Positions 1 through 64,000 of a stretch of 64,000 nucleotides of DNA are shown here, in pieces. The position numbers and the translations under genes are program-made. The stretch comes from Candidatus Gallispira edinburgensis (GTDB lineage Bacteria > Bacillota > Clostridia > Lachnospirales > CAG-274), in contig CAJFNV010000044.1 in NCBI GenBank assembly GCA_904395805.1, positions 1 to 64,000 on the forward strand, read 5' to 3'. Every line of letters starts with the position of its first letter. The stretch's first letter is position 1. The notes beneath the pieces are model-generated. The model was not told where the DNA came from and ran no database searches. It saw nothing but the letters and a program-made list of their open reading frames with translations.

Positions 1-81
1 AAAATATAAAACAAAAACGCGAAAGTTAACCAACAGTTTCATGACGCATTGGTGCCTTTCGCAGAAAGGTGGATTATAATT

Positions 82-285
82 ATGAAAAAAGAAAAAAAGA
101 TCTATTGCAAATCCAACGGGAAATATTATCCGAAATATAAAACTATTAATGGTTTGAATTATGTATTAGATGAAAGTCATTTCATTTATGTACTTAAAGG
201 TGACGATATAAACGAAAGTTTAAAAAGAACGGTGGTATCTGATAACGATAACGGAGAAGAATTTGAAAACTTACCATTTAATTGA
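82..285 (+). CDS. Small hypothetical ICE protein
   Basis: A 67-residue protein of unknown function. The ATG at 82 is preferred over an upstream in-frame ATG at 49 because AAGGTGG lies just ahead of it. It is Lys/Tyr-rich at the N-terminus and acidic at the C-terminus (ending ENLPFN), with no membrane segment or signal peptide. It sits directly upstream of a TnpV-like gene, and its stop lies next to that gene's ribosome site, so the two are probably cotranscribed. I do not recognise the family. Confidence 0.5.
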   Translation: MKKEKKIYCKSNGKYYPKYKTINGLNYVLDESHFIYVLKGDDINESLKRTVVSDNDNGEEFENLPFN

Positions 286-299
286 ACGGAGGAATTATA

Positions 300-596
300 A
301 TGAAAAACGAAAACTACATTCTTTCTAATTATGGGAAAGCTAGAGAAACTTTTTTAAAAAGCGAAAAGCCTGAGTTATATTTTAAACTTAAAAATTCGGA
401 CAAATTAATGGAGCACTTAATTGAAATTGATAAAGAAGCTTGTGAAATGGAAGATTCTCTTATAGTAGAATATTCAAGAAGCGAAGGTGTAACTGAGGAA
501 TTGAAAAAAGCTGATATGTTTGAGTGGGTAAAAAAAGTAAATTCTATTAAAAATAGAGCTCAGGAGATCGTTTACAATACGCTGATTTATATATGA
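300..596 (+). CDS. TnpV-like transposon-encoded protein
   Basis: A 98-residue protein resembling TnpV, found in Tn4451-like and Tn1549-like elements. The family signature is the C-terminal helical part: a Leu-x-x-His-Leu-x-x-Ile-Asp segment, then EGVTEELKKADMFEWVKK, then NSIKNRAQEIV. The usual TnpV N-terminal tyrosine-rich strand is missing or shortened. The ATG at 300 has GGAGGAA seven bases upstream and is preferred over an ATG at 282. The molecular role of TnpV is not established. Its presence supports a mobile-element origin for this end of the window. Confidence 0.65.
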   Translation: MKNENYILSNYGKARETFLKSEKPELYFKLKNSDKLMEHLIEIDKEACEMEDSLIVEYSRSEGVTEELKKADMFEWVKKVNSIKNRAQEIVYNTLIYI

Positions 597-642
597 GTTG
601 TAGTTGTTGTTTTTATGCAAACGCAGGTACTCAGAAGTCAGA

Positions 643-822
643 TAAAAGCCTCGAAAGAGGCATAGCGGGGCGGTTTTACCGCCCCTCCCCTACGGGGTTT
701 TTAAGAAACTAGCAAGCAGTCTATGTGTGTACCCATTTTGTGTACCCACATAGTTTTAAATAATTAAAAATAAAATTTTTAATTATTTAAAAGACTTAGG
801 GGACACCCCTAATACCCCGGTT
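643..822. other. Candidate origin of transfer (oriT) region
   Basis: This non-coding stretch ahead of the mobilization genes is full of dyads. GCCTC/GAGGC, GGGGCGG/CCGCCCC and CCCC/GGGG hairpins lie within 646-701. CTATGTG/CACATAG at 721-753 encloses two copies of GTGTACCCA. A perfect 17-bp AT stem lies at 755-791 around AAA, and AGGGG/CCCCT at 798-810 is followed by CTAATACCCCGG. MOBP-type oriTs usually sit just upstream of mobC/mobA as inverted repeats next to a conserved nick sequence, so position and structure fit. The nick site itself is not proven. Confidence 0.55.
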
Positions 823-857
823 TTAAAAAAATACCTTTAAAGGAATGTGATTGAATA

Positions 858-1229
858 ATGGTCAATAGGAAAAGAAACATACAAATTCACGTTGATATAG
901 ATGATGCTGCTTTAGAAATTTTAAAAAATAAACTCAAGAAAAATAACCTAAGCATTCAAGAGTTTTTTCAAAATAAAATAAAAAAGCCTGTCAGGTACAT
1001 AGATACAGAACACAGATTTGAAATGAAAAGGATCAACAACCAGATAAACGAAACCGGCAAAAAAATAAATAACATCAGTGTCAGGATCAAAACTGAAAAT
1101 ATATATGAAAGTGATATTAACACAATTTATAATTTAATTGCAAATGTAATCAACTCGCAAAAAGAACTTAACGGAGTAATATCAAAATATTTTGAAACCA
1201 TGAAGGAGGTTGACATTGACGATGAATAA
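858..1229 (+). CDS. MobC-like relaxosome accessory protein, copy 1
   Basis: A 123-residue protein. The N-terminus carries a basic stretch and a short strand-helix-helix segment (IQIHVDIDDAALEILKNKL) of the ribbon-helix-helix kind. The C-terminal half is helical with spaced Asn/Ile (MKRINNQINETGKKIN). MobC proteins bind oriT and help the relaxase nick. It follows the candidate oriT and overlaps the next gene, which is similar in size and layout, so this element appears to encode two MobC-like proteins. The assignment rests on context, length and pattern. Confidence 0.5.
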   Translation: MVNRKRNIQIHVDIDDAALEILKNKLKKNNLSIQEFFQNKIKKPVRYIDTEHRFEMKRINNQINETGKKINNISVRIKTENIYESDINTIYNLIANVINSQKELNGVISKYFETMKEVDIDDE

Positions 1230-1581
1230 ACTTCCTCAAAGATCATCAAAACATCAAATTAAATTTAGACTAGATGACATAGAGAACAACATTTTTCATA
1301 GAAAGCTTAAACAAACAAATTTAACAAAACATGAATATTTACTGAGATTAGTTTTTTATGATTTTGTATGGTATACGCAAAATGAAAAGGACTTCATAAA
1401 TACAATTAACAATACAAGCTATCAAATTTCGATGATATGCAGAAACCTAAAAATGATAATAAAACAATTAGAGGATGAGTTCTGGGATGACAGTGATATT
1501 GAAAAAATTAAAATAGGTATTAAAGAGATAGAACAATATCATTTAAATTATATTAACATGATTAAAGTAGATCAAATTTAA
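1222..1581 (+). CDS. MobC-like relaxosome accessory protein, copy 2
   Basis: A 119-residue protein. The ATG at 1222 (MNKLPQRSSKH) is preferred, with AAGGAGG upstream inside the end of the preceding gene. The layout resembles MobC: a basic N-terminus, a KFRLDDIENNIFHRKL strand-helix, then a helix containing INNTSYQISMICRNL, which matches the N-x-x-x-x-Q-I pattern of MobC proteins. It lies between copy 1 and the relaxase, and the relaxase starts 22 nt downstream. It likely works with copy 1 at oriT. Whether the two form heterodimers is unknown. Confidence 0.55.
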   Translation: MNKLPQRSSKHQIKFRLDDIENNIFHRKLKQTNLTKHEYLLRLVFYDFVWYTQNEKDFINTINNTSYQISMICRNLKMIIKQLEDEFWDDSDIEKIKIGIKEIEQYHLNYINMIKVDQI

Positions 1582-1603
1582 TTAAAAGGGATGTGATGGT
1601 ATA

Positions 1604-2986
1604 ATGGCAATTACAAAAATACATAGCATTGTTGCCACTGTTCAAAAAGCTGTAGATTACATTTGCAACCCACAGAAAACAGACGAGAAACTTTTAGTAA
1701 GTTCTTACATGTGCAATCCTTCCACTGCACAAAAAGACTTTATGAGGTGTTTAAAGATGAATGCTAAAGGCATTGATAAAAGTAAAAGCAAAGAAAACTT
1801 TTATAAAATGCTTAATGGTGTTAAAGCAAATCATCTTATACAGTCTTTCCTGCCGGGTGAAATTACTAAAGAGGAAGCCCATGAAGTCGGTGAAGAACTT
1901 GCCAGACGACTTTTAGGAAATAAATATCAATATGTAATTGCAACCCATGTTGACAAAAATCATATACATAATCACATCATATTTTGCGATGTGGACATGA
2001 TTGAGTTTAAACGCTATAATAAGACTTATTGGGATGTAAGAAAATTAAATGATGAGCTATGTATGGAAAGAGGCTTGTCTGTCCTTGATATTAATAAAGT
2101 TAATCGTAGAGGTAAAAGTTATAAAGAATGGTATGAGGGCAAAAAATATAAATCTTGGAAAGACACTATTAGGCTTAATATAGACTTTGCAATCAAAAAT
2201 TCATATTCATATGAAAGCTTTCTTAAAATCATTGAATTAAAAGGCTGCGAGGTTGACGATTCAGGTAAATGGTTAAAATTTAGATTAAGCGAAGGGGAGC
2301 ACACCCGTTGGTGTAGAGCAAGATCTAATACACTTGGAAATGAATACACTAGGGAAGCTATAAAGGAACGTATCAGGAACAAAAGCAATAATATAAAAGT
2401 AAATAAGTTTATTGATACAGATTCAAACAAGTATAAAAATAATTATTTCTTAAAACGTTGGGCAAAAATTCAAAATGTCAAAAATCAAGCTGAAATGATG
2501 AACAAACTGAATGACAGAGGTTTTAAATCTATATATGCAGCAAATGAACGATTAAAAGAATTAGATGCTCTTATTGCATCCAGTGATATTTTAATAGATG
2601 AGTTAGAAGAAAAGAATAAAATTTTGTCTAGCATTATAAATGCCCATCATATCTATAATGACAATTTAAAGTATTTTCAAAATTATAATTCTTCAAAAGA
2701 TAAGGAAAAATATTTTGAAAGGCATGAATCTGAAATTAATAATTTCATATCAGCAGGAGAGTTGTTACTTAAATATAAAATTCCATTTGATTATGACATC
2801 AACAATTACATTGACCAATTAAATGAAAATAACAAGGAAATTACAAAGTACAGAAACAGAATTAATCCGTTGGTTGAAGAACGTGCAGATCTATTAAAAA
2901 TATTAAATGAGTTAGATAAATATACCAAGGGTATAGAGGAACATTCTTATTCTACACATGAAAATAATAGCAACATTGAACATTAA
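1604..2986 (+). CDS. MobA/MobL-type relaxase (MOBP)
   Basis: A 460-residue relaxase. The Relaxase/Mobilization nuclease domain covers roughly residues 1-250, with the N-terminal AVDYICNPQKT segment carrying the candidate catalytic Tyr. The metal-binding histidine motif HVDKNHIHNHI lies near residue 120. The C-terminal third is a helical, charged linker. It would nick one strand at oriT, bind the 5' end covalently and pilot the strand to the VirD4 coupling protein encoded at 25-27 kb. A GGGATGTGATGGTATA spacer precedes the ATG. The gene reads away from the transfer operon and converges on it at a shared terminator. Confidence 0.9.
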   Translation: MAITKIHSIVATVQKAVDYICNPQKTDEKLLVSSYMCNPSTAQKDFMRCLKMNAKGIDKSKSKENFYKMLNGVKANHLIQSFLPGEITKEEAHEVGEELARRLLGNKYQYVIATHVDKNHIHNHIIFCDVDMIEFKRYNKTYWDVRKLNDELCMERGLSVLDINKVNRRGKSYKEWYEGKKYKSWKDTIRLNIDFAIKNSYSYESFLKIIELKGCEVDDSGKWLKFRLSEGEHTRWCRARSNTLGNEYTREAIKERIRNKSNNIKVNKFIDTDSNKYKNNYFLKRWAKIQNVKNQAEMMNKLNDRGFKSIYAANERLKELDALIASSDILIDELEEKNKILSSIINAHHIYNDNLKYFQNYNSSKDKEKYFERHESEINNFISAGELLLKYKIPFDYDINNYIDQLNENNKEITKYRNRINPLVEERADLLKILNELDKYTKGIEEHSYSTHENNSNIEH

Positions 2987-2993
2987 TAAAAAA

Positions 2994-3030
2994 AGGCTCC
3001 TATACAACTTGTAAGATGTATAGGGAGCCT
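2994..3030. terminator. Bidirectional intrinsic terminator
   Basis: AGGCTCCTATACA pairs with TGTATAGGGAGCCT around a short loop. An A-run lies on its left and a short A/T-rich tail on its right. It sits in the 50-bp gap between the convergent relaxase gene and the transfer operon, so it can end transcripts from both sides. Confidence 0.85.
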
Positions 3031-3035
3031 ATATC

Positions 3036-4673
3036 TTAGTTCTTGATTAACTGTCTGCTATCTTCTATATCCATAGAGGCAGAAATATCTTGCCTATTTA
3101 ATCCTTTTGAAAGCATTTCATTATTTTTTTCTGTAGCTTCATATTCTGTCGCAGATAAAAGAGAGTCCAAAGAATAATCATCTTCTTTTATGACATTTTT
3201 ATCTGCATTATGTTTATTTACAACTTCATTCAATAATTGACTTATTTCGGCAGATTTATTATTTTTTAAATTGTTTGCTATAATCTCATTTATAACAAAT
3301 TCATCTACTCCTGATAAGTAAGCTTCTTTAATAGATATCATTGTAGGGCTATCCAGCCTGTTGTCTGCAATTTTATTTAACTGCTCAACAGTAATATCTG
3401 ATTCTGTTAAAATAATTGCTATAGTTTCGAGCTGCTGATTATCAAAGAAACCTGAACATAATCTTGTAAACAGATCATCATCAATTTTTCTATTGAGATC
3501 ATTTACTAAAACTCTGTGTAAAGCATACAACTGCAATCCTGAAAGTGCAGGGTTTAAAATCATTGACATTCTTTTATTAGATGGTCTTGTCTGATAGATA
3601 AGCCTGATAGCTGAAATTTGTTGTGAATTATAATTACGCAATAAAGAATTTACCAATGATAAAGGCATATTTTCAGAAATAGAACGGATTCCCTGAGAAA
3701 TTACTTCGGTACTATATTTGTTAAAGCATAATATAGATAATTCAGCAGGATTAAAGTTTTTGTCAATTGCTGTTTTAAATTGATGCAACTGCTCATTGTT
3801 ATATAGCGGATTGCCGTTTTTGTCTATAGCTGATTTTAAGCTATCATAAGTAATATCATAGTTTTTGTACAGCACCTGTGGAAACAATTCATATTCAATA
3901 CTTGTTATTAAATGCCTTGACTGTTCTTTTACTGTATTTAGAATGTTAAGGGCATCTTCTTCCGTACAATCCTTAAAAATATCTAAATTTAAGTCTGGAC
4001 TTTCAATTCCAAATTTACTTGCAACAGCATGTGCAACTAAATTTATATATTGTTCTCTTAATGAACCCTTTACTGTACCAAAATATCCTTTTTCTGTTAC
4101 CAGATTTTTAATCATGTCATAAACAATCTTTTCATTTGATGGTTTATTATAAATATAAGATATTTTATTTCTGTAGTCATAGTGTGATTTTTCTGACTTA
4201 TATGTATACACAAAGCGTGAATCGGACACACCTTTAATAGCATTTGATATATTAATATAATCAGATGACAATACCTTAACCGCATCACGATGTTTTGTGG
4301 CTTGTGTAGGCTTTGGCAAAGTTATTTGTGACACATCAAAAAATTTTTTTACATTATAGTAAGTTTTTTCTACTCCATTATTTTCAACGGTTTTCGGTGC
4401 AAGTAATGATATGCCCTTCTCGCCGCTTATTATTCTTCCTGAATATTTATTAATTATCTCTACAGATAAAACCTCTTTGGCATTTGGATTTTGATTATAC
4501 AAAGCCAAACAATTTTTTATACTGAGATTAGAAAAATTTGTCATCAAATTTAAAAAATCAGATAATTTTTTACTATCAGTCGTACATTCAACTAAAGCTG
4601 CATGAGCATAGATATTATATTCATTTTTTGCTGCTTTTATTTGATCAATTACATTATTATTCTGCTCACTCAT
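3036..4673 (-). CDS. ArdC-N-like ssDNA-binding domain protein
   Basis: A 545-residue protein, the last gene of the transfer operon. Residues 10-120 match the ArdC N-terminal domain pattern: a helix with NLSIKNCLALYNQNPNA, then a GEKGISLLAP loop, then a KKFFDVSQI strand. ArdC-type domains bind single-stranded DNA and give antirestriction activity to incoming plasmids. The remaining 400 residues are helical, with repeated Leu-rich segments, and are not recognised. The end contains a ATEYEATEKN segment resembling the tails of other proteins in this operon. It probably protects or processes DNA during transfer, by inference. Confidence 0.6.
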   Translation of the reverse strand: MSEQNNNVIDQIKAAKNEYNIYAHAALVECTTDSKKLSDFLNLMTNFSNLSIKNCLALYNQNPNAKEVLSVEIINKYSGRIISGEKGISLLAPKTVENNGVEKTYYNVKKFFDVSQITLPKPTQATKHRDAVKVLSSDYINISNAIKGVSDSRFVYTYKSEKSHYDYRNKISYIYNKPSNEKIVYDMIKNLVTEKGYFGTVKGSLREQYINLVAHAVASKFGIESPDLNLDIFKDCTEEDALNILNTVKEQSRHLITSIEYELFPQVLYKNYDITYDSLKSAIDKNGNPLYNNEQLHQFKTAIDKNFNPAELSILCFNKYSTEVISQGIRSISENMPLSLVNSLLRNYNSQQISAIRLIYQTRPSNKRMSMILNPALSGLQLYALHRVLVNDLNRKIDDDLFTRLCSGFFDNQQLETIAIILTESDITVEQLNKIADNRLDSPTMISIKEAYLSGVDEFVINEIIANNLKNNKSAEISQLLNEVVNKHNADKNVIKEDDYSLDSLLSATEYEATEKNNEMLSKGLNRQDISASMDIEDSRQLIKN

Positions 4674-4687
4674 AGTCTTTCCTCCTA

Positions 4688-6775
4688 TTATTTAAAACTC
4701 ATTTCATATTTAGGTCGACAGTCATTATCGACTGTCATATAAACTGTGGCACTAAAATTTCTTTTAGTTTTTTTACTTTTGATTCCTGTTACTCTTATCC
4801 TGCCTGTTGATAATAATATTTTTGCAGCCTCCTTTGTGATTTTTTTGTTTAATTTAGAAAAATAAAAATCATTTTCCCATAATTTAAAATCACAAGCTGA
4901 GCAACCATAGTATATATTTCCTTTAACGGTCTTTTTCAGAAAAACTATACTACCACAAGCAGGACATGTTCCAATTTTTTCGTTTTCAACACTATCAGTA
5001 ATCGGTTTTATCTTTGAATAATTAGCAACCCATGTTAAAATCAAATCCCTTATATCTGACATAAATTTTTCATAAGAGTATTCCCCTTTACTGACACTTA
5101 ACAGTTTATTTTCCCAGTTAACAGTCATTTGAACTGATTTAACTTCTTCAGGAAGAACAGATATTAATTTTTTCCCTTTATCAGTTATTAATAACTTTTT
5201 TCTTTTCCTTTCAACATAGTTATCCTTGACCAACTTTTCAATTATAGCTGCCCTTGTTGCAGAAGTACCTAATCCTTTACGTTCTACATCACGTTCCATT
5301 TCTCTATTTCCTGCTTTTTCCATTGCATTTAACAGCGTATCTTCACTATAATGTTCAGGAGGACTGGTTACATGCTCTGAGACATTATAGCCGTCTATGG
5401 GCAAATACCCTTTTTCAAACATTAACTTCTCATTATTTGAATTTGAATAAGATAAGCCTAATAATTCAAACAAATATGAAGTTATTTTTTTATATCCATC
5501 AGACACAACCACATTACTTTTTGCTTCATAATCTTCATCTGCAAATTTTGCAATAACTTTAGTATCTTCAATAACCATTGGCTCTGACGTTGCTTCAACA
5601 AGTCTAAAAGAAATCAACTTTAAAATATTTGCCTCGTCTGTAGATAATGAAGATATGTCATTGTTTGTTCGTATATATATGGTCGGTATAATTGCATGGT
5701 GATCAGTTACTTTTTTATTATTCACAATAACACCTGTATCAAACTTTAACTTCGCTAAAAAATCACTGTTTATACTTTTTGCAAATGTTACTAATACAGC
5801 ACTTATTAAATCATAAATTTTATTTTCCATGTCCTCTGTAAGATAATTACTGTCTGTTCTAGGATAAGTAATAAGTTTCTTTTCATACAAGGATTGTGCA
5901 ATTTCCAATGTCTTGCTTGCTGTATAGCCAAAAAGCTTATTTGCCGTCCTTTGAAGTAGCGTAAGATCAAATAATTTCGGGGGCAAAGTTCTTTTATTTT
6001 TAATCTCTATATCTATAATTTCAGCAATATTATCCCCTGCATTCAGTACATTAAAGCATTCATCATAACTTTTGTACTTTTCTATGCTTTTAAAATTAAT
6101 GCCATTTATAATAATGTTGCCATGATAATATTTTTCAGGAATAAAGTTATTAATGGAATTATCCCTTTCATTGATAATGTTAAGTGTAGGAGTTTGCACT
6201 CTGCCGATTCTTAATAATGTACCACCTCCATATATTAATGAAAATAAGCGAGTACCATTCATACCCACAAGCCAATCTGCTTCTTGCCTGCATTTGGCAG
6301 CTAAATATAAATTATCATATAAATATGAGGGTTTTAAATTTTTAAAACCCTCTCGAATAGCTTCATCTTCCATAGATGATAACCAAAGCCTTTTAAACGG
6401 CTTTTTACAGCCAGCATATTCATATATTAATCTAAAAATCAATTCCCCCTCTCTTCCCGCATCTGTTGCACATACAAGTTCGTCAACATCAGGTCTATTC
6501 ATCTGCTTTTTTAATGCATTAAGCAAATCTTTTCCTGTTGCTGTATATTTTATATTTTTAGGCATTATAGGTAATGTATCTAACTGCCATTTTTTATAAC
6601 GCTCATCGTACATATCTGGTGAACATAAGCCCACCAGATGTCCTGAAGCAAATGCTATAATAGACTCTGTATTTTCATAAAATCCACCTGAATTTTTATT
6701 ATAATTTTTACCATATAAAGCCTTTGCTATACTTGTTGCAACAGATTTTTTTTCAGTTATTATTAATTTTTTCAA
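4688..6775 (-). CDS. topB: DNA topoisomerase III
   Basis: A 695-residue type IA topoisomerase, near full family length. The Toprim domain starts at MKKLIITEKKSVA and includes CATDAGREGELIFRLIYEYAG. The active-site region is ITYPRTDSNYL (catalytic Tyr near residue 310), and RIGRVQTPTL precedes it. The C-terminus carries one Cys4 zinc ribbon (CPACG ... CSAC). Plasmid and ICE TopB enzymes resolve single-strand and catenated intermediates of conjugative replication. The start is a TTG at 6775 that overlaps the TGA of the upstream gene, with GGAGGAG eight bases ahead, so translation is coupled. Confidence 0.95.
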   Translation of the reverse strand: MKKLIITEKKSVATSIAKALYGKNYNKNSGGFYENTESIIAFASGHLVGLCSPDMYDERYKKWQLDTLPIMPKNIKYTATGKDLLNALKKQMNRPDVDELVCATDAGREGELIFRLIYEYAGCKKPFKRLWLSSMEDEAIREGFKNLKPSYLYDNLYLAAKCRQEADWLVGMNGTRLFSLIYGGGTLLRIGRVQTPTLNIINERDNSINNFIPEKYYHGNIIINGINFKSIEKYKSYDECFNVLNAGDNIAEIIDIEIKNKRTLPPKLFDLTLLQRTANKLFGYTASKTLEIAQSLYEKKLITYPRTDSNYLTEDMENKIYDLISAVLVTFAKSINSDFLAKLKFDTGVIVNNKKVTDHHAIIPTIYIRTNNDISSLSTDEANILKLISFRLVEATSEPMVIEDTKVIAKFADEDYEAKSNVVVSDGYKKITSYLFELLGLSYSNSNNEKLMFEKGYLPIDGYNVSEHVTSPPEHYSEDTLLNAMEKAGNREMERDVERKGLGTSATRAAIIEKLVKDNYVERKRKKLLITDKGKKLISVLPEEVKSVQMTVNWENKLLSVSKGEYSYEKFMSDIRDLILTWVANYSKIKPITDSVENEKIGTCPACGSIVFLKKTVKGNIYYGCSACDFKLWENDFYFSKLNKKITKEAAKILLSTGRIRVTGIKSKKTKRNFSATVYMTVDNDCRPKYEMSFK

Positions 6776-9700
6776 TGACAGTTCTCCTCCTTAGTTATTT
6801 CAAAATTTGTATCTTTATTGCAATAATCTGCTTCAATCTTGGCGTCATCAAAAGTTGAATCAAGGCTATATTCATCTTCTGAATTTACTCTTGAATCTCC
6901 ATCTATTGCCAGTTCCTTATTTAGTTTTTCAAGTTTGCTTTCCTTTTCTCTCAACTCGTCAAGCTGTGCAAATGGTTCATTTACTTCTTTTTTTGCAGCT
7001 TCGAATTGATATTTGGTCTTTTTAAGCAAATTTTGTGCTTCCTTAATCTTTATATCAATACTGTTTAAAAGGTTATCCAAACGTGTGATATTTCCAAACA
7101 CATCAGTTCCTATATCTGTTTGATACGTCAGGTTAGCTTTTAAATTAATGACAAATACTTTTTTAAAGCTATCGAAAGATACATCCATTTTAAAGCCTTT
7201 ATATTCGCCTACAGGCTTCGTTTTCTCATCAGGTCGAATACTTCTACAACTTTCGAGAAAAGCCGTGCCTGCCTCTTTTTTGTCGCTAAAATAAGTGCCG
7301 TCAACAGTCATTCCCGAAAATTTTTCGGAAGAGTTTGCCTCAGCAATAGCTACATCTTTTTCAGCAGCCTTTATATATTCATTAAGTTGCTGTATTTTTT
7401 CGGGATATTTCACATTAATATTTTCCTGTAAAGTACGCTTGTTCTCCTGATAGTTTGCGAATACCGTTCTGAGCCTGTTAACTTCAATGTCCAGATCCAT
7501 CTTTTCTTTAATTTTGGGATCACCTGCAGCTAAAGCTTTGATTTCAGCATAGCTTAATACACATTCATCTATATCCTCTGCAGATCGAGCTGGAGACTTT
7601 GAAGTCATAATCTGGCTTATAAATTTTTGCTTATTTTCAACAAGTTGGTACAAATAAGCATCAAATGTGCCCTTTGTAACATAGTTAAATATGTCAACTT
7701 CCGAATTTTCGTTGCCCTGACGTATTATTCTGCCATTTCTTTGTTCGAGATCTGCGGGGCGGTATGGGCAGTCCAGATGATGTACTGCTTTTAGCTTGTT
7801 TTGACAGTTTGTACCGGTTCCAAGCTTACTTGTGGAGCCAAGCAATACTCTTACATCGCCGTCCTGAACCTTTGTAAATAAGGCTAACTTCTGCTCATCA
7901 GTTTTACAATCGTGAATAAATGCTATTTCACTTTCAGGGATACCCTTCTTTATTAATTTTGATTTGATATCATCATAAACACAAAAAGGTTTAATTTGAC
8001 CATTTTTGTCTTTTCCGCCCGGAGTTGATAAATCACAAAATATAATTTGCGTTAATCTGTTTTCTGTAGTTTCTCTCCAAATGTCATAGACATTATTGAT
8101 ACAAGCATTAACCTTGCTGTTAGGATCATCAGGCAAAAGAGGATTTGCCAATCTTTGGTCTAAAGCTAACTTTCTGCCGTCATTTGTAATATTCAACATA
8201 TTATCTTGACTTATATCGACCTTTTTAGACCTTATAGCCTCAGCTCGTTCTGCAAGCCCGTCAACCAGATCCTTTTGGTATTCGCTAGCCTCAGTAGCAA
8301 TGGTATGATAATTTGCCTTTGGGACGGGTAAATTAAGCATATCAGGGGTTTTGATGTCTGCAACAGCTTTAAAAGTATTCATAAGCTCCGGCAGATTGAA
8401 AAACTTAGAAAACCTAGTTTTCATCTGATACCCTTTACCTTCAGGAGCTAATTCCAATGCAACCTGTGTTTCACCAAATGTACTTGCCCAGCTGTCAAAA
8501 TGGTTAAGACCTAATGCTCTTAACTCATCATACTGCAGATAGGTCTGCATTGTATACAATTCCACCATGGAATTGCTGATAGGTGTACCGGTAGCAAAGA
8601 CAACACCTTTATTATTGGTCTTTTCGTCAAGATACCTGCACTTCATAAACAGATCCTCCGCACGTTGAGAAGCAGAGCTTGAATTAATGCCCGCAATTCT
8701 ATCCATTTTGGTATAGAAATACTTGTTTTTAAAAAAATGTGCTTCATCAATATACAGCTTGTCAACACCCAATTCTTCAAATGTTATTACTGTATCCCTT
8801 TTATCAGCATTATTTAATTTTTCAAGACGAGCTTCAAGATTTTTTCGGGTACTTTCAAGCTGTTTTACCGTAAAACCTCTTGACGCACTGGTGTCGCTAT
8901 GTAATGCAATTAAAAAATCTTCTACCTCATCTAATTCGTTTTGTATAAATTCTGCCTGACGTTCTGTAGACAATGGTATCTTTTCTAATTGATTATGAGA
9001 AATGATTATAGCATCATAGTTACCTGTAGCAATTCTTGAACAGAATTTTTCTCTGTTTTCCTTAGAAAAATCTTTTTCTGAAGGAATTAATATGTTTGCA
9101 GTCGGATAAAGCTGAAGAAATTCTTTCCCCATTTGATTAACAATAGCCTTTGGAACTACGATCATGCTTTTGCTACATAATCCAAGTCTTTTGCTCTCCA
9201 TGGCTGATGCAATCATTTCAAAGCTCTTGCCTGCACCTACAGTATGAGCAAGAAGAGTATTCCCACCATAAAGTGTATGGGCGATAGCATCGATCTGATG
9301 CTTACGCAATGTAATTTCAGGGTTTATGCCTTTAAATGTAATATGACTGCCATCATATTCACGAGGTCTTATGGAATTGAATTTTTCATTGTAAATTTTG
9401 CACAGCTCTTGCGTTCTGTCATAATCATCCCATACCCATTCTTTGAATTTATTCTTAATGAGGGTCTGTTTCTCTTGTGCTAAAAGGGTTTCTTTATTGT
9501 TTAATACAGCTTTCTTGTTTCCTTTTTCATCTTCGATATAATCATATATGCGAATCGGTCGCATATTAAGAGTAGATTCTATTATTCTGTAGGCATTCAT
9601 TCGTGAAGTGCCGTAGGTGGTATTTGCTTTAACATTATTGCTATCAGCAGTTCTGTTGCTTATACCGTAATTTGATGTATATTTGTCAAACCCAATAACA

Positions 9701-12700
9701 ACTGTATTCACATTAAAGACATCAAAAGCATCTCCTGATCGTATGCTTTCTCTGCACCAATATGGGGTATCAAGCAGTTCATACATAAACTGCTGATAAT
9801 ACTTAACCGGTATCCATGTAGCACCAAGCGGTGCTGATATTTCAGCAGGTTTTAAATCCTCCGGCTGCACAGCCTCAAGAGATTTAACATTTACTTCAAA
9901 TCGGCTGCTTTGAGCTGCATAGGTTTTTGCAATACTTAATTTTTCCCTGACATTGCCTGATAAATATTCGTCAGCATTTTCAAATACCCCTGTAACCGGA
10001 TTTTCAAAAATTACTCCCTCAAGGTCTTTTATAATTTCCTCTTTTGGTTTAGAACAAAGATGTGCCATATAATCAAGGTCTACTCTACCTTTTTCACCGA
10101 TTGATACAGCCAAAGCTTCACTTGCTGTATCAACACTTTCAACCTTTGCGTAAGGAACAACAGTTCTCTTAAAAAATATATCAGCCTTACTTTCAAGATT
10201 GCCGTCTTTATCTAAATTTTCAAGGGCAAGCAAAAGTGCAGCAGTATCATCATCACGGAATATGTTTTTGTTTGCCTTAGATGATAATATGCCAAATTCC
10301 GCTGTAAAATTATCATATACAGCGTTTAGTTTATTTTGAAGCCTTTTTATATCAGAATCAGGGAAATCGTCTCTCTGAGCGGATATAAGCTCTCTGAGGG
10401 TCTCGCTTATTTCTACCATGCCCTTGAGCCTTTCAGCTCGCTTGCCTTTAATATCCTGTTTTATCATGTTATTATTTTCACGGAAATAAATATCTCCGTC
10501 TATTACTGCATAACAGAAGTTACGATAGTTTTCGGGAATTATATCGGTACTTATATCCTGATCCTGATATTCCTCCGGGACGTCTATTACATTATCCTGT
10601 GTAATAGTGCCCTTTATATTCTGCACAGCCTTTTCAAGCTGTTCTGTAAGGTCTGCTCCCTCAAAAGGCTTACAAGTGGTTTCAAGTCCAAATCTGCCTG
10701 ATACTTCAGACATTTCTCCAAGAATCATTTCTTTGTGATTCACAAAGTATGAGTTTATTTCAATATTGTTTTCATCAACAGATAAATGTACCCATTCAGG
10801 CATATTATCCTCTGTAAAGCTTAATACTCTGTCCCTTTTCTGGAGGAAAATAATGTCTGAAGTAACTTCTGTATTAGCATTAGAAAAAGCATTGTTAGGC
10901 AGTCTTACAGCTCCCAGCAATTCAGCTCTTTCAGCTAAATACTGTCTGACAGATCTGTCCTTTTTATCCAACGTCCCCTTTGACGTAATAAAGGCAATAA
11001 GTCCTCCGGGACGGACTTTATCAAGCGTTTTCTTAAAGAAATAATCATGTATAAGATCTTCGCTTTTAAAATCATTGTCATAAATTTTATAATTTCCAAA
11101 CGGAACATTTCCGATTGCCACATCAAAAAAATTGCTCTGAAAAGCAGTCTTTTCAAAGCCTTTAACTTCAATATGTGCGTTTGGATATAACTGTTTTGCA
11201 ATGCGACCTGTAAGGCTGTCAAGTTCTACACCATACAATTTTGAGCCTTCCATTTGTTCAGGAAGCATTCCAAAAAAATTGCCTGTTCCCATTGCAGGCT
11301 CCAATATTCTTCCCTTTTCAAATCCCATATTATCAAGGGCATTATACATGGCCTTGATAATAATAGGTGATGTATAGTGTGCATTAAGAGTAGATGAACG
11401 TGCTGCAGCATACTCATCAGGAGCAAGCAGTTCCTTTAGCTCTGCATACTCATTAGACCATGCTGTTTTACTGCTGTCAAATACATCAGACAGACCACCC
11501 CAACCGACATACTTTGCTAATATCTCCTGTTCTTCTACTGTTGCTTGTTTATTTTCCCTTTCAATATTCAGAAGTGTTTTTATTGCATTTATATTATTGC
11601 GATATTTCATTTTCAATGAAATATTTTCGCCTGAAAATTCAGTAAGACGAAAATTTTGAGGTGTTTTTTCTTTTATTTCATTGTCTGTTGTTGATGTATC
11701 AGTATCAATAATATTTATTCCGATATTTTTATTATTAATTTTAACTTCATCAATTATATTATCAACTTTTTCAGCATCAGCACCAGAAACAGTAAGTGTT
11801 ATTTTATCAGAATTTATTTTACCGCTGAAATTAATGTCATTTTCTATTAATTTCTCAGCAACTTTTAAAGCCGTTTCTTTATCAAGTTTTCTATAGTTTT
11901 TATTTTTAATATATCTAAAAATTGTATTACCAATGATACCTTGATCATCCGGCATAAGAGGATTTTTTGTATTTTGCTGTGAATTACTTTTATCAAGATA
12001 TGCAGTAACATCAACCAATTCGCTATAATCAAGATTATACAATTCGATAATTAAGCCAGATAAAGTATCATATTGCAACGTTTCTACAACACTATCGTCA
12101 ATCTTTTTCTGTAATGTATAATTAACTAAGTCAACTGTTGCTTGTATGGTATGCTCCTCATCTTCTGTTGTAGTATATGCTATATCAATATTAGATAAAT
12201 CGTCAAAGACATCGGAATATTCTCCTTCGCCATATTCTCTTACAATAAAATCCATAATTAGCTCTTTGGCTTGATCTAATTCTTTGGATTCATCTGTATG
12301 GCTATTTTCGCCGTCATAGTCAAACAAATTTATTTGACTATTATCTTTAACAATCTCATTTGACTTATTAAGATACTTTTCCCATTCTTCTGTTTCTACT
12401 CCTAAAATACCGTCGTCAAAATTTTCTATTTCTTCTCTCTTGTAAACCATGCTTTCTGTATTATCCCCAAAAAGCATGTATATAGGGAATGAATCCATAT
12501 CCCAATATTTTAATGCAACATCTCGACTAAGCGGAAGTAATGCATTAGATGTGTACCCATATTTATTACGATCCTCAATGGATATTGAGGTATCAGGAAG
12601 ATTGTTTAAAACATTTTCAGGTATTTTAAATTCGTCATCATATTCACGTGTGTTTTCGGAATAGGGTAAATCCTGCTGTTCTGCAGTCTCTTTTGTTTTT

Positions 12701-14832
12701 GTCTGCAAATCTTTATTTTCTCTGTATAACTTTAAAAAATTTTCATAAGAATCCAAGGTTACACCAATATTTTTTTCTCTTAATTGTAATATGTAACTTT
12801 CCAATGAATGGTATGGCATTCCTACCATAGAAACAAAGTCATTATCAATGGACTTTTTAGCAATCTTTAGTCCTAATGTTTCAGATAATAAAGAAGCATC
12901 TTCGTTAAATGCCTCATAAAAATCTCCTACTTTATATAATTTTACATTGTTAATTCTTTCTTCAATAGGCAAATATCTCATTGTTCCATTGTCAACTTCT
13001 GCTCTGAAAACTGACCGCCAGTCCTCATTGGGTTCATTGCTGCCAACAGTTAATTCAAGTTCTGCAATATAAATATTACTGATTGTAATATTTATATCAT
13101 TAAGCTTTGTAACTTTCCAAATATCATTTTCATATACGAGATAATCTCCTGTTTTTAAATTATTCAAGAAAGCATATTTATCAGGTGTTGGCTGTGGAGA
13201 TTTTCTGATCGCTAATAACAAGTCATTCCAGTCTTTTATATTGGAATAGTTGTCAAAACGTTCATCATTGACAACTCTGTAAACAGATATACCGTATTCG
13301 TCCTGTACTTTTGAGGCGAATTTAACACCTGCCTCATCGTTGTCGCTAGAAACGAAACAAAACTGAGGATCAAGGTCATAATCCTGCATTGTCTTTTTAA
13401 TAACCTTGTCCTTAAGACCAGCCATAGATACTAATAAAGCTTTTGTATCTCTATGCAAAGTATAATAACTCAACAGATCTATAGCAGCTTCAAAGAATAT
13501 AGCTCCTTCTGGCTTTTCGCCAGCAGTAGGGTTAATAACAAATCCGTTCCCATTTCTATCAGTATTCTGCTTATATCTGTGTTCGGTAAGCGTTCCTGTT
13601 ATTTCAGCTCCGGACAACTTGTCCGGAAGTTTAGGATCATAGATTTTAAATACTAAATTACCTTTAACATCCTGAGCAATTTTGCCTTCTTTGACTAATT
13701 GCTGAACAATATCAGCATCAATACCTCTGGTTTTGGTAAGGTAAGCAAAAATCCTGTTGGCTTTGCTGTCAAGCGGATTCGGCAGCGGATTTACAGGCTT
13801 TTCTTCTACAGATTCATTTTCAATTCTATGTGCAACAGGAGCAATAACTGGAGTATATTCACCTTTAATATAACCATTAAAAGCTAAAAGACTGTTTACT
13901 GCCTCCTGAAAAGGCATATTGTAGTATTTCATACAAAAATCAACGGCATTGCCGCCAAAACCCTGACTGTTCCAAAAAAACTGACTGCCGTTAATACGCA
14001 TACTATCATGATTTCCCATTGTATACTCATTAGTTCCGACTCTTTCAATACTTTCACCATTTCGACGTAAATATTCAACCAAATCAGTATTTCGAGCAAT
14101 GTTAAGTTCTTCATCTGTATAATCAACATGCCTATTACTTTTTTCAAATTTTGTGTGTTCAGTATGTTTCGTCGGTTTTATGGAGGTCTTATTAATCTTT
14201 TCAGAATTAATATTTAAAACAGCATTTTTTTCTATTCCCGTAAGAATTTCTCTTAAATTCTTATTTATAATTTTCTGCACCGTATTAAAATTATAATATT
14301 GATTTTTGTTTAATTGAGTTACAAAGCTAAAATCATTGTTTATACTTGTTGTATCTAAATCAGCTCTTGTATATACAGCCAATTTTATACTATCAGACAA
14401 AAAAGAAATAAATTCTGCTCTGCTCGCTGATTCAGGAATTAAGCTTACTGCTTTTTCCACATTCTTATCAATGTGCTCATTTAAGTTCTTTATATCAATT
14501 AAATGTTTATCTGCTTGCCAAAGTTCATATTTTGAATTTGTATCAGAAATATCATAAACATATCTGATATTTCCCGTAGAAGAATCCAAAAGAGGTATTC
14601 CTACAGAACCCTCATTAATCTTTGCATTTAATTTTGTCCAAACTCTTAAATCAGCACAGGCGGTTGCATTTGGTTTATTTTTATATATCATTAACTTGTC
14701 AGAGAATTTATATTTATAAAACATAGCAGACTTTTTTATAAAGTCCGCCCAAGCAGTGGCACTGCTTGTCACATCAAGAATAGTCTGGTTAATTTGTTTT
14801 TTTACATTTTCTATCAATGCAGGTTCTGGCAT
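6772..14832 (-). CDS. Giant N6-methyltransferase/SNF2 helicase protein (DarB/LtrC-like)
   Basis: A 2686-residue multidomain protein. In order: an ArdC-N-like segment (about 20-110); a primase-like segment (about 235-320); a Toprim-like domain (440-510, with SSDNDEAGVKFA); a segment strikingly like MutS domain I (about 630-690, LYKVGDFYEAFNEDA ... MVGMPYHSLESYI); a YodL-like domain (about 755-815, IYMLFGDNTESMVY); an N6-adenine methylase (motif I EPAMGTGNFFGML near 1174, motif IV GNVPFG near 1242); and a superfamily 2 helicase (HTVGAGKS near 1866, YIDEAHFFKN near 2029, ATGTPISNS, QRNGRIIRQGN near 2360). A coiled-coil tail ends it. Related ICE and phage P1 DarB-type proteins protect transferred DNA from restriction. 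The start has AAAGGGG upstream. The order of roles is inference. Confidence 0.85.
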   Translation of the reverse strand: MPEPALIENVKKQINQTILDVTSSATAWADFIKKSAMFYKYKFSDKLMIYKNKPNATACADLRVWTKLNAKINEGSVGIPLLDSSTGNIRYVYDISDTNSKYELWQADKHLIDIKNLNEHIDKNVEKAVSLIPESASRAEFISFLSDSIKLAVYTRADLDTTSINNDFSFVTQLNKNQYYNFNTVQKIINKNLREILTGIEKNAVLNINSEKINKTSIKPTKHTEHTKFEKSNRHVDYTDEELNIARNTDLVEYLRRNGESIERVGTNEYTMGNHDSMRINGSQFFWNSQGFGGNAVDFCMKYYNMPFQEAVNSLLAFNGYIKGEYTPVIAPVAHRIENESVEEKPVNPLPNPLDSKANRIFAYLTKTRGIDADIVQQLVKEGKIAQDVKGNLVFKIYDPKLPDKLSGAEITGTLTEHRYKQNTDRNGNGFVINPTAGEKPEGAIFFEAAIDLLSYYTLHRDTKALLVSMAGLKDKVIKKTMQDYDLDPQFCFVSSDNDEAGVKFASKVQDEYGISVYRVVNDERFDNYSNIKDWNDLLLAIRKSPQPTPDKYAFLNNLKTGDYLVYENDIWKVTKLNDINITISNIYIAELELTVGSNEPNEDWRSVFRAEVDNGTMRYLPIEERINNVKLYKVGDFYEAFNEDASLLSETLGLKIAKKSIDNDFVSMVGMPYHSLESYILQLREKNIGVTLDSYENFLKLYRENKDLQTKTKETAEQQDLPYSENTREYDDEFKIPENVLNNLPDTSISIEDRNKYGYTSNALLPLSRDVALKYWDMDSFPIYMLFGDNTESMVYKREEIENFDDGILGVETEEWEKYLNKSNEIVKDNSQINLFDYDGENSHTDESKELDQAKELIMDFIVREYGEGEYSDVFDDLSNIDIAYTTTEDEEHTIQATVDLVNYTLQKKIDDSVVETLQYDTLSGLIIELYNLDYSELVDVTAYLDKSNSQQNTKNPLMPDDQGIIGNTIFRYIKNKNYRKLDKETALKVAEKLIENDINFSGKINSDKITLTVSGADAEKVDNIIDEVKINNKNIGINIIDTDTSTTDNEIKEKTPQNFRLTEFSGENISLKMKYRNNINAIKTLLNIERENKQATVEEQEILAKYVGWGGLSDVFDSSKTAWSNEYAELKELLAPDEYAAARSSTLNAHYTSPIIIKAMYNALDNMGFEKGRILEPAMGTGNFFGMLPEQMEGSKLYGVELDSLTGRIAKQLYPNAHIEVKGFEKTAFQSNFFDVAIGNVPFGNYKIYDNDFKSEDLIHDYFFKKTLDKVRPGGLIAFITSKGTLDKKDRSVRQYLAERAELLGAVRLPNNAFSNANTEVTSDIIFLQKRDRVLSFTEDNMPEWVHLSVDENNIEINSYFVNHKEMILGEMSEVSGRFGLETTCKPFEGADLTEQLEKAVQNIKGTITQDNVIDVPEEYQDQDISTDIIPENYRNFCYAVIDGDIYFRENNNMIKQDIKGKRAERLKGMVEISETLRELISAQRDDFPDSDIKRLQNKLNAVYDNFTAEFGILSSKANKNIFRDDDTAALLLALENLDKDGNLESKADIFFKRTVVPYAKVESVDTASEALAVSIGEKGRVDLDYMAHLCSKPKEEIIKDLEGVIFENPVTGVFENADEYLSGNVREKLSIAKTYAAQSSRFEVNVKSLEAVQPEDLKPAEISAPLGATWIPVKYYQQFMYELLDTPYWCRESIRSGDAFDVFNVNTVVIGFDKYTSNYGISNRTADSNNVKANTTYGTSRMNAYRIIESTLNMRPIRIYDYIEDEKGNKKAVLNNKETLLAQEKQTLIKNKFKEWVWDDYDRTQELCKIYNEKFNSIRPREYDGSHITFKGINPEITLRKHQIDAIAHTLYGGNTLLAHTVGAGKSFEMIASAMESKRLGLCSKSMIVVPKAIVNQMGKEFLQLYPTANILIPSEKDFSKENREKFCSRIATGNYDAIIISHNQLEKIPLSTERQAEFIQNELDEVEDFLIALHSDTSASRGFTVKQLESTRKNLEARLEKLNNADKRDTVITFEELGVDKLYIDEAHFFKNKYFYTKMDRIAGINSSSASQRAEDLFMKCRYLDEKTNNKGVVFATGTPISNSMVELYTMQTYLQYDELRALGLNHFDSWASTFGETQVALELAPEGKGYQMKTRFSKFFNLPELMNTFKAVADIKTPDMLNLPVPKANYHTIATEASEYQKDLVDGLAERAEAIRSKKVDISQDNMLNITNDGRKLALDQRLANPLLPDDPNSKVNACINNVYDIWRETTENRLTQIIFCDLSTPGGKDKNGQIKPFCVYDDIKSKLIKKGIPESEIAFIHDCKTDEQKLALFTKVQDGDVRVLLGSTSKLGTGTNCQNKLKAVHHLDCPYRPADLEQRNGRIIRQGNENSEVDIFNYVTKGTFDAYLYQLVENKQKFISQIMTSKSPARSAEDIDECVLSYAEIKALAAGDPKIKEKMDLDIEVNRLRTVFANYQENKRTLQENINVKYPEKIQQLNEYIKAAEKDVAIAEANSSEKFSGMTVDGTYFSDKKEAGTAFLESCRSIRPDEKTKPVGEYKGFKMDVSFDSFKKVFVINLKANLTYQTDIGTDVFGNITRLDNLLNSIDIKIKEAQNLLKKTKYQFEAAKKEVNEPFAQLDELREKESKLEKLNKELAIDGDSRVNSEDEYSLDSTFDDAKIEADYCNKDTNFEITKEENCH
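13606..13630. repeat. Palindrome copy 1 (core GGACAACTTGTCC), intragenic
   Basis: The core at 13612-13624 is flanked by CC/GG, giving CCGGACAACTTGTCCGG. Outer bases AGCT and AGTT partly keep the AACTT/AAGTT arms of the other copies. It lies inside the coding region of the giant methyltransferase/helicase, where it encodes a PDKLSG segment. Confidence 0.7.
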
Positions 14833-14844
14833 ATTATCACCCCT

Positions 14845-15222
14845 TTAAATATCAGTTATATTTGATGAAGCATCATAATTACTCTGTATACCGTTAGCTA
14901 CCGTTTTTTCATTTACCATGTCCTTATTTTCACTCATATTTTCGCTCGCGCTCGATATGTTTTTCATAAATGAAATTACTTCTTCTTTTCTCTGAATCAA
15001 GGCTTCAATTTCTCCTGTTGATAAAGGAATTTCATCAAATAATTTATCAATAGCTTCAGCTCTTTCTTTTTTAATAGCCATAGATAAATTATTATTTACT
15101 TCCTTTATCTTGTTATTTACACTTGTTAATTTGGCTTCGTACTTCGCCTTTTCATCTTTGAGTTTATTTAATTGTTCCTCATACTTTTCACTTAATCTGA
15201 CAGATTTTACTTTATTTTTCAC
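14845..15222 (-). CDS. DUF4315 family protein
   Basis: A 125-residue protein. The GTG at 15222 is preferred, with GGAGGTAATAACT directly upstream; an upstream ATG at 15270 lacks such a site. Residues 5-60 form a charged coiled coil (EEQLNKLKDEKAKYEAKL). The central STGEIEALIQRKEEVISFM motif is typical of DUF4315. The tail is low-complexity. Members sit between the DUF4366 membrane protein and the helicase giant in Tn1549-like elements. Their function is unknown; cytosolic, probably associated with the transfer apparatus. Confidence 0.8.
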   Translation of the reverse strand: MKNKVKSVRLSEKYEEQLNKLKDEKAKYEAKLTSVNNKIKEVNNNLSMAIKKERAEAIDKLFDEIPLSTGEIEALIQRKEEVISFMKNISSASENMSENKDMVNEKTVANGIQSNYDASSNITDI

Positions 15223-15278
15223 AGTTATTACCTCCAAAAAATGGGAGGCAATAGCCTCCCACAATATCATGACAAATA

Positions 15279-15950
15279 TTATTTATCATCACTTGTATCA
15301 TTATTTTTAATGGTATAGTCAGTATCAGATCCATTGTCATTAATTTCTTCATTAGATGTATCTTCTTCAATGAAGTCAGAATACTCTTGTTCATCATCGT
15401 CATTTTCATCGTATTCCTCGTTATCTTCCTCATCCTTACCAGAATTAAATTTATCATTCATTTTGTTTTTAAAAACAAAATATGCAACAATAACACCGCC
15501 AATTAACAACACCCCTACAATTGAGAGTAATCCAATACTTCTTGATTTATCTTCAACACTATCGTCAGAAATTAATGAAGTAGTGGATTCTGTTGTAGTT
15601 TCAATAGTAGTTGTTTCAGTTGTTTCCTCTGTTGTCTCTGATACTATTTCAGTACCTGTTAAATGATAATTGTTTCCTGTACTGTCAGTAGCAAATGATA
15701 AAATATCAATATCGTCAACTGCATTAAGAAAATAAACATTATTTTCATCCTTTTGGTTGTCAATTATTATGTAATAAATATTTCCGTCTCTGCTCTGGAC
15801 TGTCAAAAACTGTTTACCCTCGTCATCTGTTGAATCTAATACATTTGCATTGCCATCTACAGTCAATGCCTGAGCCATAGCCATACTAGTAAAAGATAAA
15901 ACAACACATACTGTCAAAAAAAATAAACTAAAAATTTTCTTTAATTTCAT
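15279..15950 (-). CDS. DUF4366 family membrane protein
   Basis: A 223-residue protein. It has a signal peptide (MKLKKIFSLFFLTVCVVLSF ... AMAQA). A small domain with QSRDGNIYYIIIDNQKDENN and VYFLNAVDDIDILSFA is the DUF4366 hallmark. A Thr-rich linker of repeated TTE follows, then one transmembrane segment near residues 140-165 and a strongly acidic cytoplasmic tail. The family is found next to VirB4 and wall-hydrolase genes of Gram-positive ICEs and is thought to belong to the transfer machinery. Its exact job is unknown. Confidence 0.85.
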   Translation of the reverse strand: MKLKKIFSLFFLTVCVVLSFTSMAMAQALTVDGNANVLDSTDDEGKQFLTVQSRDGNIYYIIIDNQKDENNVYFLNAVDDIDILSFATDSTGNNYHLTGTEIVSETTEETTETTTIETTTESTTSLISDDSVEDKSRSIGLLSIVGVLLIGGVIVAYFVFKNKMNDKFNSGKDEEDNEEYDENDDDEQEYSDFIEEDTSNEEINDNGSDTDYTIKNNDTSDDK

Positions 15951-15965
15951 AACTTTTACCTCCGA

Positions 15966-18900
15966 TTAAAAAATGTGTTTACCCTGCATATTATCAATGA
16001 GCCTAGTTTGGTTGTAATCATCGCCTTGTCTGACACAGCCACCATTACTATTCCATATTGATATAGTATTAATTGACTGGCTCCAGCCTTGATAAATTGC
16101 AATAGGATTAATTAAATTATTAGAAAATTCGCTCCAATTATATGAATTAGAACATATACCTATTTGGAAATCTAAGTGTTCTCCGCTTACGTTTCCTGTA
16201 GCACCTTGAATTGCTATTTGCTGCCCTGCAGCAACCACATCTCCAACTTTTAACGTACTGCTATTCATTTTTAAATGGTTATATTTGCTGTATACTTTTA
16301 CACCATTAATGTTGTGTTCGAGTACAATGACATATCCATATCCGGTTAATCCATTACCGTTACCTGATCCTATTAATACAACCTTTCCGTCCCATGCAGC
16401 TGCTATTCCGACATTTGTACCATATGTTACATCCAAATCAATAGCACGATGGAATGAACTGTGATATGAATCAAAGAAAGCAGATGTAACAACAGCTCTG
16501 CTTGCAAACTCATCAGTATATGGAGCATGAATATTGCCAAATTCAGCAGATACAGAACCTGTGCCTATTCCTACACTTACCAATGTTCCTGCTAAATGAA
16601 CATCAGGAGCTGTTCCTTCACCTATATTGCAATAGATAAATGGATCCATTTCTTCATTTCCATCAATAGATATAACTTCTATATGTACATATGGAACGCC
16701 TCTGTTTTCTGAATCAGACATGCTGGCGATACTTATGCCGGATTCAATTTCATCACCTTTATTAACAGTAATATTTTTCAGAGAACTGTATTTAACTTCA
16801 TACATATCATTTTTTAACGTTAACCCGTCACTAGTAACTTTAGTTACTTTTCCTGATATAACGGAGAGAACACTCGTATTGCTATCTCCTGCTATATCCA
16901 TACCTTTATGCTTTTGTATATCTGTGCCTTTGGCATAGTTTGTAAACTTGTAATATAAACTGCCACCTATATTACTGTTTCCTCCAGTTTTAATAAAACC
17001 TGTCACATATTTATAATCTGAGTCGTCATAATAATATCTATATCTGCCGACTTTAGATCTACTTAAGCTGTAAGAACCTGAATTTCCCTCAACCGTATCA
17101 AAATATGTATCTGTTGATTCCACTACTATACCTGTATGGCTGGCATTATAACTTTTTTGAATCATTATATCGCCCGGAACAGGAACATAACCGGTTTTGC
17201 CTTGCCATATACCTGCTTCTTTAGCATTCTCCATCAGCACACTAACTTCTGCTGTTTTAGGTACAACAGATGTCATATCTGCCTTATCAATACAATAGCT
17301 TACGAATGCAGCACACCAATTATAAAGTAGACTGCCTCTGATTTCGCCATACCATTCCGTATATTTGTTGGGAACACCTCTTACACCATCTTCAAGCTCT
17401 GATAATGCTATTGATACTAAATCATTAGTAGGTGCTATATTTGATATATTTCCATCATCAGACTTTGGTGTCAATAAAAAAACGGGTACATTAGTCTGTT
17501 TCCCGTGATTAAAAGCCTCCTGATGTGTGTTATAGAAAATATCAATTTTATTTCCTTTAATTGCTCCTCCTGTATCTTCTGCAGTATATATATGCCCATT
17601 AATTAATAACTTTGAACCTAATGGTATTTTTTTAGGATCAACAGCAACAGTTCTTCCCGCAACCGGAGTTGTACCGCTTTTTGTTTTCGGCGGATTCCCT
17701 GTGACTTCCGGGCTATACGGTCCGCAGCAAATCTTACAGGTGCAATATCCTGTTGTAGTAAACATACCCAAAGCGGTTTGATCATAGTGACTTAAATCTT
17801 CATCTGTAACTTCAATCCCCGCATTTGTATTAGAAAGCAATTCACCTGCTGACACAGATGTTATTCCACCATCTTCCGTTTCGTACCCATACAGACCTAC
17901 AACATAATTTCTCCAGTCATAATCAACAGGAGTATCTAGCCAAAAGCCATGATTACCTCTATATTCCATTAACTGTTGATAATGTATCTTAATTTCTTCA
18001 ACATCTTCTTCATCATATTCATCATTTGATGATAAAGCTTCAAGAAATTTTTCTATAGTGTTATTAAAACCATTATTATGAATATATACTGTAGCGATTG
18101 TAATAGTTTTAGCATTATCGCCGCTGCCAATAGTTTCATAAGTATATTTAACCTCAGAGCTATATTGATATTCAAACAATTCATTAATTACGTCTTTCAT
18201 ATTACCTGTATAGGGTAACCCGGTAATTTTTGAAATCAAATATTCAACAACTCCTCCGTTAAAATCAAACCCGGGATATAATGCTGATAAATAACAGATT
18301 AATTGCTCTGGATTATGTTCAATTGAATCAAAATCCGTATCTACTCTAGCAATATCCTCATCTTCATTCAAATCTTCAATTTTTTTATTAACATCAGCCA
18401 GAAAGTCTGCCTCTAATTCAGAATAATATGATGTACATGCTGTTATTTCCTTATTAGTGGTCATATATGTAGTAGTAGACAATGTATTACTAATACCAAC
18501 AACCATTAATATCGCAGCCCACAGGAATACAATTATTAAAAACACGATAGCAACTATAGCAATCACCGGTGCAGATGGAGCACTGATCAGAATTAAAGCA
18601 CCTTTAGATGCTCCGCTTCCTGCAGCAGCTTTAGACGCTTTATTTCTTATGATATTTGAAAGCCTTTGGCTCAATCTCATTGATTCTTCATACTGCTTTT
18701 TTTTCCGATAGTTTTTCGCAATTCTGTCAATATCCTTATTAGAATTAGATGTTGCAGATGTATTTGCTTCTTTTGATGCATTCTTTGAAATATCAGATTT
18801 AATTTTATCAGTTACGATACTTTCATATATCTTTTCCTTTGCTGATTTTTGAGCCAGATCAATAATTTCCTTTTCAGTATTTTTTTCGATATCCTCTCCA

Positions 18901-21161
18901 ATTGTATCGTCACTGTCAACAATATCAGATACTCTGTTAGCTAATACAATTGGTTTATATATATCACTATGCTTATGTACATTGTAATCCGGCAAATCAT
19001 GTTTAAAATTAAACTCTTGAGAATATCTTTTTTCAGAATGTACTTTTTCTAAATCACCATCTTTATTCTGTACATCATTAACGTCATCACTATTTAAATC
19101 TTCCATTTTACAGACAATTTTTGATTTTTTTAATTTTCCGTCACTTGTCTTTATAGAAGATTCATTCTCATTTGTTTCGTTTATGTATGAATCAATAAAC
19201 TTTTTATCTTCTGAACCAAAGCCATCCTTTTCAACATAATATTCTCCAGATATAGGTTTCTCCGATGTGATTTCATTTTCAATATCATCAAAAGTATTAT
19301 CATTCGTATAATTAATATGATCCTCTGAATTTTTTACATTACCTGCGATTATATTAACTTGTTTCTGATCTAAGTTATTATCAGAAAAAATATTTTCTGA
19401 AACAATTATTGATTCATCCTCAAACACACTCGAATGTTCAAAATTCTTAAACGTATCTATATCAGAATCTGCAGAATCAATATTATTAAACCTTTTTCCT
19501 TTTGAAAATTTACTTTGCGAAATGTCTTTATTCTGATTTTCTATCTCACTAAAAAGTTCATTATTATCTGAATTGTAATTGTCAAATTTTGATTGTTTAC
19601 TATTTAACCCATCAATTAATTCATCTTTTATAGAACTTTCTTTTTCAAATTCAGACTTATTCGCTTCAAAACTTCGTTTTGAGTAAAATTCTTTTAATTT
19701 TTCATTTTGTGAAATATTCTCTGAAATAATTATGTCTTTTTCTTCTCCGCCTTGCACTTCAGGTTCAAATCCCATATGGTCCGGGTCCGCATAGAATTTA
19801 TTTTTCAAAGATTCTTTATTATTTTTTCTCTTATTTAAAACAGTGGAAAAGTTTTTTCCCTGACTATAAAACTCTTTTTTTACTTTTTCTCTTAAAGAGG
19901 CATTTGAATTTTTAAATGAGCTATCTTTATCATTGTCAAACTTATTGTTGTCCGTTTTAAAGTCATTATTGTTTTCATACCTGTCATTAAAATTTTTTTC
20001 TGATTCAAAAGATTCATCAGTATTTTGGTTGGATAGGTCAACAATTTTGGGTTCATTATGATTTTCATAACTGCTGCTATAAAATCCAGAATCTTTGATT
20101 TTATCAAGAACATAATTATTTTCATAGACATCAACATCATACTCTAAGTCATTTACTTCTGAAGATGAAGATGTATTTTTTGAATTCAATAATTTTTCGT
20201 TTCTTTTTCTTAAAGGTGTTGTTATTCTTTTTTTGTAGTTAATATCTTTTATTGAACTATCACCTATCAGATCAAAAGAACCTTCATCAAAGGGAGTTTC
20301 AGATAAATCATCTAAATTTTGCCTATCTTCGAGAGGTTTAGCTTCCCTTTTGCTATCATTCTCGTAATCACTGTTTAAATTTTTTTCGGTTTCAAAAGAT
20401 TCGGTTATGTTTTCGTCAGATGACTCCAATAATTTTGCTTTTGCATAATTCTCGTAACTATCTTGAAAAAACTCCGTATTCTTGTTATAATCGAATTCAA
20501 TATTTTCTTTCCTATTATCAGTCTGTATATTAGGAAAGTCATTATCGGAGATTGTATTAAGAGAGGCTGAGCCTTTCTGCGAAGATTTCATTCTTTTCAG
20601 TCGAGATAATTTATTGGCTCTCAATTGGTAATTTGAATCCTTTTCAGGCTCATTTACTCCGTCAGGTTCATCATCATTTGATCGTCGCTCTTTGACATAA
20701 TTTTCATAACTGTCCTTATAAAATTCTGTGTCGCCATTTTCTCCTAATTGATGAAAATTCGATATTTCATTAGCAGGTTTCTCATCTAACGATTGTGAAA
20801 GACTTTCTTTCAGATAATTATTATTATCAAATTTTGCATCAACTTGGTTACGTTTCCGTATTCTATCTCCATATAGTTCAAGGTCTGAATAACTTGGATC
20901 TTTATTATTTATAGATATTTTATCCTCTATATCTTCTGGATTTTCTGATTTTGCTGCTAATTCCTCACTATTCTTTTTTTTCTTTTTTTGCTTATTTTTC
21001 CTTTTAAGCACTTTATTCTTAGCAATACTTTCTGAAGAATTGTCATTATCAGTTAAAAAATTATCCTCTGATTGATCCTCTGTACTATTTGGCTGATCCT
21101 CTGTACTATCTGGAGAAAAATTATCATAATTTTCACTTTCAAAATTATTATTTTTATCCAA
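15966..21161 (-). CDS. Conjugative cell-wall hydrolase (3D, CHAP, M23 domains)
   Basis: A 1731-residue VirB1-like wall-remodelling protein. The first 850 or so residues are acidic, Asn/Ser/Lys-rich and predicted cytoplasmic and disordered. They contain imperfect repeats around a SYENY motif (DTEFYKDSYENYVK, NTEFFQDSYENYAK, DSGFYSSSYENH). A single transmembrane segment lies near 865-895. Outside are a helical segment (about 920-1080), a 3D domain (about 1127-1230, ending KIDIFYNTHQEAF), a CHAP-type amidase (about 1247-1365, NWCAAFVSYCID ... HTGIVV), a degenerate M23-like fold (about 1410-1480, KHKGMDIAGD) and an M23 peptidase-like domain (about 1570-1660, FHRAIDLD ... GEHLDFQIG). It would cut peptidoglycan to let the T4SS span the wall. 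It is far longer than usual relatives because of the N-terminal extension. Confidence 0.85.
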   Translation of the reverse strand: MDKNNNFESENYDNFSPDSTEDQPNSTEDQSEDNFLTDNDNSSESIAKNKVLKRKNKQKKKKKNSEELAAKSENPEDIEDKISINNKDPSYSDLELYGDRIRKRNQVDAKFDNNNYLKESLSQSLDEKPANEISNFHQLGENGDTEFYKDSYENYVKERRSNDDEPDGVNEPEKDSNYQLRANKLSRLKRMKSSQKGSASLNTISDNDFPNIQTDNRKENIEFDYNKNTEFFQDSYENYAKAKLLESSDENITESFETEKNLNSDYENDSKREAKPLEDRQNLDDLSETPFDEGSFDLIGDSSIKDINYKKRITTPLRKRNEKLLNSKNTSSSSEVNDLEYDVDVYENNYVLDKIKDSGFYSSSYENHNEPKIVDLSNQNTDESFESEKNFNDRYENNNDFKTDNNKFDNDKDSSFKNSNASLREKVKKEFYSQGKNFSTVLNKRKNNKESLKNKFYADPDHMGFEPEVQGGEEKDIIISENISQNEKLKEFYSKRSFEANKSEFEKESSIKDELIDGLNSKQSKFDNYNSDNNELFSEIENQNKDISQSKFSKGKRFNNIDSADSDIDTFKNFEHSSVFEDESIIVSENIFSDNNLDQKQVNIIAGNVKNSEDHINYTNDNTFDDIENEITSEKPISGEYYVEKDGFGSEDKKFIDSYINETNENESSIKTSDGKLKKSKIVCKMEDLNSDDVNDVQNKDGDLEKVHSEKRYSQEFNFKHDLPDYNVHKHSDIYKPIVLANRVSDIVDSDDTIGEDIEKNTEKEIIDLAQKSAKEKIYESIVTDKIKSDISKNASKEANTSATSNSNKDIDRIAKNYRKKKQYEESMRLSQRLSNIIRNKASKAAAGSGASKGALILISAPSAPVIAIVAIVFLIIVFLWAAILMVVGISNTLSTTTYMTTNKEITACTSYYSELEADFLADVNKKIEDLNEDEDIARVDTDFDSIEHNPEQLICYLSALYPGFDFNGGVVEYLISKITGLPYTGNMKDVINELFEYQYSSEVKYTYETIGSGDNAKTITIATVYIHNNGFNNTIEKFLEALSSNDEYDEEDVEEIKIHYQQLMEYRGNHGFWLDTPVDYDWRNYVVGLYGYETEDGGITSVSAGELLSNTNAGIEVTDEDLSHYDQTALGMFTTTGYCTCKICCGPYSPEVTGNPPKTKSGTTPVAGRTVAVDPKKIPLGSKLLINGHIYTAEDTGGAIKGNKIDIFYNTHQEAFNHGKQTNVPVFLLTPKSDDGNISNIAPTNDLVSIALSELEDGVRGVPNKYTEWYGEIRGSLLYNWCAAFVSYCIDKADMTSVVPKTAEVSVLMENAKEAGIWQGKTGYVPVPGDIMIQKSYNASHTGIVVESTDTYFDTVEGNSGSYSLSRSKVGRYRYYYDDSDYKYVTGFIKTGGNSNIGGSLYYKFTNYAKGTDIQKHKGMDIAGDSNTSVLSVISGKVTKVTSDGLTLKNDMYEVKYSSLKNITVNKGDEIESGISIASMSDSENRGVPYVHIEVISIDGNEEMDPFIYCNIGEGTAPDVHLAGTLVSVGIGTGSVSAEFGNIHAPYTDEFASRAVVTSAFFDSYHSSFHRAIDLDVTYGTNVGIAAAWDGKVVLIGSGNGNGLTGYGYVIVLEHNINGVKVYSKYNHLKMNSSTLKVGDVVAAGQQIAIQGATGNVSGEHLDFQIGICSNSYNWSEFSNNLINPIAIYQGWSQSINTISIWNSNGGCVRQGDDYNQTRLIDNMQGKHIF

Positions 21162-21176
21162 TGATAATTACCTCCA

Positions 21177-23582
21177 TTACTTTTTATTTTTTGCTTTTGC
21201 CCTATCTCTCGGATCAGTTGATATTAATTTATAAATAAGGCTATCGTTTGGAATTACATTTGTGAAAGGAATGATATCAGCATTATATTTAAAAAGTCCC
21301 ACTCCTTGCCTGTTCATAGATATATATTCCTGCTGATATTCTGTAAGCGATAACCTTTTACTAAGAATATTTAAATCATCTACACCTTGAGATAATAACG
21401 TTAAAAATAAAGTGTTGTCAAAAATATTATTAACAACCGGAGATTGTAAAAAGTCTTTAACATTCTGTGTAATCCCTGTAGGAATACCGTTCCACTTTCT
21501 GAATCTTTTCCAAAAGTCAACCATATAGGCTGCTGTTTGTGGTTGATTCAATAACACATGAAATTCATCTATATAGGTCCATGTATATATGTTATTATCA
21601 GAATTCTGAGCTACCTTTGCCCAAATAAAGTCAATAACAATCAACATTATCATTGACAACTCTCTTTTATTGTTTAATAGGTCTTTAACATTAAAAGAAA
21701 TAATTCTGCTTTTCAAATTAACATTAGTTTGATGATTTAAATAATCATCATCCCCACCAATATAATAGTCAATATAAGATGTTATAAAATCAGCAGCGGA
21801 TCTTTTCTGATTTTTAAGATTATTATATATATCCTCCAGTATTGGCATATGATCCAATCTTGAGTTTCTATAATCATTAAATACATCTGATATTGCATGT
21901 TTAATAGCACTTCTTATATCTCCAGATACAGCATATCCGCTGCCCACTAACATCTGCTCTACTATTGTTTCAAAAAATGAAATTTTAGAAGTAACAGGAT
22001 TTGATGAATAAGAGTAGCTTATATCAAACATATTAATGTAATCTTTTGATGTAGGGGACAGTTTTATAACCTGTCCCCCTAAACTTTTGACAAGATTATC
22101 ATATTCGCCTTCCGGATCTATAATATATATGTAATCATCAGTTACTAAGTAGACTTTTAATATTTCAAGTTTTGTAATAAAACTTTTCCCCATACCGGGG
22201 GCGCCTAATGTCAAACCGTTCGGGTTAGCAAGCTCTTTTTTCTCTTTCCGGTCAAAGACTACAACATTTTTACTTATTGCGTTTATAGCGTAAAATAATG
22301 CTTCCGGAGAAGAAGAATTAAGCTCTTTTGTCGTAAAAGGCTCAAATATTGCAAGTGTAAGCGTTGTTAAATTACGTTTATATTGATTTAACATATTTAA
22401 TCCTATTGGCAACGAGTTGAGAAAACCTTCTTCCTGAAAATAACTAAGAATTTTAAGCTGATTACTGCTTCTTGCAACAATTCCCCTTAACTTATCCCAT
22501 TCAAAAGTTAATTCATTTTTACTTGCAGCTGAATTCATTACCGTTACTGTTACCCAAAACATCTTTTCATTGCTGCTTTCAAGTTTATTTAAAAGCATAT
22601 CAACTCCATCGCTATTCTTTTTTACTTTTGGTGAAGCAAGTGCTGGATCATAAAATCCAACAACACTTTTTCTTTGTTCAGAAACCAAAGCCTGATTACA
22701 ATCTACCCACTTATTTCTGACCATTTTTAGAGCTCTTTCCTGATCTATAACTTCAATATGAAAGCTTATAAGAAGATTAAAATCAGTACTAAGCAAATCA
22801 TTTAACAACCGGTCATTTAGTTTATTGGCAATAATATTATAAACAGAGACTCTGTTATAAGTTTTGCCTATTTCAAAGAAATCAGAATTGTATGAAATGC
22901 TTTCAAGATTAAGCAGACGATTAACATCAACCTTTTTAATATTCCATGGTATTTTACAGAAGGATGTAAGTTCTTTACCTGATATAATTTGTCTCAATAA
23001 ATCTATATATTCATTTCTTGACAGTTGTTTGGCAGTTACTTTAAGCCTTGAAAAGTTATTTATTATATTAATTGTAATTTGATTTAACTTTTGACGTGCC
23101 AACCCTATATTGTCAGCTCTTACTGACACAATATAATACCTATTCTTTATAATTCCATTATTTGAGCCGGCTATCTGATTTGTTACAATTTCAGAATATT
23201 CTTTTCTTAAATAATCATAGCCATCTCCCTTATTTTCCAAAGAAATAGTTTTATTATGACCTTTTGTTGAAACTTTTCGATTGTAACAAAGCATTTGTAT
23301 ATCATTGGCATCTTCTGTAAAACCATTTATCAGCTCAGCAAACTTCTCTAGTATGGAAACCTTATCTTTATCTGTTCTTAAAGCGTAATTAATATCATCA
23401 AATTCTATGCAGCAAGTATAAAGATTGTTGTCTAAACTCATGACTCCATCGTTATAGCAAAAACCAATAGGAAGTCTGGGAGTATAAGGCAACTCATTTC
23501 CATTATTAAATAATTTTTCAACTACAGAAGTTTTCAGTTTTTTTAAATTCGAATTAAAATTATTTTTTTTGCTTTTTGTCAC
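21177..23582 (-). CDS. VirB4-type T4SS ATPase (TraE/TraC-like)
   Basis: An 801-residue ATPase. Walker A is TLGAPGMGKSFITK near residue 465, the Walker B region is YTWTYIDEFHVLL, and RFRKWNGIPTGITQNVKDF is the characteristic C-terminal motif. It powers substrate translocation at the inner face of the T4SS. The GTG start at 23582 overlaps the end of the PrgI gene by 23 bases, and a G-rich ribosome site lies inside that gene. The N-terminal domain, like other Gram-positive VirB4 homologues, would contact PrgI (VirB3-like), which is encoded immediately upstream. Confidence 0.92.
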   Translation of the reverse strand: MTKSKKNNFNSNLKKLKTSVVEKLFNNGNELPYTPRLPIGFCYNDGVMSLDNNLYTCCIEFDDINYALRTDKDKVSILEKFAELINGFTEDANDIQMLCYNRKVSTKGHNKTISLENKGDGYDYLRKEYSEIVTNQIAGSNNGIIKNRYYIVSVRADNIGLARQKLNQITINIINNFSRLKVTAKQLSRNEYIDLLRQIISGKELTSFCKIPWNIKKVDVNRLLNLESISYNSDFFEIGKTYNRVSVYNIIANKLNDRLLNDLLSTDFNLLISFHIEVIDQERALKMVRNKWVDCNQALVSEQRKSVVGFYDPALASPKVKKNSDGVDMLLNKLESSNEKMFWVTVTVMNSAASKNELTFEWDKLRGIVARSSNQLKILSYFQEEGFLNSLPIGLNMLNQYKRNLTTLTLAIFEPFTTKELNSSSPEALFYAINAISKNVVVFDRKEKKELANPNGLTLGAPGMGKSFITKLEILKVYLVTDDYIYIIDPEGEYDNLVKSLGGQVIKLSPTSKDYINMFDISYSYSSNPVTSKISFFETIVEQMLVGSGYAVSGDIRSAIKHAISDVFNDYRNSRLDHMPILEDIYNNLKNQKRSAADFITSYIDYYIGGDDDYLNHQTNVNLKSRIISFNVKDLLNNKRELSMIMLIVIDFIWAKVAQNSDNNIYTWTYIDEFHVLLNQPQTAAYMVDFWKRFRKWNGIPTGITQNVKDFLQSPVVNNIFDNTLFLTLLSQGVDDLNILSKRLSLTEYQQEYISMNRQGVGLFKYNADIIPFTNVIPNDSLIYKLISTDPRDRAKAKNKK

Positions 23583-23901
23583 TTGATTTTACTCCCCCCT
23601 TACCTTTTTTACTTCTCTTTTGAGGCAATAGTTTAAATTTTAACCTATGCCAAATATATTTTTCCAGAGGCATTGATTGTGGTCTTGACTCACAAAAAAG
23701 AAAAAGAGGAGGTAAAATTAAAAATGCTAAGATCATTGATGCTGCTTTATAGCTTATATTTCTTCCAATAATCCAAAAATCAAGCATACCTAGAATAATA
23801 CCTATAAGGATAAAAATAACTTGTCTTAAGCTTAAATTTCCAATAAGTTTATGTTTTACTTTAGTAATATCAATATTATTGTTAATTCTTTGATTAGCCA
23901 T
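23560..23901 (-). CDS. PrgI family protein (VirB3-like)
   Basis: A 113-residue protein. The NNIDITKVKHKLIGNLSLRQ start is typical of PrgI. Two transmembrane helices follow (about residues 29-50 and 55-73), then a basic Lys-rich tail (KLLPQKRSKKGKGGVK). PrgI proteins are the VirB3-like inner-membrane partners of VirB4 in Gram-positive T4SSs. The gene lies between VirB6 and VirB4 and overlaps the latter, which is the conserved order. Confidence 0.88.
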   Translation of the reverse strand: MANQRINNNIDITKVKHKLIGNLSLRQVIFILIGIILGMLDFWIIGRNISYKAASMILAFLILPPLFLFCESRPQSMPLEKYIWHRLKFKLLPQKRSKKGKGGVKSSDKKQKK

Positions 23902-23915
23902 TTTCCAACCTCCAA

Positions 23916-24845
23916 TTAATGAGCATTCATTATTGATTTTGCAATACTTTCGCTCTTGAACAAAGCTAAGAAAAGCATTATAACCGTAAAGAACAGTTTT
24001 AATGACATATCCTGTAAATCTCCTGACGAAACGAATACATTAGCAAGTGATCCGTAAAATATCGCAAAAATTGCAACAATTAACAGTGCTTGTATCGCAA
24101 AGGCAATCATTGATCTTACATAATTCGACCCTATCTGACCCCACTCTCCTTTTAAAGGTAATGTGGTTATGTTTAAAGGAGCTGTTATCATATAAATGTA
24201 TATCATCACAAATCGGCATACAATAATCATCCATGCTAGTGGCTGCAGCAATTGTGCAAACAATGATACAAGCAGCGATATAAACCAAAATATAAATACA
24301 TCTCCTAAAGAATTTTCCATTAATTGAGCCTTGGCATTTTCAGCCAATAAATCTATATCAATAGAATTAAGCACTGTCGATGGATCATTTCCTGTAAGAG
24401 CATTTAAAGCCCCTTCTGCTGCATTCGCACCCAATATAAATATTAAATCTAGAATTTCAAACGCATATGAAATCAATAGAGTTGATATTGTATATTTAAA
24501 TAACCATTTGATTATAAGTTCAGCATTATTATCTGACATTTTATTTTCGTTCAAAACCGTATTAACTAATTCATAAACCAAAAAAAATGACATGAAAACT
24601 ATAGCAATTGGCAATACGAAGTTATTGCTAAGCTCTTTTATTAAGTTATAAACACCTGTATTGTAATCGAAAGGGGTGCTTCCTATGTCCAATATTAAAC
24701 TAGTATCAAACATAGCTTTTACCCCTTCAAAAAATATTTTGTAATAACCTATAGCCATATCAAGAATTATTCCTTTGAACCACTCCATTACTTTATCAAG
24801 AAGTATATTTAAAGGATTAATACTAAGTAGTGTTAATTGAGGCAT
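23916..24845 (-). CDS. VirB6/TrbL-type polytopic membrane protein
   Basis: A 309-residue protein with about six hydrophobic segments, including LPIAIVFMSFFLVYELV, FIFWFISLLVSLFAQLL and LKLFFTVIMLFLALF. The N-terminal WFKGIILDMAIGYYKIFFEG segment and the conserved PLAWMIIVCRFVMIYIYM loop are typical of the VirB6/TrbL-like proteins of these ICEs. It would form part of the inner-membrane translocation channel. Position between the Maff2-like and PrgI genes supports the call. Confidence 0.85.
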   Translation of the reverse strand: MPQLTLLSINPLNILLDKVMEWFKGIILDMAIGYYKIFFEGVKAMFDTSLILDIGSTPFDYNTGVYNLIKELSNNFVLPIAIVFMSFFLVYELVNTVLNENKMSDNNAELIIKWLFKYTISTLLISYAFEILDLIFILGANAAEGALNALTGNDPSTVLNSIDIDLLAENAKAQLMENSLGDVFIFWFISLLVSLFAQLLQPLAWMIIVCRFVMIYIYMITAPLNITTLPLKGEWGQIGSNYVRSMIAFAIQALLIVAIFAIFYGSLANVFVSSGDLQDMSLKLFFTVIMLFLALFKSESIAKSIMNAH

Positions 24846-24860
24846 ATAAACACCTCCTGC

Positions 24861-25223
24861 TTAGAATGTGAAAATAGCTTTAAGCAAAGGTGGGATAACA
24901 ATTCCCAATATAACAATAATTGCTCCGGTGGCAAATCCCTTTGAACCTTCATCTGTTACATTAGACTGCATTTCTTTCATACCTGTAGCTATTCTGTAAA
25001 TACCAAATATTCCATACATAAAACCTATACCTATGAAAATCCAGCCAACAGCATCAATACACTGGTCAAATACGGTTTTGGCAGTGTCTGCACTAACTCC
25101 GGCTGCATATACAGGAAGATTATAGACAGATAAAATATTGCAAATTACAAAAACAATAAAGGCATAAAACTTATTAAATTTTTCTTTACACATAAATTTA
25201 AATTTGTTTATTAAATTTCTCAT
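24861..25223 (-). CDS. Maff2-like small membrane protein, candidate VirB2/pilin position
   Basis: A 120-residue protein. The ATG at 25223 (MRNLINKF) is preferred, with GAAAGGAG seven bases ahead, over an ATG at 25274. A long signal-like hydrophobic segment ends in VYAAG and is followed by VSADTAKTVFDQCIDAVGW. Two further hydrophobic helices flank ATGMKEMQSNVTDEGSKG. This two-helix layout and position resemble the Maff2 family between VirD4 and VirB6 in related ICEs. A VirB2-like role has been supposed from size and place but is not shown. Confidence 0.7.
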   Translation of the reverse strand: MRNLINKFKFMCKEKFNKFYAFIVFVICNILSVYNLPVYAAGVSADTAKTVFDQCIDAVGWIFIGIGFMYGIFGIYRIATGMKEMQSNVTDEGSKGFATGAIIVILGIVIPPLLKAIFTF

Positions 25224-25290
25224 ATTTTTTCTCCTTTCAATAAAAAAACAATGCATATTTAACGCATTGTTCAAATTACTTTACATGTAT

Positions 25291-27417
25291 TTACTTTGTT
25301 GAATAATTCATAATATTGGGATCAAAATTTTTAATTCCTGTCTTTGTAGCCTTCTTCTTTTTCTCTTTTAAATATTCTTTTACATTAAAATAATCCTTTG
25401 GATTGTCTGCAATATATTTATATCTTTTATGATATGTAATATCATATTTATCAGAATAGAAGGGTTTTAAGCCAGAAATCATACATATGCATTTATTCCC
25501 CGGCATTCTGAACAATTCATCTGGGGTCATTAGTTCTCTACCCATCTTTTGATGATTTACATTTGAAGATTTTTGCTGCCCATAAGTATAACTTTGTGTA
25601 TATGAATCCAGAGTTTCTTTACCCAGTTTTTCACTAACTACTTTTAGCAGTTCCAAATCAGTTGACCCCAAAAAGAGAAATGATGAACAACAACTTTCTA
25701 TAGTTTCCCATGACTTATCATACAATTTCTTTAACTGACTTTGAGATTGAAGAATTATAGTTGCTGAAATATTCCTACTTCTAATGGTAGAAATCTTAAC
25801 ATCAAAATCAGGAATAAGTCCACAGTTAGCAAATTCGTCCAAAATAAAGTGAACATGTACCGGTAATTCACCGCCGTATTCCATATCAGCTGTATCACAC
25901 AACACTTTAAAAAGCTGATGATACATCATTGTTGTTATAAAATTGAACGTTTTATCTGTGTCAGATGTAACAATAAATAAAGCTGTTTTGGTGTTTTCTC
26001 TGCCAATTGAATAAAAGTCCAATTCATCCTGCGAAACCAAATCCTTTATTTCTCCTACATCAAGTGGAGATAATCTAGCCGCACAGCTTATGAGTATAGA
26101 TTTTGCTGTCTTTCCTGCAGCTAATTTATAATCCATATATTTTTGAACAGGTAAACAATCACGTCCGCCTTCAAATCCAAGTTCTTTAATGTATGGGTAT
26201 TTTTCTTTCACAGCATTAATTCTATTTCTTAAATTTATAAATCGTTTTTCCTGAGCATATACTCTTTTTTGCATATCAGGTGAATTAATGTCTTTATTGG
26301 GGAACAACTTTCTTAATGTCCTTTCTCTGTCCTTAAAATATTCAGGCAAATATTCTAAATCCCTGAAAGCTATATCCACTTCGTTTAATGAATCTTCATT
26401 GTTTTCATAAACCTTATTTCTACGAATCATTTTCATTAAAGTACATATATTCCTGTCTTTATCATCAGGACATGTGTAAAATATGTAGCTTATTTTTGCC
26501 AGATACATTAAAGTCTCCGCATTCTTCCAAAACTCATCTCCTGACTGGGATTTTTCGCTTACATCTTTTCCTATCTGCAAAAGAATTTGTGTTAAAGTCA
26601 GAATATCACTTTCAGATTTTATGTAATGGAATGGATTGTACTTATTGGATTCTCTCATGTTCTTAAGATTTAATATTCTTATGTCATATCCGTTATCTTT
26701 AAGAAGCTTTCCCGTTTTTTCAAGAGTATTGCCTTTAGGATCTGTTACAATATAAGATCCAAACATCTGCATAATATTAGGCTGAGTATATCCACGCGTT
26801 TTACCTGTTCCGGGTGCACCATCAATCATTACATTTTTATTTCTTCCCAGCTCCGGATGCCCTTTGGGCGGATGGAGTGATGTAGACAACCTTTCTGTTT
26901 TCGTTAATATTAAATTATAATCATCATTTGGGTTTATGAAAGGTTTTATAGTTTCTTCATTGCCCCATTCGGATGTACCATATTCACTGCCATCTTTTGT
27001 ATTTTTTGGTCGTTTATAAATAGTTTTCCAAACCTTTAAAGCAAAAAAGATTCCTGCTCCTGCTATCACAGGTAAAAATCTTATACTTGGAAACGGATAA
27101 AAAAACAACAAAAACGGATTACTGAAAAATAATCTTATAGTGTCTATTCCTGTAGAGGACATATCAGCACATAGGAAGAAAAATCCAATAGTCTTGTTCA
27201 CACAATAAGTAATTAATATTATCCAGAAATTGTCAACAAAAAACTCTTTACCATTTTTGCCCTTAACATCTAAGACCAAAAGCAAAGCTTTTATAAATTT
27301 ATCAAAAGTTTTACTTTTTTTTCTTAGGCTGTTTACTTCATCAGTGAAACATTTTAATATCTGTTTTATATTATTCTTAAAACTGTTTTTGTTTCTTTTA
27401 TTACTTATTTTTTCCAC
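25291..27417 (-). CDS. VirD4/TraG type IV coupling protein
   Basis: A 708-residue coupling ATPase. Two N-terminal transmembrane segments (about 68-85 and 98-120) are followed by DGSEYGTSEWG. Walker A is MIDGAPGTGKTRGYTQPN near 195. FGSYIVTDPKGNTLEKTG and HFILDEFANCGLIPDF (Walker B) follow, and SSFLFLGSTD is the usual C-terminal motif. It would bring the relaxase-DNA complex to the channel. The gene follows PcfB, its usual partner, after a 12-base gap. Confidence 0.93.
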   Translation of the reverse strand: MEKISNKRNKNSFKNNIKQILKCFTDEVNSLRKKSKTFDKFIKALLLVLDVKGKNGKEFFVDNFWIILITYCVNKTIGFFFLCADMSSTGIDTIRLFFSNPFLLFFYPFPSIRFLPVIAGAGIFFALKVWKTIYKRPKNTKDGSEYGTSEWGNEETIKPFINPNDDYNLILTKTERLSTSLHPPKGHPELGRNKNVMIDGAPGTGKTRGYTQPNIMQMFGSYIVTDPKGNTLEKTGKLLKDNGYDIRILNLKNMRESNKYNPFHYIKSESDILTLTQILLQIGKDVSEKSQSGDEFWKNAETLMYLAKISYIFYTCPDDKDRNICTLMKMIRRNKVYENNEDSLNEVDIAFRDLEYLPEYFKDRERTLRKLFPNKDINSPDMQKRVYAQEKRFINLRNRINAVKEKYPYIKELGFEGGRDCLPVQKYMDYKLAAGKTAKSILISCAARLSPLDVGEIKDLVSQDELDFYSIGRENTKTALFIVTSDTDKTFNFITTMMYHQLFKVLCDTADMEYGGELPVHVHFILDEFANCGLIPDFDVKISTIRSRNISATIILQSQSQLKKLYDKSWETIESCCSSFLFLGSTDLELLKVVSEKLGKETLDSYTQSYTYGQQKSSNVNHQKMGRELMTPDELFRMPGNKCICMISGLKPFYSDKYDITYHKRYKYIADNPKDYFNVKEYLKEKKKKATKTGIKNFDPNIMNYSTK

Positions 27418-27429
27418 CCTCTTTATTTA

Positions 27430-28011
27430 TTAAAGAGACATATCTCTTTGTAAATCCTTACTATGTTCAATATCCTCATTGTGAGCATCAGCCTCATATT
27501 GAGCAGCATCAAGTACGGAATCTAAATCCATACCAATATCATCTTTAATATTATCTTTTTCTTCTGATACTATATCTTTTTCATCTGCATCGGCTGATTT
27601 TTCTTTTGGATTTTGGTTTACTTTTTCAGCACTTTTTTCCTTATTTCTTTCGATTTCATCCATTTGCTTTGAAAATTCGTTCAATGCGAAATGAACTTTG
27701 CTCACATCATCTGCACGGAAATATATAGTATATGAATCATTGCCCATATCCTGAACGGTATATTGAACTTTTGCAGACTTCATACAGTTTTTAAAAACCT
27801 CTAAAGATTGCTTATCCATATCAGTCTTTGCAAACTCATCAATCCTAACATTTTTATTCGTGTTAAAAAACTTTTCAGGTGTAACTTCGCCAACAGCTTT
27901 ATAAGCATTTGCTTTAATTAGAGCATTTAATTCTTTAAATAAAGATATACTTCCTCTAGTAAGTCTGACCATAAAAGATAATCCTTCTTCAGCAAGTGTT
28001 TCTCTTGGCAT
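27430..28011 (-). CDS. PcfB/DUF3801 family protein
   Basis: A 193-residue protein. The N-terminal LSFMVRLTRGSISLFKELNA segment and central YTIYFRADDVSKVHFALNEF strand-helix are DUF3801 hallmarks. The C-terminal 70 residues are a charged, low-complexity tail with YEADAHNEDI near the end. PcfB of pCF10 binds the coupling protein PcfC and the relaxosome. Here it lies directly upstream of the coupling-protein gene and downstream of the surface-protein genes. Confidence 0.85.
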   Translation of the reverse strand: MPRETLAEEGLSFMVRLTRGSISLFKELNALIKANAYKAVGEVTPEKFFNTNKNVRIDEFAKTDMDKQSLEVFKNCMKSAKVQYTVQDMGNDSYTIYFRADDVSKVHFALNEFSKQMDEIERNKEKSAEKVNQNPKEKSADADEKDIVSEEKDNIKDDIGMDLDSVLDAAQYEADAHNEDIEHSKDLQRDMSL

Positions 28012-28078
28012 TTTTTAACCTCCTTAAAAATATAAGAGGATAGGACTACAAGCCCTATCCCCATCAAAAAAATTAAAC

Positions 28079-31000
28079 TTATTTAGTTAAGTAATTGTAT
28101 ATTACAACAGCCATTTCAGCTCTTGTAATATCAGCCTGTGGTTTAATGTTACCATTATCACCAACAACAGCATTAATGCTGCTTAGATAAGCAACATAAG
28201 GAGCTGCCCACCAGCTTACGCTATTACCATCATTGTACTTATCAAGTACAGATGTGTCGACAGCTTCAAAGTTATAATCTGTTCCGGCAAACAATTTTGC
28301 CATAATAACAAACATTTCTTCTCTGCTGATTGTCTGTTCAGGCTTAAACGTGCCGTCACCGTAGCCGATAAATACATCAGCGGCTGCACAATTAGCAATT
28401 GCCTGAGCATAATAACTATTTGCATCTACATCTGTAAATGTGTACGCATTAGAGTTATTTAAGTCAAGCAGTCTATCCAGTACAAGTGCAAAATCGCCTC
28501 TCTTAGTACTCAAGTCAGGCTTAAATTGATCATCTGTAACGCCATTTACAATACCATTTTCGTGTAAATACTCAATATAGTCCTCTGCCCAATGACCGAT
28601 AACATCTTCAAATCTGTTATCATTATCTTCACTTGTTGATTCTGTACTATCTTCAACAACTTCATCAGTAACATCCTCTGTAGTCGCTTCTGTTGTAGTT
28701 GTGACAAGTCCGCCGCCAGCTCCGCTGCCACCGCCACTTGAAGGACGTCTTGTAGTTGTTTCGGTTTCAGCTTCAGTTGTTGTTTCAGTAGTTGTCTCTG
28801 TAGTAGTTATAGGTCTTACCACAATAGGAATTTCTACTTCAACTCCACCTACTACTACAGTAACACTGTTATCATCAGGAGTTAAAGGCTGGTTATCAAC
28901 TACTGTTATATTATCAGCCTTAACTGTTTCTTTTGAACCATCATTATAAGTGATTTCAGCTTCTGTTCCTGTCTTGTCGAAGTTTTCGCCTTCTTCATAT
29001 TCAGTCTTATCAGGCTGCTTTGTAATCACTACAGAAGATATTTCTTTTTTAATGACAGCAATAGGGACATTGATTTTTTCGGTTAAACCATTATATTCAT
29101 AATAGATTACACCGTAAATATCACCAAGTTTAAGAGGTGTTTCATCAATGCGTACATCACTACCCTTGATAAATTCTTTAGATCCGTCATTGTATGAAAT
29201 TTCAATAACAAGTCCCTCAGGATCAAACACTTCACCTTCAACATACACACGCTTTGTCGGAAGGCTGATAATCTTAACACCTGCTGAATTACCATTGTTT
29301 TCTTCAGTTGTTTCAGTTGAATCTTCGGTTGTAACCTCAGAACCACCGTCATTTGTAGTAACTTCTGTTGAACCATCACTTGAAGTTGTAGTTTCTGTAC
29401 TTACATCAGAACCTGATGTAGTAGTTTCGCTTCCTTCATTTCCTGTTGTTACTTCTGTGCTATCAGAAGTTGTTACCTCTGTTGAACCTTCTGTTGTAGG
29501 ATATTTATCATCATCTGAACCGATTATTGCTTTCTTGTAAACAGTTATAGGCTGTTCAGCTTCATGTCCGTCAAAAGAAATAACAACAAAAGTATCATCC
29601 ATTTCAAGAGGTCTTACAGGATAACTGTAGTCTGTAATTTCTTCTCTTGTACCGTCTTTATAAACAGCTTCTACGACCATACCTGATTTGTCAAAGGTCT
29701 GCCCTTCAACATAGTTTACCTTGTCAGGAGGTGTAATAATTTCAATGTGATCAATTGTAACGTGCTTATAATATGCATTTAAAATCCAAATGATATCAAG
29801 CATATTTATTTCGCCATCGTCATTTGCATCTGCATTTAATTTATAGATAGTATCAAGTGACCACATACCCAATACAGCCTTTTCAACAAGTACTGCATCA
29901 TATTCTGTTACTTCACCATCACCATCTATATCAGCGTTTATAAGTCCCTCATCAGAAAGACTTACATTACCATTGATATAATTCTTAATGAGTGTCACAT
30001 CTTCATCTGTAAGTACTTCGTCACCATCGACATCACCTGTATGTACAGCCTTATAACCATACTCTACAACACTGCCTAATATCTTTGAAAGTATCATTGC
30101 ATCTTCAGGAGTAACATTGCCATCTCTGTTTAAGTCACCGTTTCTTTCAGGTACAAGACTTTCTAAGCCAGCCATTGAAAGAATAATGCTTACATCATCA
30201 GTGAAGCCCTCGTATTCAATGGTTATGCTTGTGTCACCTGCTTCAAACGGATCTGTTACATATGTGTAATCACTTATTACAGCTGATGTTCCATCATTGT
30301 AATAAGCTGTTACTTCCATGCCATCAGGGTTAAATACTTCGCCTTCTTCATACTCAAGCTTATAAGGAAGCTTAGTAACTTCAATACCTGTAATTTCCTT
30401 TGCAGCAACACTGATTGAAACAGTTGTTTCGACATCGCCTTTGCTGATAGTTACAAAGTTATCGTCAAGATTTAAACCTCCTGCCGGATTAATCTTGTAA
30501 TCAATAATAATTTCTGTAGTTCCGTCTTCATAGGTTATCTGTACTATCATGCCGGTATCATCGAAAGATTCACCTTCAACATATTCTGTCTTTACAGGAT
30601 TCTTAAGAATCTTTATATCGACAATATCACTGTCTTTAACTGTAACCGGAACAGTTGTGTACACACCGTCACAAGTTACATATACTTCTGTAGTATCGGC
30701 TGATAACTTATTAGTATCAACTTTGTAATCAGTAATGATGTCTGTACTACCATCATTATATGTTGCCTCTACAACCATTCCGGTAGGATCGAATTCCTGA
30801 CCTGCAAGATATTCGGTCTTATCAGGAGCTTTTGTAATCTCAAGGCTTACTATAGCCTTTTCAACAACATTTACAGTAATAGTGTCAGAAACACCATCTT
30901 TTGATATTACTATATCTTCTTTGCCGGTAAAGTCTGTATCTCCTGTTTCCTGACCAACAGCATATCTTAATATCCAGTTGGCATCGAGAACATTAATTCC

Positions 31001-34000
31001 CGGTAAACCGTCGCAGTCTGCAGCTACGGCATCAAAATTACCTGTTACAGTAGTACCGGATATATATTTAAGCACAAGAGCTGCATCCACTCTGTCAATG
31101 TTGCCATCGCCGTTTACATCGCCTCTTACACTATTTGTACCGGTAATAATTTCAGGCTGCCAAGTGTAATCATAGATAAGTGCAGATGTGCCATCATTAT
31201 AATAAGCCTCAACGATCATTCCATCAGGGTTGAAAGCCTGACCTACAACATAATCCATCTTATCAGGATTCTTTGTTACTTCAATTTTAACAATTTCCTT
31301 TTTAACAACACTAATAGGTGTTGTTGCTGTCTTGTCACCTGCAGTTACAGTTATATATGTATCAGCTGTTGTTAAAGGAGAATTTGTATAAGTATATTCG
31401 GCAGTTGCTAAAGGCTCCTTGCTGCCATCAGAATAAGTTGCTTCAACAACCATTCCGATAGGATCAAAAAGCTGTCCTTCAACATAATTTGTCTGTGAAG
31501 GTGGTGTAATTACCTCAATACCTGTAATTTCCTTTGCAGCAACACTGATTGAAACAGTTGCAAAGTAATTTTTATATGTTACATATATAGAAGTAGTGCC
31601 TTCTGATAATGCTGCATCTGTAACAGCATAATCAGTTATTTCCTGTTCAGATCCGTCACTGTAGACAGCTTTAACAATCATGCCAGTCTTGTCAAATGTC
31701 TGCCCTGCAATGTAGGATACCTTGTCAGGCTGCTCTGTTACCTTAATTCCTGTTAAAGTTACAATATCATTAACTGTAATCGAAACTGTTGCATATACAT
31801 TATCATAAGTAATGTATACCTGTGCCTGTCCTGCAGCAAGCTTATTTCCATCAACCTTATAGTTTGTTATATTTTCTGTGCTGCCATCGTTGTAATGAGC
31901 CATTACAACCATGCCAGCCGGGTTAAAGTAATCTCCTGCTGTATATTCTGCTTTGTCAGGTGCATTTGTGATCTCAATACTTACAACACCTTTTTCAACA
32001 ACAGAAATTGGGGTAGTGGCTGATTTTCCATTTTTACTAACAGTTATTTCTGCTGTACTTCCATTTACAGTCTTTGGACCGTAATCGTAGTCTGATATTT
32101 CTGCAGTGGATCCATCATTATATGTTGCAGTTACAATCATTCCTGAAATATCTACAGCCTGTCCTGCAATATAACTTATTTTATTAGGTGATTTTGTTAC
32201 AGCTATATTTGTAATTTCCTTTTCAACAACTGTAATAGGTACTGTTGCAGTTGCTGAGCCTGCGGATATAGTTATAACATTATCATCACTAGTTAAAGCA
32301 GCTGAAGGTAAGTATGAATATTCTGTAGATGCCAAATCCTCTGTGCTGCCGTCTGTATAAGTTGCAGTTACAACCATGCCGGTTGGGTTAAATACTTCAC
32401 CTTCGACATAAGAAGTCTTGTCAGGCTGACTTGTAACTGTTATACTTGAAATTGCCTTTGATGCAACACTTACAGGCACAGAAGTATAATAATTGTTATA
32501 AGTAATATAAACACTTGTCTGTCCTGTAACTAAAGGTGTAGTATCAACACTATAATTTGTTATAGTCTGTTCAGATCCGTTGCTATAGACAGCCTTTACT
32601 TCCATACCGGTCTTGTCGAAAGTCTGTCCTGCTATATAACTAACCTTGTTAGGTGCAGTTGTTACCTTAATTCCTGTTAAAGTTACAACTTCCTCAGCAT
32701 TTACAGTTATATCTACAGTGGCAAACAAATTATTATCATAAGTAATATAAACTTTTGTCTGTCCTGCTGCTAAAGGTGTTGTATCTACAGTGTAATCATT
32801 AATAACAGCAGTGCTGCCGTCATTGTAATGTGCAACAACAGTCATTCCCGTAGAATTAAACACTTCTCCTGCAGTATATTCTGTATAATCAGGATTACTT
32901 GTAATTTCAATGCTCACAACACCTTTTTCTGTAACAGTAATAGGTGTTGTAGCAGTCTTACCGTCTTTACTTATAGTTATATATGTTGTATCTTCACTTA
33001 CAACATTAGGACTATAGCTGTAATCGTTAATTACAGCTGTTGTACCATCATTGTATGTTGCAGTTACAATCATTCCTGTAACATCTACAGACTGTCCTGC
33101 AATATAACTTATTTTGTCAAGTGCTTTTGTTACAGCTATAGCTGTTATTTCTTTTTCAACAACCGTAATAGGCACAGATGCTGTTTTTCCTCCGGCAGAA
33201 ATAGTAATTGACTTAGTACCCGCTTGTAAAGCATTTTCAGAATATGAATATTCTGTATTAGCCAAATCTTCTTTACTTCCATCTGTGTAAGTTGCTGTTA
33301 CAACCATTCCCAAAGGATTAAATACCTCACCATCTACATAAGACGTTTTGTTTGGCTGTGTTGTTACAGCTATGCTTGAAATAGCCTTATCAGCAACACT
33401 TATAGGTGCTTTTGTATAAACACCATCATAAGTCACATATACACTTGTCTGTCCTGCAGTCAAAGGTGTTGTATCTACAGTATAATCATTAATAACAGCT
33501 GTACTGCCGTCATTGTATGTTGCAGTAATTGTCATTCCAGTTTTATCAAAAGTCTGTCCTGCAATGTATGACACCTTGTCAGGCTGCTTTGTGACTTCCA
33601 ATTTCACAATGGATTTTTTAACGATATTAATTATTCCGTTAAAACTAAAAACAACTAAATCATCTTCTTCCGGGTAATAAATATTGCCCGGGAATTGTCC
33701 TGATCCTGATACAGAACGAAAAGGTAAAGATAATTTACCGGTGTAATTATAAAGACCAGCTTCTAGACTTGTTGCCCCAAGTAAATGTTTCCCATTAACA
33801 TAGTTATAAATATAATCAGATGGAATCTTATAAGAACCAGAGCTGTTACTATCAAAAAAGTCATTAAAATCTAATTCAATTGCATCCCAGCTGTAATTAT
33901 TTGTAATTTCAGGGAAATAACATTCATCTGAAGATGCATAATATATTGTGGGCAATATCAAACTCATTATTTCAGTAAGACTAAACCTTTGAGAGTCGCC

Positions 34001-34633
34001 GTCAATATAAACAGTTTTAGATGAATCAGCTGTTATTTTATATGCCGGTAGATAATTATATACTGAGGTATGCAAATAATCAGGTTTGCTTAAAGTTGGA
34101 TTTTCTTCCAAAGCATTTAACAAATCTTCAATCATTTCGTCTGAATACACATTAACATAGCTGGAATCTACCGTGTCAAAAGAAATTTCATCAGAAGAAT
34201 AATTAAGAGTGACATGTACTAGTGCACGCTTATACATAGTATTACTATAATCTTCTGTTAAATTTTCAGAACCTGTGAAATCAGGATCAATATATTCAAT
34301 AGATGTACTTATCTTCAAATTGCCTGATTCAATTTCATCTCGAATTTCTTCGGCTGAATAGCTGCGACCATTAATTGAAAATTCAAGTTCTTCTGCCCAA
34401 TCAACTTCATTGTTAAAGAAATCTGATACATAATTTTCAGAAATAAACTTTATAATAGCTCCATCTTTTGTTGTAAATTCGTAACTAGCAGAGGCACCGC
34501 TGTTGTAAAAATTATTTTTTAAATATCCAGTATATGAAACAGCAAATACATTACTAACATTGAATACCCCCATACTTGTAAATACCATTACAAAAGCAAG
34601 TATGGAAGCCAAAAATTTTTTAATTTTGCTCAT
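28079..34633 (-). CDS. Giant surface scaffold: Ig-like repeats, dockerins, SLH domains
   Basis: A 2184-residue secreted protein. Signal peptide MSKIKKFLASILAFVMVF... ends near residue 32; a unique N-terminal domain runs to about 340. Then come about 17 bacterial Ig-like (Big_3) modules of 70-80 residues, each with a GMxVxAxYNDGS-type core. A type I dockerin-like module (GDVNGDGNIDRVDAALVLKY, about 1169-1230) sits inside one Ig module. A tandem of four Ca-loop repeats (about 1496-1625; GDLNRDGNVTPEDA, GDVDGDEVLTDEDV, ADIDGDGEVTEYDA, ADANDDGEINMLDI) lies between two others. Thr/Ser/Glu linkers follow, then three SLH domains (about 2003-2184, FEDVIGHWAEDY) that bind secondary wall polymer. It is a plausible mating adhesin and scaffold. 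The place in the operon is one often held by sortase-anchored adhesins. Confidence 0.9.
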   Translation of the reverse strand: MSKIKKFLASILAFVMVFTSMGVFNVSNVFAVSYTGYLKNNFYNSGASASYEFTTKDGAIIKFISENYVSDFFNNEVDWAEELEFSINGRSYSAEEIRDEIESGNLKISTSIEYIDPDFTGSENLTEDYSNTMYKRALVHVTLNYSSDEISFDTVDSSYVNVYSDEMIEDLLNALEENPTLSKPDYLHTSVYNYLPAYKITADSSKTVYIDGDSQRFSLTEIMSLILPTIYYASSDECYFPEITNNYSWDAIELDFNDFFDSNSSGSYKIPSDYIYNYVNGKHLLGATSLEAGLYNYTGKLSLPFRSVSGSGQFPGNIYYPEEDDLVVFSFNGIINIVKKSIVKLEVTKQPDKVSYIAGQTFDKTGMTITATYNDGSTAVINDYTVDTTPLTAGQTSVYVTYDGVYTKAPISVADKAISSIAVTTQPNKTSYVDGEVFNPLGMVVTATYTDGSKEDLANTEYSYSENALQAGTKSITISAGGKTASVPITVVEKEITAIAVTKALDKISYIAGQSVDVTGMIVTATYNDGTTAVINDYSYSPNVVSEDTTYITISKDGKTATTPITVTEKGVVSIEITSNPDYTEYTAGEVFNSTGMTVVAHYNDGSTAVINDYTVDTTPLAAGQTKVYITYDNNLFATVDITVNAEEVVTLTGIKVTTAPNKVSYIAGQTFDKTGMEVKAVYSNGSEQTITNYSVDTTPLVTGQTSVYITYNNYYTSVPVSVASKAISSITVTSQPDKTSYVEGEVFNPTGMVVTATYTDGSTEDLASTEYSYLPSAALTSDDNVITISAGSATATVPITVVEKEITNIAVTKSPNKISYIAGQAVDISGMIVTATYNDGSTAEISDYDYGPKTVNGSTAEITVSKNGKSATTPISVVEKGVVSIEITNAPDKAEYTAGDYFNPAGMVVMAHYNDGSTENITNYKVDGNKLAAGQAQVYITYDNVYATVSITVNDIVTLTGIKVTEQPDKVSYIAGQTFDKTGMIVKAVYSDGSEQEITDYAVTDAALSEGTTSIYVTYKNYFATVSISVAAKEITGIEVITPPSQTNYVEGQLFDPIGMVVEATYSDGSKEPLATAEYTYTNSPLTTADTYITVTAGDKTATTPISVVKKEIVKIEVTKNPDKMDYVVGQAFNPDGMIVEAYYNDGTSALIYDYTWQPEIITGTNSVRGDVNGDGNIDRVDAALVLKYISGTTVTGNFDAVAADCDGLPGINVLDANWILRYAVGQETGDTDFTGKEDIVISKDGVSDTITVNVVEKAIVSLEITKAPDKTEYLAGQEFDPTGMVVEATYNDGSTDIITDYKVDTNKLSADTTEVYVTCDGVYTTVPVTVKDSDIVDIKILKNPVKTEYVEGESFDDTGMIVQITYEDGTTEIIIDYKINPAGGLNLDDNFVTISKGDVETTVSISVAAKEITGIEVTKLPYKLEYEEGEVFNPDGMEVTAYYNDGTSAVISDYTYVTDPFEAGDTSITIEYEGFTDDVSIILSMAGLESLVPERNGDLNRDGNVTPEDAMILSKILGSVVEYGYKAVHTGDVDGDEVLTDEDVTLIKNYINGNVSLSDEGLINADIDGDGEVTEYDAVLVEKAVLGMWSLDTIYKLNADANDDGEINMLDIIWILNAYYKHVTIDHIEIITPPDKVNYVEGQTFDKSGMVVEAVYKDGTREEITDYSYPVRPLEMDDTFVVISFDGHEAEQPITVYKKAIIGSDDDKYPTTEGSTEVTTSDSTEVTTGNEGSETTTSGSDVSTETTTSSDGSTEVTTNDGGSEVTTEDSTETTEENNGNSAGVKIISLPTKRVYVEGEVFDPEGLVIEISYNDGSKEFIKGSDVRIDETPLKLGDIYGVIYYEYNGLTEKINVPIAVIKKEISSVVITKQPDKTEYEEGENFDKTGTEAEITYNDGSKETVKADNITVVDNQPLTPDDNSVTVVVGGVEVEIPIVVRPITTTETTTETTTEAETETTTRRPSSGGGSGAGGGLVTTTTEATTEDVTDEVVEDSTESTSEDNDNRFEDVIGHWAEDYIEYLHENGIVNGVTDDQFKPDLSTKRGDFALVLDRLLDLNNSNAYTFTDVDANSYYAQAIANCAAADVFIGYGDGTFKPEQTISREEMFVIMAKLFAGTDYNFEAVDTSVLDKYNDGNSVSWWAAPYVAYLSSINAVVGDNGNIKPQADITRAEMAVVIYNYLTK

Positions 34634-34648
34634 TTTTCTACCTCCTGC

Positions 34649-35242
34649 TTACTCTACAAGTTCAATGCTTGAACCTGATTCTACGGAATCAGGAATCTCC
34701 ACAGATAAACCGCTTTCAACATTATCACCTGATGTTTCAGTATTTGTACTTAAATCATAGACATCAGAATAGAAGTATTCATCTTCGTCAGCCATCACAT
34801 CAGAATACCTTGCAACTTGATGTAATGTAGTGTTGATTTCTGTAGTCTTATTTTCAGAGTTGGGATTAATTTCAAATGTAATGTTAGCTATTACATTATT
34901 ATCTTCCAAAGAATAAAAATCCTTATCCGCCCAGCCGACAATTAATGTACCCTCTGATACCTTATCAGCAACTAAATAGCCTCTGTTAACAACTGCTACA
35001 GCATAACTTTCGTCTCCAAGAATATCTTCTCCCGCAAGCACGGGAGTAATATCATCAGGATTGTAATTAATTGTGGCTATAAATCCATTGACTGTACTCA
35101 TTGCTGATGTGTCGATTTTAACAGGCACAATAATTTCATTGCCAGATCCTGTTTCCATATCTGCATAAGCTGACATATTGACACAGCTAATAGCAAATAC
35201 TGTAGACAGCAACGCAACCACAGTTTTTCTTAGTTTTTTCAT
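34649..35242 (-). CDS. Secreted cohesin-like domain protein
   Basis: A 197-residue protein with a signal peptide (MKKLRKTVVALLSTVFAISC ... AYA). Residues about 38-155 follow the cohesin pattern: IIVPVKIDTSAMSTVNGFIA, then INYNPDDITPVLAG, GTLIVGWAD, and NVIANITFEINPNS near the end of the fold. The last 40 residues are acidic and Ser-rich without LPXTG or SLH. Cohesins bind dockerins, and the next gene encodes three dockerin-like modules, so the two products probably interact. AGGAGGAAAAACAAG precedes the ATG. The domain call is from pattern only. Confidence 0.65.
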   Translation of the reverse strand: MKKLRKTVVALLSTVFAISCVNMSAYADMETGSGNEIIVPVKIDTSAMSTVNGFIATINYNPDDITPVLAGEDILGDESYAVAVVNRGYLVADKVSEGTLIVGWADKDFYSLEDNNVIANITFEINPNSENKTTEINTTLHQVARYSDVMADEDEYFYSDVYDLSTNTETSGDNVESGLSVEIPDSVESGSSIELVE

Positions 35243-35265
35243 CTTGTTTTTCCTCCTATTTTATT

Positions 35266-35958
35266 TTAAAATTTATATCCCCAAGCTCTTAATATCTCAT
35301 CACTTAGTAAAAAAGCTCTATACTCAGCATTGGGAACATTTGTATTCTTAAAAGCAATCCCTTTTGTAATATCTATATTTTTCCAACCATCATTAACATA
35401 CACTTTAATCCATTCGTGAGACATATCATTATTCACTACTATTTCACAGGGAATATTTAACCTGTTCATTACTTCTCTAAAAGCCAAAGACAATGCAGCA
35501 CATGTTCCTTGCTTTGTTTCAACCAAGCGACATATGTCATAATTCATCAGCGTATTATCATAAGAGTAATTTTTTATAAAATAGTCATAGACTATTTTGA
35601 TTTTTTCAGGATTTGAATATCCGTCTGTCAGTGTTATAATATTTTCAATCTCACCTTCAATTAAATTTTCTTTCTCAGCTATTTCCTCCTGAGGTACTCT
35701 GTAATATAGTCTGATTTTACCTACTATACCATCAGCATTAACATCAATAGGTGCATATTGAGTGTCTAAGTACCACACATTTTCTTCTGCAAATATTCCG
35801 ATCAGATAATTACTTATTTTGGCTTTAGTCAAATTTAATTCAGAAATATCAACCGTTTCATTATGATTTTCAGCAGCTTTCAAAAATAAAAATTTAAACT
35901 CTGCCGCCTCGGAAGTATCTGCAAAAGCTGTTGATGTTGAAAAAATAAGCAAAGACAA
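35266..35958 (-). CDS. Secreted transglutaminase-like protein with interrupted signal peptide
   Basis: The open frame starts at a TTG (35958), but the apparent native start is an ATG at 35991 with GGAGG upstream. Codon 7 from that ATG is TGA (35971-35973). Readthrough would give MNKAVA-stop-IAALLSLLIF..., a normal signal peptide cut after AFA. The mature part (about 210 residues) has a transglutaminase-like triad: Cys in KQGTCAALSLAFREV, His in DMSHEWIKVYV, Asp in NIDITKG. A Ca-loop-like VNADGIVG lies near residue 75. Possible roles are crosslinking or a protease-like activity at the surface. It heads the surface and transfer operon. Without suppression or use of the TTG it is a null allele. 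Confidence 0.7.
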   Translation of the reverse strand: MSLLIFSTSTAFADTSEAAEFKFLFLKAAENHNETVDISELNLTKAKISNYLIGIFAEENVWYLDTQYAPIDVNADGIVGKIRLYYRVPQEEIAEKENLIEGEIENIITLTDGYSNPEKIKIVYDYFIKNYSYDNTLMNYDICRLVETKQGTCAALSLAFREVMNRLNIPCEIVVNNDMSHEWIKVYVNDGWKNIDITKGIAFKNTNVPNAEYRAFLLSDEILRAWGYKF

Positions 35959-35970
35959 AAGAGCTGCTAT

Positions 35971-35991
35971 TCAAGCAACCGCTTTATTCAT
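35971..35991 (-). other. Native start region with premature TGA stop
   Basis: ATG at 35989-35991, six sense codons (M N K A V A), then TGA at 35971-35973, in frame with the transglutaminase-like gene. AAGGAGG stands seven or so bases before the ATG. The open frame resumes after the TGA, with in-frame TTG codons available as restart sites. Confidence 0.85.
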
Positions 35992-36015
35992 ACATACCTC
36001 CTTTTTCAAAGAAAA

Positions 36016-36043
36016 AAGAACCATACTTATAAGTACAGTTCTT
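36016..36043 (-). terminator. Leader terminator upstream of transfer operon
   Basis: On the minus strand AAGAAC and GTTCTT close a stem whose inner arms are TACTTA/TAAGTA, directly followed by a run of T. It lies between leader peptide 1 with its palindrome and the ribosome site of the first structural gene, so it would act as an attenuator rather than an end-of-gene terminator. Confidence 0.75.
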
Positions 36044-36094
36044 TCCTTTTGGGATGGAATTTAGTTTTTATATAATAAAAATACGTTTAGATTT

Positions 36095-36121
36095 AGCTTT
36101 CGGACAACTTGTCCGGAAGTT
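36095..36121. repeat. Palindrome copy 2 (core GGACAACTTGTCC)
   Basis: Core at 36102-36114, flanked by AGCTTTC and GGAAGTT. It lies 11 bases after the stop of the first 10-residue leader peptide and ahead of the leader terminator of the transfer operon. Confidence 0.85.
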
Positions 36122-36125
36122 TAAA

Positions 36126-36158
36126 TCAGGGAGGTACTCCTGATAATAATATGTACAT
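36126..36158 (-). CDS. Leader peptide 1, MYILLSGVPP
   Basis: A 10-codon minigene, ATG at 36158, TGA at 36126. AAAGGAG lies eight bases before the ATG. The peptide ends Ser-Gly-Val-Pro-Pro-stop. A second module at 37.3 kb has the same peptide length, ribosome-site spacing, SG-x-PP end and downstream palindrome at the same distance. Pro-Pro at a stop codon is known to slow termination, so a ribosome-stalling regulatory leader is likely. The inducer is unknown. Confidence 0.7.
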   Translation of the reverse strand: MYILLSGVPP

Positions 36159-36198
36159 ATTTTCATCTCCTTTAATTAATATTTATTTATATATAATT

Positions 36199-36561
36199 TT
36201 AGTTTATTGTATCATTATTTTTTTCATTTTCAGATTTTATACAATCAGTAAGTGCTTTTGTTATATCTTCCTCTGATTCTTTATACTCTATATTCTGAGT
36301 TAGCATACTTTTGATTACTGAGCAAAACACAAGACAACAAATCACTAATATATCTAAATACAAAGAAAACCTTAGCGGAAGCCTTAAATCTGAATAAGTA
36401 AAAACAACAATAATATTATTAACCAACATAAAAAATAAAAAGATTAATGTTGCTGTTAAGCTTAAAAGTAACATCATTCTTAAATTACGTATACATCTAT
36501 TTAATTTTTCAATATTTTCTTGTATCATGGTGATTTTAGCTTTATCATCTTTATCATTCAT
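36199..36561 (-). CDS. Small two-helix membrane protein
   Basis: A 120-residue protein. A coiled N-terminus (QENIEKLNRCIRNLRM) is followed by two transmembrane helices (about 28-52 and 62-82) and a charged, acidic cytoplasmic tail. The ATG at 36561 has AAAGGAG upstream and follows the DUF3789 stop by two bases. I do not recognise the family. Position upstream of the attenuated transfer operon suggests an ICE membrane or entry-exclusion-type protein, but that is only a guess. Confidence 0.6.
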   Translation of the reverse strand: MNDKDDKAKITMIQENIEKLNRCIRNLRMMLLLSLTATLIFLFFMLVNNIIVVFTYSDLRLPLRFSLYLDILVICCLVFCSVIKSMLTQNIEYKESEEDITKALTDCIKSENEKNNDTIN

Positions 36562-36563
36562 AT

Positions 36564-36698
36564 TTATTTCTCCTTTATGTTTTCAGATTTTCTGTCAGCA
36601 GCTGAGGCTGATGCCATCATACAAGCCGCTGAAAAACCTACTATACCGCCGACAAAAATCCCCACTGCGAACGGGACAAAAAAATTAAACATGAGCAT
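36564..36698 (-). CDS. DUF3789-like membrane micropeptide
   Basis: A 44-residue protein read from the ATG at 36698, with GGAG seven bases upstream; two nearby ATGs are in the same frame. One hydrophobic helix (VPFAVGIFVGGIVGFSAACM) is followed by a short polar tail with ASAADRKSENIK. Size, single glycine-rich helix and the Cys-x-x-Ala-rich end resemble the DUF3789 micropeptides of Tn1549-like ICEs. It is cotranscribed with the next membrane gene. Confidence 0.6.
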   Translation of the reverse strand: MLMFNFFVPFAVGIFVGGIVGFSAACMMASASAADRKSENIKEK

Positions 36699-36752
36699 TA
36701 ACATTCTCCTTTCTTCATTTCATTTGCCTCTTGATCTTTAACTGATTTAAAT

Positions 36753-36779
36753 TTGAAACTCGCAGGAATTGAACCTGCT
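36753..36779 (-). tRNA. tRNA 3' fragment (T arm and acceptor half), remnant
   Basis: On the minus strand GCAGG-TTCAATT-CCTGC forms a perfect T arm, followed by GAGTTTCA like a 3' acceptor strand. No matching 5' acceptor strand GAAACTC lies upstream; instead there is a terminator hairpin. It reads as a tRNA remnant or a tRNA-mimic processing site, not a working tRNA. Confidence 0.5.
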
Positions 36780-36800
36780 CTTAAACCTTTAGTCTCATAA

Positions 36801-36829
36801 AACGGGCAGCAGATTATCTGTTGCCCGTT
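36801..36829 (-). terminator. Intrinsic terminator upstream of DUF3789 gene
   Basis: A 13-bp stem (AACGGGCARCAGA against TCTGYTGCCCGTT, with one wobble) and a three-base loop, then TTTTA on the minus strand. It stands between the second leader-peptide module and the DUF3789 gene, matching the layout at the transfer operon. Confidence 0.7.
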
Positions 36830-36840
36830 GTGTTTGCGTT

Positions 36841-37290
36841 TAACTAAATGATAATGATAAAAATTGATTCTATTATCTTTTTTAAATTTTAAAGGATTAT
36901 ATTATTTGTAAAAAGCTAAAAAGCTTTAAAACTCCAAATATTAAATTTGGATATAAAAACATGAAAAAAGTGCTTTAAGAAAAGCTAAAAATTTTATAAA
37001 ATAACATTTATATAACAATTGTAATATATATATCAAGTGAGTCCGGTGGACTATATATATTTATACATCAGGGTCCAAAGCATGTTTCTTCTCAAATTTA
37101 CTCCATGCAGCGTATGAATAAACCTTGAGAAATTAAATAATGTCTCGAAAAAAATTTTATTATATAATATATAATGTATTATATAATTAATCAGTAGCAG
37201 AACAAAGGCTTAAACTGCACAGGAGGGGTCTCCACCTACCTTATAATTTTATTTTTTTATGCCTTTGTTTTTAATTTAAAAGTAAACATC
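36841..37290. other. Non-coding AT-rich region with several hairpins
   Basis: I see no credible gene here. Dyads include AAAGCT/AGCTTT near 36917, CCAAAT/ATTTGG near 36936, AGTCC/GGACT at 37040-37052 inside alternating AT arms, and AACAAAGGC (37201-37209) against GCCTTTGTT (37261-37269), which encloses GGAG/CTCC. The region separates leader module 2 from the terminator at 36.8 kb. It may be a long structured leader RNA. Confidence 0.5.
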
Positions 37291-37317
37291 ATCTTTTGGA
37301 CAACTTGTCCAAAAGTT
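37291..37317. repeat. Palindrome copy 3 (core GGACAACTTGTCC)
   Basis: Core at 37298-37310 inside CTTTT/AAAAG arms, the most perfect copy. It lies 11 bases after the stop codon of leader peptide 2, exactly as at copy 2. Confidence 0.85.
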
Positions 37318-37321
37318 ACAA

Positions 37322-37354
37322 CTAAGGCGGAATACCACTGTTAATATAAGCCAT
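37322..37354 (-). CDS. Leader peptide 2, MAYINSGIPP
   Basis: A 10-codon minigene, ATG at 37354, TAG at 37322. AAAGGAG lies eight bases upstream, inside an AT-rich segment similar to that ahead of leader peptide 1 (ATAAATAAATAT shared). The peptide ends Ser-Gly-Ile-Pro-Pro-stop. It pairs with palindrome copy 3. The module is a diverged duplicate of the one at 36.1 kb. Confidence 0.7.
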   Translation of the reverse strand: MAYINSGIPP

Positions 37355-37419
37355 AGTATCTACTCCTTTCTTTTCTTTGATATTTATTTATAAATAATAT
37401 AAATAGCTAGTGGAGTGCA

Positions 37420-37477
37420 GAGCCTGACATCAAATCCTAACAGTCACTAATCAAATCATGCACAAACTGTCAGGCTC
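37420..37477. other. Inverted repeat upstream of leader module 2
   Basis: GAGCCTGACA (37420-37429) pairs with TGTCAGGCTC (37468-37477), with extra pairing of GTGGAG and TCCAC outside when a small bulge is allowed. The 38-base loop holds no gene. It lies about 55 bases upstream of leader peptide 2 and could be part of its RNA leader or an operator. Confidence 0.5.
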
Positions 37478-37549
37478 CACAAGGGGGAATTAATTTGAGA
37501 AAAAGTCCCAAAAGAATATTTGTGTATTATTTAGTAGAATAATACACGA

Positions 37550-37574
37550 TAGGACTTGCAGGAATCGAACCTGC
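37550..37574 (-). tRNA. tRNA 3' fragment (T arm and acceptor half), remnant
   Basis: On the minus strand GCAGG-TTCGATT-CCTGC is a perfect T arm, followed by AAGTCCTA. No 5' strand AGGACTT, D arm or anticodon arm is found upstream. It differs in sequence from the fragment at 36.76 kb, so the two came from different tRNAs. Confidence 0.5.
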
Positions 37575-37577
37575 ATT

Positions 37578-37740
37578 TTAAATGTACTTTTGACAAGAGA
37601 AAAAAATAAATTTTGATGAAAAACTTGAACAAGCAAGAAAAAACACACAGAAAAAAGCTGATGATTTAAGCCTTGACAGTGCGTTAATATTCAAGTATAT
37701 AAGCACACCTAAAATAACCATTAAGTCCTTTATAATAATA
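37578..37740. other. Gene-poor spacer between tRNA-like elements
   Basis: The plus strand has a start-less open frame from 37594 to 37749 encoding a charged helix (FDEKLEQARKNTQKKADD). The minus strand has a 47-codon hydrophobic frame (37721-37578) with a weak AAAGGA site. Only one of these antiparallel frames can be real, and I cannot decide which. The plus frame looks like a decayed gene remnant. Confidence 0.25.
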
Positions 37741-37813
37741 CTGGAGTGACAAGATTCGAGGCTTGCAAATGCAGGGATCAAAACCCTGTGCCTTACCCTT
37801 TGGCGACACCCCA
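37741..37813 (-). tRNA. tRNA-Gln-like (anticodon TTG), possibly degenerate
   Basis: The full cloverleaf can be drawn. The acceptor is TGGGGTG/CACTCCA with one G-T pair. The D arm is GCC/GGC. The anticodon arm CAGGG-TTTTGAT-CCCTG is perfect. The T stem GCAAG/CTTGT has an unusual 8-base loop, CCTCGAAT, instead of TTCGAAT. The discriminator is G and no CCA is encoded. It starts seven bases after the stop of the HTH gene and would be cotranscribed with it. It could be a decoy, pseudo-tRNA or processing signal. Confidence 0.55.
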
Positions 37814-37820
37814 GCGGTAA

Positions 37821-38255
37821 TTAATTATTGTTTTTACGAAGGTTGTGAAACAAATAATTTATATTTTCATTTTCAGTTACAAAAACTGTTTTCCCAATAT
37901 CTTCATATAAAAACTCAACTTCTTGTTTGTTATGATCAAGACAAATAATGCCTTGATTTGTAAGCTTTATTATTTCTAATTCCTCCATTACTATATGTGT
38001 ATCTGTCCTGTAAGAGCGGTATAAATGAAATTTGTTTACTTCCTGTATATTAGTCCTACCAAGTAAATAATCAACAGAACACTCTAAATTTTCAGCAATT
38101 TTTTGAAAATTTTGAGTTAAAATATCTGTTCCATTTGACATTTTTGCTATAGTATTCTTCCCTAATCCACAATTTAATAATAATTGATTTATACTAATAT
38201 TTTTCTTTTTTGCTTGTTGCTTAATTCTCTCTGCTATTTTTTGTGGATTGTACAT
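37821..38255 (-). CDS. XRE-type HTH regulator
   Basis: A 144-residue protein. The N-terminal 60 residues are a Cro/C1-type HTH (KNISINQLLLNCGLGKNTIAKM, then CSVDYLLGRT, which is typical of the fifth helix). The C-terminal 70 residues carry a small beta-rich domain of unknown ligand (IVMEELEIIKLTNQGIICLD). It lies directly downstream of the sigma-like gene and upstream of the control region, so it is a candidate binder of the ICE palindromes or inverted repeats, by inference. Confidence 0.8.
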   Translation of the reverse strand: MYNPQKIAERIKQQAKKKNISINQLLLNCGLGKNTIAKMSNGTDILTQNFQKIAENLECSVDYLLGRTNIQEVNKFHLYRSYRTDTHIVMEELEIIKLTNQGIICLDHNKQEVEFLYEDIGKTVFVTENENINYLFHNLRKNNN

Positions 38256-38268
38256 AATAATTTCACCT

Positions 38269-38718
38269 CTATTTTAATATTTTAGCTTCAATAATTTTTA
38301 TGGTGTTAGAAACTAAAATTCTTGACTTTTTCACTTCTTTTGAGATTTCAGATATATTATACCTATATAAATAGTAATATTCATATACCTTATATTCAAA
38401 TTTAGATAGTTTATCTTTGTTATTATATAACTTAATATATTTAACTATAATTTTCTCAACATCTGCTGCAAGCTTAATAAGTTTCTCAGAAATTGCCTGC
38501 TGACTAACTTTCAATATATCCGCGATCTGTTTAGTGTTCAAACACTCTACATATTTATATTCCATTAATTTTCGTTCATCTTCAGATAAATATGACATTA
38601 CAATATTCTTCATATTTATCAATGCCGGCTTTTCATAAGTCTTAAATTTATTATCATATTTTGATAATTTAAAATCTATCAAATCTTTGTTCTTATCCGT
38701 TCTATGTATAATTTCCAT
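38269..38718 (-). CDS. Sigma-factor-like two-HTH regulator
   Basis: A 149-residue basic protein with two helix-turn-helix segments: SEDERKLMEYKYVECLNTKQ ... ADILKVSQQAISEKLIKL near residues 45-85, and YRYNISEISKEVKKSRILVS near 113-135. The first resembles sigma-70 region 4. Such orphan sigma-like proteins often activate ICE or phage operons. It is encoded just ahead of the XRE gene and leads into the leader-rich control region. Confidence 0.65.
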   Translation of the reverse strand: MEIIHRTDKNKDLIDFKLSKYDNKFKTYEKPALINMKNIVMSYLSEDERKLMEYKYVECLNTKQIADILKVSQQAISEKLIKLAADVEKIIVKYIKLYNNKDKLSKFEYKVYEYYYLYRYNISEISKEVKKSRILVSNTIKIIEAKILK

Positions 38719-38762
38719 ACAAGATTATCCTCCAACTAATAACTCCGACAAAAAATAAAATA

Positions 38763-38954
38763 TCAGTGCCTCTTTCTTATTTTGCCGGTTCTCCTGTCCA
38801 CTTCCTGCTCTGCCTCTTTAAATGACTTATATTTTCCTATTAAAGCCCTACTGTTTATAAAACTATGATTTGAATACAACTCATAGCAATTTACAGATTT
38901 TCTTATAATGATAAAGCAAAGCACATTTTCTATATAAATATTCATAATACTCAT
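38763..38954 (-). CDS. Small hypothetical protein
   Basis: A 63-residue basic protein ending in GKYKSFKEAEQEVDRRTGKI and RKRH. AAAGGA lies some ten bases before the ATG at 38954. The C-terminal helix pattern resembles short ICE orphan proteins, but I do not recognise it. It sits between repA and the sigma-like gene. Coding status is likely but not certain. Confidence 0.45.
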   Translation of the reverse strand: MSIMNIYIENVLCFIIIRKSVNCYELYSNHSFINSRALIGKYKSFKEAEQEVDRRTGKIRKRH

Positions 38955-39138
38955 ATATTAAATTCCTTTCTAACCTTCGCTTTCTATATCTCTTCATATA
39001 TACAAAGGTTTTTAGCAAATTACAAACAAGTTGGTTTACATTTTGCTTGTATTTTCTGAAGAAATTATTAACTTTAATGGTGGTTTTGTAAATTCTTCTC
39101 TTAGTTACATATAAGAGACTGCACCTCAAAAATAAATA

Positions 39139-40233
39139 TTACTTCAATTTGTTTTTTTCCGCTTTTCGTTTTAAAATTGCAGTAATTTCATCTTCACTGT
39201 ATATGTGCTGATTATAATTATTAAAAACACCCTTTGGCGGCTGCATACTCGTTGGAGCTTTCCCTGTAGCCTCTCTTTTTCTTTCTATTAGCTGCCAATT
39301 GTTCATGAGAGACTTTAGTGCTTCAAAGTTAGCAATAGGGACATTGCCTAAGCACCAATTCCGAGCATTATAATAATCATAAAAATGCTTTGCATCGAAT
39401 GTATAGTTGTTGTCGTTTATGTATTTTTTTATATCTTCTATGTCAGGTACATAACAACTACAACTACACTCAGTATTACTCTCCTCAGTATACTTAAAGT
39501 CAGTATTATTAATATAAATATAACTATTATTATTATAACTTGGGTTCAGATTCTGAACTTCCTGAGGTCCATATTCTATACCACTGGGATTCATATTCTG
39601 AACTTCTTGAGGTTCGTATTCCGTACCACTGAGGTACGCATTCTGTACCACTGAGGTACACATTTCGTACCTCTCAGAAGGGTATACTTCCCCATGGTTC
39701 AATTCAGTGCAATTTTTGAACATGTCCCAACCCTTTTCAAATTCTATGTTTAAAACATCTTCGTTCGGATCAGCTGTCGCAGATAATAGTAAGTTATCAT
39801 CATTATTTGATATAGCTACTGAACAATTGTCTGTATTTTGAGATTCAGAAACTTGTTGTTGTTGTTCATCAGCTGAGTCTGTTTCTTTATATATATTAAA
39901 AACATATATAAGAGCAGGCTTTCCCATTCCCTGTTTTTCTTTTTTTATAAGGTTATATTTAATTAACTCATTGAATAGATCTATAGCTTTCGTTCTTCCG
40001 CAGTCAAGAAATTCTCTTACCTCATCAACTTTAAATATTATGTAAACCCTGTTATAATCATCAAGCCACCCATTTTTTTGGCTCAGGCTCATACGATCAA
40101 GAAGAAGTCCGTATAATATTTTTGCAAGCGGAGACAACTTGCGATAATATTTATTCGTAAACAATTCTCTGGGCAATCTGTAAAAGCTGAATTGTTCACT
40201 TTCATTGCCATAATAATAATCGAAATTTTTCAT
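39139..40233 (-). CDS. repA: RepA_N-type replication initiator
   Basis: A 364-residue initiator. The N-terminal RepA_N domain is clear (residues 10-115): QFSFYRLPRELFTNKYYRKL, LSPLAKILYGLLLDRMSLS, VYIIFKVDEVREFLDCGRTK. The middle is Gln/Asn-rich, with a repeated VQNMNPSGIEYGPQE pattern that reflects iteron-like DNA repeats. The C-terminal 110 residues are a DnaD-like or host-specific tail. RepA_N proteins of ICEs and plasmids such as pSK41 start replication at an origin inside their own gene. AAAGGGG lies seven bases before the ATG. The excised ICE can probably replicate. Confidence 0.85.
   Translation of the reverse strand: MKNFDYYYGNESEQFSFYRLPRELFTNKYYRKLSPLAKILYGLLLDRMSLSQKNGWLDDYNRVYIIFKVDEVREFLDCGRTKAIDLFNELIKYNLIKKEKQGMGKPALIYVFNIYKETDSADEQQQQVSESQNTDNCSVAISNNDDNLLLSATADPNEDVLNIEFEKGWDMFKNCTELNHGEVYPSERYEMCTSVVQNAYLSGTEYEPQEVQNMNPSGIEYGPQEVQNLNPSYNNNSYIYINNTDFKYTEESNTECSCSCYVPDIEDIKKYINDNNYTFDAKHFYDYYNARNWCLGNVPIANFEALKSLMNNWQLIERKREATGKAPTSMQPPKGVFNNYNQHIYSEDEITAILKRKAEKNKLK
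39551..39682. repeat. Iteron array inside repA, candidate replication origin
   Basis: Six consecutive imperfect repeats of 22-23 bp with consensus near TTCTGTACCACTGAGGTNCA. The best two adjacent copies share TACCACTGAGGTAC, itself a near dyad. RepA_N family origins are known to lie in the rep coding region as tandem repeats, so this is the likely oriV of the circular ICE. Confidence 0.7.
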
Positions 40234-40236
40234 TTA

Positions 40237-40581
40237 TTAACCCCTTTCAGTAAAAGAGTCCATTGTTAAGTCATTTATTTTATCCTTTATATCTTCGCAT
40301 GCTTGTCTATATCCTTGTTTATATCCCTCCCTATATTCATAATTTTCTTTTTCCTTATTTACATTGGAAATATCTATAATTTTAGAAATATCTGTCCTGC
40401 CCAGTAAATAATCGACAGAACAATTAAAATAATCTGCTATTTTAGTAAGAGTTTCACCATTAGGAATTGTTCCGTTTTTCCATTTTGTTGCAATAGCAGT
40501 TGATAAGCCAATTGCTTTAGCTACTGTATTAGGTTTGCAGTTGTTTTTTGTACATAGGTAATATAATCGTTCCCAAAACAT
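40237..40581 (-). CDS. XRE-type HTH regulator
   Basis: A 114-residue protein. The N-terminal HTH covers residues 1-65 (NCKPNTVAKAIGLSTAIATK, then GTIPNGETLTKIADYFNCSV and DYLLGRT). The tail has an RE-x-YKQGYRQACEDIKDKI helix. It shares its C1-type layout and the SVDYLLGRT element with the HTH gene at 37.8 kb. It ends three bases before repA and probably controls replication or the following methyltransferase-led operon. Confidence 0.82.
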   Translation of the reverse strand: MFWERLYYLCTKNNCKPNTVAKAIGLSTAIATKWKNGTIPNGETLTKIADYFNCSVDYLLGRTDISKIIDISNVNKEKENYEYREGYKQGYRQACEDIKDKINDLTMDSFTERG

Positions 40582-40603
40582 AATAGTAATACCTCCAATG
40601 TTT

Positions 40604-42043
40604 TTATTCTTTTAAATTTGCCATAATAATAACTTTAGCCATAACAGGTACAACGCTGTTACCTATTCTTGCCACTTGCTCCTTAACTGGGTATTTTTTT
40701 CCCATGTAGTCTTTATTTATAACATAATTTTGGGGAAATCCCTGAGCAAGTTTCAATTCTTCAGGCTTAAGCATTCTGAGAAAAATGTCTTTTATAACAT
40801 ACTTTTCTCCGTGAATATCTAAAACAATATTCACTAATCCAAAACGATCCTTTGTAGTAATGGTATGTAATGGTTCCTGAACACTCTGGACACCATCTCC
40901 GCCATAGTATTTTATTAAAAATGCACTTACTAACCCGAAATGTCCCGGCGACGTTGTAATTGTATGTAACGGCTCATCACAACCCTGTCCTACACCTGTT
41001 TTATAAAACTTCGTTATAAAAGCTGTCACAAGGGCATATCTGTTTGATGTATCTATTGTCTGTAAAGGTTCATTTATCGTTTGACCTCTAGCATCTCCCT
41101 TCACGGTTTCACCGTGATATTGGATGAGAAAGGCTGTTGCTTCTTTCTCCGGCACAATAAACGGATCTTCTGCATTAATTATAAATTTGCGGATTCCGTT
41201 TGCAATTCTTCTCTGAGTAGCCTCCGCCAAAGGCTTTTTTCTGGCAAAAATGCTTTTGCCTAAATCTGTCCAGTCAATTACTGTAGATACAGGAATCCAT
41301 TTTTTAAGTCCGTTGCTACCATCTTTGCTATGTGTAGGCTTAGGGAATTTTACCTCTTTACCATCAGATCTGAAAACTGCGTACCACCGTTTACGGGTCG
41401 TAGGGGCACCGTAATCTGCAGCACATAATTCAGTACAGCCAAAATTAAACCTGAGATGGGCAACATTAGCGTATCTATAATTACAGTCAATACAGTACTC
41501 ATATATGCAGTTGTTTTTATTTTCACAACTGCTGCAGGTATAGTTTTTATCACAAAATACCTTTCTATCGCCTGTAGTCATAGAGGATATGAAACACTTA
41601 TAACATTCCCCTTCCATTTTAGCGACAGGCTTTCCTTCATCTGTAAGTGGGCACCATTTCTGTATTTCTTCCACATTTTCCATAAAGAGAAATTGTGGAA
41701 GTTCGCCTGTAATATCCATGATCTGTTTACAAAGCCTGTAAACAGACCACGGAAGTATTCGCAGACCGTTTTCTCTTGGCTGACCTCCCTTTGCACGGCT
41801 ATGACTTGTACAGTCGGGAGATGCCCACATAACCCCAACTTTATCTGTAGCTTTCAAATACTTTGACAGATCGACTTCAAATATATCTTCTGTTAAATGT
41901 AGAGTGTCGGGATGGTTTGTCCGGTGCATGAGAATCGCCATCGGATCATGATTAATGGCGATATCAACTCTTACACCTGCTTCTTCCATCCCCGTACTTG
42001 CCCCACCCCCTCCGGCAAAACAATCAATATTTTTAATATTCAT
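40604..42043 (-). CDS. C5-cytosine DNA methyltransferase, solitary
   Basis: A 479-residue enzyme. Motif I is DCFAGGGGASTGMEEAG; motif IV is the variant ASPDCTSHSRAKGG (catalytic Cys in PDC rather than PPC); motif VI is LFMENVEEI. A Cys-rich insert (CYKCF ... CSSCENKNNC ... CIDCNYRYAN) may bind zinc. Three copies of a PLHTITT-type segment make up the target-recognition part. Motif X lies at the C-terminus (ARIGNSVVPVMAKVI). No restriction nuclease is nearby, so it is likely an antirestriction or ICE-marking enzyme. GAGGTG precedes the ATG. Confidence 0.9.
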   Translation of the reverse strand: MNIKNIDCFAGGGGASTGMEEAGVRVDIAINHDPMAILMHRTNHPDTLHLTEDIFEVDLSKYLKATDKVGVMWASPDCTSHSRAKGGQPRENGLRILPWSVYRLCKQIMDITGELPQFLFMENVEEIQKWCPLTDEGKPVAKMEGECYKCFISSMTTGDRKVFCDKNYTCSSCENKNNCIYEYCIDCNYRYANVAHLRFNFGCTELCAADYGAPTTRKRWYAVFRSDGKEVKFPKPTHSKDGSNGLKKWIPVSTVIDWTDLGKSIFARKKPLAEATQRRIANGIRKFIINAEDPFIVPEKEATAFLIQYHGETVKGDARGQTINEPLQTIDTSNRYALVTAFITKFYKTGVGQGCDEPLHTITTSPGHFGLVSAFLIKYYGGDGVQSVQEPLHTITTKDRFGLVNIVLDIHGEKYVIKDIFLRMLKPEELKLAQGFPQNYVINKDYMGKKYPVKEQVARIGNSVVPVMAKVIIMANLKE

Positions 42044-42061
42044 AAACTACACCTCATTCTT

Positions 42062-42380
42062 TACCATTACACTATAAAACATCTCAATGCTAAACACTAC
42101 CTGACTTGACAATACCTATACATTACTCACTATTCCATACTGCATCTCGCCTTACCTATACTTCACAGCAGCACACCTCGCACTACCTATACGTCACCAC
42201 ACCGCACCTTACTTTGCCTTGACATGATGCCAAACTTTACCATACCATAACTATACTGTACATAACAACACAATACCTTGCCTTAACCCTGCGGAACCTT
42301 ACCAAACCATGCTCTACCTTGACTTAACAAGACTAAACCCTACAACACCTAACACCGCTACACCCTACCTTTACACTTCA
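42062..42380. repeat. Degenerate pentanucleotide array, non-coding
   Basis: A G-poor plus strand with strong period 5. In one stretch nine successive pentamers end in C, mostly AC (TTACC ATACC ATAAC TATAC, then TGTAC ATAAC AACAC AATAC). As the minus-strand transcript it reads mostly GTNNN units. Period 5 rules out coding. It fills the whole gap between the phage-type gene and the methyltransferase start. A second, shorter array with the same pattern lies at 43.0 kb. Confidence 0.75.
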
Positions 42381-42989
42381 TTAATCATCCAGATATTCTA
42401 CAGTAAACCTTCCTTTGCCGCTGTTTCTCCACTGACCGGTGCCGCCCAGCTTACCGTAATCAAGAAGTTCCCTGACCCATTTTTCATGCTTATCATCTAA
42501 CAAAAGAATAGAAAATTCCTCTGTAGAACCTGCCGGCACGCTTTCAGAATTTGCAAGTGCCACGATTTCGCCTTGTGGCGTACTGGCTCTTAAAGGTCTT
42601 TGACAGCTGCCTATTTCTCCTTTTACGTTTATAGGTATTTTTCTAGGCTGTGGGAAAATTAACTTATCTATGATCTGCTTATATGCACGGAATTCTTTTT
42701 TGCTTGATTCGGTGTCACTGACCTTTTTAAGTGCTTTTGCAGCATCTTTTAAGTAGCCTTTCCACTGGTAGTCATACACGAATGGATTACCATTCTCATC
42801 TTTTGGGAATACCGTCATTGATTCATTTACAACAGCATCAACTCCTAATGCTTCTACTTCTTCTTTGATGCTCTTCGGATCAGGAGCCTTACTAGCTATA
42901 AATTTTTCGTGGATAGAAGGATCATTATTTGCTGTTCCCAGTAATTCCTCAATAAATGTTATTCTTACTTTTAATTCTTTCATTTTCAT
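42381..42989 (-). CDS. Phage/ICE-type conserved hypothetical protein
   Basis: A 202-residue protein read from the ATG at 42989 (an ATG at 42983 is also possible). It starts with a strand (KMKELKVRITFIEELLG). It has KIPINVKGEIGSCQRPLRAS and VALANSESVPAGS in the middle, and ends with an LLDYGKLGGTGQWRNSGKGR glycine-rich loop. Proteins of this pattern occur next to SSB genes in Clostridia phages and ICEs; I know no function for them. It is cotranscribed with SSB and the methyltransferase. A nucleic-acid role is inferred from context only. Confidence 0.6.
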   Translation of the reverse strand: MKMKELKVRITFIEELLGTANNDPSIHEKFIASKAPDPKSIKEEVEALGVDAVVNESMTVFPKDENGNPFVYDYQWKGYLKDAAKALKKVSDTESSKKEFRAYKQIIDKLIFPQPRKIPINVKGEIGSCQRPLRASTPQGEIVALANSESVPAGSTEEFSILLLDDKHEKWVRELLDYGKLGGTGQWRNSGKGRFTVEYLDD

Positions 42990-43009
42990 CAATTCCTTTC
43001 TTAATTATC

Positions 43010-43095
43010 TAAAACTCAACTATGCATCTCGTAACTTTACCTTTACCACACAATACTGCACCTTACATTACCAAACCATTACGTTACTAGATATG
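43010..43095. repeat. Short degenerate pentanucleotide array
   Basis: Seven successive plus-strand pentamers begin with AC (ACCAC ACAAT ACTGC ACCTT, then ACATT ACCAA ACCAT). On the transcript strand this is the NNNGT pattern also seen at 42.1-42.4 kb. It forms the 5' leader of the phage-type gene, between its start and the SSB gene. Confidence 0.65.
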
Positions 43096-43126
43096 TTACA
43101 ATATGTATTTTGCTTATTTATTGGAA

Positions 43127-43537
43127 CTAAAACGGAAGAGTTTCATCACCGGCTTCTTCATATGGCATATCGTTATATTCTGCAGCTTCTCCATTTTCTC
43201 CATTTGCAGGATTTTTGCTGTTCGTCTTTGTTTCACAGAATTCAAAAGTTTCAATAACAACATCTGTTGAATATTTCTTAATGTTCTGCTGGTCTATGTA
43301 ATTGCTTACCTGCAACCTGCCTGTTACAGCAATTCTGTTGCCCTTACGGAAATACTGTCCTATATTCTCACCACGCTTACCAAAACATACGCAGTTTATA
43401 AAATCCACTGCGGGGTCACTTTCCTTTCTATTTTTTGAATAAGGTCTTTCTACAGCTACAGTAAATCTGCACACAGCTAAAGGTTCTGCTGTCTGTGTTG
43501 CAGCCTGAACATATTTAATTTCTGGATCTCTCGCCAT
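43127..43537 (-). CDS. ssb: Single-stranded DNA-binding protein, 5' end interrupted
   Basis: An SSB with the OB-fold pattern: RDPEIKYVQAATQTAEPLAV, FTVAVERPYSKNRKESDPAV, DFINCVCFGKRGENIGQYF, RKGNRIAVTGRLQVSNY. The C-terminus is acidic and ends DETLPF, the partner-binding tip. The remaining frame starts at ATG 43537 (136 residues). The native start is evidently ATG at 43564, which would give MN-stop-VILLGRMARDPE: codon 3, normally Lys, is TAA. AGGAGG stands eight bases before 43564. The shorter product lacks the first beta strand. It would cover ssDNA during transfer or replication if functional. Confidence 0.8.
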   Translation of the reverse strand: MARDPEIKYVQAATQTAEPLAVCRFTVAVERPYSKNRKESDPAVDFINCVCFGKRGENIGQYFRKGNRIAVTGRLQVSNYIDQQNIKKYSTDVVIETFEFCETKTNSKNPANGENGEAAEYNDMPYEEAGDETLPF

Positions 43538-43736
43538 TCTTCCTAATAATATAACTTAATTCATTACGTTTACCTCCTACTGTTACGTTTTTTGTTGTGC
43601 ACATTAATAAAGAGCAAAGGCAAAAAAGAAAAAAAGGGAAAATTATATACACAAACAAATAGTATACATATGCATATACAACTTTAGATATTATCATCAA
43701 AATAGATGTAACTAATAATGTTATTAAGAAAGTCAT
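43515..43736 (-). CDS. Small membrane protein, overlaps ssb start
   Basis: A 73-residue protein. Two hydrophobic stretches (FLITLLVTSILMIISKVVYA and YLFVYIIFPFFLFCLCSLLM) are followed by a basic tail. The ATG follows the stop of the preceding gene directly. Its 3' end runs over the ssb ribosome site and start region in another frame. It is unrecognised, and small Cys/Phe-rich membrane proteins of this type are hard to tell from chance frames. Confidence 0.45.
   Translation of the reverse strand: MTFLITLLVTSILMIISKVVYAYVYYLFVYIIFPFFLFCLCSLLMCTTKNVTVGGKRNELSYIIRKNGERSRN
43556..43564 (-). other. Native ssb start with premature TAA at codon 3
   Basis: ATG AAT TAA at 43564-43556, in frame with ssb, behind an ideal ribosome site (AGGAGG, eight-base spacer). 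The usual SSB start is MNKVIL-GR. One base change (AAA to TAA) explains the stop. A restart ATG lies six codons after the TAA. Confidence 0.85.
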
Positions 43737-44147
43737 TTAGTCTTTTACCTCCCCATATCCTAATTTATAAATGAAATCAGGTTCTATTTTTAAATCAACC
43801 TTGATAGAATAATCTTTGATTTCATAATCCCTAATCTTGTTTTGAAATTTCATATCACTTAAATACTGATTTATGTTTGTTATAGCTACGTCATCTTCGT
43901 TGCTATTATCCTGCATTATTATGTATGGTTCTACTAGATTTTTTATAGAATTATCCTGTGCAAGTGGTATAGTTAAAACAATTGCAATAAAAATTCCGAA
44001 TGCAATTGAGAAAGAGCCCATAAAGATAGTACCAAAAGCATGCTCAGGTGGAAAATAGGCGTCTGTAATTTCATAAAGACCACAAAATATAAGAAATAAT
44101 CCTATAATAACAAGTAAAACAATAAAAAAAATAGATATTATAAACAA
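43737..44147 (-). CDS. Small membrane protein with soluble C-terminus
   Basis: A 136-residue protein. Two N-terminal transmembrane helices (about 2-25 and 40-62) flank YEITDAYFPPEHAFGT. A soluble tail of 70 residues follows (IINTNINQYLSDMKF-like region, then KVDLKIEPDF). A GAAAGAAGG-type ribosome site lies just upstream. Its stop touches the next start codon. Unrecognised; part of the accessory gene string upstream of ssb. Confidence 0.55.
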   Translation of the reverse strand: MFIISIFFIVLLVIIGLFLIFCGLYEITDAYFPPEHAFGTIFMGSFSIAFGIFIAIVLTIPLAQDNSIKNLVEPYIIMQDNSNEDDVAITNINQYLSDMKFQNKIRDYEIKDYSIKVDLKIEPDFIYKLGYGEVKD

Positions 44148-44168
44148 ATTAATAACCTTCTTTCTTAA

Positions 44169-44363
44169 TTAAATCTTTACTACCATCTTATCGGTGTAAT
44201 AAAACCCATTGTTTAGCTTTAATAGTCCAAAACTATTAGACCATACAACTTTAGCATTCCCTTTAAAAACTGCATCAATTTCTAATTCCATACCTCCATA
44301 CTTTTTCCCAATAACAAGTCCATTTTTAAGTTTTACAATATCTCCGGATTTTAAATTCTGCAT
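44169..44363 (-). CDS. Small SH3-like hypothetical protein
   Basis: A 64-residue protein. The ATG at 44363 (MQNLKSGDIVKLKNG) is preferred, with AAAGGGGG upstream, over an ATG at 44438. The beta-rich pattern GDIVKLKNGLVIGKKYGGME resembles small SH3-like phage proteins. Palindrome copy 4 lies directly upstream of its ribosome site. Function unknown. Confidence 0.6.
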   Translation of the reverse strand: MQNLKSGDIVKLKNGLVIGKKYGGMELEIDAVFKGNAKVVWSNSFGLLKLNNGFYYTDKMVVKI

Positions 44364-44379
44364 ATATGATCCCCCTTTC

Positions 44380-44406
44380 AACTTATGGACAACTTGTCCT
44401 AAAGTT
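44380..44406. repeat. Palindrome copy 4 (core GGACAACTTGTCC)
   Basis: Core at 44387-44399. Outer arms AACTT and AAGTT are present at two-base spacing on both sides. It lies in the 49-base gap between two small genes, just ahead of the ribosome site of the SH3-like gene. Confidence 0.85.
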
Positions 44407-44412
44407 ATTGTG

Positions 44413-44718
44413 TTAAACTTCGCCAAACTTAAAAACATTTAAGAGCGATGATGTTTTCTGTTTCTCTTTCTCAAAGCAACTTTCAATGTTATGTATAAGC
44501 ATATTAATAACCATTGATTTAGCTACATTTAAATTTGTTGTGTCTAAATCACTTGATACCGGTACCCAATCATAATTGGCTAAAGATATCCATGTCCACT
44601 TATCCCCACTCAAACGGAACAGCTCTCCTATACAATAAAGATTATTGTCATCTTTTGCTGTCACGGATAACATTGCGACATCTGATTTTCTTGTCCATGT
44701 ATAGCTGCTAAACTTCAT
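44413..44718 (-). CDS. Small hypothetical protein
   Basis: A 101-residue protein. A beta-rich N-terminus (VAMLSVTAKDDNNLYCIGEL, FRLSGDKWTWISLANYDWVP) is followed by a helical end. Its start overlaps the preceding gene by 11 bases, which suggests translational coupling. No known family is recognised. Confidence 0.55.
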   Translation of the reverse strand: MKFSSYTWTRKSDVAMLSVTAKDDNNLYCIGELFRLSGDKWTWISLANYDWVPVSSDLDTTNLNVAKSMVINMLIHNIESCFEKEKQKTSSLLNVFKFGEV

Positions 44719-45058
44719 TTACTTCACCTATCCTTTCTAAATAAATTTTGACAATCTCACTTACCGAATAACTTTCATCAGCTTTCTTACTATTTTTTAT
44801 TTTGCTGGTTTCTTTTTTATATTTATAAGGAACATAATAGTTCCTTAAAGTGTTCAATATTTCCCTGTTTTCATTCAAAGAAGATTGCCACATTTTTATT
44901 TCTGTACAAAGTATACTTCTCTTTCTTGCTGAGCTGGTACTATTCAATTCATCAAGCTTATTTTTTATTAAAGTTCTTAAGACCTGTATAGTATCTTCAT
45001 ATTCAGATATAATCCCATTTAATTTTTCTTGGGCATTAATTCTGTCTTCCATAGTCAT
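44708..45058 (-). CDS. Small coiled-coil protein
   Basis: A 116-residue protein read from ATG at 45058 (MTMEDRINAQEKLNG), with GGGGGT five bases ahead. Almost entirely helical: IISEYEDTIQVLRTLIKNKL, then KRSILCTEIKMWQSSLNENR. The C-terminus ends in SVSEIVKIYLERIG. No known family. First gene of a coupled pair. Confidence 0.55.
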   Translation of the reverse strand: MTMEDRINAQEKLNGIISEYEDTIQVLRTLIKNKLDELNSTSSARKRSILCTEIKMWQSSLNENREILNTLRNYYVPYKYKKETSKIKNSKKADESYSVSEIVKIYLERIGEVNEV

Positions 45059-45136
45059 AATATACCCCCATAAATTTTTAAACAATAATTATTTGTAGAC
45101 AACTATTATCATCACATTGGTAAAAATTAAATATGC

Positions 45137-45163
45137 AACTTCTGGACAACTTGTCCTTTAGTT
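45137..45163. repeat. Palindrome copy 5 (core GGACAACTTGTCC), extended
   Basis: Core at 45144-45156 with AACT/AGTT arms. Here the dyad continues outward, with ATTAAATATG on the left and CATATTTAAT on the right, giving nearly 50 bp of imperfect symmetry between the 29-residue peptide gene and the coiled-coil gene. Confidence 0.85.
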
Positions 45164-45182
45164 ACATATTTAATCGAATTGA

Positions 45183-45272
45183 TCATCTTGATTTGATTAA
45201 TCTGATTAAATTGACAGCAAGAACCATCATGTTACAAACCAAAAGCATTTTTGCAATAACATCTGAAATCAT
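45183..45272 (-). CDS. 29-residue hydrophobic micropeptide
   Basis: ATG at 45272 directly after the TAA of the 63-residue gene, TGA at 45183. The peptide has a single hydrophobic helix (VIAKMLLVCNMMVLAVNLIR) and a basic end (LIKSR). Size and charge resemble the holin-like type I toxins of Firmicutes. GGAGAG lies about seven bases upstream. No antitoxin RNA was identified. Confidence 0.45.
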   Translation of the reverse strand: MISDVIAKMLLVCNMMVLAVNLIRLIKSR

Positions 45273-45464
45273 TTATACACTCTCCTCTGTTTTATCATCT
45301 GTCCATTTTCTCCCCAAGCAATTCATAAAGGCATTAAACTTTTTATTTTTAAGTATTGCTTCCCTTAATTCTTCTGTGTTATGTATACCGTACTGCTGTT
45401 CAAGATAGATCTTTAAATCACTATGACTCTTAATTGATTCCAATTCCTTTTTTGAACCCTTCAT
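45273..45464 (-). CDS. Small hypothetical protein
   Basis: A 63-residue helical, charged protein (LKIYLEQQYGIHNTEELREA, then NKKFNAFMNCLGRKWTDD). AAGGAGGGAG stands upstream of the ATG. Cytosolic. It overlaps nothing and is followed without gap by the 29-residue peptide gene. Unrecognised. Confidence 0.55.
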   Translation of the reverse strand: MKGSKKELESIKSHSDLKIYLEQQYGIHNTEELREAILKNKKFNAFMNCLGRKWTDDKTEESV

Positions 45465-45490
45465 TTAAACTCCCTCCTTTATTATTCATA

Positions 45491-45538
45491 ATGTAGGTTA
45501 TTGAGATAACATATATCCACCTGTTGCAGCAGGTTTTA
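45491..45538 (+). repeat. 48-bp repeat copy 1 with CCTGTTGCAGCAGG dyad
   Basis: Matches 46072-46119 at all but four of 48 positions. It contains GGTTATTGAGATA and then a CCTG/CAGG hairpin followed by TTTTA, like a small terminator. It lies in the gap downstream (on the minus strand) of the HTH pair. Confidence 0.75.
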
Positions 45539-45558
45539 TTATCGTAATTTTATAAATA

Positions 45559-45792
45559 TTAATTTAAACCTAAAGCATCGTTTATTTTTTCCTCTGCCCT
45601 CGTGGCATTTACAATCTTTCCATTCACAATATTCGTAACATATACTGTGCTGTATCCTACAATTTCAGCAAGTTCTTTAATCGTTAAGTTTCTGTCAATA
45701 AGTGCCTTTTTTACCTTTCTATTCCACACAGGAAGCTGTTTCTTTGTTTTGGGCTTATGTTCACCTTCTTTCTTCAACACCCAATAAATCAT
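45559..45792 (-). CDS. Small HTH protein
   Basis: A 77-residue protein. The HTH is KKALIDRNLTIKELAEIVGY, then STVYVTNIVNGKIVNATRAE. It overlaps the end of the upstream XRE gene by 32 bases, so the two are coupled. It resembles short Rok/Cro-type repressors from ICE regulatory regions. It may form a two-part switch with its neighbour. Confidence 0.65.
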   Translation of the reverse strand: MIYWVLKKEGEHKPKTKKQLPVWNRKVKKALIDRNLTIKELAEIVGYSTVYVTNIVNGKIVNATRAEEKINDALGLN

Positions 45793-45967
45793 AAAGAGAA
45801 CAATCTAAAAACTTAGATATATCGTAAGCTAAAGCTAGTGATAATGTTTTAGTTCCACGTTCAAGACAAGAAATAAAAGTTGAGCTAACATTTACTCCTA
45901 TAGCCAGTTCTCTTTGTGTAAAATGTTTTTCCTCTCTTATTTTCTTTAAATTTACATTAATACTCAT
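45761..45967 (-). CDS. XRE-type HTH protein
   Basis: A 68-residue protein read from ATG at 45967 (MSINVNLKKIREEK), with GGGAGGTG seven bases ahead. A complete small Cro/C1 HTH: HFTQRELAIGVNVSSTFISC, then LERGTKTLSLALAYDISKFL and YDLLG. It is a likely autoregulator of the accessory region. Confidence 0.8.
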   Translation of the reverse strand: MSINVNLKKIREEKHFTQRELAIGVNVSSTFISCLERGTKTLSLALAYDISKFLDCSLYDLLGVEERR

Positions 45968-46071
45968 TAAAACACCTCCCGTTGACAAAAATATTTGTTT
46001 ATAAACCATATCACAACAAAAAGAAAATATATTTATATTACTATACCTATATCACTAGTTACTGCAATATT

Positions 46072-46119
46072 ATGTAGATTATTGAGATAGCACATATCCG
46101 CCTGTTGCAGCAGGTTTTA
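46072..46119 (+). repeat. 48-bp repeat copy 2
   Basis: Second copy of the repeat at 45491. It carries the same GATTATTGAGATAGC segment and CCTGTTGCAGCAGG dyad followed by TTTTA. It lies upstream (minus strand) of the XRE gene and downstream of the 52-residue gene. Confidence 0.75.
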
Positions 46120-46164
46120 ACTTCAGACAACTTTCAAATAATATCTCTAGCAATCCTTATGTCT

Positions 46165-46323
46165 TTATGCACTTTCTTTAGGCTTAATATCATTTGAATC
46201 CTTAGCAAGAACCATACCGACAAGAACGTTGTATGCTGCAAGCTTATCAGTCTCGTTCATTTTACTGATCAGTTCAGCAAAGTCATTAATAGTTAATTCA
46301 GTTGATTCTAATTCTTTAGTCAT
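46165..46323 (-). CDS. 52-residue hypothetical protein
   Basis: Read from ATG at 46323, with GGAGG seven bases upstream. It is helical and acidic-amphipathic (LTINDFAELISKMNETDKLA, then YNVLVGMVLAKDS). It is divergent from the XRE repressor gene across a shared operator-promoter region. Small proteins in this place often modulate the repressor, but that is inference. Confidence 0.6.
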   Translation of the reverse strand: MTKELESTELTINDFAELISKMNETDKLAAYNVLVGMVLAKDSNDIKPKESA

Positions 46324-46353
46324 GACAATACCTCCTATTTTAAATTAGTATTT

Positions 46354-46383
46354 GTATACACCTATTATCTGTATAAAGGTGTA
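46354..46383. promoter_or_regulatory. Candidate repressor operators in divergent region
   Basis: ACACCT and AGGTGT form an inverted repeat (TACACCTATT ... AAAGGTGTA) between the divergent 52-residue gene and the XRE gene. The same GGTGT/ACACC arms recur over the -35 box of the XRE promoter at 46462-46476. Likely autoregulatory operators. Confidence 0.6.
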
Positions 46384-46465
46384 TCTATATACCTATGATA
46401 ATTTATATTTAAGTATTTGTCAACACCTTTTTTAAATTTTTTTTATTTTATTAAAAAAATAGGTG

Positions 46466-46494
46466 TTGACATACACCCTGTTAATATGTATAAT
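46466..46494 (+). promoter_or_regulatory. Promoter of the XRE repressor gene
   Basis: TTGACA (46466-46471), 17 bases, TATAAT (46489-46494): a consensus sigma-A promoter. An inverted repeat GGTGT-TGACAT-ACACC covers the -35 box, which fits repression by the product. Confidence 0.85.
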
Positions 46495-46519
46495 AAATTT
46501 AGGAGGTGAAAACATTTAT

Positions 46520-47005
46520 ATGGATAATACAAAAGAAATTGGAAAAAGATTTCAAAAGATAAGAAAAGAATTAAAATTAAAACAATCACAAATTGCTGAG
46601 GAAACAGGTGTAAGTGATGCTGTTATCAAAAATTTGGAAGGTGGTAGGACAAAATCTTTAAATATGCCAATAATTAATTATTTCTGCCAGAAATATAATA
46701 TAAATATTGATTGGATATTAAAAGGCGAAGGAGAACCAATAAAAGAGATTTCAACTGTAGACAAGCTCTGTAGAGAATATAACTTCTCAGAACCTGAGAA
46801 GATAATGCTGGAAAATTATACTAAACTTTCAAATGAAGAACGCAAAAATTTTACAAATTATTTAATGAAACTTTTAGGAATAAACAATATTACATCATAT
46901 GCATCTTCAACAGATAGTAACCTGAGAGATGATATAATTGATGAAGTTGATGAGGAAAATAGTAAAAATGATATTGACAAAAGTCATAATATAAGAAATT
47001 CATAA
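46520..47005 (+). CDS. XRE-type repressor
   Basis: A 161-residue protein read from ATG at 46520 (MDNTKEIGKRFQKIRKE), with AGGAGGTG upstream. The HTH covers residues 8-65 (LKLKQSQIAEETGVSDAVIK, then INIDWILKGEGEPI). The rest is helical, with NYTKLSNEERKNFTNYLMKL. Divergent orientation, a consensus promoter and overlapping operators make it a probable master repressor of ICE accessory or excision genes, although that is not shown. Confidence 0.82.
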   Translation: MDNTKEIGKRFQKIRKELKLKQSQIAEETGVSDAVIKNLEGGRTKSLNMPIINYFCQKYNINIDWILKGEGEPIKEISTVDKLCREYNFSEPEKIMLENYTKLSNEERKNFTNYLMKLLGINNITSYASSTDSNLRDDIIDEVDEENSKNDIDKSHNIRNS

Positions 47006-47017
47006 TAAATATTTGAA

Positions 47018-47223
47018 GCACCCAATCTTAACCTATTTATTATTTATATTATTACAATAATATTAGCAGTATTTGAACGATTTTTATTAATATAAAAAAT
47101 ATGGGTCCTTCGGTCTATAATTGAAGATACTTCTTTATGTTTGCTAAATATGTATTTTTTTTGATATTTTAACATTTATGCAACACCCTTTCTATTTCTA
47201 TTAAAAGTATAAGATTGGGTGCT
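47018..47223. repeat. 206-bp element bounded by 14-bp inverted repeats
   Basis: AGCACCCAATCTTA at 47018-47031 and its exact complement TAAGATTGGGTGCT at 47210-47223. The interior is AT-rich, with GGTCCTTCGGTCTA and no gene. No clear target-site duplication flanks it. It could be a MITE-like insertion or a long-range RNA stem. It fills most of the gap between the repressor and the next gene. Confidence 0.55.
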
Positions 47224-47362
47224 GTTATAAATATATCATAATCAGACTAATTTCGACAATATTTATTCTCGTATTTTTTTAAGAAGTGGCTTTCCTTTCA
47301 GTATACTTTTTGTTATAATTAAATTAATAAGTATTAATTTATTATAAGAAAGGGATGATATT

Positions 47363-48046
47363 ATGTTAATCGAATTATCAGAGGAGAATAAAAAAATAAT
47401 TGGGCAACTTGAAACAGCAGTAGAAAAATTAAATGTTTACTATCAAAAAACAAATGAACTTGAAAAATTGTTGCAATTTAAAGCTGCTTGTCAAAAGAAA
47501 TATAATTTTTTTACAAAAGGTTGGGGGAAATTTATTTTTTATTTAATATGCGTTTATTTGTTAGGAAATGTTTTTGGATTTGTTCCTTCTTTATTAGGTA
47601 AGCTATTCTTACCTGCTGTTCTTATCATAACTATCGTTTTATATGTTAAAGATCCAATATATAAAAAGCTTTTAAAATACTATAATAAAAATTTGGAAAG
47701 ATTACAGGAACAGATAAAGAAAGCAGACGCAAAATTCGAAAGATTAAAGAATGAATTAATAACAGCAAAAGAAGAAGCAAATTATATATATACCCTTCTT
47801 CCGGAAAAATATGCTAATACATATGCAGCAAATAAACTAATAGAATACCTGAAAACATTCAGAGCTGACAGCTTAAAAGAGGCAATAAAATTATATGAAA
47901 CAGAAGAATCCGAGAAAAATGCAGAGGCTGCAAGAAATAAAGCTGCCAAAGATGCGACAGCGAAAAAAGCTCTTGCCGGTGTTGCTGTCTTTAGTGTATT
48001 TGCTATATTTAAAATGATGGATATGGCTACAGGAAGAAGATATTAA
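47363..48046 (+). CDS. Membrane protein with coiled coils
   Basis: A 227-residue protein. N-terminal coiled coil (KIIGQLETAVEKLNVYYQKT), then two transmembrane helices (about 58-75 and 80-95), then a long coiled coil (YNKNLERLQEQIKKADAKFE) and an Ala/Lys-rich end with a weak hydrophobic stretch (LAGVAVFSVFAIFKMMDMA). AAAGGGATGATATT precedes the ATG. No family is recognised. It may be an ICE surface-exclusion or envelope protein. Confidence 0.65.
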   Translation: MLIELSEENKKIIGQLETAVEKLNVYYQKTNELEKLLQFKAACQKKYNFFTKGWGKFIFYLICVYLLGNVFGFVPSLLGKLFLPAVLIITIVLYVKDPIYKKLLKYYNKNLERLQEQIKKADAKFERLKNELITAKEEANYIYTLLPEKYANTYAANKLIEYLKTFRADSLKEAIKLYETEESEKNAEAARNKAAKDATAKKALAGVAVFSVFAIFKMMDMATGRRY

Positions 48047-48069
48047 CTCATATAATACTATTTACAATA

Positions 48070-48116
48070 ATATGTGCCAACGGTTTGGTTTACAGGGTTC
48101 GACTCCCTGCACATTT
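48070..48116 (+). tRNA. Truncated tRNA-like element without anticodon arm
   Basis: 47 bases. ATATGTG pairs with CACATTT (one mismatch). CAGGG-TTCGACT-CCCTG is a perfect T arm. The stretch between holds CCAA/TTGG instead of D and anticodon arms. This is the acceptor plus T-arm minihelix that RNase P and tRNA enzymes recognise. It lies 23 bases after the membrane-protein stop and 10 bases before palindrome copy 6. Confidence 0.5.
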
Positions 48117-48119
48117 TTC

Positions 48120-48146
48120 AACTTCAGGACAAGTTGTCCGAAAGTT
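48120..48146. repeat. Palindrome copy 6 (core GGACAAGTTGTCC)
   Basis: Core at 48127-48139, with the central base in the opposite sense to the other copies. AACTT and AAGTT arms are both present at two-base spacing. It lies ahead of the toxin-antitoxin promoter. Confidence 0.85.
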
Positions 48147-48184
48147 ATTTTACACAAACAAAAAAGAAATTTGTATACATTGTC

Positions 48185-48213
48185 TTGACATTGCATACAA
48201 TATATAGTATAAT
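48185..48213 (+). promoter_or_regulatory. Toxin-antitoxin promoter with flanking dyad
   Basis: TTGACA (48185-48190), 17 bases, TATAAT (48208-48213). TTGTAT and ATACAA (about 48171 and 48195) form a dyad over the -35 box, a likely autoregulatory operator for the antitoxin. Confidence 0.85.
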
Positions 48214-48236
48214 ATACTCAGGAGGTGAGATATAGA

Positions 48237-48500
48237 ATGTCAACTACAGTAAGTTTTAGAATGGATGAACAGTTAAAGAAAGATTTTGAAAAGACCTGTT
48301 CTATGTTAGGTATGAATGTTACAACAGCAATAACAATGTTCGCTTTAAAAATGACAAGAGAACAAAGAATCCCTTTTGAAGTGTCTATTGACCCATTTTA
48401 TTCTGAGAAAAATATGAAGTATCTTGAAAAGGTAACTAACGATATCGACAGCGGTAAAGCTAAACTTACAGAGCATGAACTTATAGAAGAGGCAGAATAA
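48237..48500 (+). CDS. RelB/DinJ-family antitoxin
   Basis: An 87-residue protein read from ATG at 48237 (MSTTVSFRMDEQLK), with AGGAGGTGAG upstream. The N-terminal ribbon-helix-helix (VSFRMDEQLKKDFEKTCSML, then GMNVTTAITMFALKM) binds DNA, and the acidic C-terminus (KAKLTEHELIEEAE) would wrap the toxin. It starts two bases before the toxin gene frame and shares its promoter. Confidence 0.9.
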   Translation: MSTTVSFRMDEQLKKDFEKTCSMLGMNVTTAITMFALKMTREQRIPFEVSIDPFYSEKNMKYLEKVTNDIDSGKAKLTEHELIEEAE

Positions 48501-48502
48501 CT

Positions 48503-48760
48503 ATGAAACTACTTTGGGAAGAAAGAGCCTGGGATGATTATTGCTACTGGCAAACCCAGGATAAAAAGACACTTAAAAGAATTAACACCATTATAAAAGA
48601 TATACAGAGAAATGTATATGAGGGTATAGGCTCTCCTGAACCGTTAAAAGGTAATCTGAGCGGTTGGTGGAGCAGAAGAATTGACAGTGCAAACCGCATT
48701 GTTTATAGGTCAGAAGGTAATAATATTATTATTGCTGCCTGTAAAGGACACTATGAGTAA
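48503..48760 (+). CDS. Txe/YoeB-family mRNA-interferase toxin
   Basis: An 85-residue toxin. Typical YoeB features are WEERAWDDYCYWQTQDKK, INTIIKDIQRNVYEGIGSPE (catalytic Glu region), PLKGNLSGWWSRRIDSANRI with the key Arg, and the C-terminal CKGHYE (His and Tyr). It cleaves mRNA on the ribosome when the antitoxin is lost, which stabilises the ICE. It is followed by a strong terminator. Confidence 0.92.
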   Translation: MKLLWEERAWDDYCYWQTQDKKTLKRINTIIKDIQRNVYEGIGSPEPLKGNLSGWWSRRIDSANRIVYRSEGNNIIIAACKGHYE

Positions 48761-48761
48761 A

Positions 48762-48787
48762 ACAGCTCCTGCTGCAACAGGAGCTGT
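48762..48787 (+). terminator. Terminator of toxin-antitoxin operon
   Basis: ACAGCTCCTG pairs perfectly with CAGGAGCTGT around CTGCAA. The CCTGCTGCAACAGG heart matches the dyad of the 48-bp repeats at 45.5 and 46.1 kb in inverted orientation. Confidence 0.75.
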
Positions 48788-48799
48788 CAAATAAATTAC

Positions 48800-48826
48800 G
48801 AGATATGTGCTATCTCAATAACCTAC
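48800..48826 (-). repeat. 48-bp repeat, partial inverted copy
   Basis: On the minus strand GTAGGTTATTGAGATAGCAC followed by ATATCTC matches the first half of the repeats at 45491 and 46072. GAGATA/TATCTC forms a small hairpin. The hairpin half of the repeat is represented by the terminator at 48762-48787, some 12 bases away. Confidence 0.65.
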
Positions 48827-48879
48827 AAAAATATTATAGCACATCCCTCGTCAAAAATCAATAAAAGGATGTGTTTGCA

Positions 48880-50565
48880 ATGAATAAAAAAGTTGCGATT
48901 TATATCCGAGTGTCAACAGAGCATCAGATCGACAAAGAAAGTCTGCCTGTGCAGCGTAGAGAACTTATAAATTACTCAAAATATATTTTGAATATTGATA
49001 ATTTTGAAGTATTTGAAGATGCAGGCTATAGTGGAAAGAATACAAACAGACCAGCATTACAAAATATGCTGCATAGAATAGAAATGTATGAGTTTTCACA
49101 TCTGCTTGTATGGAAACTAGACAGAATATCAAGAAACATAATTGTTTTTTCTAAAATGTTTGAACAATTGAAAAAGTATCAGGTAACATTCATAAGCAAA
49201 AATGAACAGTTCGATACGTCAAATGCAATTGGTGAAGCTGTTATAAAATTTATGATGATATTTGCTGAACTTGAAAGAAATCAAACAGCAGAAAGAGTAA
49301 CCAGTGTTATGATGAGTAAAGCTGAAAATGGTGACTGGAACGGAGGTCGAATACCTTTCGGATATGATTACAACAAAGAAGAAAGAACTTTCAGCATAAA
49401 TCAACCGGAAGCTGATATAGTAAGGTTGATTTATAAGTGTTATTTAGAAAACAAAAGTATGACGAAAGTTGCTGACTATTTAAAAGAACATAATATTCTT
49501 AATAGAAATAGTAACAACTTTTCGACAGTTACCGTATCTATAATATTAAACAGCCTATTTTATACAGGCATCTATAGATATAACTACAGAAAAGCAGGAA
49601 ACAGACAAAAAATAAAAAATCAGGATGAATGGATTACAATTAGTGATCATCATCCAGCCATAATAACACTTGAAGAATATGAAAGTGTAAAACAGATCAG
49701 AGAGAAAAACAGAAGGTTTATACGAAGCAACAAGCAAACTATTTACAGAACCCATACACATATTTTCAGTGGGTTGCTTACTTGTATTTGCGGTGGGAAT
49801 ATGGTTGCACACATTGGCTCACAAAGAGCTAATGGATATAGACCATCGACATATTGTTGCCACAACAGGAGCTTTGGGCATAAATGCCAAAACCCATATG
49901 TAAGTGATCCATATCTAGGGAATTTTGTTATGAATTTTATATCAAATATGTATAAAGCATATAACTCCTTTGGAAAAACAACATCATTAGAAACCTTTTC
50001 TAAAAAAATTTTGAAAGGCAAAACATTTGATGATATTGAAAAGGCTGAAGGCTTAAATCTTTTATATGACTGTTTTAAATATAATGACGACAAAAAATCT
50101 GAATTTATTCATGGAGTTATTAATTCTGCTGACTCTCAAAATTATGAATTTTCTAATCAGACAAATATTCTTATGAATGAAAAAAGGAAATACGAAAGAG
50201 CTCTTGAAAGATTAAAAAGCTTGTATTTGTTTTCCGACAATTCAATATCTGAATCTGATTATATAAAAGAAAAAAACATATTAGAGCAAAACATTAAAGT
50301 TATAGTTTCAAAATTAGATGAAAATACTTCAGACGTAAACTTAAATGACAACGAGTTTATAAAACTTGCAAGTTGTTTTCTGATTGAGGAAAAACTTTCT
50401 GACAAACGTGAAATAGATTTTGTAAAATTGGCTACATCTACGGATACCAAAATAATACAAAATTTCATTAATAATATGTTCCAAAACTTTTGTATAAAAA
50501 ACGGTAAAATAATCAGTTTGACATTCAAAAATGGTATAAAAATCAAATTTTTTTATAAAGTGTAG
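48880..50565 (+). CDS. Large serine recombinase (ICE integrase)
   Basis: A 561-residue recombinase read from ATG at 48880, with AAAGGAT nine bases ahead (a GTG at 48871 lies too close to it). The N-terminal resolvase domain is complete: VAIYIRVSTEHQIDKESLPV (catalytic Ser), EDAGYSGKNTNRPALQNML, HLLVWKLDRISRN, FAELERNQTAERV. A Recombinase domain follows (GGRIPFGYDYN ... IILNSLFYTGIYRYNYR), then a zinc ribbon (LTCICGGNMVA ... CCHNRSFGHKC) and a coiled-coil tail. It would excise and integrate the element. Its place at the very end of the ICE, next to queA, is typical. Confidence 0.95.
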   Translation: MNKKVAIYIRVSTEHQIDKESLPVQRRELINYSKYILNIDNFEVFEDAGYSGKNTNRPALQNMLHRIEMYEFSHLLVWKLDRISRNIIVFSKMFEQLKKYQVTFISKNEQFDTSNAIGEAVIKFMMIFAELERNQTAERVTSVMMSKAENGDWNGGRIPFGYDYNKEERTFSINQPEADIVRLIYKCYLENKSMTKVADYLKEHNILNRNSNNFSTVTVSIILNSLFYTGIYRYNYRKAGNRQKIKNQDEWITISDHHPAIITLEEYESVKQIREKNRRFIRSNKQTIYRTHTHIFSGLLTCICGGNMVAHIGSQRANGYRPSTYCCHNRSFGHKCQNPYVSDPYLGNFVMNFISNMYKAYNSFGKTTSLETFSKKILKGKTFDDIEKAEGLNLLYDCFKYNDDKKSEFIHGVINSADSQNYEFSNQTNILMNEKRKYERALERLKSLYLFSDNSISESDYIKEKNILEQNIKVIVSKLDENTSDVNLNDNEFIKLASCFLIEEKLSDKREIDFVKLATSTDTKIIQNFINNMFQNFCIKNGKIISLTFKNGIKIKFFYKV

Positions 50566-50607
50566 TTACATATGTAACCCTCAAACATATGTATTTATGA
50601 GGGTTAC
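50565..50607. other. Dyad-rich right end of the ICE, candidate attR region
   Basis: GTTACATATGTAAC (50565-50578) is a perfect palindrome. GTAACCCTCA (50574-50583) and TGAGGGTTAC (50598-50607) form a stem around AACATATGT. It fills the short gap between the recombinase stop and the queA stop. It may be both a terminator for the convergent genes and a recombinase-binding site. The exact crossover is not visible because the left end is outside the window. Confidence 0.45.
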
Positions 50608-50618
50608 ATATAAATAAA

Positions 50619-51662
50619 TCAAATTTTTTTAATATCCGAAGCTATAAACATAGCATCACCGAAACTAAAAAATCTGTATTTTTCTTCTACAGCTGTTTTA
50701 TAAGCATTGAGAACATTTTCCCTGCCTGCCAGAGCACTTACAAGCATAATCAAAGTAGACTCAGGCAAATGGAAATTAGTTATAAGATTATCAACGATCT
50801 TAAACTTATACCCCGGATATATAAAAATATCAGTCCATCCGCTGCAAGCCTCAATATGCCCATTTTCATCGGCAATTGACTCAAGTGTTCTTGTACTTGT
50901 AGTACCAACGGTAATTATTCTTCCGCCTTTTTCTCTTGTACTGTTTATAAGATCTGCATTTTCCTTATCTATCATATAAAACTCGGAATGCATTTTATGG
51001 TCCATTATATCATCTTCCTTAACGGGACGAAATGTGCCAAGTCCAACATGGAGAGTAAGTCTTGCAATATTTACACCCTTGTTCTTTAACTGATCCATTA
51101 ATTCCGGAGTAAAGTGTAATCCCGCTGTAGGAGCTGCAGCAGACCCTTCATTTTTAGCATATACAGTCTGGTATCTGTTTTTATCTTCAAGCTTTTCATG
51201 TATATAAGGCGGCAGCGGCATTTCTCCAAGCTTATCAAGCAATTCTTCAAAAATTCCTTCATACCTGAATTTCACTATTCTGTTACCGTCATCCAGTACC
51301 TTAACAATTTCAGCCTCAAGTAATCCATTTCCAAACTCAATTACATGCCCGGGTCTTGCCTTTTTCCCCGGATATACAATTGTTTCCCAAGTATCATCTT
51401 CATTTCTTTTTAAAAGCAGGATTTCAACTCTTGAGCCCGTATCCTTTCTTGCTCCTATAAGTCTTGCAGGGAGTACCTTAGTTTCATTTATAACAAGGCA
51501 ATCGCCGAGGTTGATCATATCCACAATATCCCTGAAAACCTTGTGCTGAACTTCTCCCGTTTTTTTATCAAGTACAAGAAGCCTTGAAGCAGATCTGTCT
51601 TTTAATGGTGTCTGAGCTATAAGCTCTTCAGGCAGATCAAAATAAAAATCACTTTTTAACAT
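50619..51662 (-). CDS. queA: S-adenosylmethionine:tRNA ribosyltransferase-isomerase
   Basis: A 347-residue QueA of usual length. It transfers the ribosyl part of AdoMet to preQ1-tRNA in queuosine synthesis. Motifs are [73 protein letters not shown] and [19 protein letters not shown]. The C-terminus after GDAMFIA is a short basic tail next to the ICE boundary. It lies 15 bases after the SpoIID-like gene and is cotranscribed with it. The pathway partner tgt is encoded 9 kb away. Confidence 0.95.
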
Positions 51663-51677
51663 AATAACAACCCATCC

Positions 51678-53036
51678 TTACTTTATTTCAACACCTGTGT
51701 AATAAAATTTAAGTATATCTTCAAATGTATAGCCTGCCTCTGCCATACCCTTTGCACCATACTGGCTCATACCAACACTGTGTCCGTTGCCCTTTCCAGT
51801 AAATGTCACAACTCCCGCAGTACCTGTTGTTGTTTCTGCTGATGCATTTTCACTGTTTGCTGCTGCAGTTGTTTCTGCACCGCTTGCAACAGTAAAGTTT
51901 CTTGAAAAAAGGCTTCCGCCGGAAGTAGCAGAAAACGCTGTTCTTATTTCATCCTTTGTCAGCATTTTCTGACCCTTTGAGCCTCTGAATGTAAGACCGG
52001 TCACAATGCCGTTTTTATTATATTCAGCCTCAACCTTAATAACATTACCTATGTTATATCCCCTTGCATTGCACATATCAGTTAATTCACTGTATGTAAA
52101 CTGTCTTGTCCATTCTTTATATTCCTTTTCATATGTATCCTGCTTGCCCTTAAGATAAGGGGTTTCATATCCCCATGCTTCTGCTCCGTCAATAGTTGCA
52201 CCGCCGTCAGATGCAAAATACACAGCTTCTATAAGACTTCCGTCATAGTATATGCAAAGTCCCTTGGTTTCATTTACAGCAGTAATACCTGCTTCTGTCT
52301 CATTTTTAGTACCGTTATAATCCTGACAATGAACGCCGTCACAAAGATCATATATGTCGTGCTTTTCTTTTCCTCTTTCCATATATGTTCTTGCAGCAAC
52401 AGCCTGAGCCTTCTGTGCTTCCTTGCTCCATGATGATGGCATTTCGGAATTTATAACACCATAGAGATACTTTTCTTCATCAATTACATTAACGGCAGTA
52501 AGGGTACTGCCCTGTCTGTATATTTCAATATCATCTCTGTAATAATTATCTCCCACACCTATAATGCCGTCACTTGCATTAACTCTGGCAGGACTGCTTC
52601 CGTCTACAATAAATTTATACTTTCCTTCATAAGCAAATCCCACACAATAGTTTCCTGTGTTTACAGTTGCCTTATTAAGCTTCTTGCCATCGGTCCTTAC
52701 ATAAATGGTCCACCCCTTGTCCGTAAGCGCAACCACACAGTTATACCCCGTATATGCAGGAAGCTTGGCATTTGCCTCGGCATATGTATTGAAATATTCG
52801 CCAATAACATAATAATTGCCTGTTACAGGCTTTATTGTATATGTACCCGCTATAGGATATTTTACACCGTTTCCTATACCAACTCCCATAACACTGTCAT
52901 TTACAGTTACGGAAGCTACATTTTTAAAATTCTTTTCAAGTCCGACTCTGATTGTATCGGCATAAGCATGTACTGTTGTAAAATAACATCCAACAGCAAC
53001 AAAAGCTGTAATAAATAAGCATTTTAATTTTTTCAA
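51678..53036 (-). CDS. SpoIID/LytB-domain secreted protein
   Basis: A 452-residue protein read from the TTG at 53036, six bases after GAGGTG; an ATG far upstream lacks a site. Signal peptide LKKLKCLFITAFVAVGCYF... ends near VHAYA. A repetitive beta region (residues 30-165) precedes the SpoIID domain: YLYGVINSEMPSSWSKEAQK, AQAVAARTYME, then HCQDYNG and VYFASDGGATIDGAEAWG. The C-terminal GNGHSVGMSQYGAKGMAEAG completes the catalytic core of this lytic transglycosylase family. An Ala/Thr-rich insert (about 395-415) is unusual. Confidence 0.9.
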   Translation of the reverse strand: MKKLKCLFITAFVAVGCYFTTVHAYADTIRVGLEKNFKNVASVTVNDSVMGVGIGNGVKYPIAGTYTIKPVTGNYYVIGEYFNTYAEANAKLPAYTGYNCVVALTDKGWTIYVRTDGKKLNKATVNTGNYCVGFAYEGKYKFIVDGSSPARVNASDGIIGVGDNYYRDDIEIYRQGSTLTAVNVIDEEKYLYGVINSEMPSSWSKEAQKAQAVAARTYMERGKEKHDIYDLCDGVHCQDYNGTKNETEAGITAVNETKGLCIYYDGSLIEAVYFASDGGATIDGAEAWGYETPYLKGKQDTYEKEYKEWTRQFTYSELTDMCNARGYNIGNVIKVEAEYNKNGIVTGLTFRGSKGQKMLTKDEIRTAFSATSGGSLFSRNFTVASGAETTAAANSENASAETTTGTAGVVTFTGKGNGHSVGMSQYGAKGMAEAGYTFEDILKFYYTGVEIK

Positions 53037-53174
53037 TAAAATCACCTCATGATATAGTATACAATAATACGACCTTTTTTTCCACAAGCTTTTAAAAAAA
53101 TAATAAAAACGTAACAATTCTGCACTTTTACATATTTTTGCGCCGTATTAATATTACATTTGTAGTATATCATT

Positions 53175-53203
53175 ATTCTACAACATTTATTACCTTTTGT
53201 CAA
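53175..53203 (-). promoter_or_regulatory. Promoter of the spoIID-like/queA operon
   Basis: On the minus strand TTGACA (53203-53198), 17 bases, TAGAAT (53180-53175), near-consensus sigma-A. It lies about 140 bases before the TTG start. Confidence 0.75.
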
Positions 53204-53259
53204 TCAGAGCTTTTTATCTATGTTAAAAATTCCGATATCTATTCCCTCAACACAAAAAC

Positions 53260-53282
53260 ACCCGGGTAAAATTCACCCGGGC
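53260..53282 (-). terminator. Intrinsic terminator
   Basis: CCCGGGT pairs with ACCCGGG around GAATTTT, followed on the minus strand by TGTTTTTGT. It ends transcription of the Cu-amine-oxidase-N-domain gene. Confidence 0.85.
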
Positions 53283-53291
53283 ATATTTTAT

Positions 53292-54710
53292 TTATAAATC
53301 TATTCCATATTTATCAGCAAAAATTTCAACTCTCTTATTGCTTCTTTCAAGAAGTATAAGTCCTCCCCTGTAATAATCTATACTCTCCTTATCACTCTGA
53401 TTAAGGTCATAATATGTCTTTGCCTCTGTAATACGGGAATATTCATATTGCTGCTGTGATGTGAAATCACCGGAATATCCGCTTATTGCCTGATCGTAAT
53501 CATTATGCCTTTCAAGGGCATCATAATAAGCATCTCTCACCTGTACAATATCCACAGAAGAATATACATCGTTATTTACTGTAACGTTGTATTGCTTCAT
53601 ATCTTCTCCGATATCAATATTAAGTCCTTCAGCCATAGCACCAAGCTCTGCACTTATTCCGTTGATTAAAATTGCATATGTATATGTATTTTCGGGATAT
53701 TCTTCCATGGTTTTGTGCAAATCCGCTTCTCTGTTAATTAAATCAGTAAAAATCACCTGATTTGAGCTGTTCATTTTATCTGTATTTTCCTGAATCTTTT
53801 GCGAAAACACATTAAAGGTATTAAGCATATAAATAGCAGTATCTTCATCCATACCTGCCGCCTCATCTGAATATCCGTTATAAGGTTCATCTATAATAGT
53901 TGAAAATCCCCCGTCTGTATTGAAAGGAACAGGATTTACGTAATAAACAGCACTAACTGCCATGTCTGTACTCACATCAGGTGCTGATACATCTGCACCA
54001 ATGCCAAGTTCATAAGCCAGAGCATTCATATCATCTGTAAGGCTGTTTATATATTCAATATCTTCTGCTGTATATGTATTGATATCTTTATTGCTTGTGT
54101 ACTCAAAATATTTATTATCAATTTCTGAATATCTTTCCAAATACTCAAGCTGCTGTTCAAGAGGCATATCAAGAATTGCGTCATTAACAATTCTCTCTGC
54201 CTCCGAAAATCTGTCCGTTGCCTCAAAATAGCTGTCAACATATTCACTTCCTGTAAATGTACTTTCATTTTCATAGATATTAACAGTCTTTGTATTTGCA
54301 TCCCAGTCGGCATTGTAGCCAAAAAGCTCACTTATAAAAGCAATAGGGACCATTGTCCTGTTATTTATGATAACAGGTGTTGCATCAATTTCCATAGAAG
54401 CACTTTCCCCGTCCATTTCAGCAGTCACAACGTTACTTCCTACATTTAAATATAAACTTGCTCCGCCCTGACTTATAACAACGGTTTTTGTTTCATCTAT
54501 CCAGTCAACATCACATTCAAATGTTTCAGCAATAACTCTTATAGGAACAACTGTTCTGCTGTTGTAAATTACAGCAGGTTGATCTGTACTTACGCTTTGA
54601 CCGTTAATAAGCAGATTTACAGGAGTATACTCTTCGGCATATGACGAAACTCCGCTTACCAATAAGATAGCTGCAGCAATTAAAGAAATAAACATCTTCA
54701 TCTTCTTCAT
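53292..54710 (-). CDS. Secreted protein with copper amine oxidase N-terminal domains
   Basis: A 472-residue protein. Signal peptide (MKKMKMFISLIAAAILLVSG ... YAEE). Two tandem Cu_amine_oxidN1-type modules cover about residues 30-150 (INGQSVSTDQPAVIYNSRTV with VPIRVIAETFECDVDW; VIINNRTMVPIAFISELFGY with NADWDANTKTV). The rest (150-472) is helical, acidic and unrecognised. The name is historical: such modules are wall or substrate-binding in Firmicutes, without amine oxidase activity. It stands alone with its own terminator. AGGGAGGTA precedes the ATG. Confidence 0.85.
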   Translation of the reverse strand: MKKMKMFISLIAAAILLVSGVSSYAEEYTPVNLLINGQSVSTDQPAVIYNSRTVVPIRVIAETFECDVDWIDETKTVVISQGGASLYLNVGSNVVTAEMDGESASMEIDATPVIINNRTMVPIAFISELFGYNADWDANTKTVNIYENESTFTGSEYVDSYFEATDRFSEAERIVNDAILDMPLEQQLEYLERYSEIDNKYFEYTSNKDINTYTAEDIEYINSLTDDMNALAYELGIGADVSAPDVSTDMAVSAVYYVNPVPFNTDGGFSTIIDEPYNGYSDEAAGMDEDTAIYMLNTFNVFSQKIQENTDKMNSSNQVIFTDLINREADLHKTMEEYPENTYTYAILINGISAELGAMAEGLNIDIGEDMKQYNVTVNNDVYSSVDIVQVRDAYYDALERHNDYDQAISGYSGDFTSQQQYEYSRITEAKTYYDLNQSDKESIDYYRGGLILLERSNKRVEIFADKYGIDL

Positions 54711-54995
54711 AAAAATACCTCCCTGTAAATATCATTTAATACATTTCCACCCTATATCTGTAAATTAATTATATCAATTACAGCTTAATAAATCAATACA
54801 TTATAAAAAAAGAGCCGCCGTAAACACAGCAGCTCTCATAAATATATTATCAAAACTTCGTTTTGATTGCTGTGTTCCACAGCCGCCCTGCTAAACAGGG
54901 CTAATATAATACCTCGGCTGACGCCTCGGTGACTTTTTGCACAAAATTGAAAGCAAGCTTTCATTTTGTTGCTCATAAGTCATATTATATCAATA
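54711..54995. other. Intergenic region with hairpin cluster downstream of gap
   Basis: No gene is seen. Reading from gap, hairpins include GAAAGC/GCTTTC near 54955, CCGAGG/CCTCGG near 54920, AGCCCTG/CAGGGC near 54895 and CAAAAC/GTTTTG near 54860. They end in a terminator (54804-54836: AGAGCYGC/GCGGCTCT then a T-run on the minus strand). These look like stacked short intergenic repeats. Confidence 0.55.
54804..54836 (-). terminator. Terminator downstream of gap
   Basis: AGAGCTGC and GCGGCTCT pair around TGTGTTTAC, followed by seven T on the minus strand. Confidence 0.75.
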
Positions 54996-56003
54996 TCAGC
55001 CTAATTCAGCAAAGTACTTGATTGTTCTAACCATCTGGCTAGTGTATGAGTTTTCATTATCATACCAAGAAACAACCTGAACTTCGTATAAATCATCAGC
55101 AATCTTATTAACCATTGTCTGAGTTGCATCAAATAATGAACCATAAGTGATACCGATAATATCAGAAGATACGATCTCATCCTCATTGTAACCGAAAGAA
55201 TCAGAAGCAGCAGCCTTCATAGCAGCATTGATACCTTCAACAGTTACATCAGTACCCTTAACAACAGCTGTAAGGATAGTTGTAGAACCTGTAGGAACAG
55301 GAACTCTCTGAGCAGAACCGATTAACTTACCGTTTAACTCAGGAATAACTAAGCCGATAGCCTTAGCAGCACCTGTTGAGTTAGGAACGATGTTAACAGC
55401 AGCAGCTCTTGATCTTCTTAAGTCACCCTTTCTCTGAGGGCCGTCAAGAGTCATCTGGTCACCAGTGTAAGCATGAATTGTTGACATGATACCAGCCTGA
55501 ATAGGAGCATAGTCATTAAGAGCCTTAGCCATAGGTGCTAAACAGTTAGTAGTACAAGAAGCTGCAGATATGATCTTGTCATCAGCAGTCAATGTATTTT
55601 CGTTTACGCTGTATACGATTGTTGGTAAGTCATTACCTGCAGGAGCAGAAATAACAACCTTCTTAGCACCTGCTGTAATATGAGCAGAAGCCTTATCCTT
55701 AGATGTATAGAAACCTGTACACTCAAGTACAACATCTACATCTAACTGACCCCAAGGAAGCTTAGAAGCATCAGCCTCTTTGTAAATTTCGATTTCCTTG
55801 CCGTTTACTACGATAGAAGATTCCTTAGCTTCAACAGTACCATCGAACTTACCCTGAGTTGAATCATACTTTAATAAGTGAGCTAAAACCTTAGGTGCAG
55901 TTAAGTCGTTGATAGCAACAACTTCGTAACCATCAGCAGCAAACATCTGTCTGAAAGCAAGTCTACCAATACGACCAAAACCATTAATAGCAACTTTAAC
56001 CAT
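54996..56003 (-). CDS. gap: Glyceraldehyde-3-phosphate dehydrogenase
   Basis: A 335-residue enzyme of glycolysis. It oxidises and phosphorylates glyceraldehyde 3-phosphate with NAD. The Rossmann start is [20 protein letters not shown]; the catalytic Cys lies in [38 protein letters not shown] is conserved. The C-terminus is [36 protein letters not shown] precedes the ATG. Codon use and base composition are richer in G/C than the ICE, as expected for a highly expressed chromosomal gene. It is monocistronic, with its own promoter and terminator. Confidence 0.97.
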
Positions 56004-56101
56004 TTTTGTTTCCTCCTAAAAATAAAATTAGAATTTTGGTTTGAATGTTATAAATATAACAATCTTCGGTGACAGTTATATTTAAACATCTGCTGTTTAT
56101 T

Positions 56102-56129
56102 ATTATAACACAATTTTCATCTGCTTCAA
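56102..56129 (-). promoter_or_regulatory. Promoter of gap
   Basis: On the minus strand TTGAAG (56129-56124), 16 bases, TATAAT (56107-56102). The leader of about 95 bases to the ATG holds an AAATATAAC/GTTATATTT hairpin. Confidence 0.65.
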
Positions 56130-56276
56130 ACAATTTTTTTCAAAATTGATGTAAAATTTTTATATTTATCATTATTTTACAAATTTTACAAAATTATAAC
56201 AATAAATTTGTATATAATTACTATACAGATTTACACTTAATAATATATCCCATATAAAGTCCCATTATTCAAAAAA

Positions 56277-56306
56277 ACTTGCCGCAGATCAAGTTCTGCG
56301 GCAAGT
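56277..56306 (-). terminator. Terminator downstream of purL
   Basis: ACTTGCCGCAGA pairs perfectly with TCTGCGGCAAGT around a five-base loop, followed by a T-run on the minus strand. It ends the tgt-purL transcript. Confidence 0.88.
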
Positions 56307-56344
56307 AACAAATAAAGGTTCGACAATTTTTAGTATGGTTCTTT

Positions 56345-56545
56345 TTATTATATATGTTTCATGCGCCCGTACTGGCTCCCTTGTAAGGCAATGCTGTCAA
56401 CTTAAGGATTAACATAAACCTAACTGTTCAAAAAGGCGGCGTGTCCGCCCTCTTGGCTCCTTTTGTAAGGGAGCTGTCTGTTCAAATCAGTAAAACTGAT
56501 TTGAACAGACTGAGGGTTTTCCGTTAAACCACACAATTTGGCAAA
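56345..56545. repeat. Dispersed intergenic repeat with hairpins
   Basis: It contains GGCTCCTTTTGTAAGGGAGC, then TGTTCAAATCAG/CTGATTTGAACA (a perfect 12-bp stem), then GACTGAGGG; a partial second unit with GGCTCCCTTGTAAGGCAA lies at about 56371. Similar hairpin repeats are common in Clostridia intergenic DNA. It lies in the purL 3' untranslated region. No gene is seen in this stretch. Confidence 0.55.
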
Positions 56546-56558
56546 GAACCCAAATAAA

Positions 56559-59500
56559 TTATAATTTAAAATATTCAACACCGGAAAGGAAAATCTTCTG
56601 ATCCTTTTCGCCCGGAACATTGATAAATACTCCCTCTCCTCTTCTTTCAGAGTGTCCCATCTTACCAAGAACTCTGCCGTCAGGGCTTGTAATACCCTCA
56701 ATAGCGTATACAGAGCCGTTTGGATTATACTTAATATCATAAGTAGGCTGTCCCATTTCATTTACATACTGTGTTGCGATCTGACCGTTTTCAGCCAATG
56801 CTTTAATAGTTTCTGCATCTGCCATAAATCTTCCTTCACCATGTGAAAATGCGACCCTGTGCACCTGTCCCACAGCTGTATTCCAGAGCCATGGTGACTT
56901 GTTTGAAATGATCTTTGTATCAGCAAGGCAGGATACATGGCGGCCTATTGTGTTAAATGTAAGTGTAGGTGAATTTTCTTCCATATCCCTTATTTCACCA
57001 TAAGGCACAAGTCCAAGCTTAATAAGAGCCTGGAAACCGTTACAAATACCCAGCATAAGACCATCTCTGTTCTTAAGAAGGTTCATTGTAGCTTCCATTA
57101 CCTTAGGATTTCTAAATACGGCAGCTATAAACTTACCTGAACCTTCAGGCTCATCACCTGCTGAAAATCCGCCCGGGATCATAATGATCTGGCTGTTGTT
57201 GATCATTTCAACCATTTTATCTATACTTTCTTCAAGCCATTCATTTTTAAGGTTACTTATTACAAGAGTATCTGCAACAGCACCTGCATTTTCAAAGGCT
57301 TTCTTTGTATCATATTCACAGTTTGTTCCCGGGAATACAGGTATAAATACTCTGGGGGCTGCAATTCCCTTTCCTGAATGCTTTTTAACTGCAATTTCAA
57401 AAGGCTTTAACTCTATATTTCTTTCATCAAAACTGCTGTAATATTTAGTAGGGAATATTCTTTCAAGAGGCTTGAACCATGTTCTCTTCGCCTCATCAAT
57501 TGTAATTACCTCACCATTTGCCTTCAAACTTTCTTCTTCTGTAGTTACACCAATAACCTTATAATTACAGCCTTTAAGTAATTCAGCAATGGTTTCATTG
57601 TCATAAGGCATTTCAAGTATAAATGAGCCGTAGCTGTAGTTAAATAAATCATCATCATTAATTTCAGCACCGATATCGTTACCAAATGCCATCTTGCTCA
57701 CAGCAGCAGCCACACCGCCTACACCTATAGTAGCAGCTGAAATTATCTTCTTTTCCTTAATAAGCTTGCTTACTGTCTTAAAGTTCTTTATAAGCTCATC
57801 AAAATCAGGCATATCATTTTCATCATAATTTGTAACAAGCTTTACTATAGAACTTTCAATTGTCTTGAACTCGGGAGAAATAACAGTATTAATATCAGAC
57901 ACATCAACTGCAAAAGAAACAAGTGTAGGAGGTACATCCAGATTCATAAATGTACCTGACATACTGTCCTTTCCTCCTATTGAAGCAGTACCAAGCTTCA
58001 TCTGAGCAACTAAAGCACCAAGAAGAGAGCTGAAAGGTTTGCCCCATCTTGTTGGATCCTCACCAAGTCTTTCAAAATACTCCTGGAAAGTAAGTCTGCA
58101 TGAATCATAATTTCCCCCTGTTGCAACTATTTTTGCAACTGATTCAACAACTGCATAGAGAGCGCCGTGGAAAGGACTCCACTTTGCAACCTTAGGATTA
58201 TATCCGTAACTCATAAGAGTAGCTGTAGTTGTATCACCCTCAAGTACAGGAACTTTCGCAGCCATTGCCTCAATAGGTGTAAGCTGATTTTTACCGCCGA
58301 AAGGCATAAGTACCGTACCTGCACCTATAGTTGAGTCAAATCTTTCTGATAAACCTTTCTGACATGCTACATTCAAATCAGAAAGTACATTAAGCCATTT
58401 TTCCTTTATATTACCTGATGTTTCAATTCCGGCAGGCTTTTCACCGGGAGCCTCAACAGCAGCTTCTGCATACTGTGCAGCACCGTTTGTATCAAGGAAA
58501 TCTCTTGAAATATTTACTATGTCATTACCGTTCCAGAACATTTTAAGACGTCTGTCATCTGTAACCTCTGCAACAGCTGTAGCTTCAAGATTTTCTTCAT
58601 TTGCAAATTTAATAAATTTATCAACATTTTCCTTGTCAACTACAACAGCCATTCTTTCCTGTGATTCTGAAATCGCAAGCTCTGTACCGTCAAGACCTTC
58701 ATACTTCTTAGGTACCAGATCAAGATTTATTTCAAGACCTTCCGCAAGTTCACCTATAGCAACGGAAACACCGCCTGCACCAAAGTCATTACATCTCTTT
58801 ATCATTCTGCTTACTTCAGGATTTCTGAAAAGTCGCTGTATCTTTCTTTCAGTTGGTGCATTACCCTTCTGTACTTCGGCACCGCAAGTGTGTATTGATT
58901 CCTCTGTATGCTCTTTAGATGAGCCTGTTGCACCGCCGCAGCCGTCTCTTCCAGTTCTTCCTCCTGTAAGAATGATTATATCGCCCTTTTCAGGTCTTTT
59001 TCTTATAACATCACATTTCTTTGCCGCTGCAATTACAGCACCGATCTCCATTCTCTTTGCCACATAGCCCTCATCATATATTTCAGCAACCTGACCTGTT
59101 GCAAGACCTATCTGATTGCCGTATGAGCTGTAACCGTGAGCCGCAGAACGCACAAGCTTTGACTGTGGCAGCTTACCCGGAATAGTATCCTGTACAGGGA
59201 CGGTAGGATCTCCCGCACCAGTTACTCTCATAGCCTGATATACATAGCTTCTGCCTGAAAGGGGATCTCTTATACATCCGCCGATACATGTTGCAGCACC
59301 ACCGAATGGCTCAATTTCAGTAGGATGATTATGAGTTTCATTCTTGAACATTATAAGGTAATCCTCTGTTCTTCCGTCAATGTCAACAGGCACTACAATA
59401 CTGCAGGCATTTATTTCCTCTGACTCATCAAAGTTGTCAAGCTTACCCTGTGCCTTTAATGCTCTCATACCCATTGTTGCAATATCCATAAGGCACTGAG

Positions 59501-60305
59501 GCTTGTTTTCTCTGCCCATCTCCTTCTTTAAATCAAGGTAGAGCTTGTAAGCATCCTCGATAACATTCTTATACTTTCCGTCCTCAAACTTAACATCTGT
59601 AATATTTGTGGCAAATGTTGTGTGTCTGCAATGATCTGACCAGTAAGTATCGATTACCCTTATTTCAGTAATGCTTGGGTCTCTCTTTTCTGTATCTCTG
59701 AAATATTTCTGACAGAATATAATATCAGCATCACTCATTGCAAGACCCATTTCAAGTCTTAAATTAAGAAGTTCTCCTTCGCTTTTATCTATAAATCCTG
59801 TAAGTGTTTCAACAGTTTCAGGTATGTTAAGATTCATTTTAAGAGTTTCAGGCTTTTCCATAGCCGCTTCTCTTGAATCCACAGGGTTAATGCAGTAGTT
59901 CTTTATTTTTTCAATATCCTCTACTGACAATCTGCCCTTTAAAACATAAATTTTTGCAGCAGCTACAACAGCCTTGTCATCACCTGATATGATCTGAATA
60001 CACTGCATTGCAGAGTCTGCTCTCTGGTCATACTGTCCCGGAAGGTATTCCATACCGAATATAACTTCGTCCTCAGCCGCCTCAAAGCTTTCAATATAAA
60101 CATTGTCAACGGGAGGTTCTGAAAAAATTGTCTTTTCAGCCACAGCAAAAGCTTCATCTGAAATATCCTCCACATCATATCTGTAAAGAATTCTAAGTCC
60201 CTCAAGACTGTCCATTTCAAAGTTTTCCTTAATGTCAGTAAAGAGCTGACTTGCTTCGATGTCACAGCCTTTTTTCTTTTCAACAAAAATTCGTTTAATA
60301 GCCAT
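56559..60305 (-). CDS. purL: Phosphoribosylformylglycinamidine synthase, single chain
   Basis: A 1248-residue FGAM synthase combining the PurL and PurQ parts; step four of purine synthesis (FGAR plus Gln plus ATP to FGAM). The PurL core has YWSDHCRHTTFATNITDVKF, FKNETHNHPTEIEPFGGAAT, GGRTGRDGCGGATGSSKEHT and ASIGGKDSMSGTF. The glutaminase starts near residue 1000 (FIPVFPGTNCEYDTKKAFEN), with the nucleophile Cys in GLMLGICNGFQALIKLGLVP and a His in AFSHGEGRF. This long form occurs in Clostridia as well as in Proteobacteria. It follows tgt by 28 bases and is cotranscribed. Confidence 0.96.
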   Translation of the reverse strand: MAIKRIFVEKKKGCDIEASQLFTDIKENFEMDSLEGLRILYRYDVEDISDEAFAVAEKTIFSEPPVDNVYIESFEAAEDEVIFGMEYLPGQYDQRADSAMQCIQIISGDDKAVVAAAKIYVLKGRLSVEDIEKIKNYCINPVDSREAAMEKPETLKMNLNIPETVETLTGFIDKSEGELLNLRLEMGLAMSDADIIFCQKYFRDTEKRDPSITEIRVIDTYWSDHCRHTTFATNITDVKFEDGKYKNVIEDAYKLYLDLKKEMGRENKPQCLMDIATMGMRALKAQGKLDNFDESEEINACSIVVPVDIDGRTEDYLIMFKNETHNHPTEIEPFGGAATCIGGCIRDPLSGRSYVYQAMRVTGAGDPTVPVQDTIPGKLPQSKLVRSAAHGYSSYGNQIGLATGQVAEIYDEGYVAKRMEIGAVIAAAKKCDVIRKRPEKGDIIILTGGRTGRDGCGGATGSSKEHTEESIHTCGAEVQKGNAPTERKIQRLFRNPEVSRMIKRCNDFGAGGVSVAIGELAEGLEINLDLVPKKYEGLDGTELAISESQERMAVVVDKENVDKFIKFANEENLEATAVAEVTDDRRLKMFWNGNDIVNISRDFLDTNGAAQYAEAAVEAPGEKPAGIETSGNIKEKWLNVLSDLNVACQKGLSERFDSTIGAGTVLMPFGGKNQLTPIEAMAAKVPVLEGDTTTATLMSYGYNPKVAKWSPFHGALYAVVESVAKIVATGGNYDSCRLTFQEYFERLGEDPTRWGKPFSSLLGALVAQMKLGTASIGGKDSMSGTFMNLDVPPTLVSFAVDVSDINTVISPEFKTIESSIVKLVTNYDENDMPDFDELIKNFKTVSKLIKEKKIISAATIGVGGVAAAVSKMAFGNDIGAEINDDDLFNYSYGSFILEMPYDNETIAELLKGCNYKVIGVTTEEESLKANGEVITIDEAKRTWFKPLERIFPTKYYSSFDERNIELKPFEIAVKKHSGKGIAAPRVFIPVFPGTNCEYDTKKAFENAGAVADTLVISNLKNEWLEESIDKMVEMINNSQIIMIPGGFSAGDEPEGSGKFIAAVFRNPKVMEATMNLLKNRDGLMLGICNGFQALIKLGLVPYGEIRDMEENSPTLTFNTIGRHVSCLADTKIISNKSPWLWNTAVGQVHRVAFSHGEGRFMADAETIKALAENGQIATQYVNEMGQPTYDIKYNPNGSVYAIEGITSPDGRVLGKMGHSERRGEGVFINVPGEKDQKIFLSGVEYFKL

Positions 60306-60333
60306 AATTTTTCCTTTCTGTATATATTAAAAT

Positions 60334-61470
60334 TTATTTTTTATCATTTTCAAGGAAGCCTTCAAGCCTCATTTTCTTGTATTCGCCAAATCTGCCTTCG
60401 TCAAGAGCATTTCTTATTTCCTCCATCATGTTATTGAAGAAATAAAGATTGTGAATTACGCAAAGTCTCATTGCAAGCATTTCCTTAGCCTTGAATAAAT
60501 GCCTTATATATGCCTTGCTGTATCTCTGACATGTGGGGCAGTTGCACTCATCATCAATAGGTGTGTCATCAAGCTCATATTTTGCATTTAAAAGATTGAG
60601 CTTACCCTTGTTTGTATATACGTTTGCATGTCTGCCGTTTCTTGCAGGCAGTACACAGTCAAAAAAGTCAACACCTCTGTCAACAGCTTCAAGTATATTT
60701 GCGGGAGTTCCTACACCCATTAAATATGTGGGCTTGTTTCTGGGCAGATGAGGTACAACATTTTCGATTATATCATACATTACCTCATGGCTTTCACCTA
60801 CTGCAAGACCTCCTATTGAATATCCAGGCAGGTCATACTCACTTATTCTCTTGGCATGGTCAATTCTTATATCTTTAAAAGTACCACCCTGATTTATGCC
60901 AAATAAAAGCTGTTCTTTATTTATTGTATCTTCTCTAGAATTGAGCTCCTTCATTTTTGCAATACATCTTTCAAGCCACCGTGTAGTTCTGTCGACAGAA
61001 TTTTTAATATAAGTTCTGTCAGCAAGAGAAGAAGGACACTCATCAAATGCCATTGCTATTGTTGATGCAAGGTTTGACTGTATTTCCATACTTTCCTCCG
61101 GTCCCATAAATATCTTACGTCCGTCAATGTGAGAGCTGAAATACACTCCCTCTTCCTTTATTTTTCTCAGTGTTGTAAGAGAAAAGACCTGAAATCCCCC
61201 TGAATCGGTAAGTATAGGCTTGTCCCATACCATAAATTTATGAAGTCCGCCCAGTGCCTTAACAACTTTATCACCCGGTCTTAAATGAAGGTGATATGTG
61301 TTTGACAGTTCAACCTGACATTTAATTTTTTCAAGATCCTCTGTGGATACAGCACCTTTTATAGCTGCTGCAGTACCTACATTCATAAACACAGGAGTCT
61401 GTATTGTACCGTGAACAGTTTCAAACTGTCCTCTTTTTGCCATCCCCTCTGTTTTCAGTAATTTATACAT
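60334..61470 (-). CDS. tgt: tRNA-guanine transglycosylase
   Basis: A 378-residue enzyme that swaps guanine 34 for preQ1 in tRNAs with GUN anticodons. Motifs are HLRPGDKVVKALGGLHKFMV, ILTDSGGFQVFSL (Asp nucleophile region), GGLAVGESHEVMYDII and DFFDCVLPARNGRHANVYT. The zinc site is CNCPTC ... CVIHN. Upstream AGAGGTTTACT serves as ribosome site. It works before QueA in queuosine synthesis. Here it is paired with purL instead of queA. Confidence 0.96.
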   Translation of the reverse strand: MYKLLKTEGMAKRGQFETVHGTIQTPVFMNVGTAAAIKGAVSTEDLEKIKCQVELSNTYHLHLRPGDKVVKALGGLHKFMVWDKPILTDSGGFQVFSLTTLRKIKEEGVYFSSHIDGRKIFMGPEESMEIQSNLASTIAMAFDECPSSLADRTYIKNSVDRTTRWLERCIAKMKELNSREDTINKEQLLFGINQGGTFKDIRIDHAKRISEYDLPGYSIGGLAVGESHEVMYDIIENVVPHLPRNKPTYLMGVGTPANILEAVDRGVDFFDCVLPARNGRHANVYTNKGKLNLLNAKYELDDTPIDDECNCPTCQRYSKAYIRHLFKAKEMLAMRLCVIHNLYFFNNMMEEIRNALDEGRFGEYKKMRLEGFLENDKK

Positions 61471-61534
61471 AGTAAACCTCTTATACTTTTTTGTTTTTAG
61501 TATACAACATTTTTGTTAAATATTCAATTTCTAT

Positions 61535-61563
61535 TTGCAAAAAAAGCAAAAAAAAGTTATACT
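61535..61563 (+). promoter_or_regulatory. Promoter of the RNA methyltransferase gene
   Basis: TTGCAA (61535-61540), 17 bases, TATACT (61558-61563), in the divergent gap with tgt. Confidence 0.6.
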
Positions 61564-61596
61564 GTAGTAAATAAGTTAAATAAACAGGAGAATAAA

Positions 61597-62736
61597 ATGA
61601 AAAAATACAAGCTTCAGGCAACAGCCTCCTTCGGACTTGAGGCTGTTGTTAAAAGAGAAATTGAAAATTTAGGCTTTGAAAATATATCCGTATCAGACGG
61701 CTATGTGGAATTCACATCTGATTTAAGAGGAATAGCAAAGGCAAATTTATGGCTTCGTTCAGCCGACAAAGTCCTTATGATAATAGGCAAATTTCAGGCC
61801 GTGACCTTTGAAGAACTTTTTGACAACACCTATGCCCTTCCATGGGATGAGCTTATTCCAAAGGATGCTAACTTTATTATTACAGGCAAATCATTTAAGT
61901 CAACACTTTCAAGTGTGCCTGCCTGTCAGTCCATAGTTGAAAAAGCAATTATAAAAAAGCTTCAGACAAAGTATGATATCAGTCATTTTCCTAAAACAGG
62001 TGTGGAATATACAATTCAGGCAGCCCTGTTAAAAAATACCGTTACTATTACACTTAACACATCAGGTCCTTCACTCCACAAGAGGGGCTACAGACACGGA
62101 CAGGTCATTGCACCCCTTAAGGAAACTATGGCAGCAGGACTTATACAGTTAAGCTACTGGAAAAAAGACAGGATATTCCTTGACCCCTGCTGCGGTTCAG
62201 GTACATTGCCCATTGAGGCAGCTTTAATAGGCAGAAATATTGCTCCTGGTTTAAGCCGTAAATTTGCAGCCGAGCTCTGGGACTTTATACCAAAGGAAGT
62301 ATGGCAGGAGGAAAGAAAGGCAGCTTATTCGGCAATTGACTATGATGCAGAGCTTACAATATACGGCTCCGATATAAACGCCCACGCTGTTGAGATCGCA
62401 AAGCAGAATGCTGAAAATGCAGGTGTGGATGACTGTATTGTTTTCAGACAGATACCTTTTAATAAACTTAAACTTCCGGGAGATTACGGAGTTTGTGTTT
62501 CAAACCCGCCCTATGCAGAAAGAATGGGAAATCTTGATGATGTTGAAAGACTTTACAGAGATATGGGAAATTTATTCAGAAGCAATAAAACATGGTCAGC
62601 CTATTTTATTACTTCCCATGAAGGCTTTGAAAAGCTCTACGGCAAAAGGGCAGACAAGAAGAGAAAGCTTTTCAACGGAAATGTTAAAACAGACTACTAT
62701 CAGTATTTTGGTGAAAGACCGCCTAAAAAAATATAA
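61597..62736 (+). CDS. RlmL/YpsC-type 23S rRNA guanine-N2 methyltransferase
   Basis: A 379-residue RNA methyltransferase read from ATG at 61597, with AACAGGAG upstream; an ATG at 61513 lies before the promoter. The N-terminal THUMP domain covers residues 1-155 (TASFGLEAVVKREIENLGFE). The UPF0020 methylase follows: FLDPCCGSGTLPIEAALIGR (AdoMet motif I) and VSNPPYAERMGNLDDVERLY (motif IV NPPY). The Firmicutes YpsC-type members modify 23S rRNA position 2445 by homology with RlmL. Single gene with its own promoter and terminator. Confidence 0.88.
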   Translation: MKKYKLQATASFGLEAVVKREIENLGFENISVSDGYVEFTSDLRGIAKANLWLRSADKVLMIIGKFQAVTFEELFDNTYALPWDELIPKDANFIITGKSFKSTLSSVPACQSIVEKAIIKKLQTKYDISHFPKTGVEYTIQAALLKNTVTITLNTSGPSLHKRGYRHGQVIAPLKETMAAGLIQLSYWKKDRIFLDPCCGSGTLPIEAALIGRNIAPGLSRKFAAELWDFIPKEVWQEERKAAYSAIDYDAELTIYGSDINAHAVEIAKQNAENAGVDDCIVFRQIPFNKLKLPGDYGVCVSNPPYAERMGNLDDVERLYRDMGNLFRSNKTWSAYFITSHEGFEKLYGKRADKKRKLFNGNVKTDYYQYFGERPPKKI

Positions 62737-62740
62737 ATTA

Positions 62741-62783
62741 AAAAAATGTGACACAGGTATTTAGTACTTATGTCACATTTTTT
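62741..62783. terminator. Bidirectional terminator
   Basis: AAAAAATGTGACA pairs with TGTCACATTTTTT around a 17-base loop. A-run and T-run on both sides serve the convergent methyltransferase and efflux genes. Confidence 0.85.
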
Positions 62784-62843
62784 ATATACTATGTTAGATT
62801 TATCTGCTGACTTAAATTTTATCTGTTTCTGAAATATATTGCA

Positions 62844-64000
62844 CTAATTATATTGCTTTCTGAATGCCAGATAAAAGACCAGAGGTACAAGCACAAGGTT
62901 TACAAGCATTGCCGCAAACAAGCCTACAAGCATAAGCACAGCCATAGGTATAAACAATGTGTCCCCAAATAAGGCAAGGGGAAGAAGTCCCAGAACAGTA
63001 GTCATTGTACTCATCATTATAGGTCTTAATCTTGCACCGCCTGCACTCCTGCAAGCCTCATCAATAGGCAATCCGTTATTAAGTTCATTTGTAATGCAGT
63101 CAATAAGAACAATAGCATTTGCAAGAACACATCCTATAAGGCTTACACCACCGATAAGGGCAAACAAGCTTAATGGCTGTCCTGTTATTTTTAAAGCCAG
63201 GAATCCTGCTGCCAGACCAAATGGAACAGATATAAATACTATTCCCACTTTCTTAAATGAACCAAACTGTATAAGAAGTATAATAAGCATTGCGATTACC
63301 GCAACACCTGCAGCTATACCTATATTGTACAGAACATCCTCAAAGAAAGGCTTTTTCTTTCCTGAATTTTCAATGGTCACACTTTCAGGGAACTGATCTG
63401 CATTTTCCTCTATCATTTTTTCAAGAGCAGTCTGAACATCGATCTCACTTACCCTTGTACTTGTATAACAGCCTACAGTTCTTCCCCTTCTGCCGTCCAC
63501 TCTTGAAATTGATGTGATTTCAGGCTTTAAAGTAACATCTGCAAACTGTGCCACGCTGTATTTTGCATCCATAACAGATGATTTCACTTTGAATTCCTTT
63601 ATTTGCTCCCTTGAGTCAATGTTGCTGTTAAGAACAACATCATACTCCTTGTTTCCGCTTCTGTATGAAGATACATCTCTGCCCTGCATAGCTATGCTAA
63701 GCTCATTCTGAACCTCAGCTTCCATCAATCCCAGTGTATTAAGCTTCATACTGTCCATGTCTACATAGTAGTTATATGTTGCAAGCTCATTCTTATTCTG
63801 AATACCTTTTGTTCCGTCAAGCTGTGACATCATATCATTTACCATTTCAGATGCAGTGTTCAGATCATCAACATTATCTGAATAAAGCTTTACTTCCACA
63901 GGCTTTGTATTAAGTGTAAATATTCCAAGCTCATCAACTGTAATAGTTGCCCCTCCTACTCTGCTGTCAAGCTCACTCTGTAAAAAGTCGACCATGTCTG
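62844..64000 (-). CDS. RND-family efflux transporter, 3' part
   Basis: The C-terminal 385 or so residues of an AcrB/HAE1-like transporter; the 5' part lies beyond the window end. A periplasmic-type porter domain region (SISRVDGRRGRTVGCYTSTR) is followed by transmembrane helices with GIAAGVAVIAMLIILLIQFG, SVPFGLAAGFLALKITGQPL, ALIGGVSLIGCVLANAIVLI and MMSTMTTVLGLLPLALFGD. It exports drugs or lipids by proton drive. Gram-positive HAE1 proteins often pair with an MFP-type adaptor, which is not visible here. Confidence 0.88.
   Translation of the reverse strand, partial: DMVDFLQSELDSRVGGATITVDELGIFTLNTKPVEVKLYSDNVDDLNTASEMVNDMMSQLDGTKGIQNKNELATYNYYVDMDSMKLNTLGLMEAEVQNELSIAMQGRDVSSYRSGNKEYDVVLNSNIDSREQIKEFKVKSSVMDAKYSVAQFADVTLKPEITSISRVDGRRGRTVGCYTSTRVSEIDVQTALEKMIEENADQFPESVTIENSGKKKPFFEDVLYNIGIAAGVAVIAMLIILLIQFGSFKKVGIVFISVPFGLAAGFLALKITGQPLSLFALIGGVSLIGCVLANAIVLIDCITNELNNGLPIDEACRSAGGARLRPIMMSTMTTVLGLLPLALFGDTLFIPMAVLMLVGLFAAMLVNLVLVPLVFYLAFRKQYN

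Follow-up and report, generated by a model that had tools for sequence, protein, structure and literature searches.

A cohesin and double-dockerin surface module in the transfer region of an ICE from Candidatus Gallispira edinburgensis, a candidate mating adhesin

Introduction

PrgB of pCF10 and TIE of pLS20 are Gram-positive conjugation adhesins known to promote mating contacts (PMC8092201, PMC6540685). A double dockerin has been described in C. thermocellum, where dDoc_0689 (PDB 8x39/8x3a) is carried on an S8 protease and prefers a cell-bound cohesin (PMC12484212). In the open-access literature searched, ICEs and cohesin/dockerin are joined just incidentally, and conjugative transposons and cohesin/dockerin not at all. 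It is still poorly understood how Gram-positive gut anaerobes that have neither known pili nor sortase adhesins take hold of their partners in conjugation.

The window analysed here, a stretch of 64,000 nucleotides from Candidatus Gallispira edinburgensis, one of the uncultured gut Clostridia, contains an ICE with a cohesin and a dockerin-bearing scaffold beside its transfer genes. Similar to PrgB and TIE, the scaffold is a large surface protein, predicted to be secreted and wall-associated and encoded with transfer genes, but it is SLH-anchored, has a Big_3 stalk and likely uses cohesin–dockerin chemistry in place of thioester or PrgB domains. The set shares the cohesin and dockerin families and the SLH anchoring of cellulosome and amylosome systems, while its scaffold bears the dockerins, its partner is a lone cohesin, and it lacks enzymes and a CBM and resides on a mobile element. 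Each ICE module has one cohesin, unlike the multi-cohesin scaffoldin that recruits dockerin-bearing enzymes in a cellulosome. The ICE double dockerin, like dDoc_0689, consists of two tandem dockerins as one unit; it differs in being embedded centrally in an Ig-like adhesin and in being accompanied by a cohesin encoded in the operon.

The mobile element

Pfam and homology gave clear calls for an ICE transfer region with VirD4, VirB6, PrgI, M23/3D hydrolase and CD1107-like genes, and the topoisomerase, helicase, relaxase and serine recombinase are also clear. The window has a relaxase, a coupling protein, a VirB4 and a recombinase, as expected of an ICE, the VirB4 assignment being based on AAA/TraG P-loop matches and homology. 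The features of the element are as follows:

858-1229, MobC/NikA-like gene
1604..2986, plus strand, MobP-type relaxase
15966..24845, minus strand, T4SS genes VirB6-like, PrgI, VirB4-like and M23/3D cell-wall hydrolase (Pfam)
25291..27417, minus strand, VirD4 coupling protein (Pfam 4.7e-59)
27430..28011, minus strand, PcfB-like (DUF3801) gene
48871..50565, plus strand, large serine recombinase, right end of the ICE

The right end abuts chromosomal queA, and the left end lies beyond the contig edge. A search for attachment-site repeats returned just short AT-rich matches, none of them convincing.

The scaffold and its dockerins

An earlier note on this DNA had described three adjacent genes, for a transglutaminase-like protein, a cohesin-like protein and a 2184-residue scaffold; all three exist, and their Pfam matches are far above chance:

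28079..34633, minus strand, scaffold/adhesin, 2184 aa (Pfam; homologues in G005, G007, G009 (two), G011 and G021)
28082..28621, minus strand, SLH anchor region, about residues 2005-2184 (three Pfam SLH domains)
29744..30148, minus strand, double dockerin, residues 1496-1630, four F-hand repeats
30938..31132, minus strand, single dockerin, residues 1168-1232 (HMM 105.8 bits)
34649..35242, minus strand, single cohesin, predicted to be secreted, 197 aa (Pfam, AF2, Foldseek, tree)
35266..35991, minus strand, transglutaminase-like gene (Pfam Transglut_core 3.6e-10, 35266-35958)

The scaffold begins with a signal peptide, judged by eye, followed by 17 Big_3 Ig-like modules (7.9e-61), a single and a double dockerin (Dockerin_1 in four stretches, 4.6e-24), and three C-terminal SLH domains (7.2e-35), with acidic, T/E-rich linkers. 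Pfam therefore bears out the cohesin, the dockerins and the three SLH domains, for which the note had proposed HMM searches, as well as the about 17 Ig-like modules that it had described. The scaffold has the signal peptide and three SLH domains of an SLH-anchored surface protein, LPXTG is absent from its anchor region, and Pfam found no carbohydrate-binding or catalytic domain in it. Like a conjugative adhesin, it is encoded with transfer genes and is predicted, from its SLH domains, to be wall-anchored.

The three dockerin-like regions reported before are real, but two of them form one tandem double dockerin, which had been overlooked. The paired F-hand calcium loops and following helices of type I dockerins (PF00404) are present, with certain loops degenerate, including the second Ca loop of the single dockerin. 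The double dockerin is common to all seven ICE scaffolds, and its best PDB match is the C. thermocellum double dockerin 8x39 (E 1.2e-15). The single dockerin occurs in only two of the seven, those of the window and G011, and resembles a host chromosomal dockerin. The Big_3 spacing suggests that it sits inside a Big_3 unit, an arrangement that AF2 did not model with confidence (pLDDT 38).

The cohesin and its chromosomal relatives

The 34649-35242 product matches Cohesin (PF00963) with E 2.6e-6 and a score of 28.1 bits, above the cut-off of 24.1. It has a signal peptide and a short acidic tail, devoid of Lys and Gln, and no dockerin or anchor. The structure check proposed earlier agrees with this assignment: the AF2 model is all-beta (pLDDT 83, core >90), and its top Foldseek matches are cohesins (E 2e-4, TM about 0.5), which supports the nine-stranded jelly-roll cohesin fold with moderate confidence.

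The host genome encodes a cohesin/dockerin pectinase system of its own, including dockerin-bearing pectate lyases, and also SLH-bearing proteins that give weak cohesin matches. Its small cohesin–dockerin proteins, for instance L047:15426-16157, are secreted, as is predicted for the ICE cohesin, and are about 240-270 aa long; the cohesin of this example is 32% identical to that of the window. Nearly all those sampled have C-terminal dockerin repeats, which the ICE cohesin lacks. At least one C-terminal dockerin F-hand was found in 10 of 11 sampled chromosomal cohesin relatives and in none of the six ICE sequences examined. In the tree, seven ICE cohesins form one clade apart from the chromosomal cohesins (support 99/96). 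The ICE cohesin has lost the dockerin of its chromosomal relatives, the dockerins being on the scaffold instead.

The transglutaminase-like gene

The start assumed earlier, ATG 35991, has a good Shine-Dalgarno sequence, but an in-frame TGA follows at codon 7 (35973-35971), within the signal peptide. Reading from TTG 35958 gives the longest open frame, whose signal is truncated, so that the window has no intact secreted transglutaminase ORF. The C-H-D catalytic residues are intact in the window, yet its transglutaminase may be dead. A conserved recoding signal was considered for the early TGA and rejected; other homologues have their reported stops at the C-terminal end.

The gene lies directly upstream of the cohesin in the window and four other ICEs, and the proteins of G005, G007 and G009 have the C-H-D residues together with an intact signal peptide. 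The family is also found on ICEs without the cohesin and on other contigs. The Pfam transglutaminase fold takes in proteases too.

Leader peptides and hairpins

Ahead of the module or nearby genes stands a conserved tiny leader peptide that ends in Gly-(Ile/Val/Leu)-Pro-Pro-stop, usually with a terminator-like hairpin. The window contains the following:

28036..28062, minus strand, strong terminator-like hairpin between the scaffold and the pcfB-like gene (fold z = -4.0)
36012..36047, minus strand, terminator-like hairpin with U run between the leader and the transglutaminase gene (fold z -3.9)
36097..36119, minus strand, hairpin CTTCCGGACAAGTTGTCCGAAAG after the MYILLSGVPP leader (fold z -3.2)
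36126..36158, minus strand, leader ORF MYILLSGVPP-stop upstream of the module, with a strong SD
37322..37354, minus strand, second leader ORF MAYINSGIPP-stop, followed by a hairpin at 37315-37293 that shares its core with the one at 36097..36119

Among 48 genomes, the leader was found at 10 sites, versus one in the reversed control, and at least eight of the 10 are in an ICE context. Matches in other families of the order were mostly out of frame or due to chance; two or three are possibly real, none of them placed in an ICE. Rfam linked neither the leader nor the hairpins to a known RNA; the hits it gave were a tRNA-like element and a snoRNA below threshold.

The module had been described as heading the T4SS operon, with pcfB directly downstream. 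Gene order and strand agree with this, and the downstream gene matches DUF3801, although marginally and exactly at the cut-off; given the hairpin at 28062-28036, however, the genes need not share one transcript. Hairpins occupy the place matching the scaffold–pcfB gap in G011, G009:C3 and G005; in G021, terminator-like hairpins precede virB2. Since these hairpins part the scaffold from the transfer genes, co-expression of the scaffold with the T4SS is not assured.

Recurrence in related ICEs

The survey of related ICEs that the note had called for showed that the set recurs, and no chromosomal copy or fixed chromosomal locus, which the note had named as a refutation of its reading, was found in the surveys made. 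All seven ICE cohesin loci adjoin T4SS or ICE genes, as do the seven scaffolds with a double dockerin for T4SS genes, and the two genes stand side by side at six loci. At least two slots are used in divergent ICE backbones: one lies upstream of pcfB/virD4, another between topoisomerase and helicase. The G021 scaffold stands before virB2. The double-dockerin search of 48 genomes showed a jump in E from 1e-61 to 4e-11 at the next match, and the double dockerin is kept at 60% identity or more, compared with cohesins down to 37%. In G022, the cohesin adjoins a non-dockerin protein and the genome has no detectable double dockerin. No relatives were found in plasmids, phages or IMG/VR.

Many ICEs of the family are without the module, so transfer as a rule does not require it. 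In G024 and G025, the equivalent stretch has other SLH-anchored surface sets. The surface cassettes of L133, L140 and L041 share the T4SS-region site and the SLH anchor with the module, and that of L133 the same leader, but consist of repeat-rich secreted proteins rather than a cohesin/double-dockerin pair; in L041, both sets lie side by side. These alternative cassettes, the host system, the double dockerin, the dockerin loss of the cohesin and the putative leader/terminator control all lie beyond the earlier note.

Discussion

The gene content suggests an adhesin for mating or aggregation, regulated and anchored in the wall, with an element-specific cohesin–dockerin pair, a reading that has about an even chance of being right. 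Leader-peptide attenuation would control transcription of the module; the scaffold would be secreted and its SLH domains would fix it to the wall of the donor, the Ig-like modules serving as a long stalk. The co-secreted, ICE-specific cohesin would bind the double dockerin with calcium, and the complex would promote donor–recipient contact or aggregation for conjugation. The extra host-type single dockerin of the window could clip to wall-anchored cohesins within the same bacterial group, those of recipients among them. A more elaborate version, in which the ICE family split the host's fused cohesin–dockerin adaptor into two partners, evolving an orthogonal cohesin–double dockerin pair that decides which cells stick to which in conjugation, with the Pro-Pro-stop leader as a ribosome-stalling switch, is put forward tentatively and is rather doubtful. 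Counted against the adhesin are the lack of a second module or anchor with which the ICE cohesin could bridge, the G022 cohesin without a double dockerin, the interrupted transglutaminase of the window, the hairpins and the module-free ICEs.

A single, unanchored cohesin that has lost its dockerin is also what a chain terminator would look like. It may be a soluble cap that saturates the dockerins of the donor scaffold and blocks donor–donor or host-cohesin sticking; recipients, without the ICE cohesin, would present free cohesins and be bound, amounting to surface exclusion or target discrimination. The host's SLH-bearing proteins with weak cohesin matches, its dockerin-bearing pectate lyases and the host-like single dockerin are in line with such a cap, but the ICE-specific double dockerin differs from the dockerins of the host and may therefore not be bound by host cohesins, and the proposal is judged unlikely. 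The same pectinolytic system, together with the self-contained position of the module between terminator-like hairpins, would fit cargo that holds secreted host enzymes or fibres at the cell surface, or fastens the cell to its substrate, and aids fitness instead of transfer; this is quite improbable for a module always within or adjoining transfer genes, replaced by other surface cassettes at equivalent places, and with a scaffold free of carbohydrate-binding and catalytic Pfam domains. Cross-linking by the transglutaminase, as had been suggested earlier, finds no support in the window, where the gene is interrupted. A covalently locked complex agrees with the catalytic residues and intact signal peptides of G005, G007 and G009 and with the place of the gene directly before the cohesin in four ICEs and the window, but is very unlikely considering the early TGA, the cohesin-free occurrences of the family, the proteases within the fold and the tail of the window cohesin without Lys or Gln. 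Chance capture of host surface genes without a dedicated ICE function would account for the host-like component families and the interrupted gene, yet it is hardly credible in the face of the divergent ICE backbones, the one cohesin clade, the common leader and a double dockerin so much better kept than the cohesins.

The proposed mating adhesin is a concrete candidate for the partner grip, from an interaction family with established binding assays and structures, and the module also supplies a small leader peptide as a possible controller of its expression. Because the kit recurs in several related elements, the findings suggest that these ICEs borrowed the cohesin–dockerin chemistry of plant-fibre-degrading bacteria, probably to keep cells together in DNA transfer. 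If true, this chemistry would reach beyond polysaccharide degradation into gene transfer.

Components of the surface module

The three adjacent genes claimed by the earlier note were all found, in the following arrangement:

28079-34633, minus strand: scaffold with 17 Big_3 and three SLH domains and Dockerin_1 in four stretches (Pfam)
34649-35242, minus strand: cohesin (Pfam Cohesin, 2.6e-6, over the curated cut-off)
35266-35991, minus strand: transglutaminase-like gene, with Transglut_core in 35266-35958 (Pfam)

The cohesin assignment is moderately supported by structure prediction: the AF2 model is all-beta with a pLDDT of 83 (core above 90), and Foldseek ranks cohesins first (E about 2e-4, TM about 0.5), with other beta folds mixed in at lower ranks.

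A tandem dockerin with four F-hand repeats (double dockerin; residues 1496-1630 in the window) is common to all seven scaffolds recovered, six beside a cohesin and one (genome G021, contig C44) immediately 5' of virB2, its contig being short. The six aligned double dockerins are 60-69% identical to that of the window, and in a search of 48 genomes, E falls from 7e-61 to 4e-11 at the next match. Among solved structures in PDB, 8x39 matches best (1.2e-15); a review (PMC12484212) identifies it as a C. thermocellum double dockerin, the entry title being only 'Serine protease'. Among the seven scaffolds, an extra single dockerin (residues 1168-1232) is present only in the window and G011; its sequence spacing suggests that it sits within a Big_3 unit, and a host pectate lyase/cohesin protein has a similar dockerin, the two sharing a 'VADC/AADC...LDAxWILR' stretch. 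Signal peptides were judged by eye.

Distribution and probable origin of the ICE cohesin

The window cohesin has matches in 13 of 48 genomes of the family, with only seven close loci (E <= 7e-27): the window, G005:C7, G007:C11, G009:C6, G009:C3, G011:C29, and G022:C123 (related genomes and their contigs). All seven lie among ICE genes; in G022, the cohesin is present and a double dockerin was not detected. G005, G007, and G009:C6 are near-copies, and because several loci come from related MAGs, the independent cases number about five. When a profile of the seven cohesins was run on 392 genomes from the order's other families (E 1e-8) and on 391 from the class (E 1e-15), it retrieved no comparable protein, and no such cohesin was found in IMG/VR, plasmids, or phages. 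Beyond the genome of the window, a GTDB scan gave the six loci already listed: four belong to three MAGs with isolate names starting Lapin (the French word for rabbit), and the remaining two to further Clostridia/Clostridiales MAGs.

In the tree, a long stem leads to a single clade (99/96) that unites the seven and excludes the chromosomal cohesins. At least one C-terminal F-hand is carried by 10 of 11 sampled chromosomal relatives (that of the eleventh, G005, is degenerate by eye), whereas none of six ICE cohesins examined has one, five of them ending in a short tail with many acidic residues. From this comparison, the ICE lineage appears to have split cohesin and dockerin into two proteins.

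Transglutaminase gene and leader ORFs

The secreted transglutaminase-like protein of the earlier note holds for the gene and its domain, but not for an intact secreted ORF: from the natural start (35991, good ribosome-binding site), codon 7 is TGA (MNKAVA-stop), and if translation begins instead at TTG 35958, most of the signal peptide is lost. This probably leaves the gene disrupted or weakly expressed in the window, although the TGA is possibly an assembly or strain variant; intact homologues occur in G005, G007, and G009. The family is also found in ICEs without a nearby cohesin. At the cohesin-free ICE loci L127-L132 and L145, a secreted member with a D-x-D/N-x-D/N-G calcium-like loop is conserved, with the virB4 region on one side and topoisomerase genes on the other. 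In the second ICE of G009 (L042:6242-11590), the gene is close to the serine recombinase end, and ~11 kb separate it from the cohesin.

In the window, G005, G007, G009:C6, and G022, the transglutaminase gene has a small ORF ahead of it, which ends G-(I/V/L)-P-P-stop and has a strong ribosome-binding site. G011 has such an ORF (with a GTG start) upstream of its cohesin, and in G024 one precedes a surface gene. The leader loci are:

36126-36158 and 37322-37354, minus strand: leader ORFs in the window
L034, L036, L038, L040, L043, L133, L134: loci where leader ORFs stand ahead of ICE surface genes (as in the window), many of them accompanied by hairpins or terminators

Across 48 genomes, the pattern was matched 10 times, mostly in ICE context, vs once for a reversed control; the G029 site is ambiguous, and the G019 site, which has a PcfB-like gene upstream, is close to the end of its contig. 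Terminator-like hairpins follow the leader in the window, G005, G007, G009, and G024, and it may work as a ribosome-stalling attenuator; this candidate has no entry in Rfam. Between ICE genes, the window also has a tRNA-like element (37741-37813, minus strand; Rfam tRNA, 43 bits), where ARAGORN gave no tRNA, and two exact T-arm-like pieces, GCAGGTTCRATTCCTGC (37558-37574 and 36762-36778, minus strand); L040 has a similar piece immediately 5' of its cohesin. These are perhaps decayed tRNA genes.

Position within the ICE

The surrounding ICE genes are as follows:

1604-2986: relaxase
ending at 50565: large serine recombinase
further genes: VirD4, VirB6-like protein, PrgI, VirB4-like ATPase, M23/3D hydrolase, CD1107-like protein, topoisomerase, helicase/Toprim protein, RepA-like, SSB, NikA-like

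The right end falls in the gap that separates the recombinase (50565) from chromosomal queA (50619). To the left, the ICE runs beyond the contig, since the relaxase is at 1604-2986 on a contig starting at base 1; no convincing attachment repeats were found. The ICE also encodes a 2686-aa fusion of DUF3991, Toprim, MutS-I-like, and helicase domains (6772-14832, minus strand).

Gene order and strand agree with a module heading the T4SS operon, but the two need not share one transcript, as a terminator-like hairpin (z -4.0) parts the scaffold from the pcfB-like gene; hairpins occupy the corresponding position in G011, G009:C3, and G005, and terminator-like hairpins lie 5' of virB2 in G021. The order cohesin-scaffold-pcfB-virD4 is common to the window, G011, and G009:C3, and topoisomerase-transglutaminase-cohesin-scaffold-helicase to G005, G007, and G009:C6. 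Window and G011 VirD4 are 70% identical while their cohesins are 38% identical, which points to either faster change or exchange of the surface genes. In G024 and G025, other secreted repeat proteins and an SLH protein occupy the stretch after virD4; in G009:C3, the two sets are neighbours. At the ICE surface cassettes L133:3471-8400, L140:1852-6839, and L041:15620-20000, secreted proteins rich in repeats lie in or near the T4SS operon together with a separate SLH protein.

Proposed function and host background

Judged from sequence, the likeliest reading of the module is a wall-anchored conjugation adhesin, which would be built from the ICE-specific cohesin and double dockerin and be alike in purpose to PrgB (pCF10) and TIE (pLS20). 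Its chief competitor is a reading in which the soluble cohesin acts as a cap limiting self-sticking. An adhesin of the first kind would share its chemistry with the cellulosome but is not one, having one cohesin, dockerins on the scaffold, and no enzymes. No paper describing ICE-borne cohesin/dockerin genes was found in the open-access full-text literature searched.

The host genome has about ten cohesin matches (several under the cut-off) and about 20 dockerin matches, with dockerin-bearing pectate lyases (one with CBM77) and SLH repeats on proteins with weak cohesin matches. On host contig C24, dockerin-bearing pectate lyases cluster with small cohesin-dockerin proteins (L047:8089-16994), forming a pectin-degrading cohesin/dockerin system. 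Cohesin-dockerin chemistry is thus normal in the host group, and the unusual part is the element-specific set in ICEs, not the chemistry itself.
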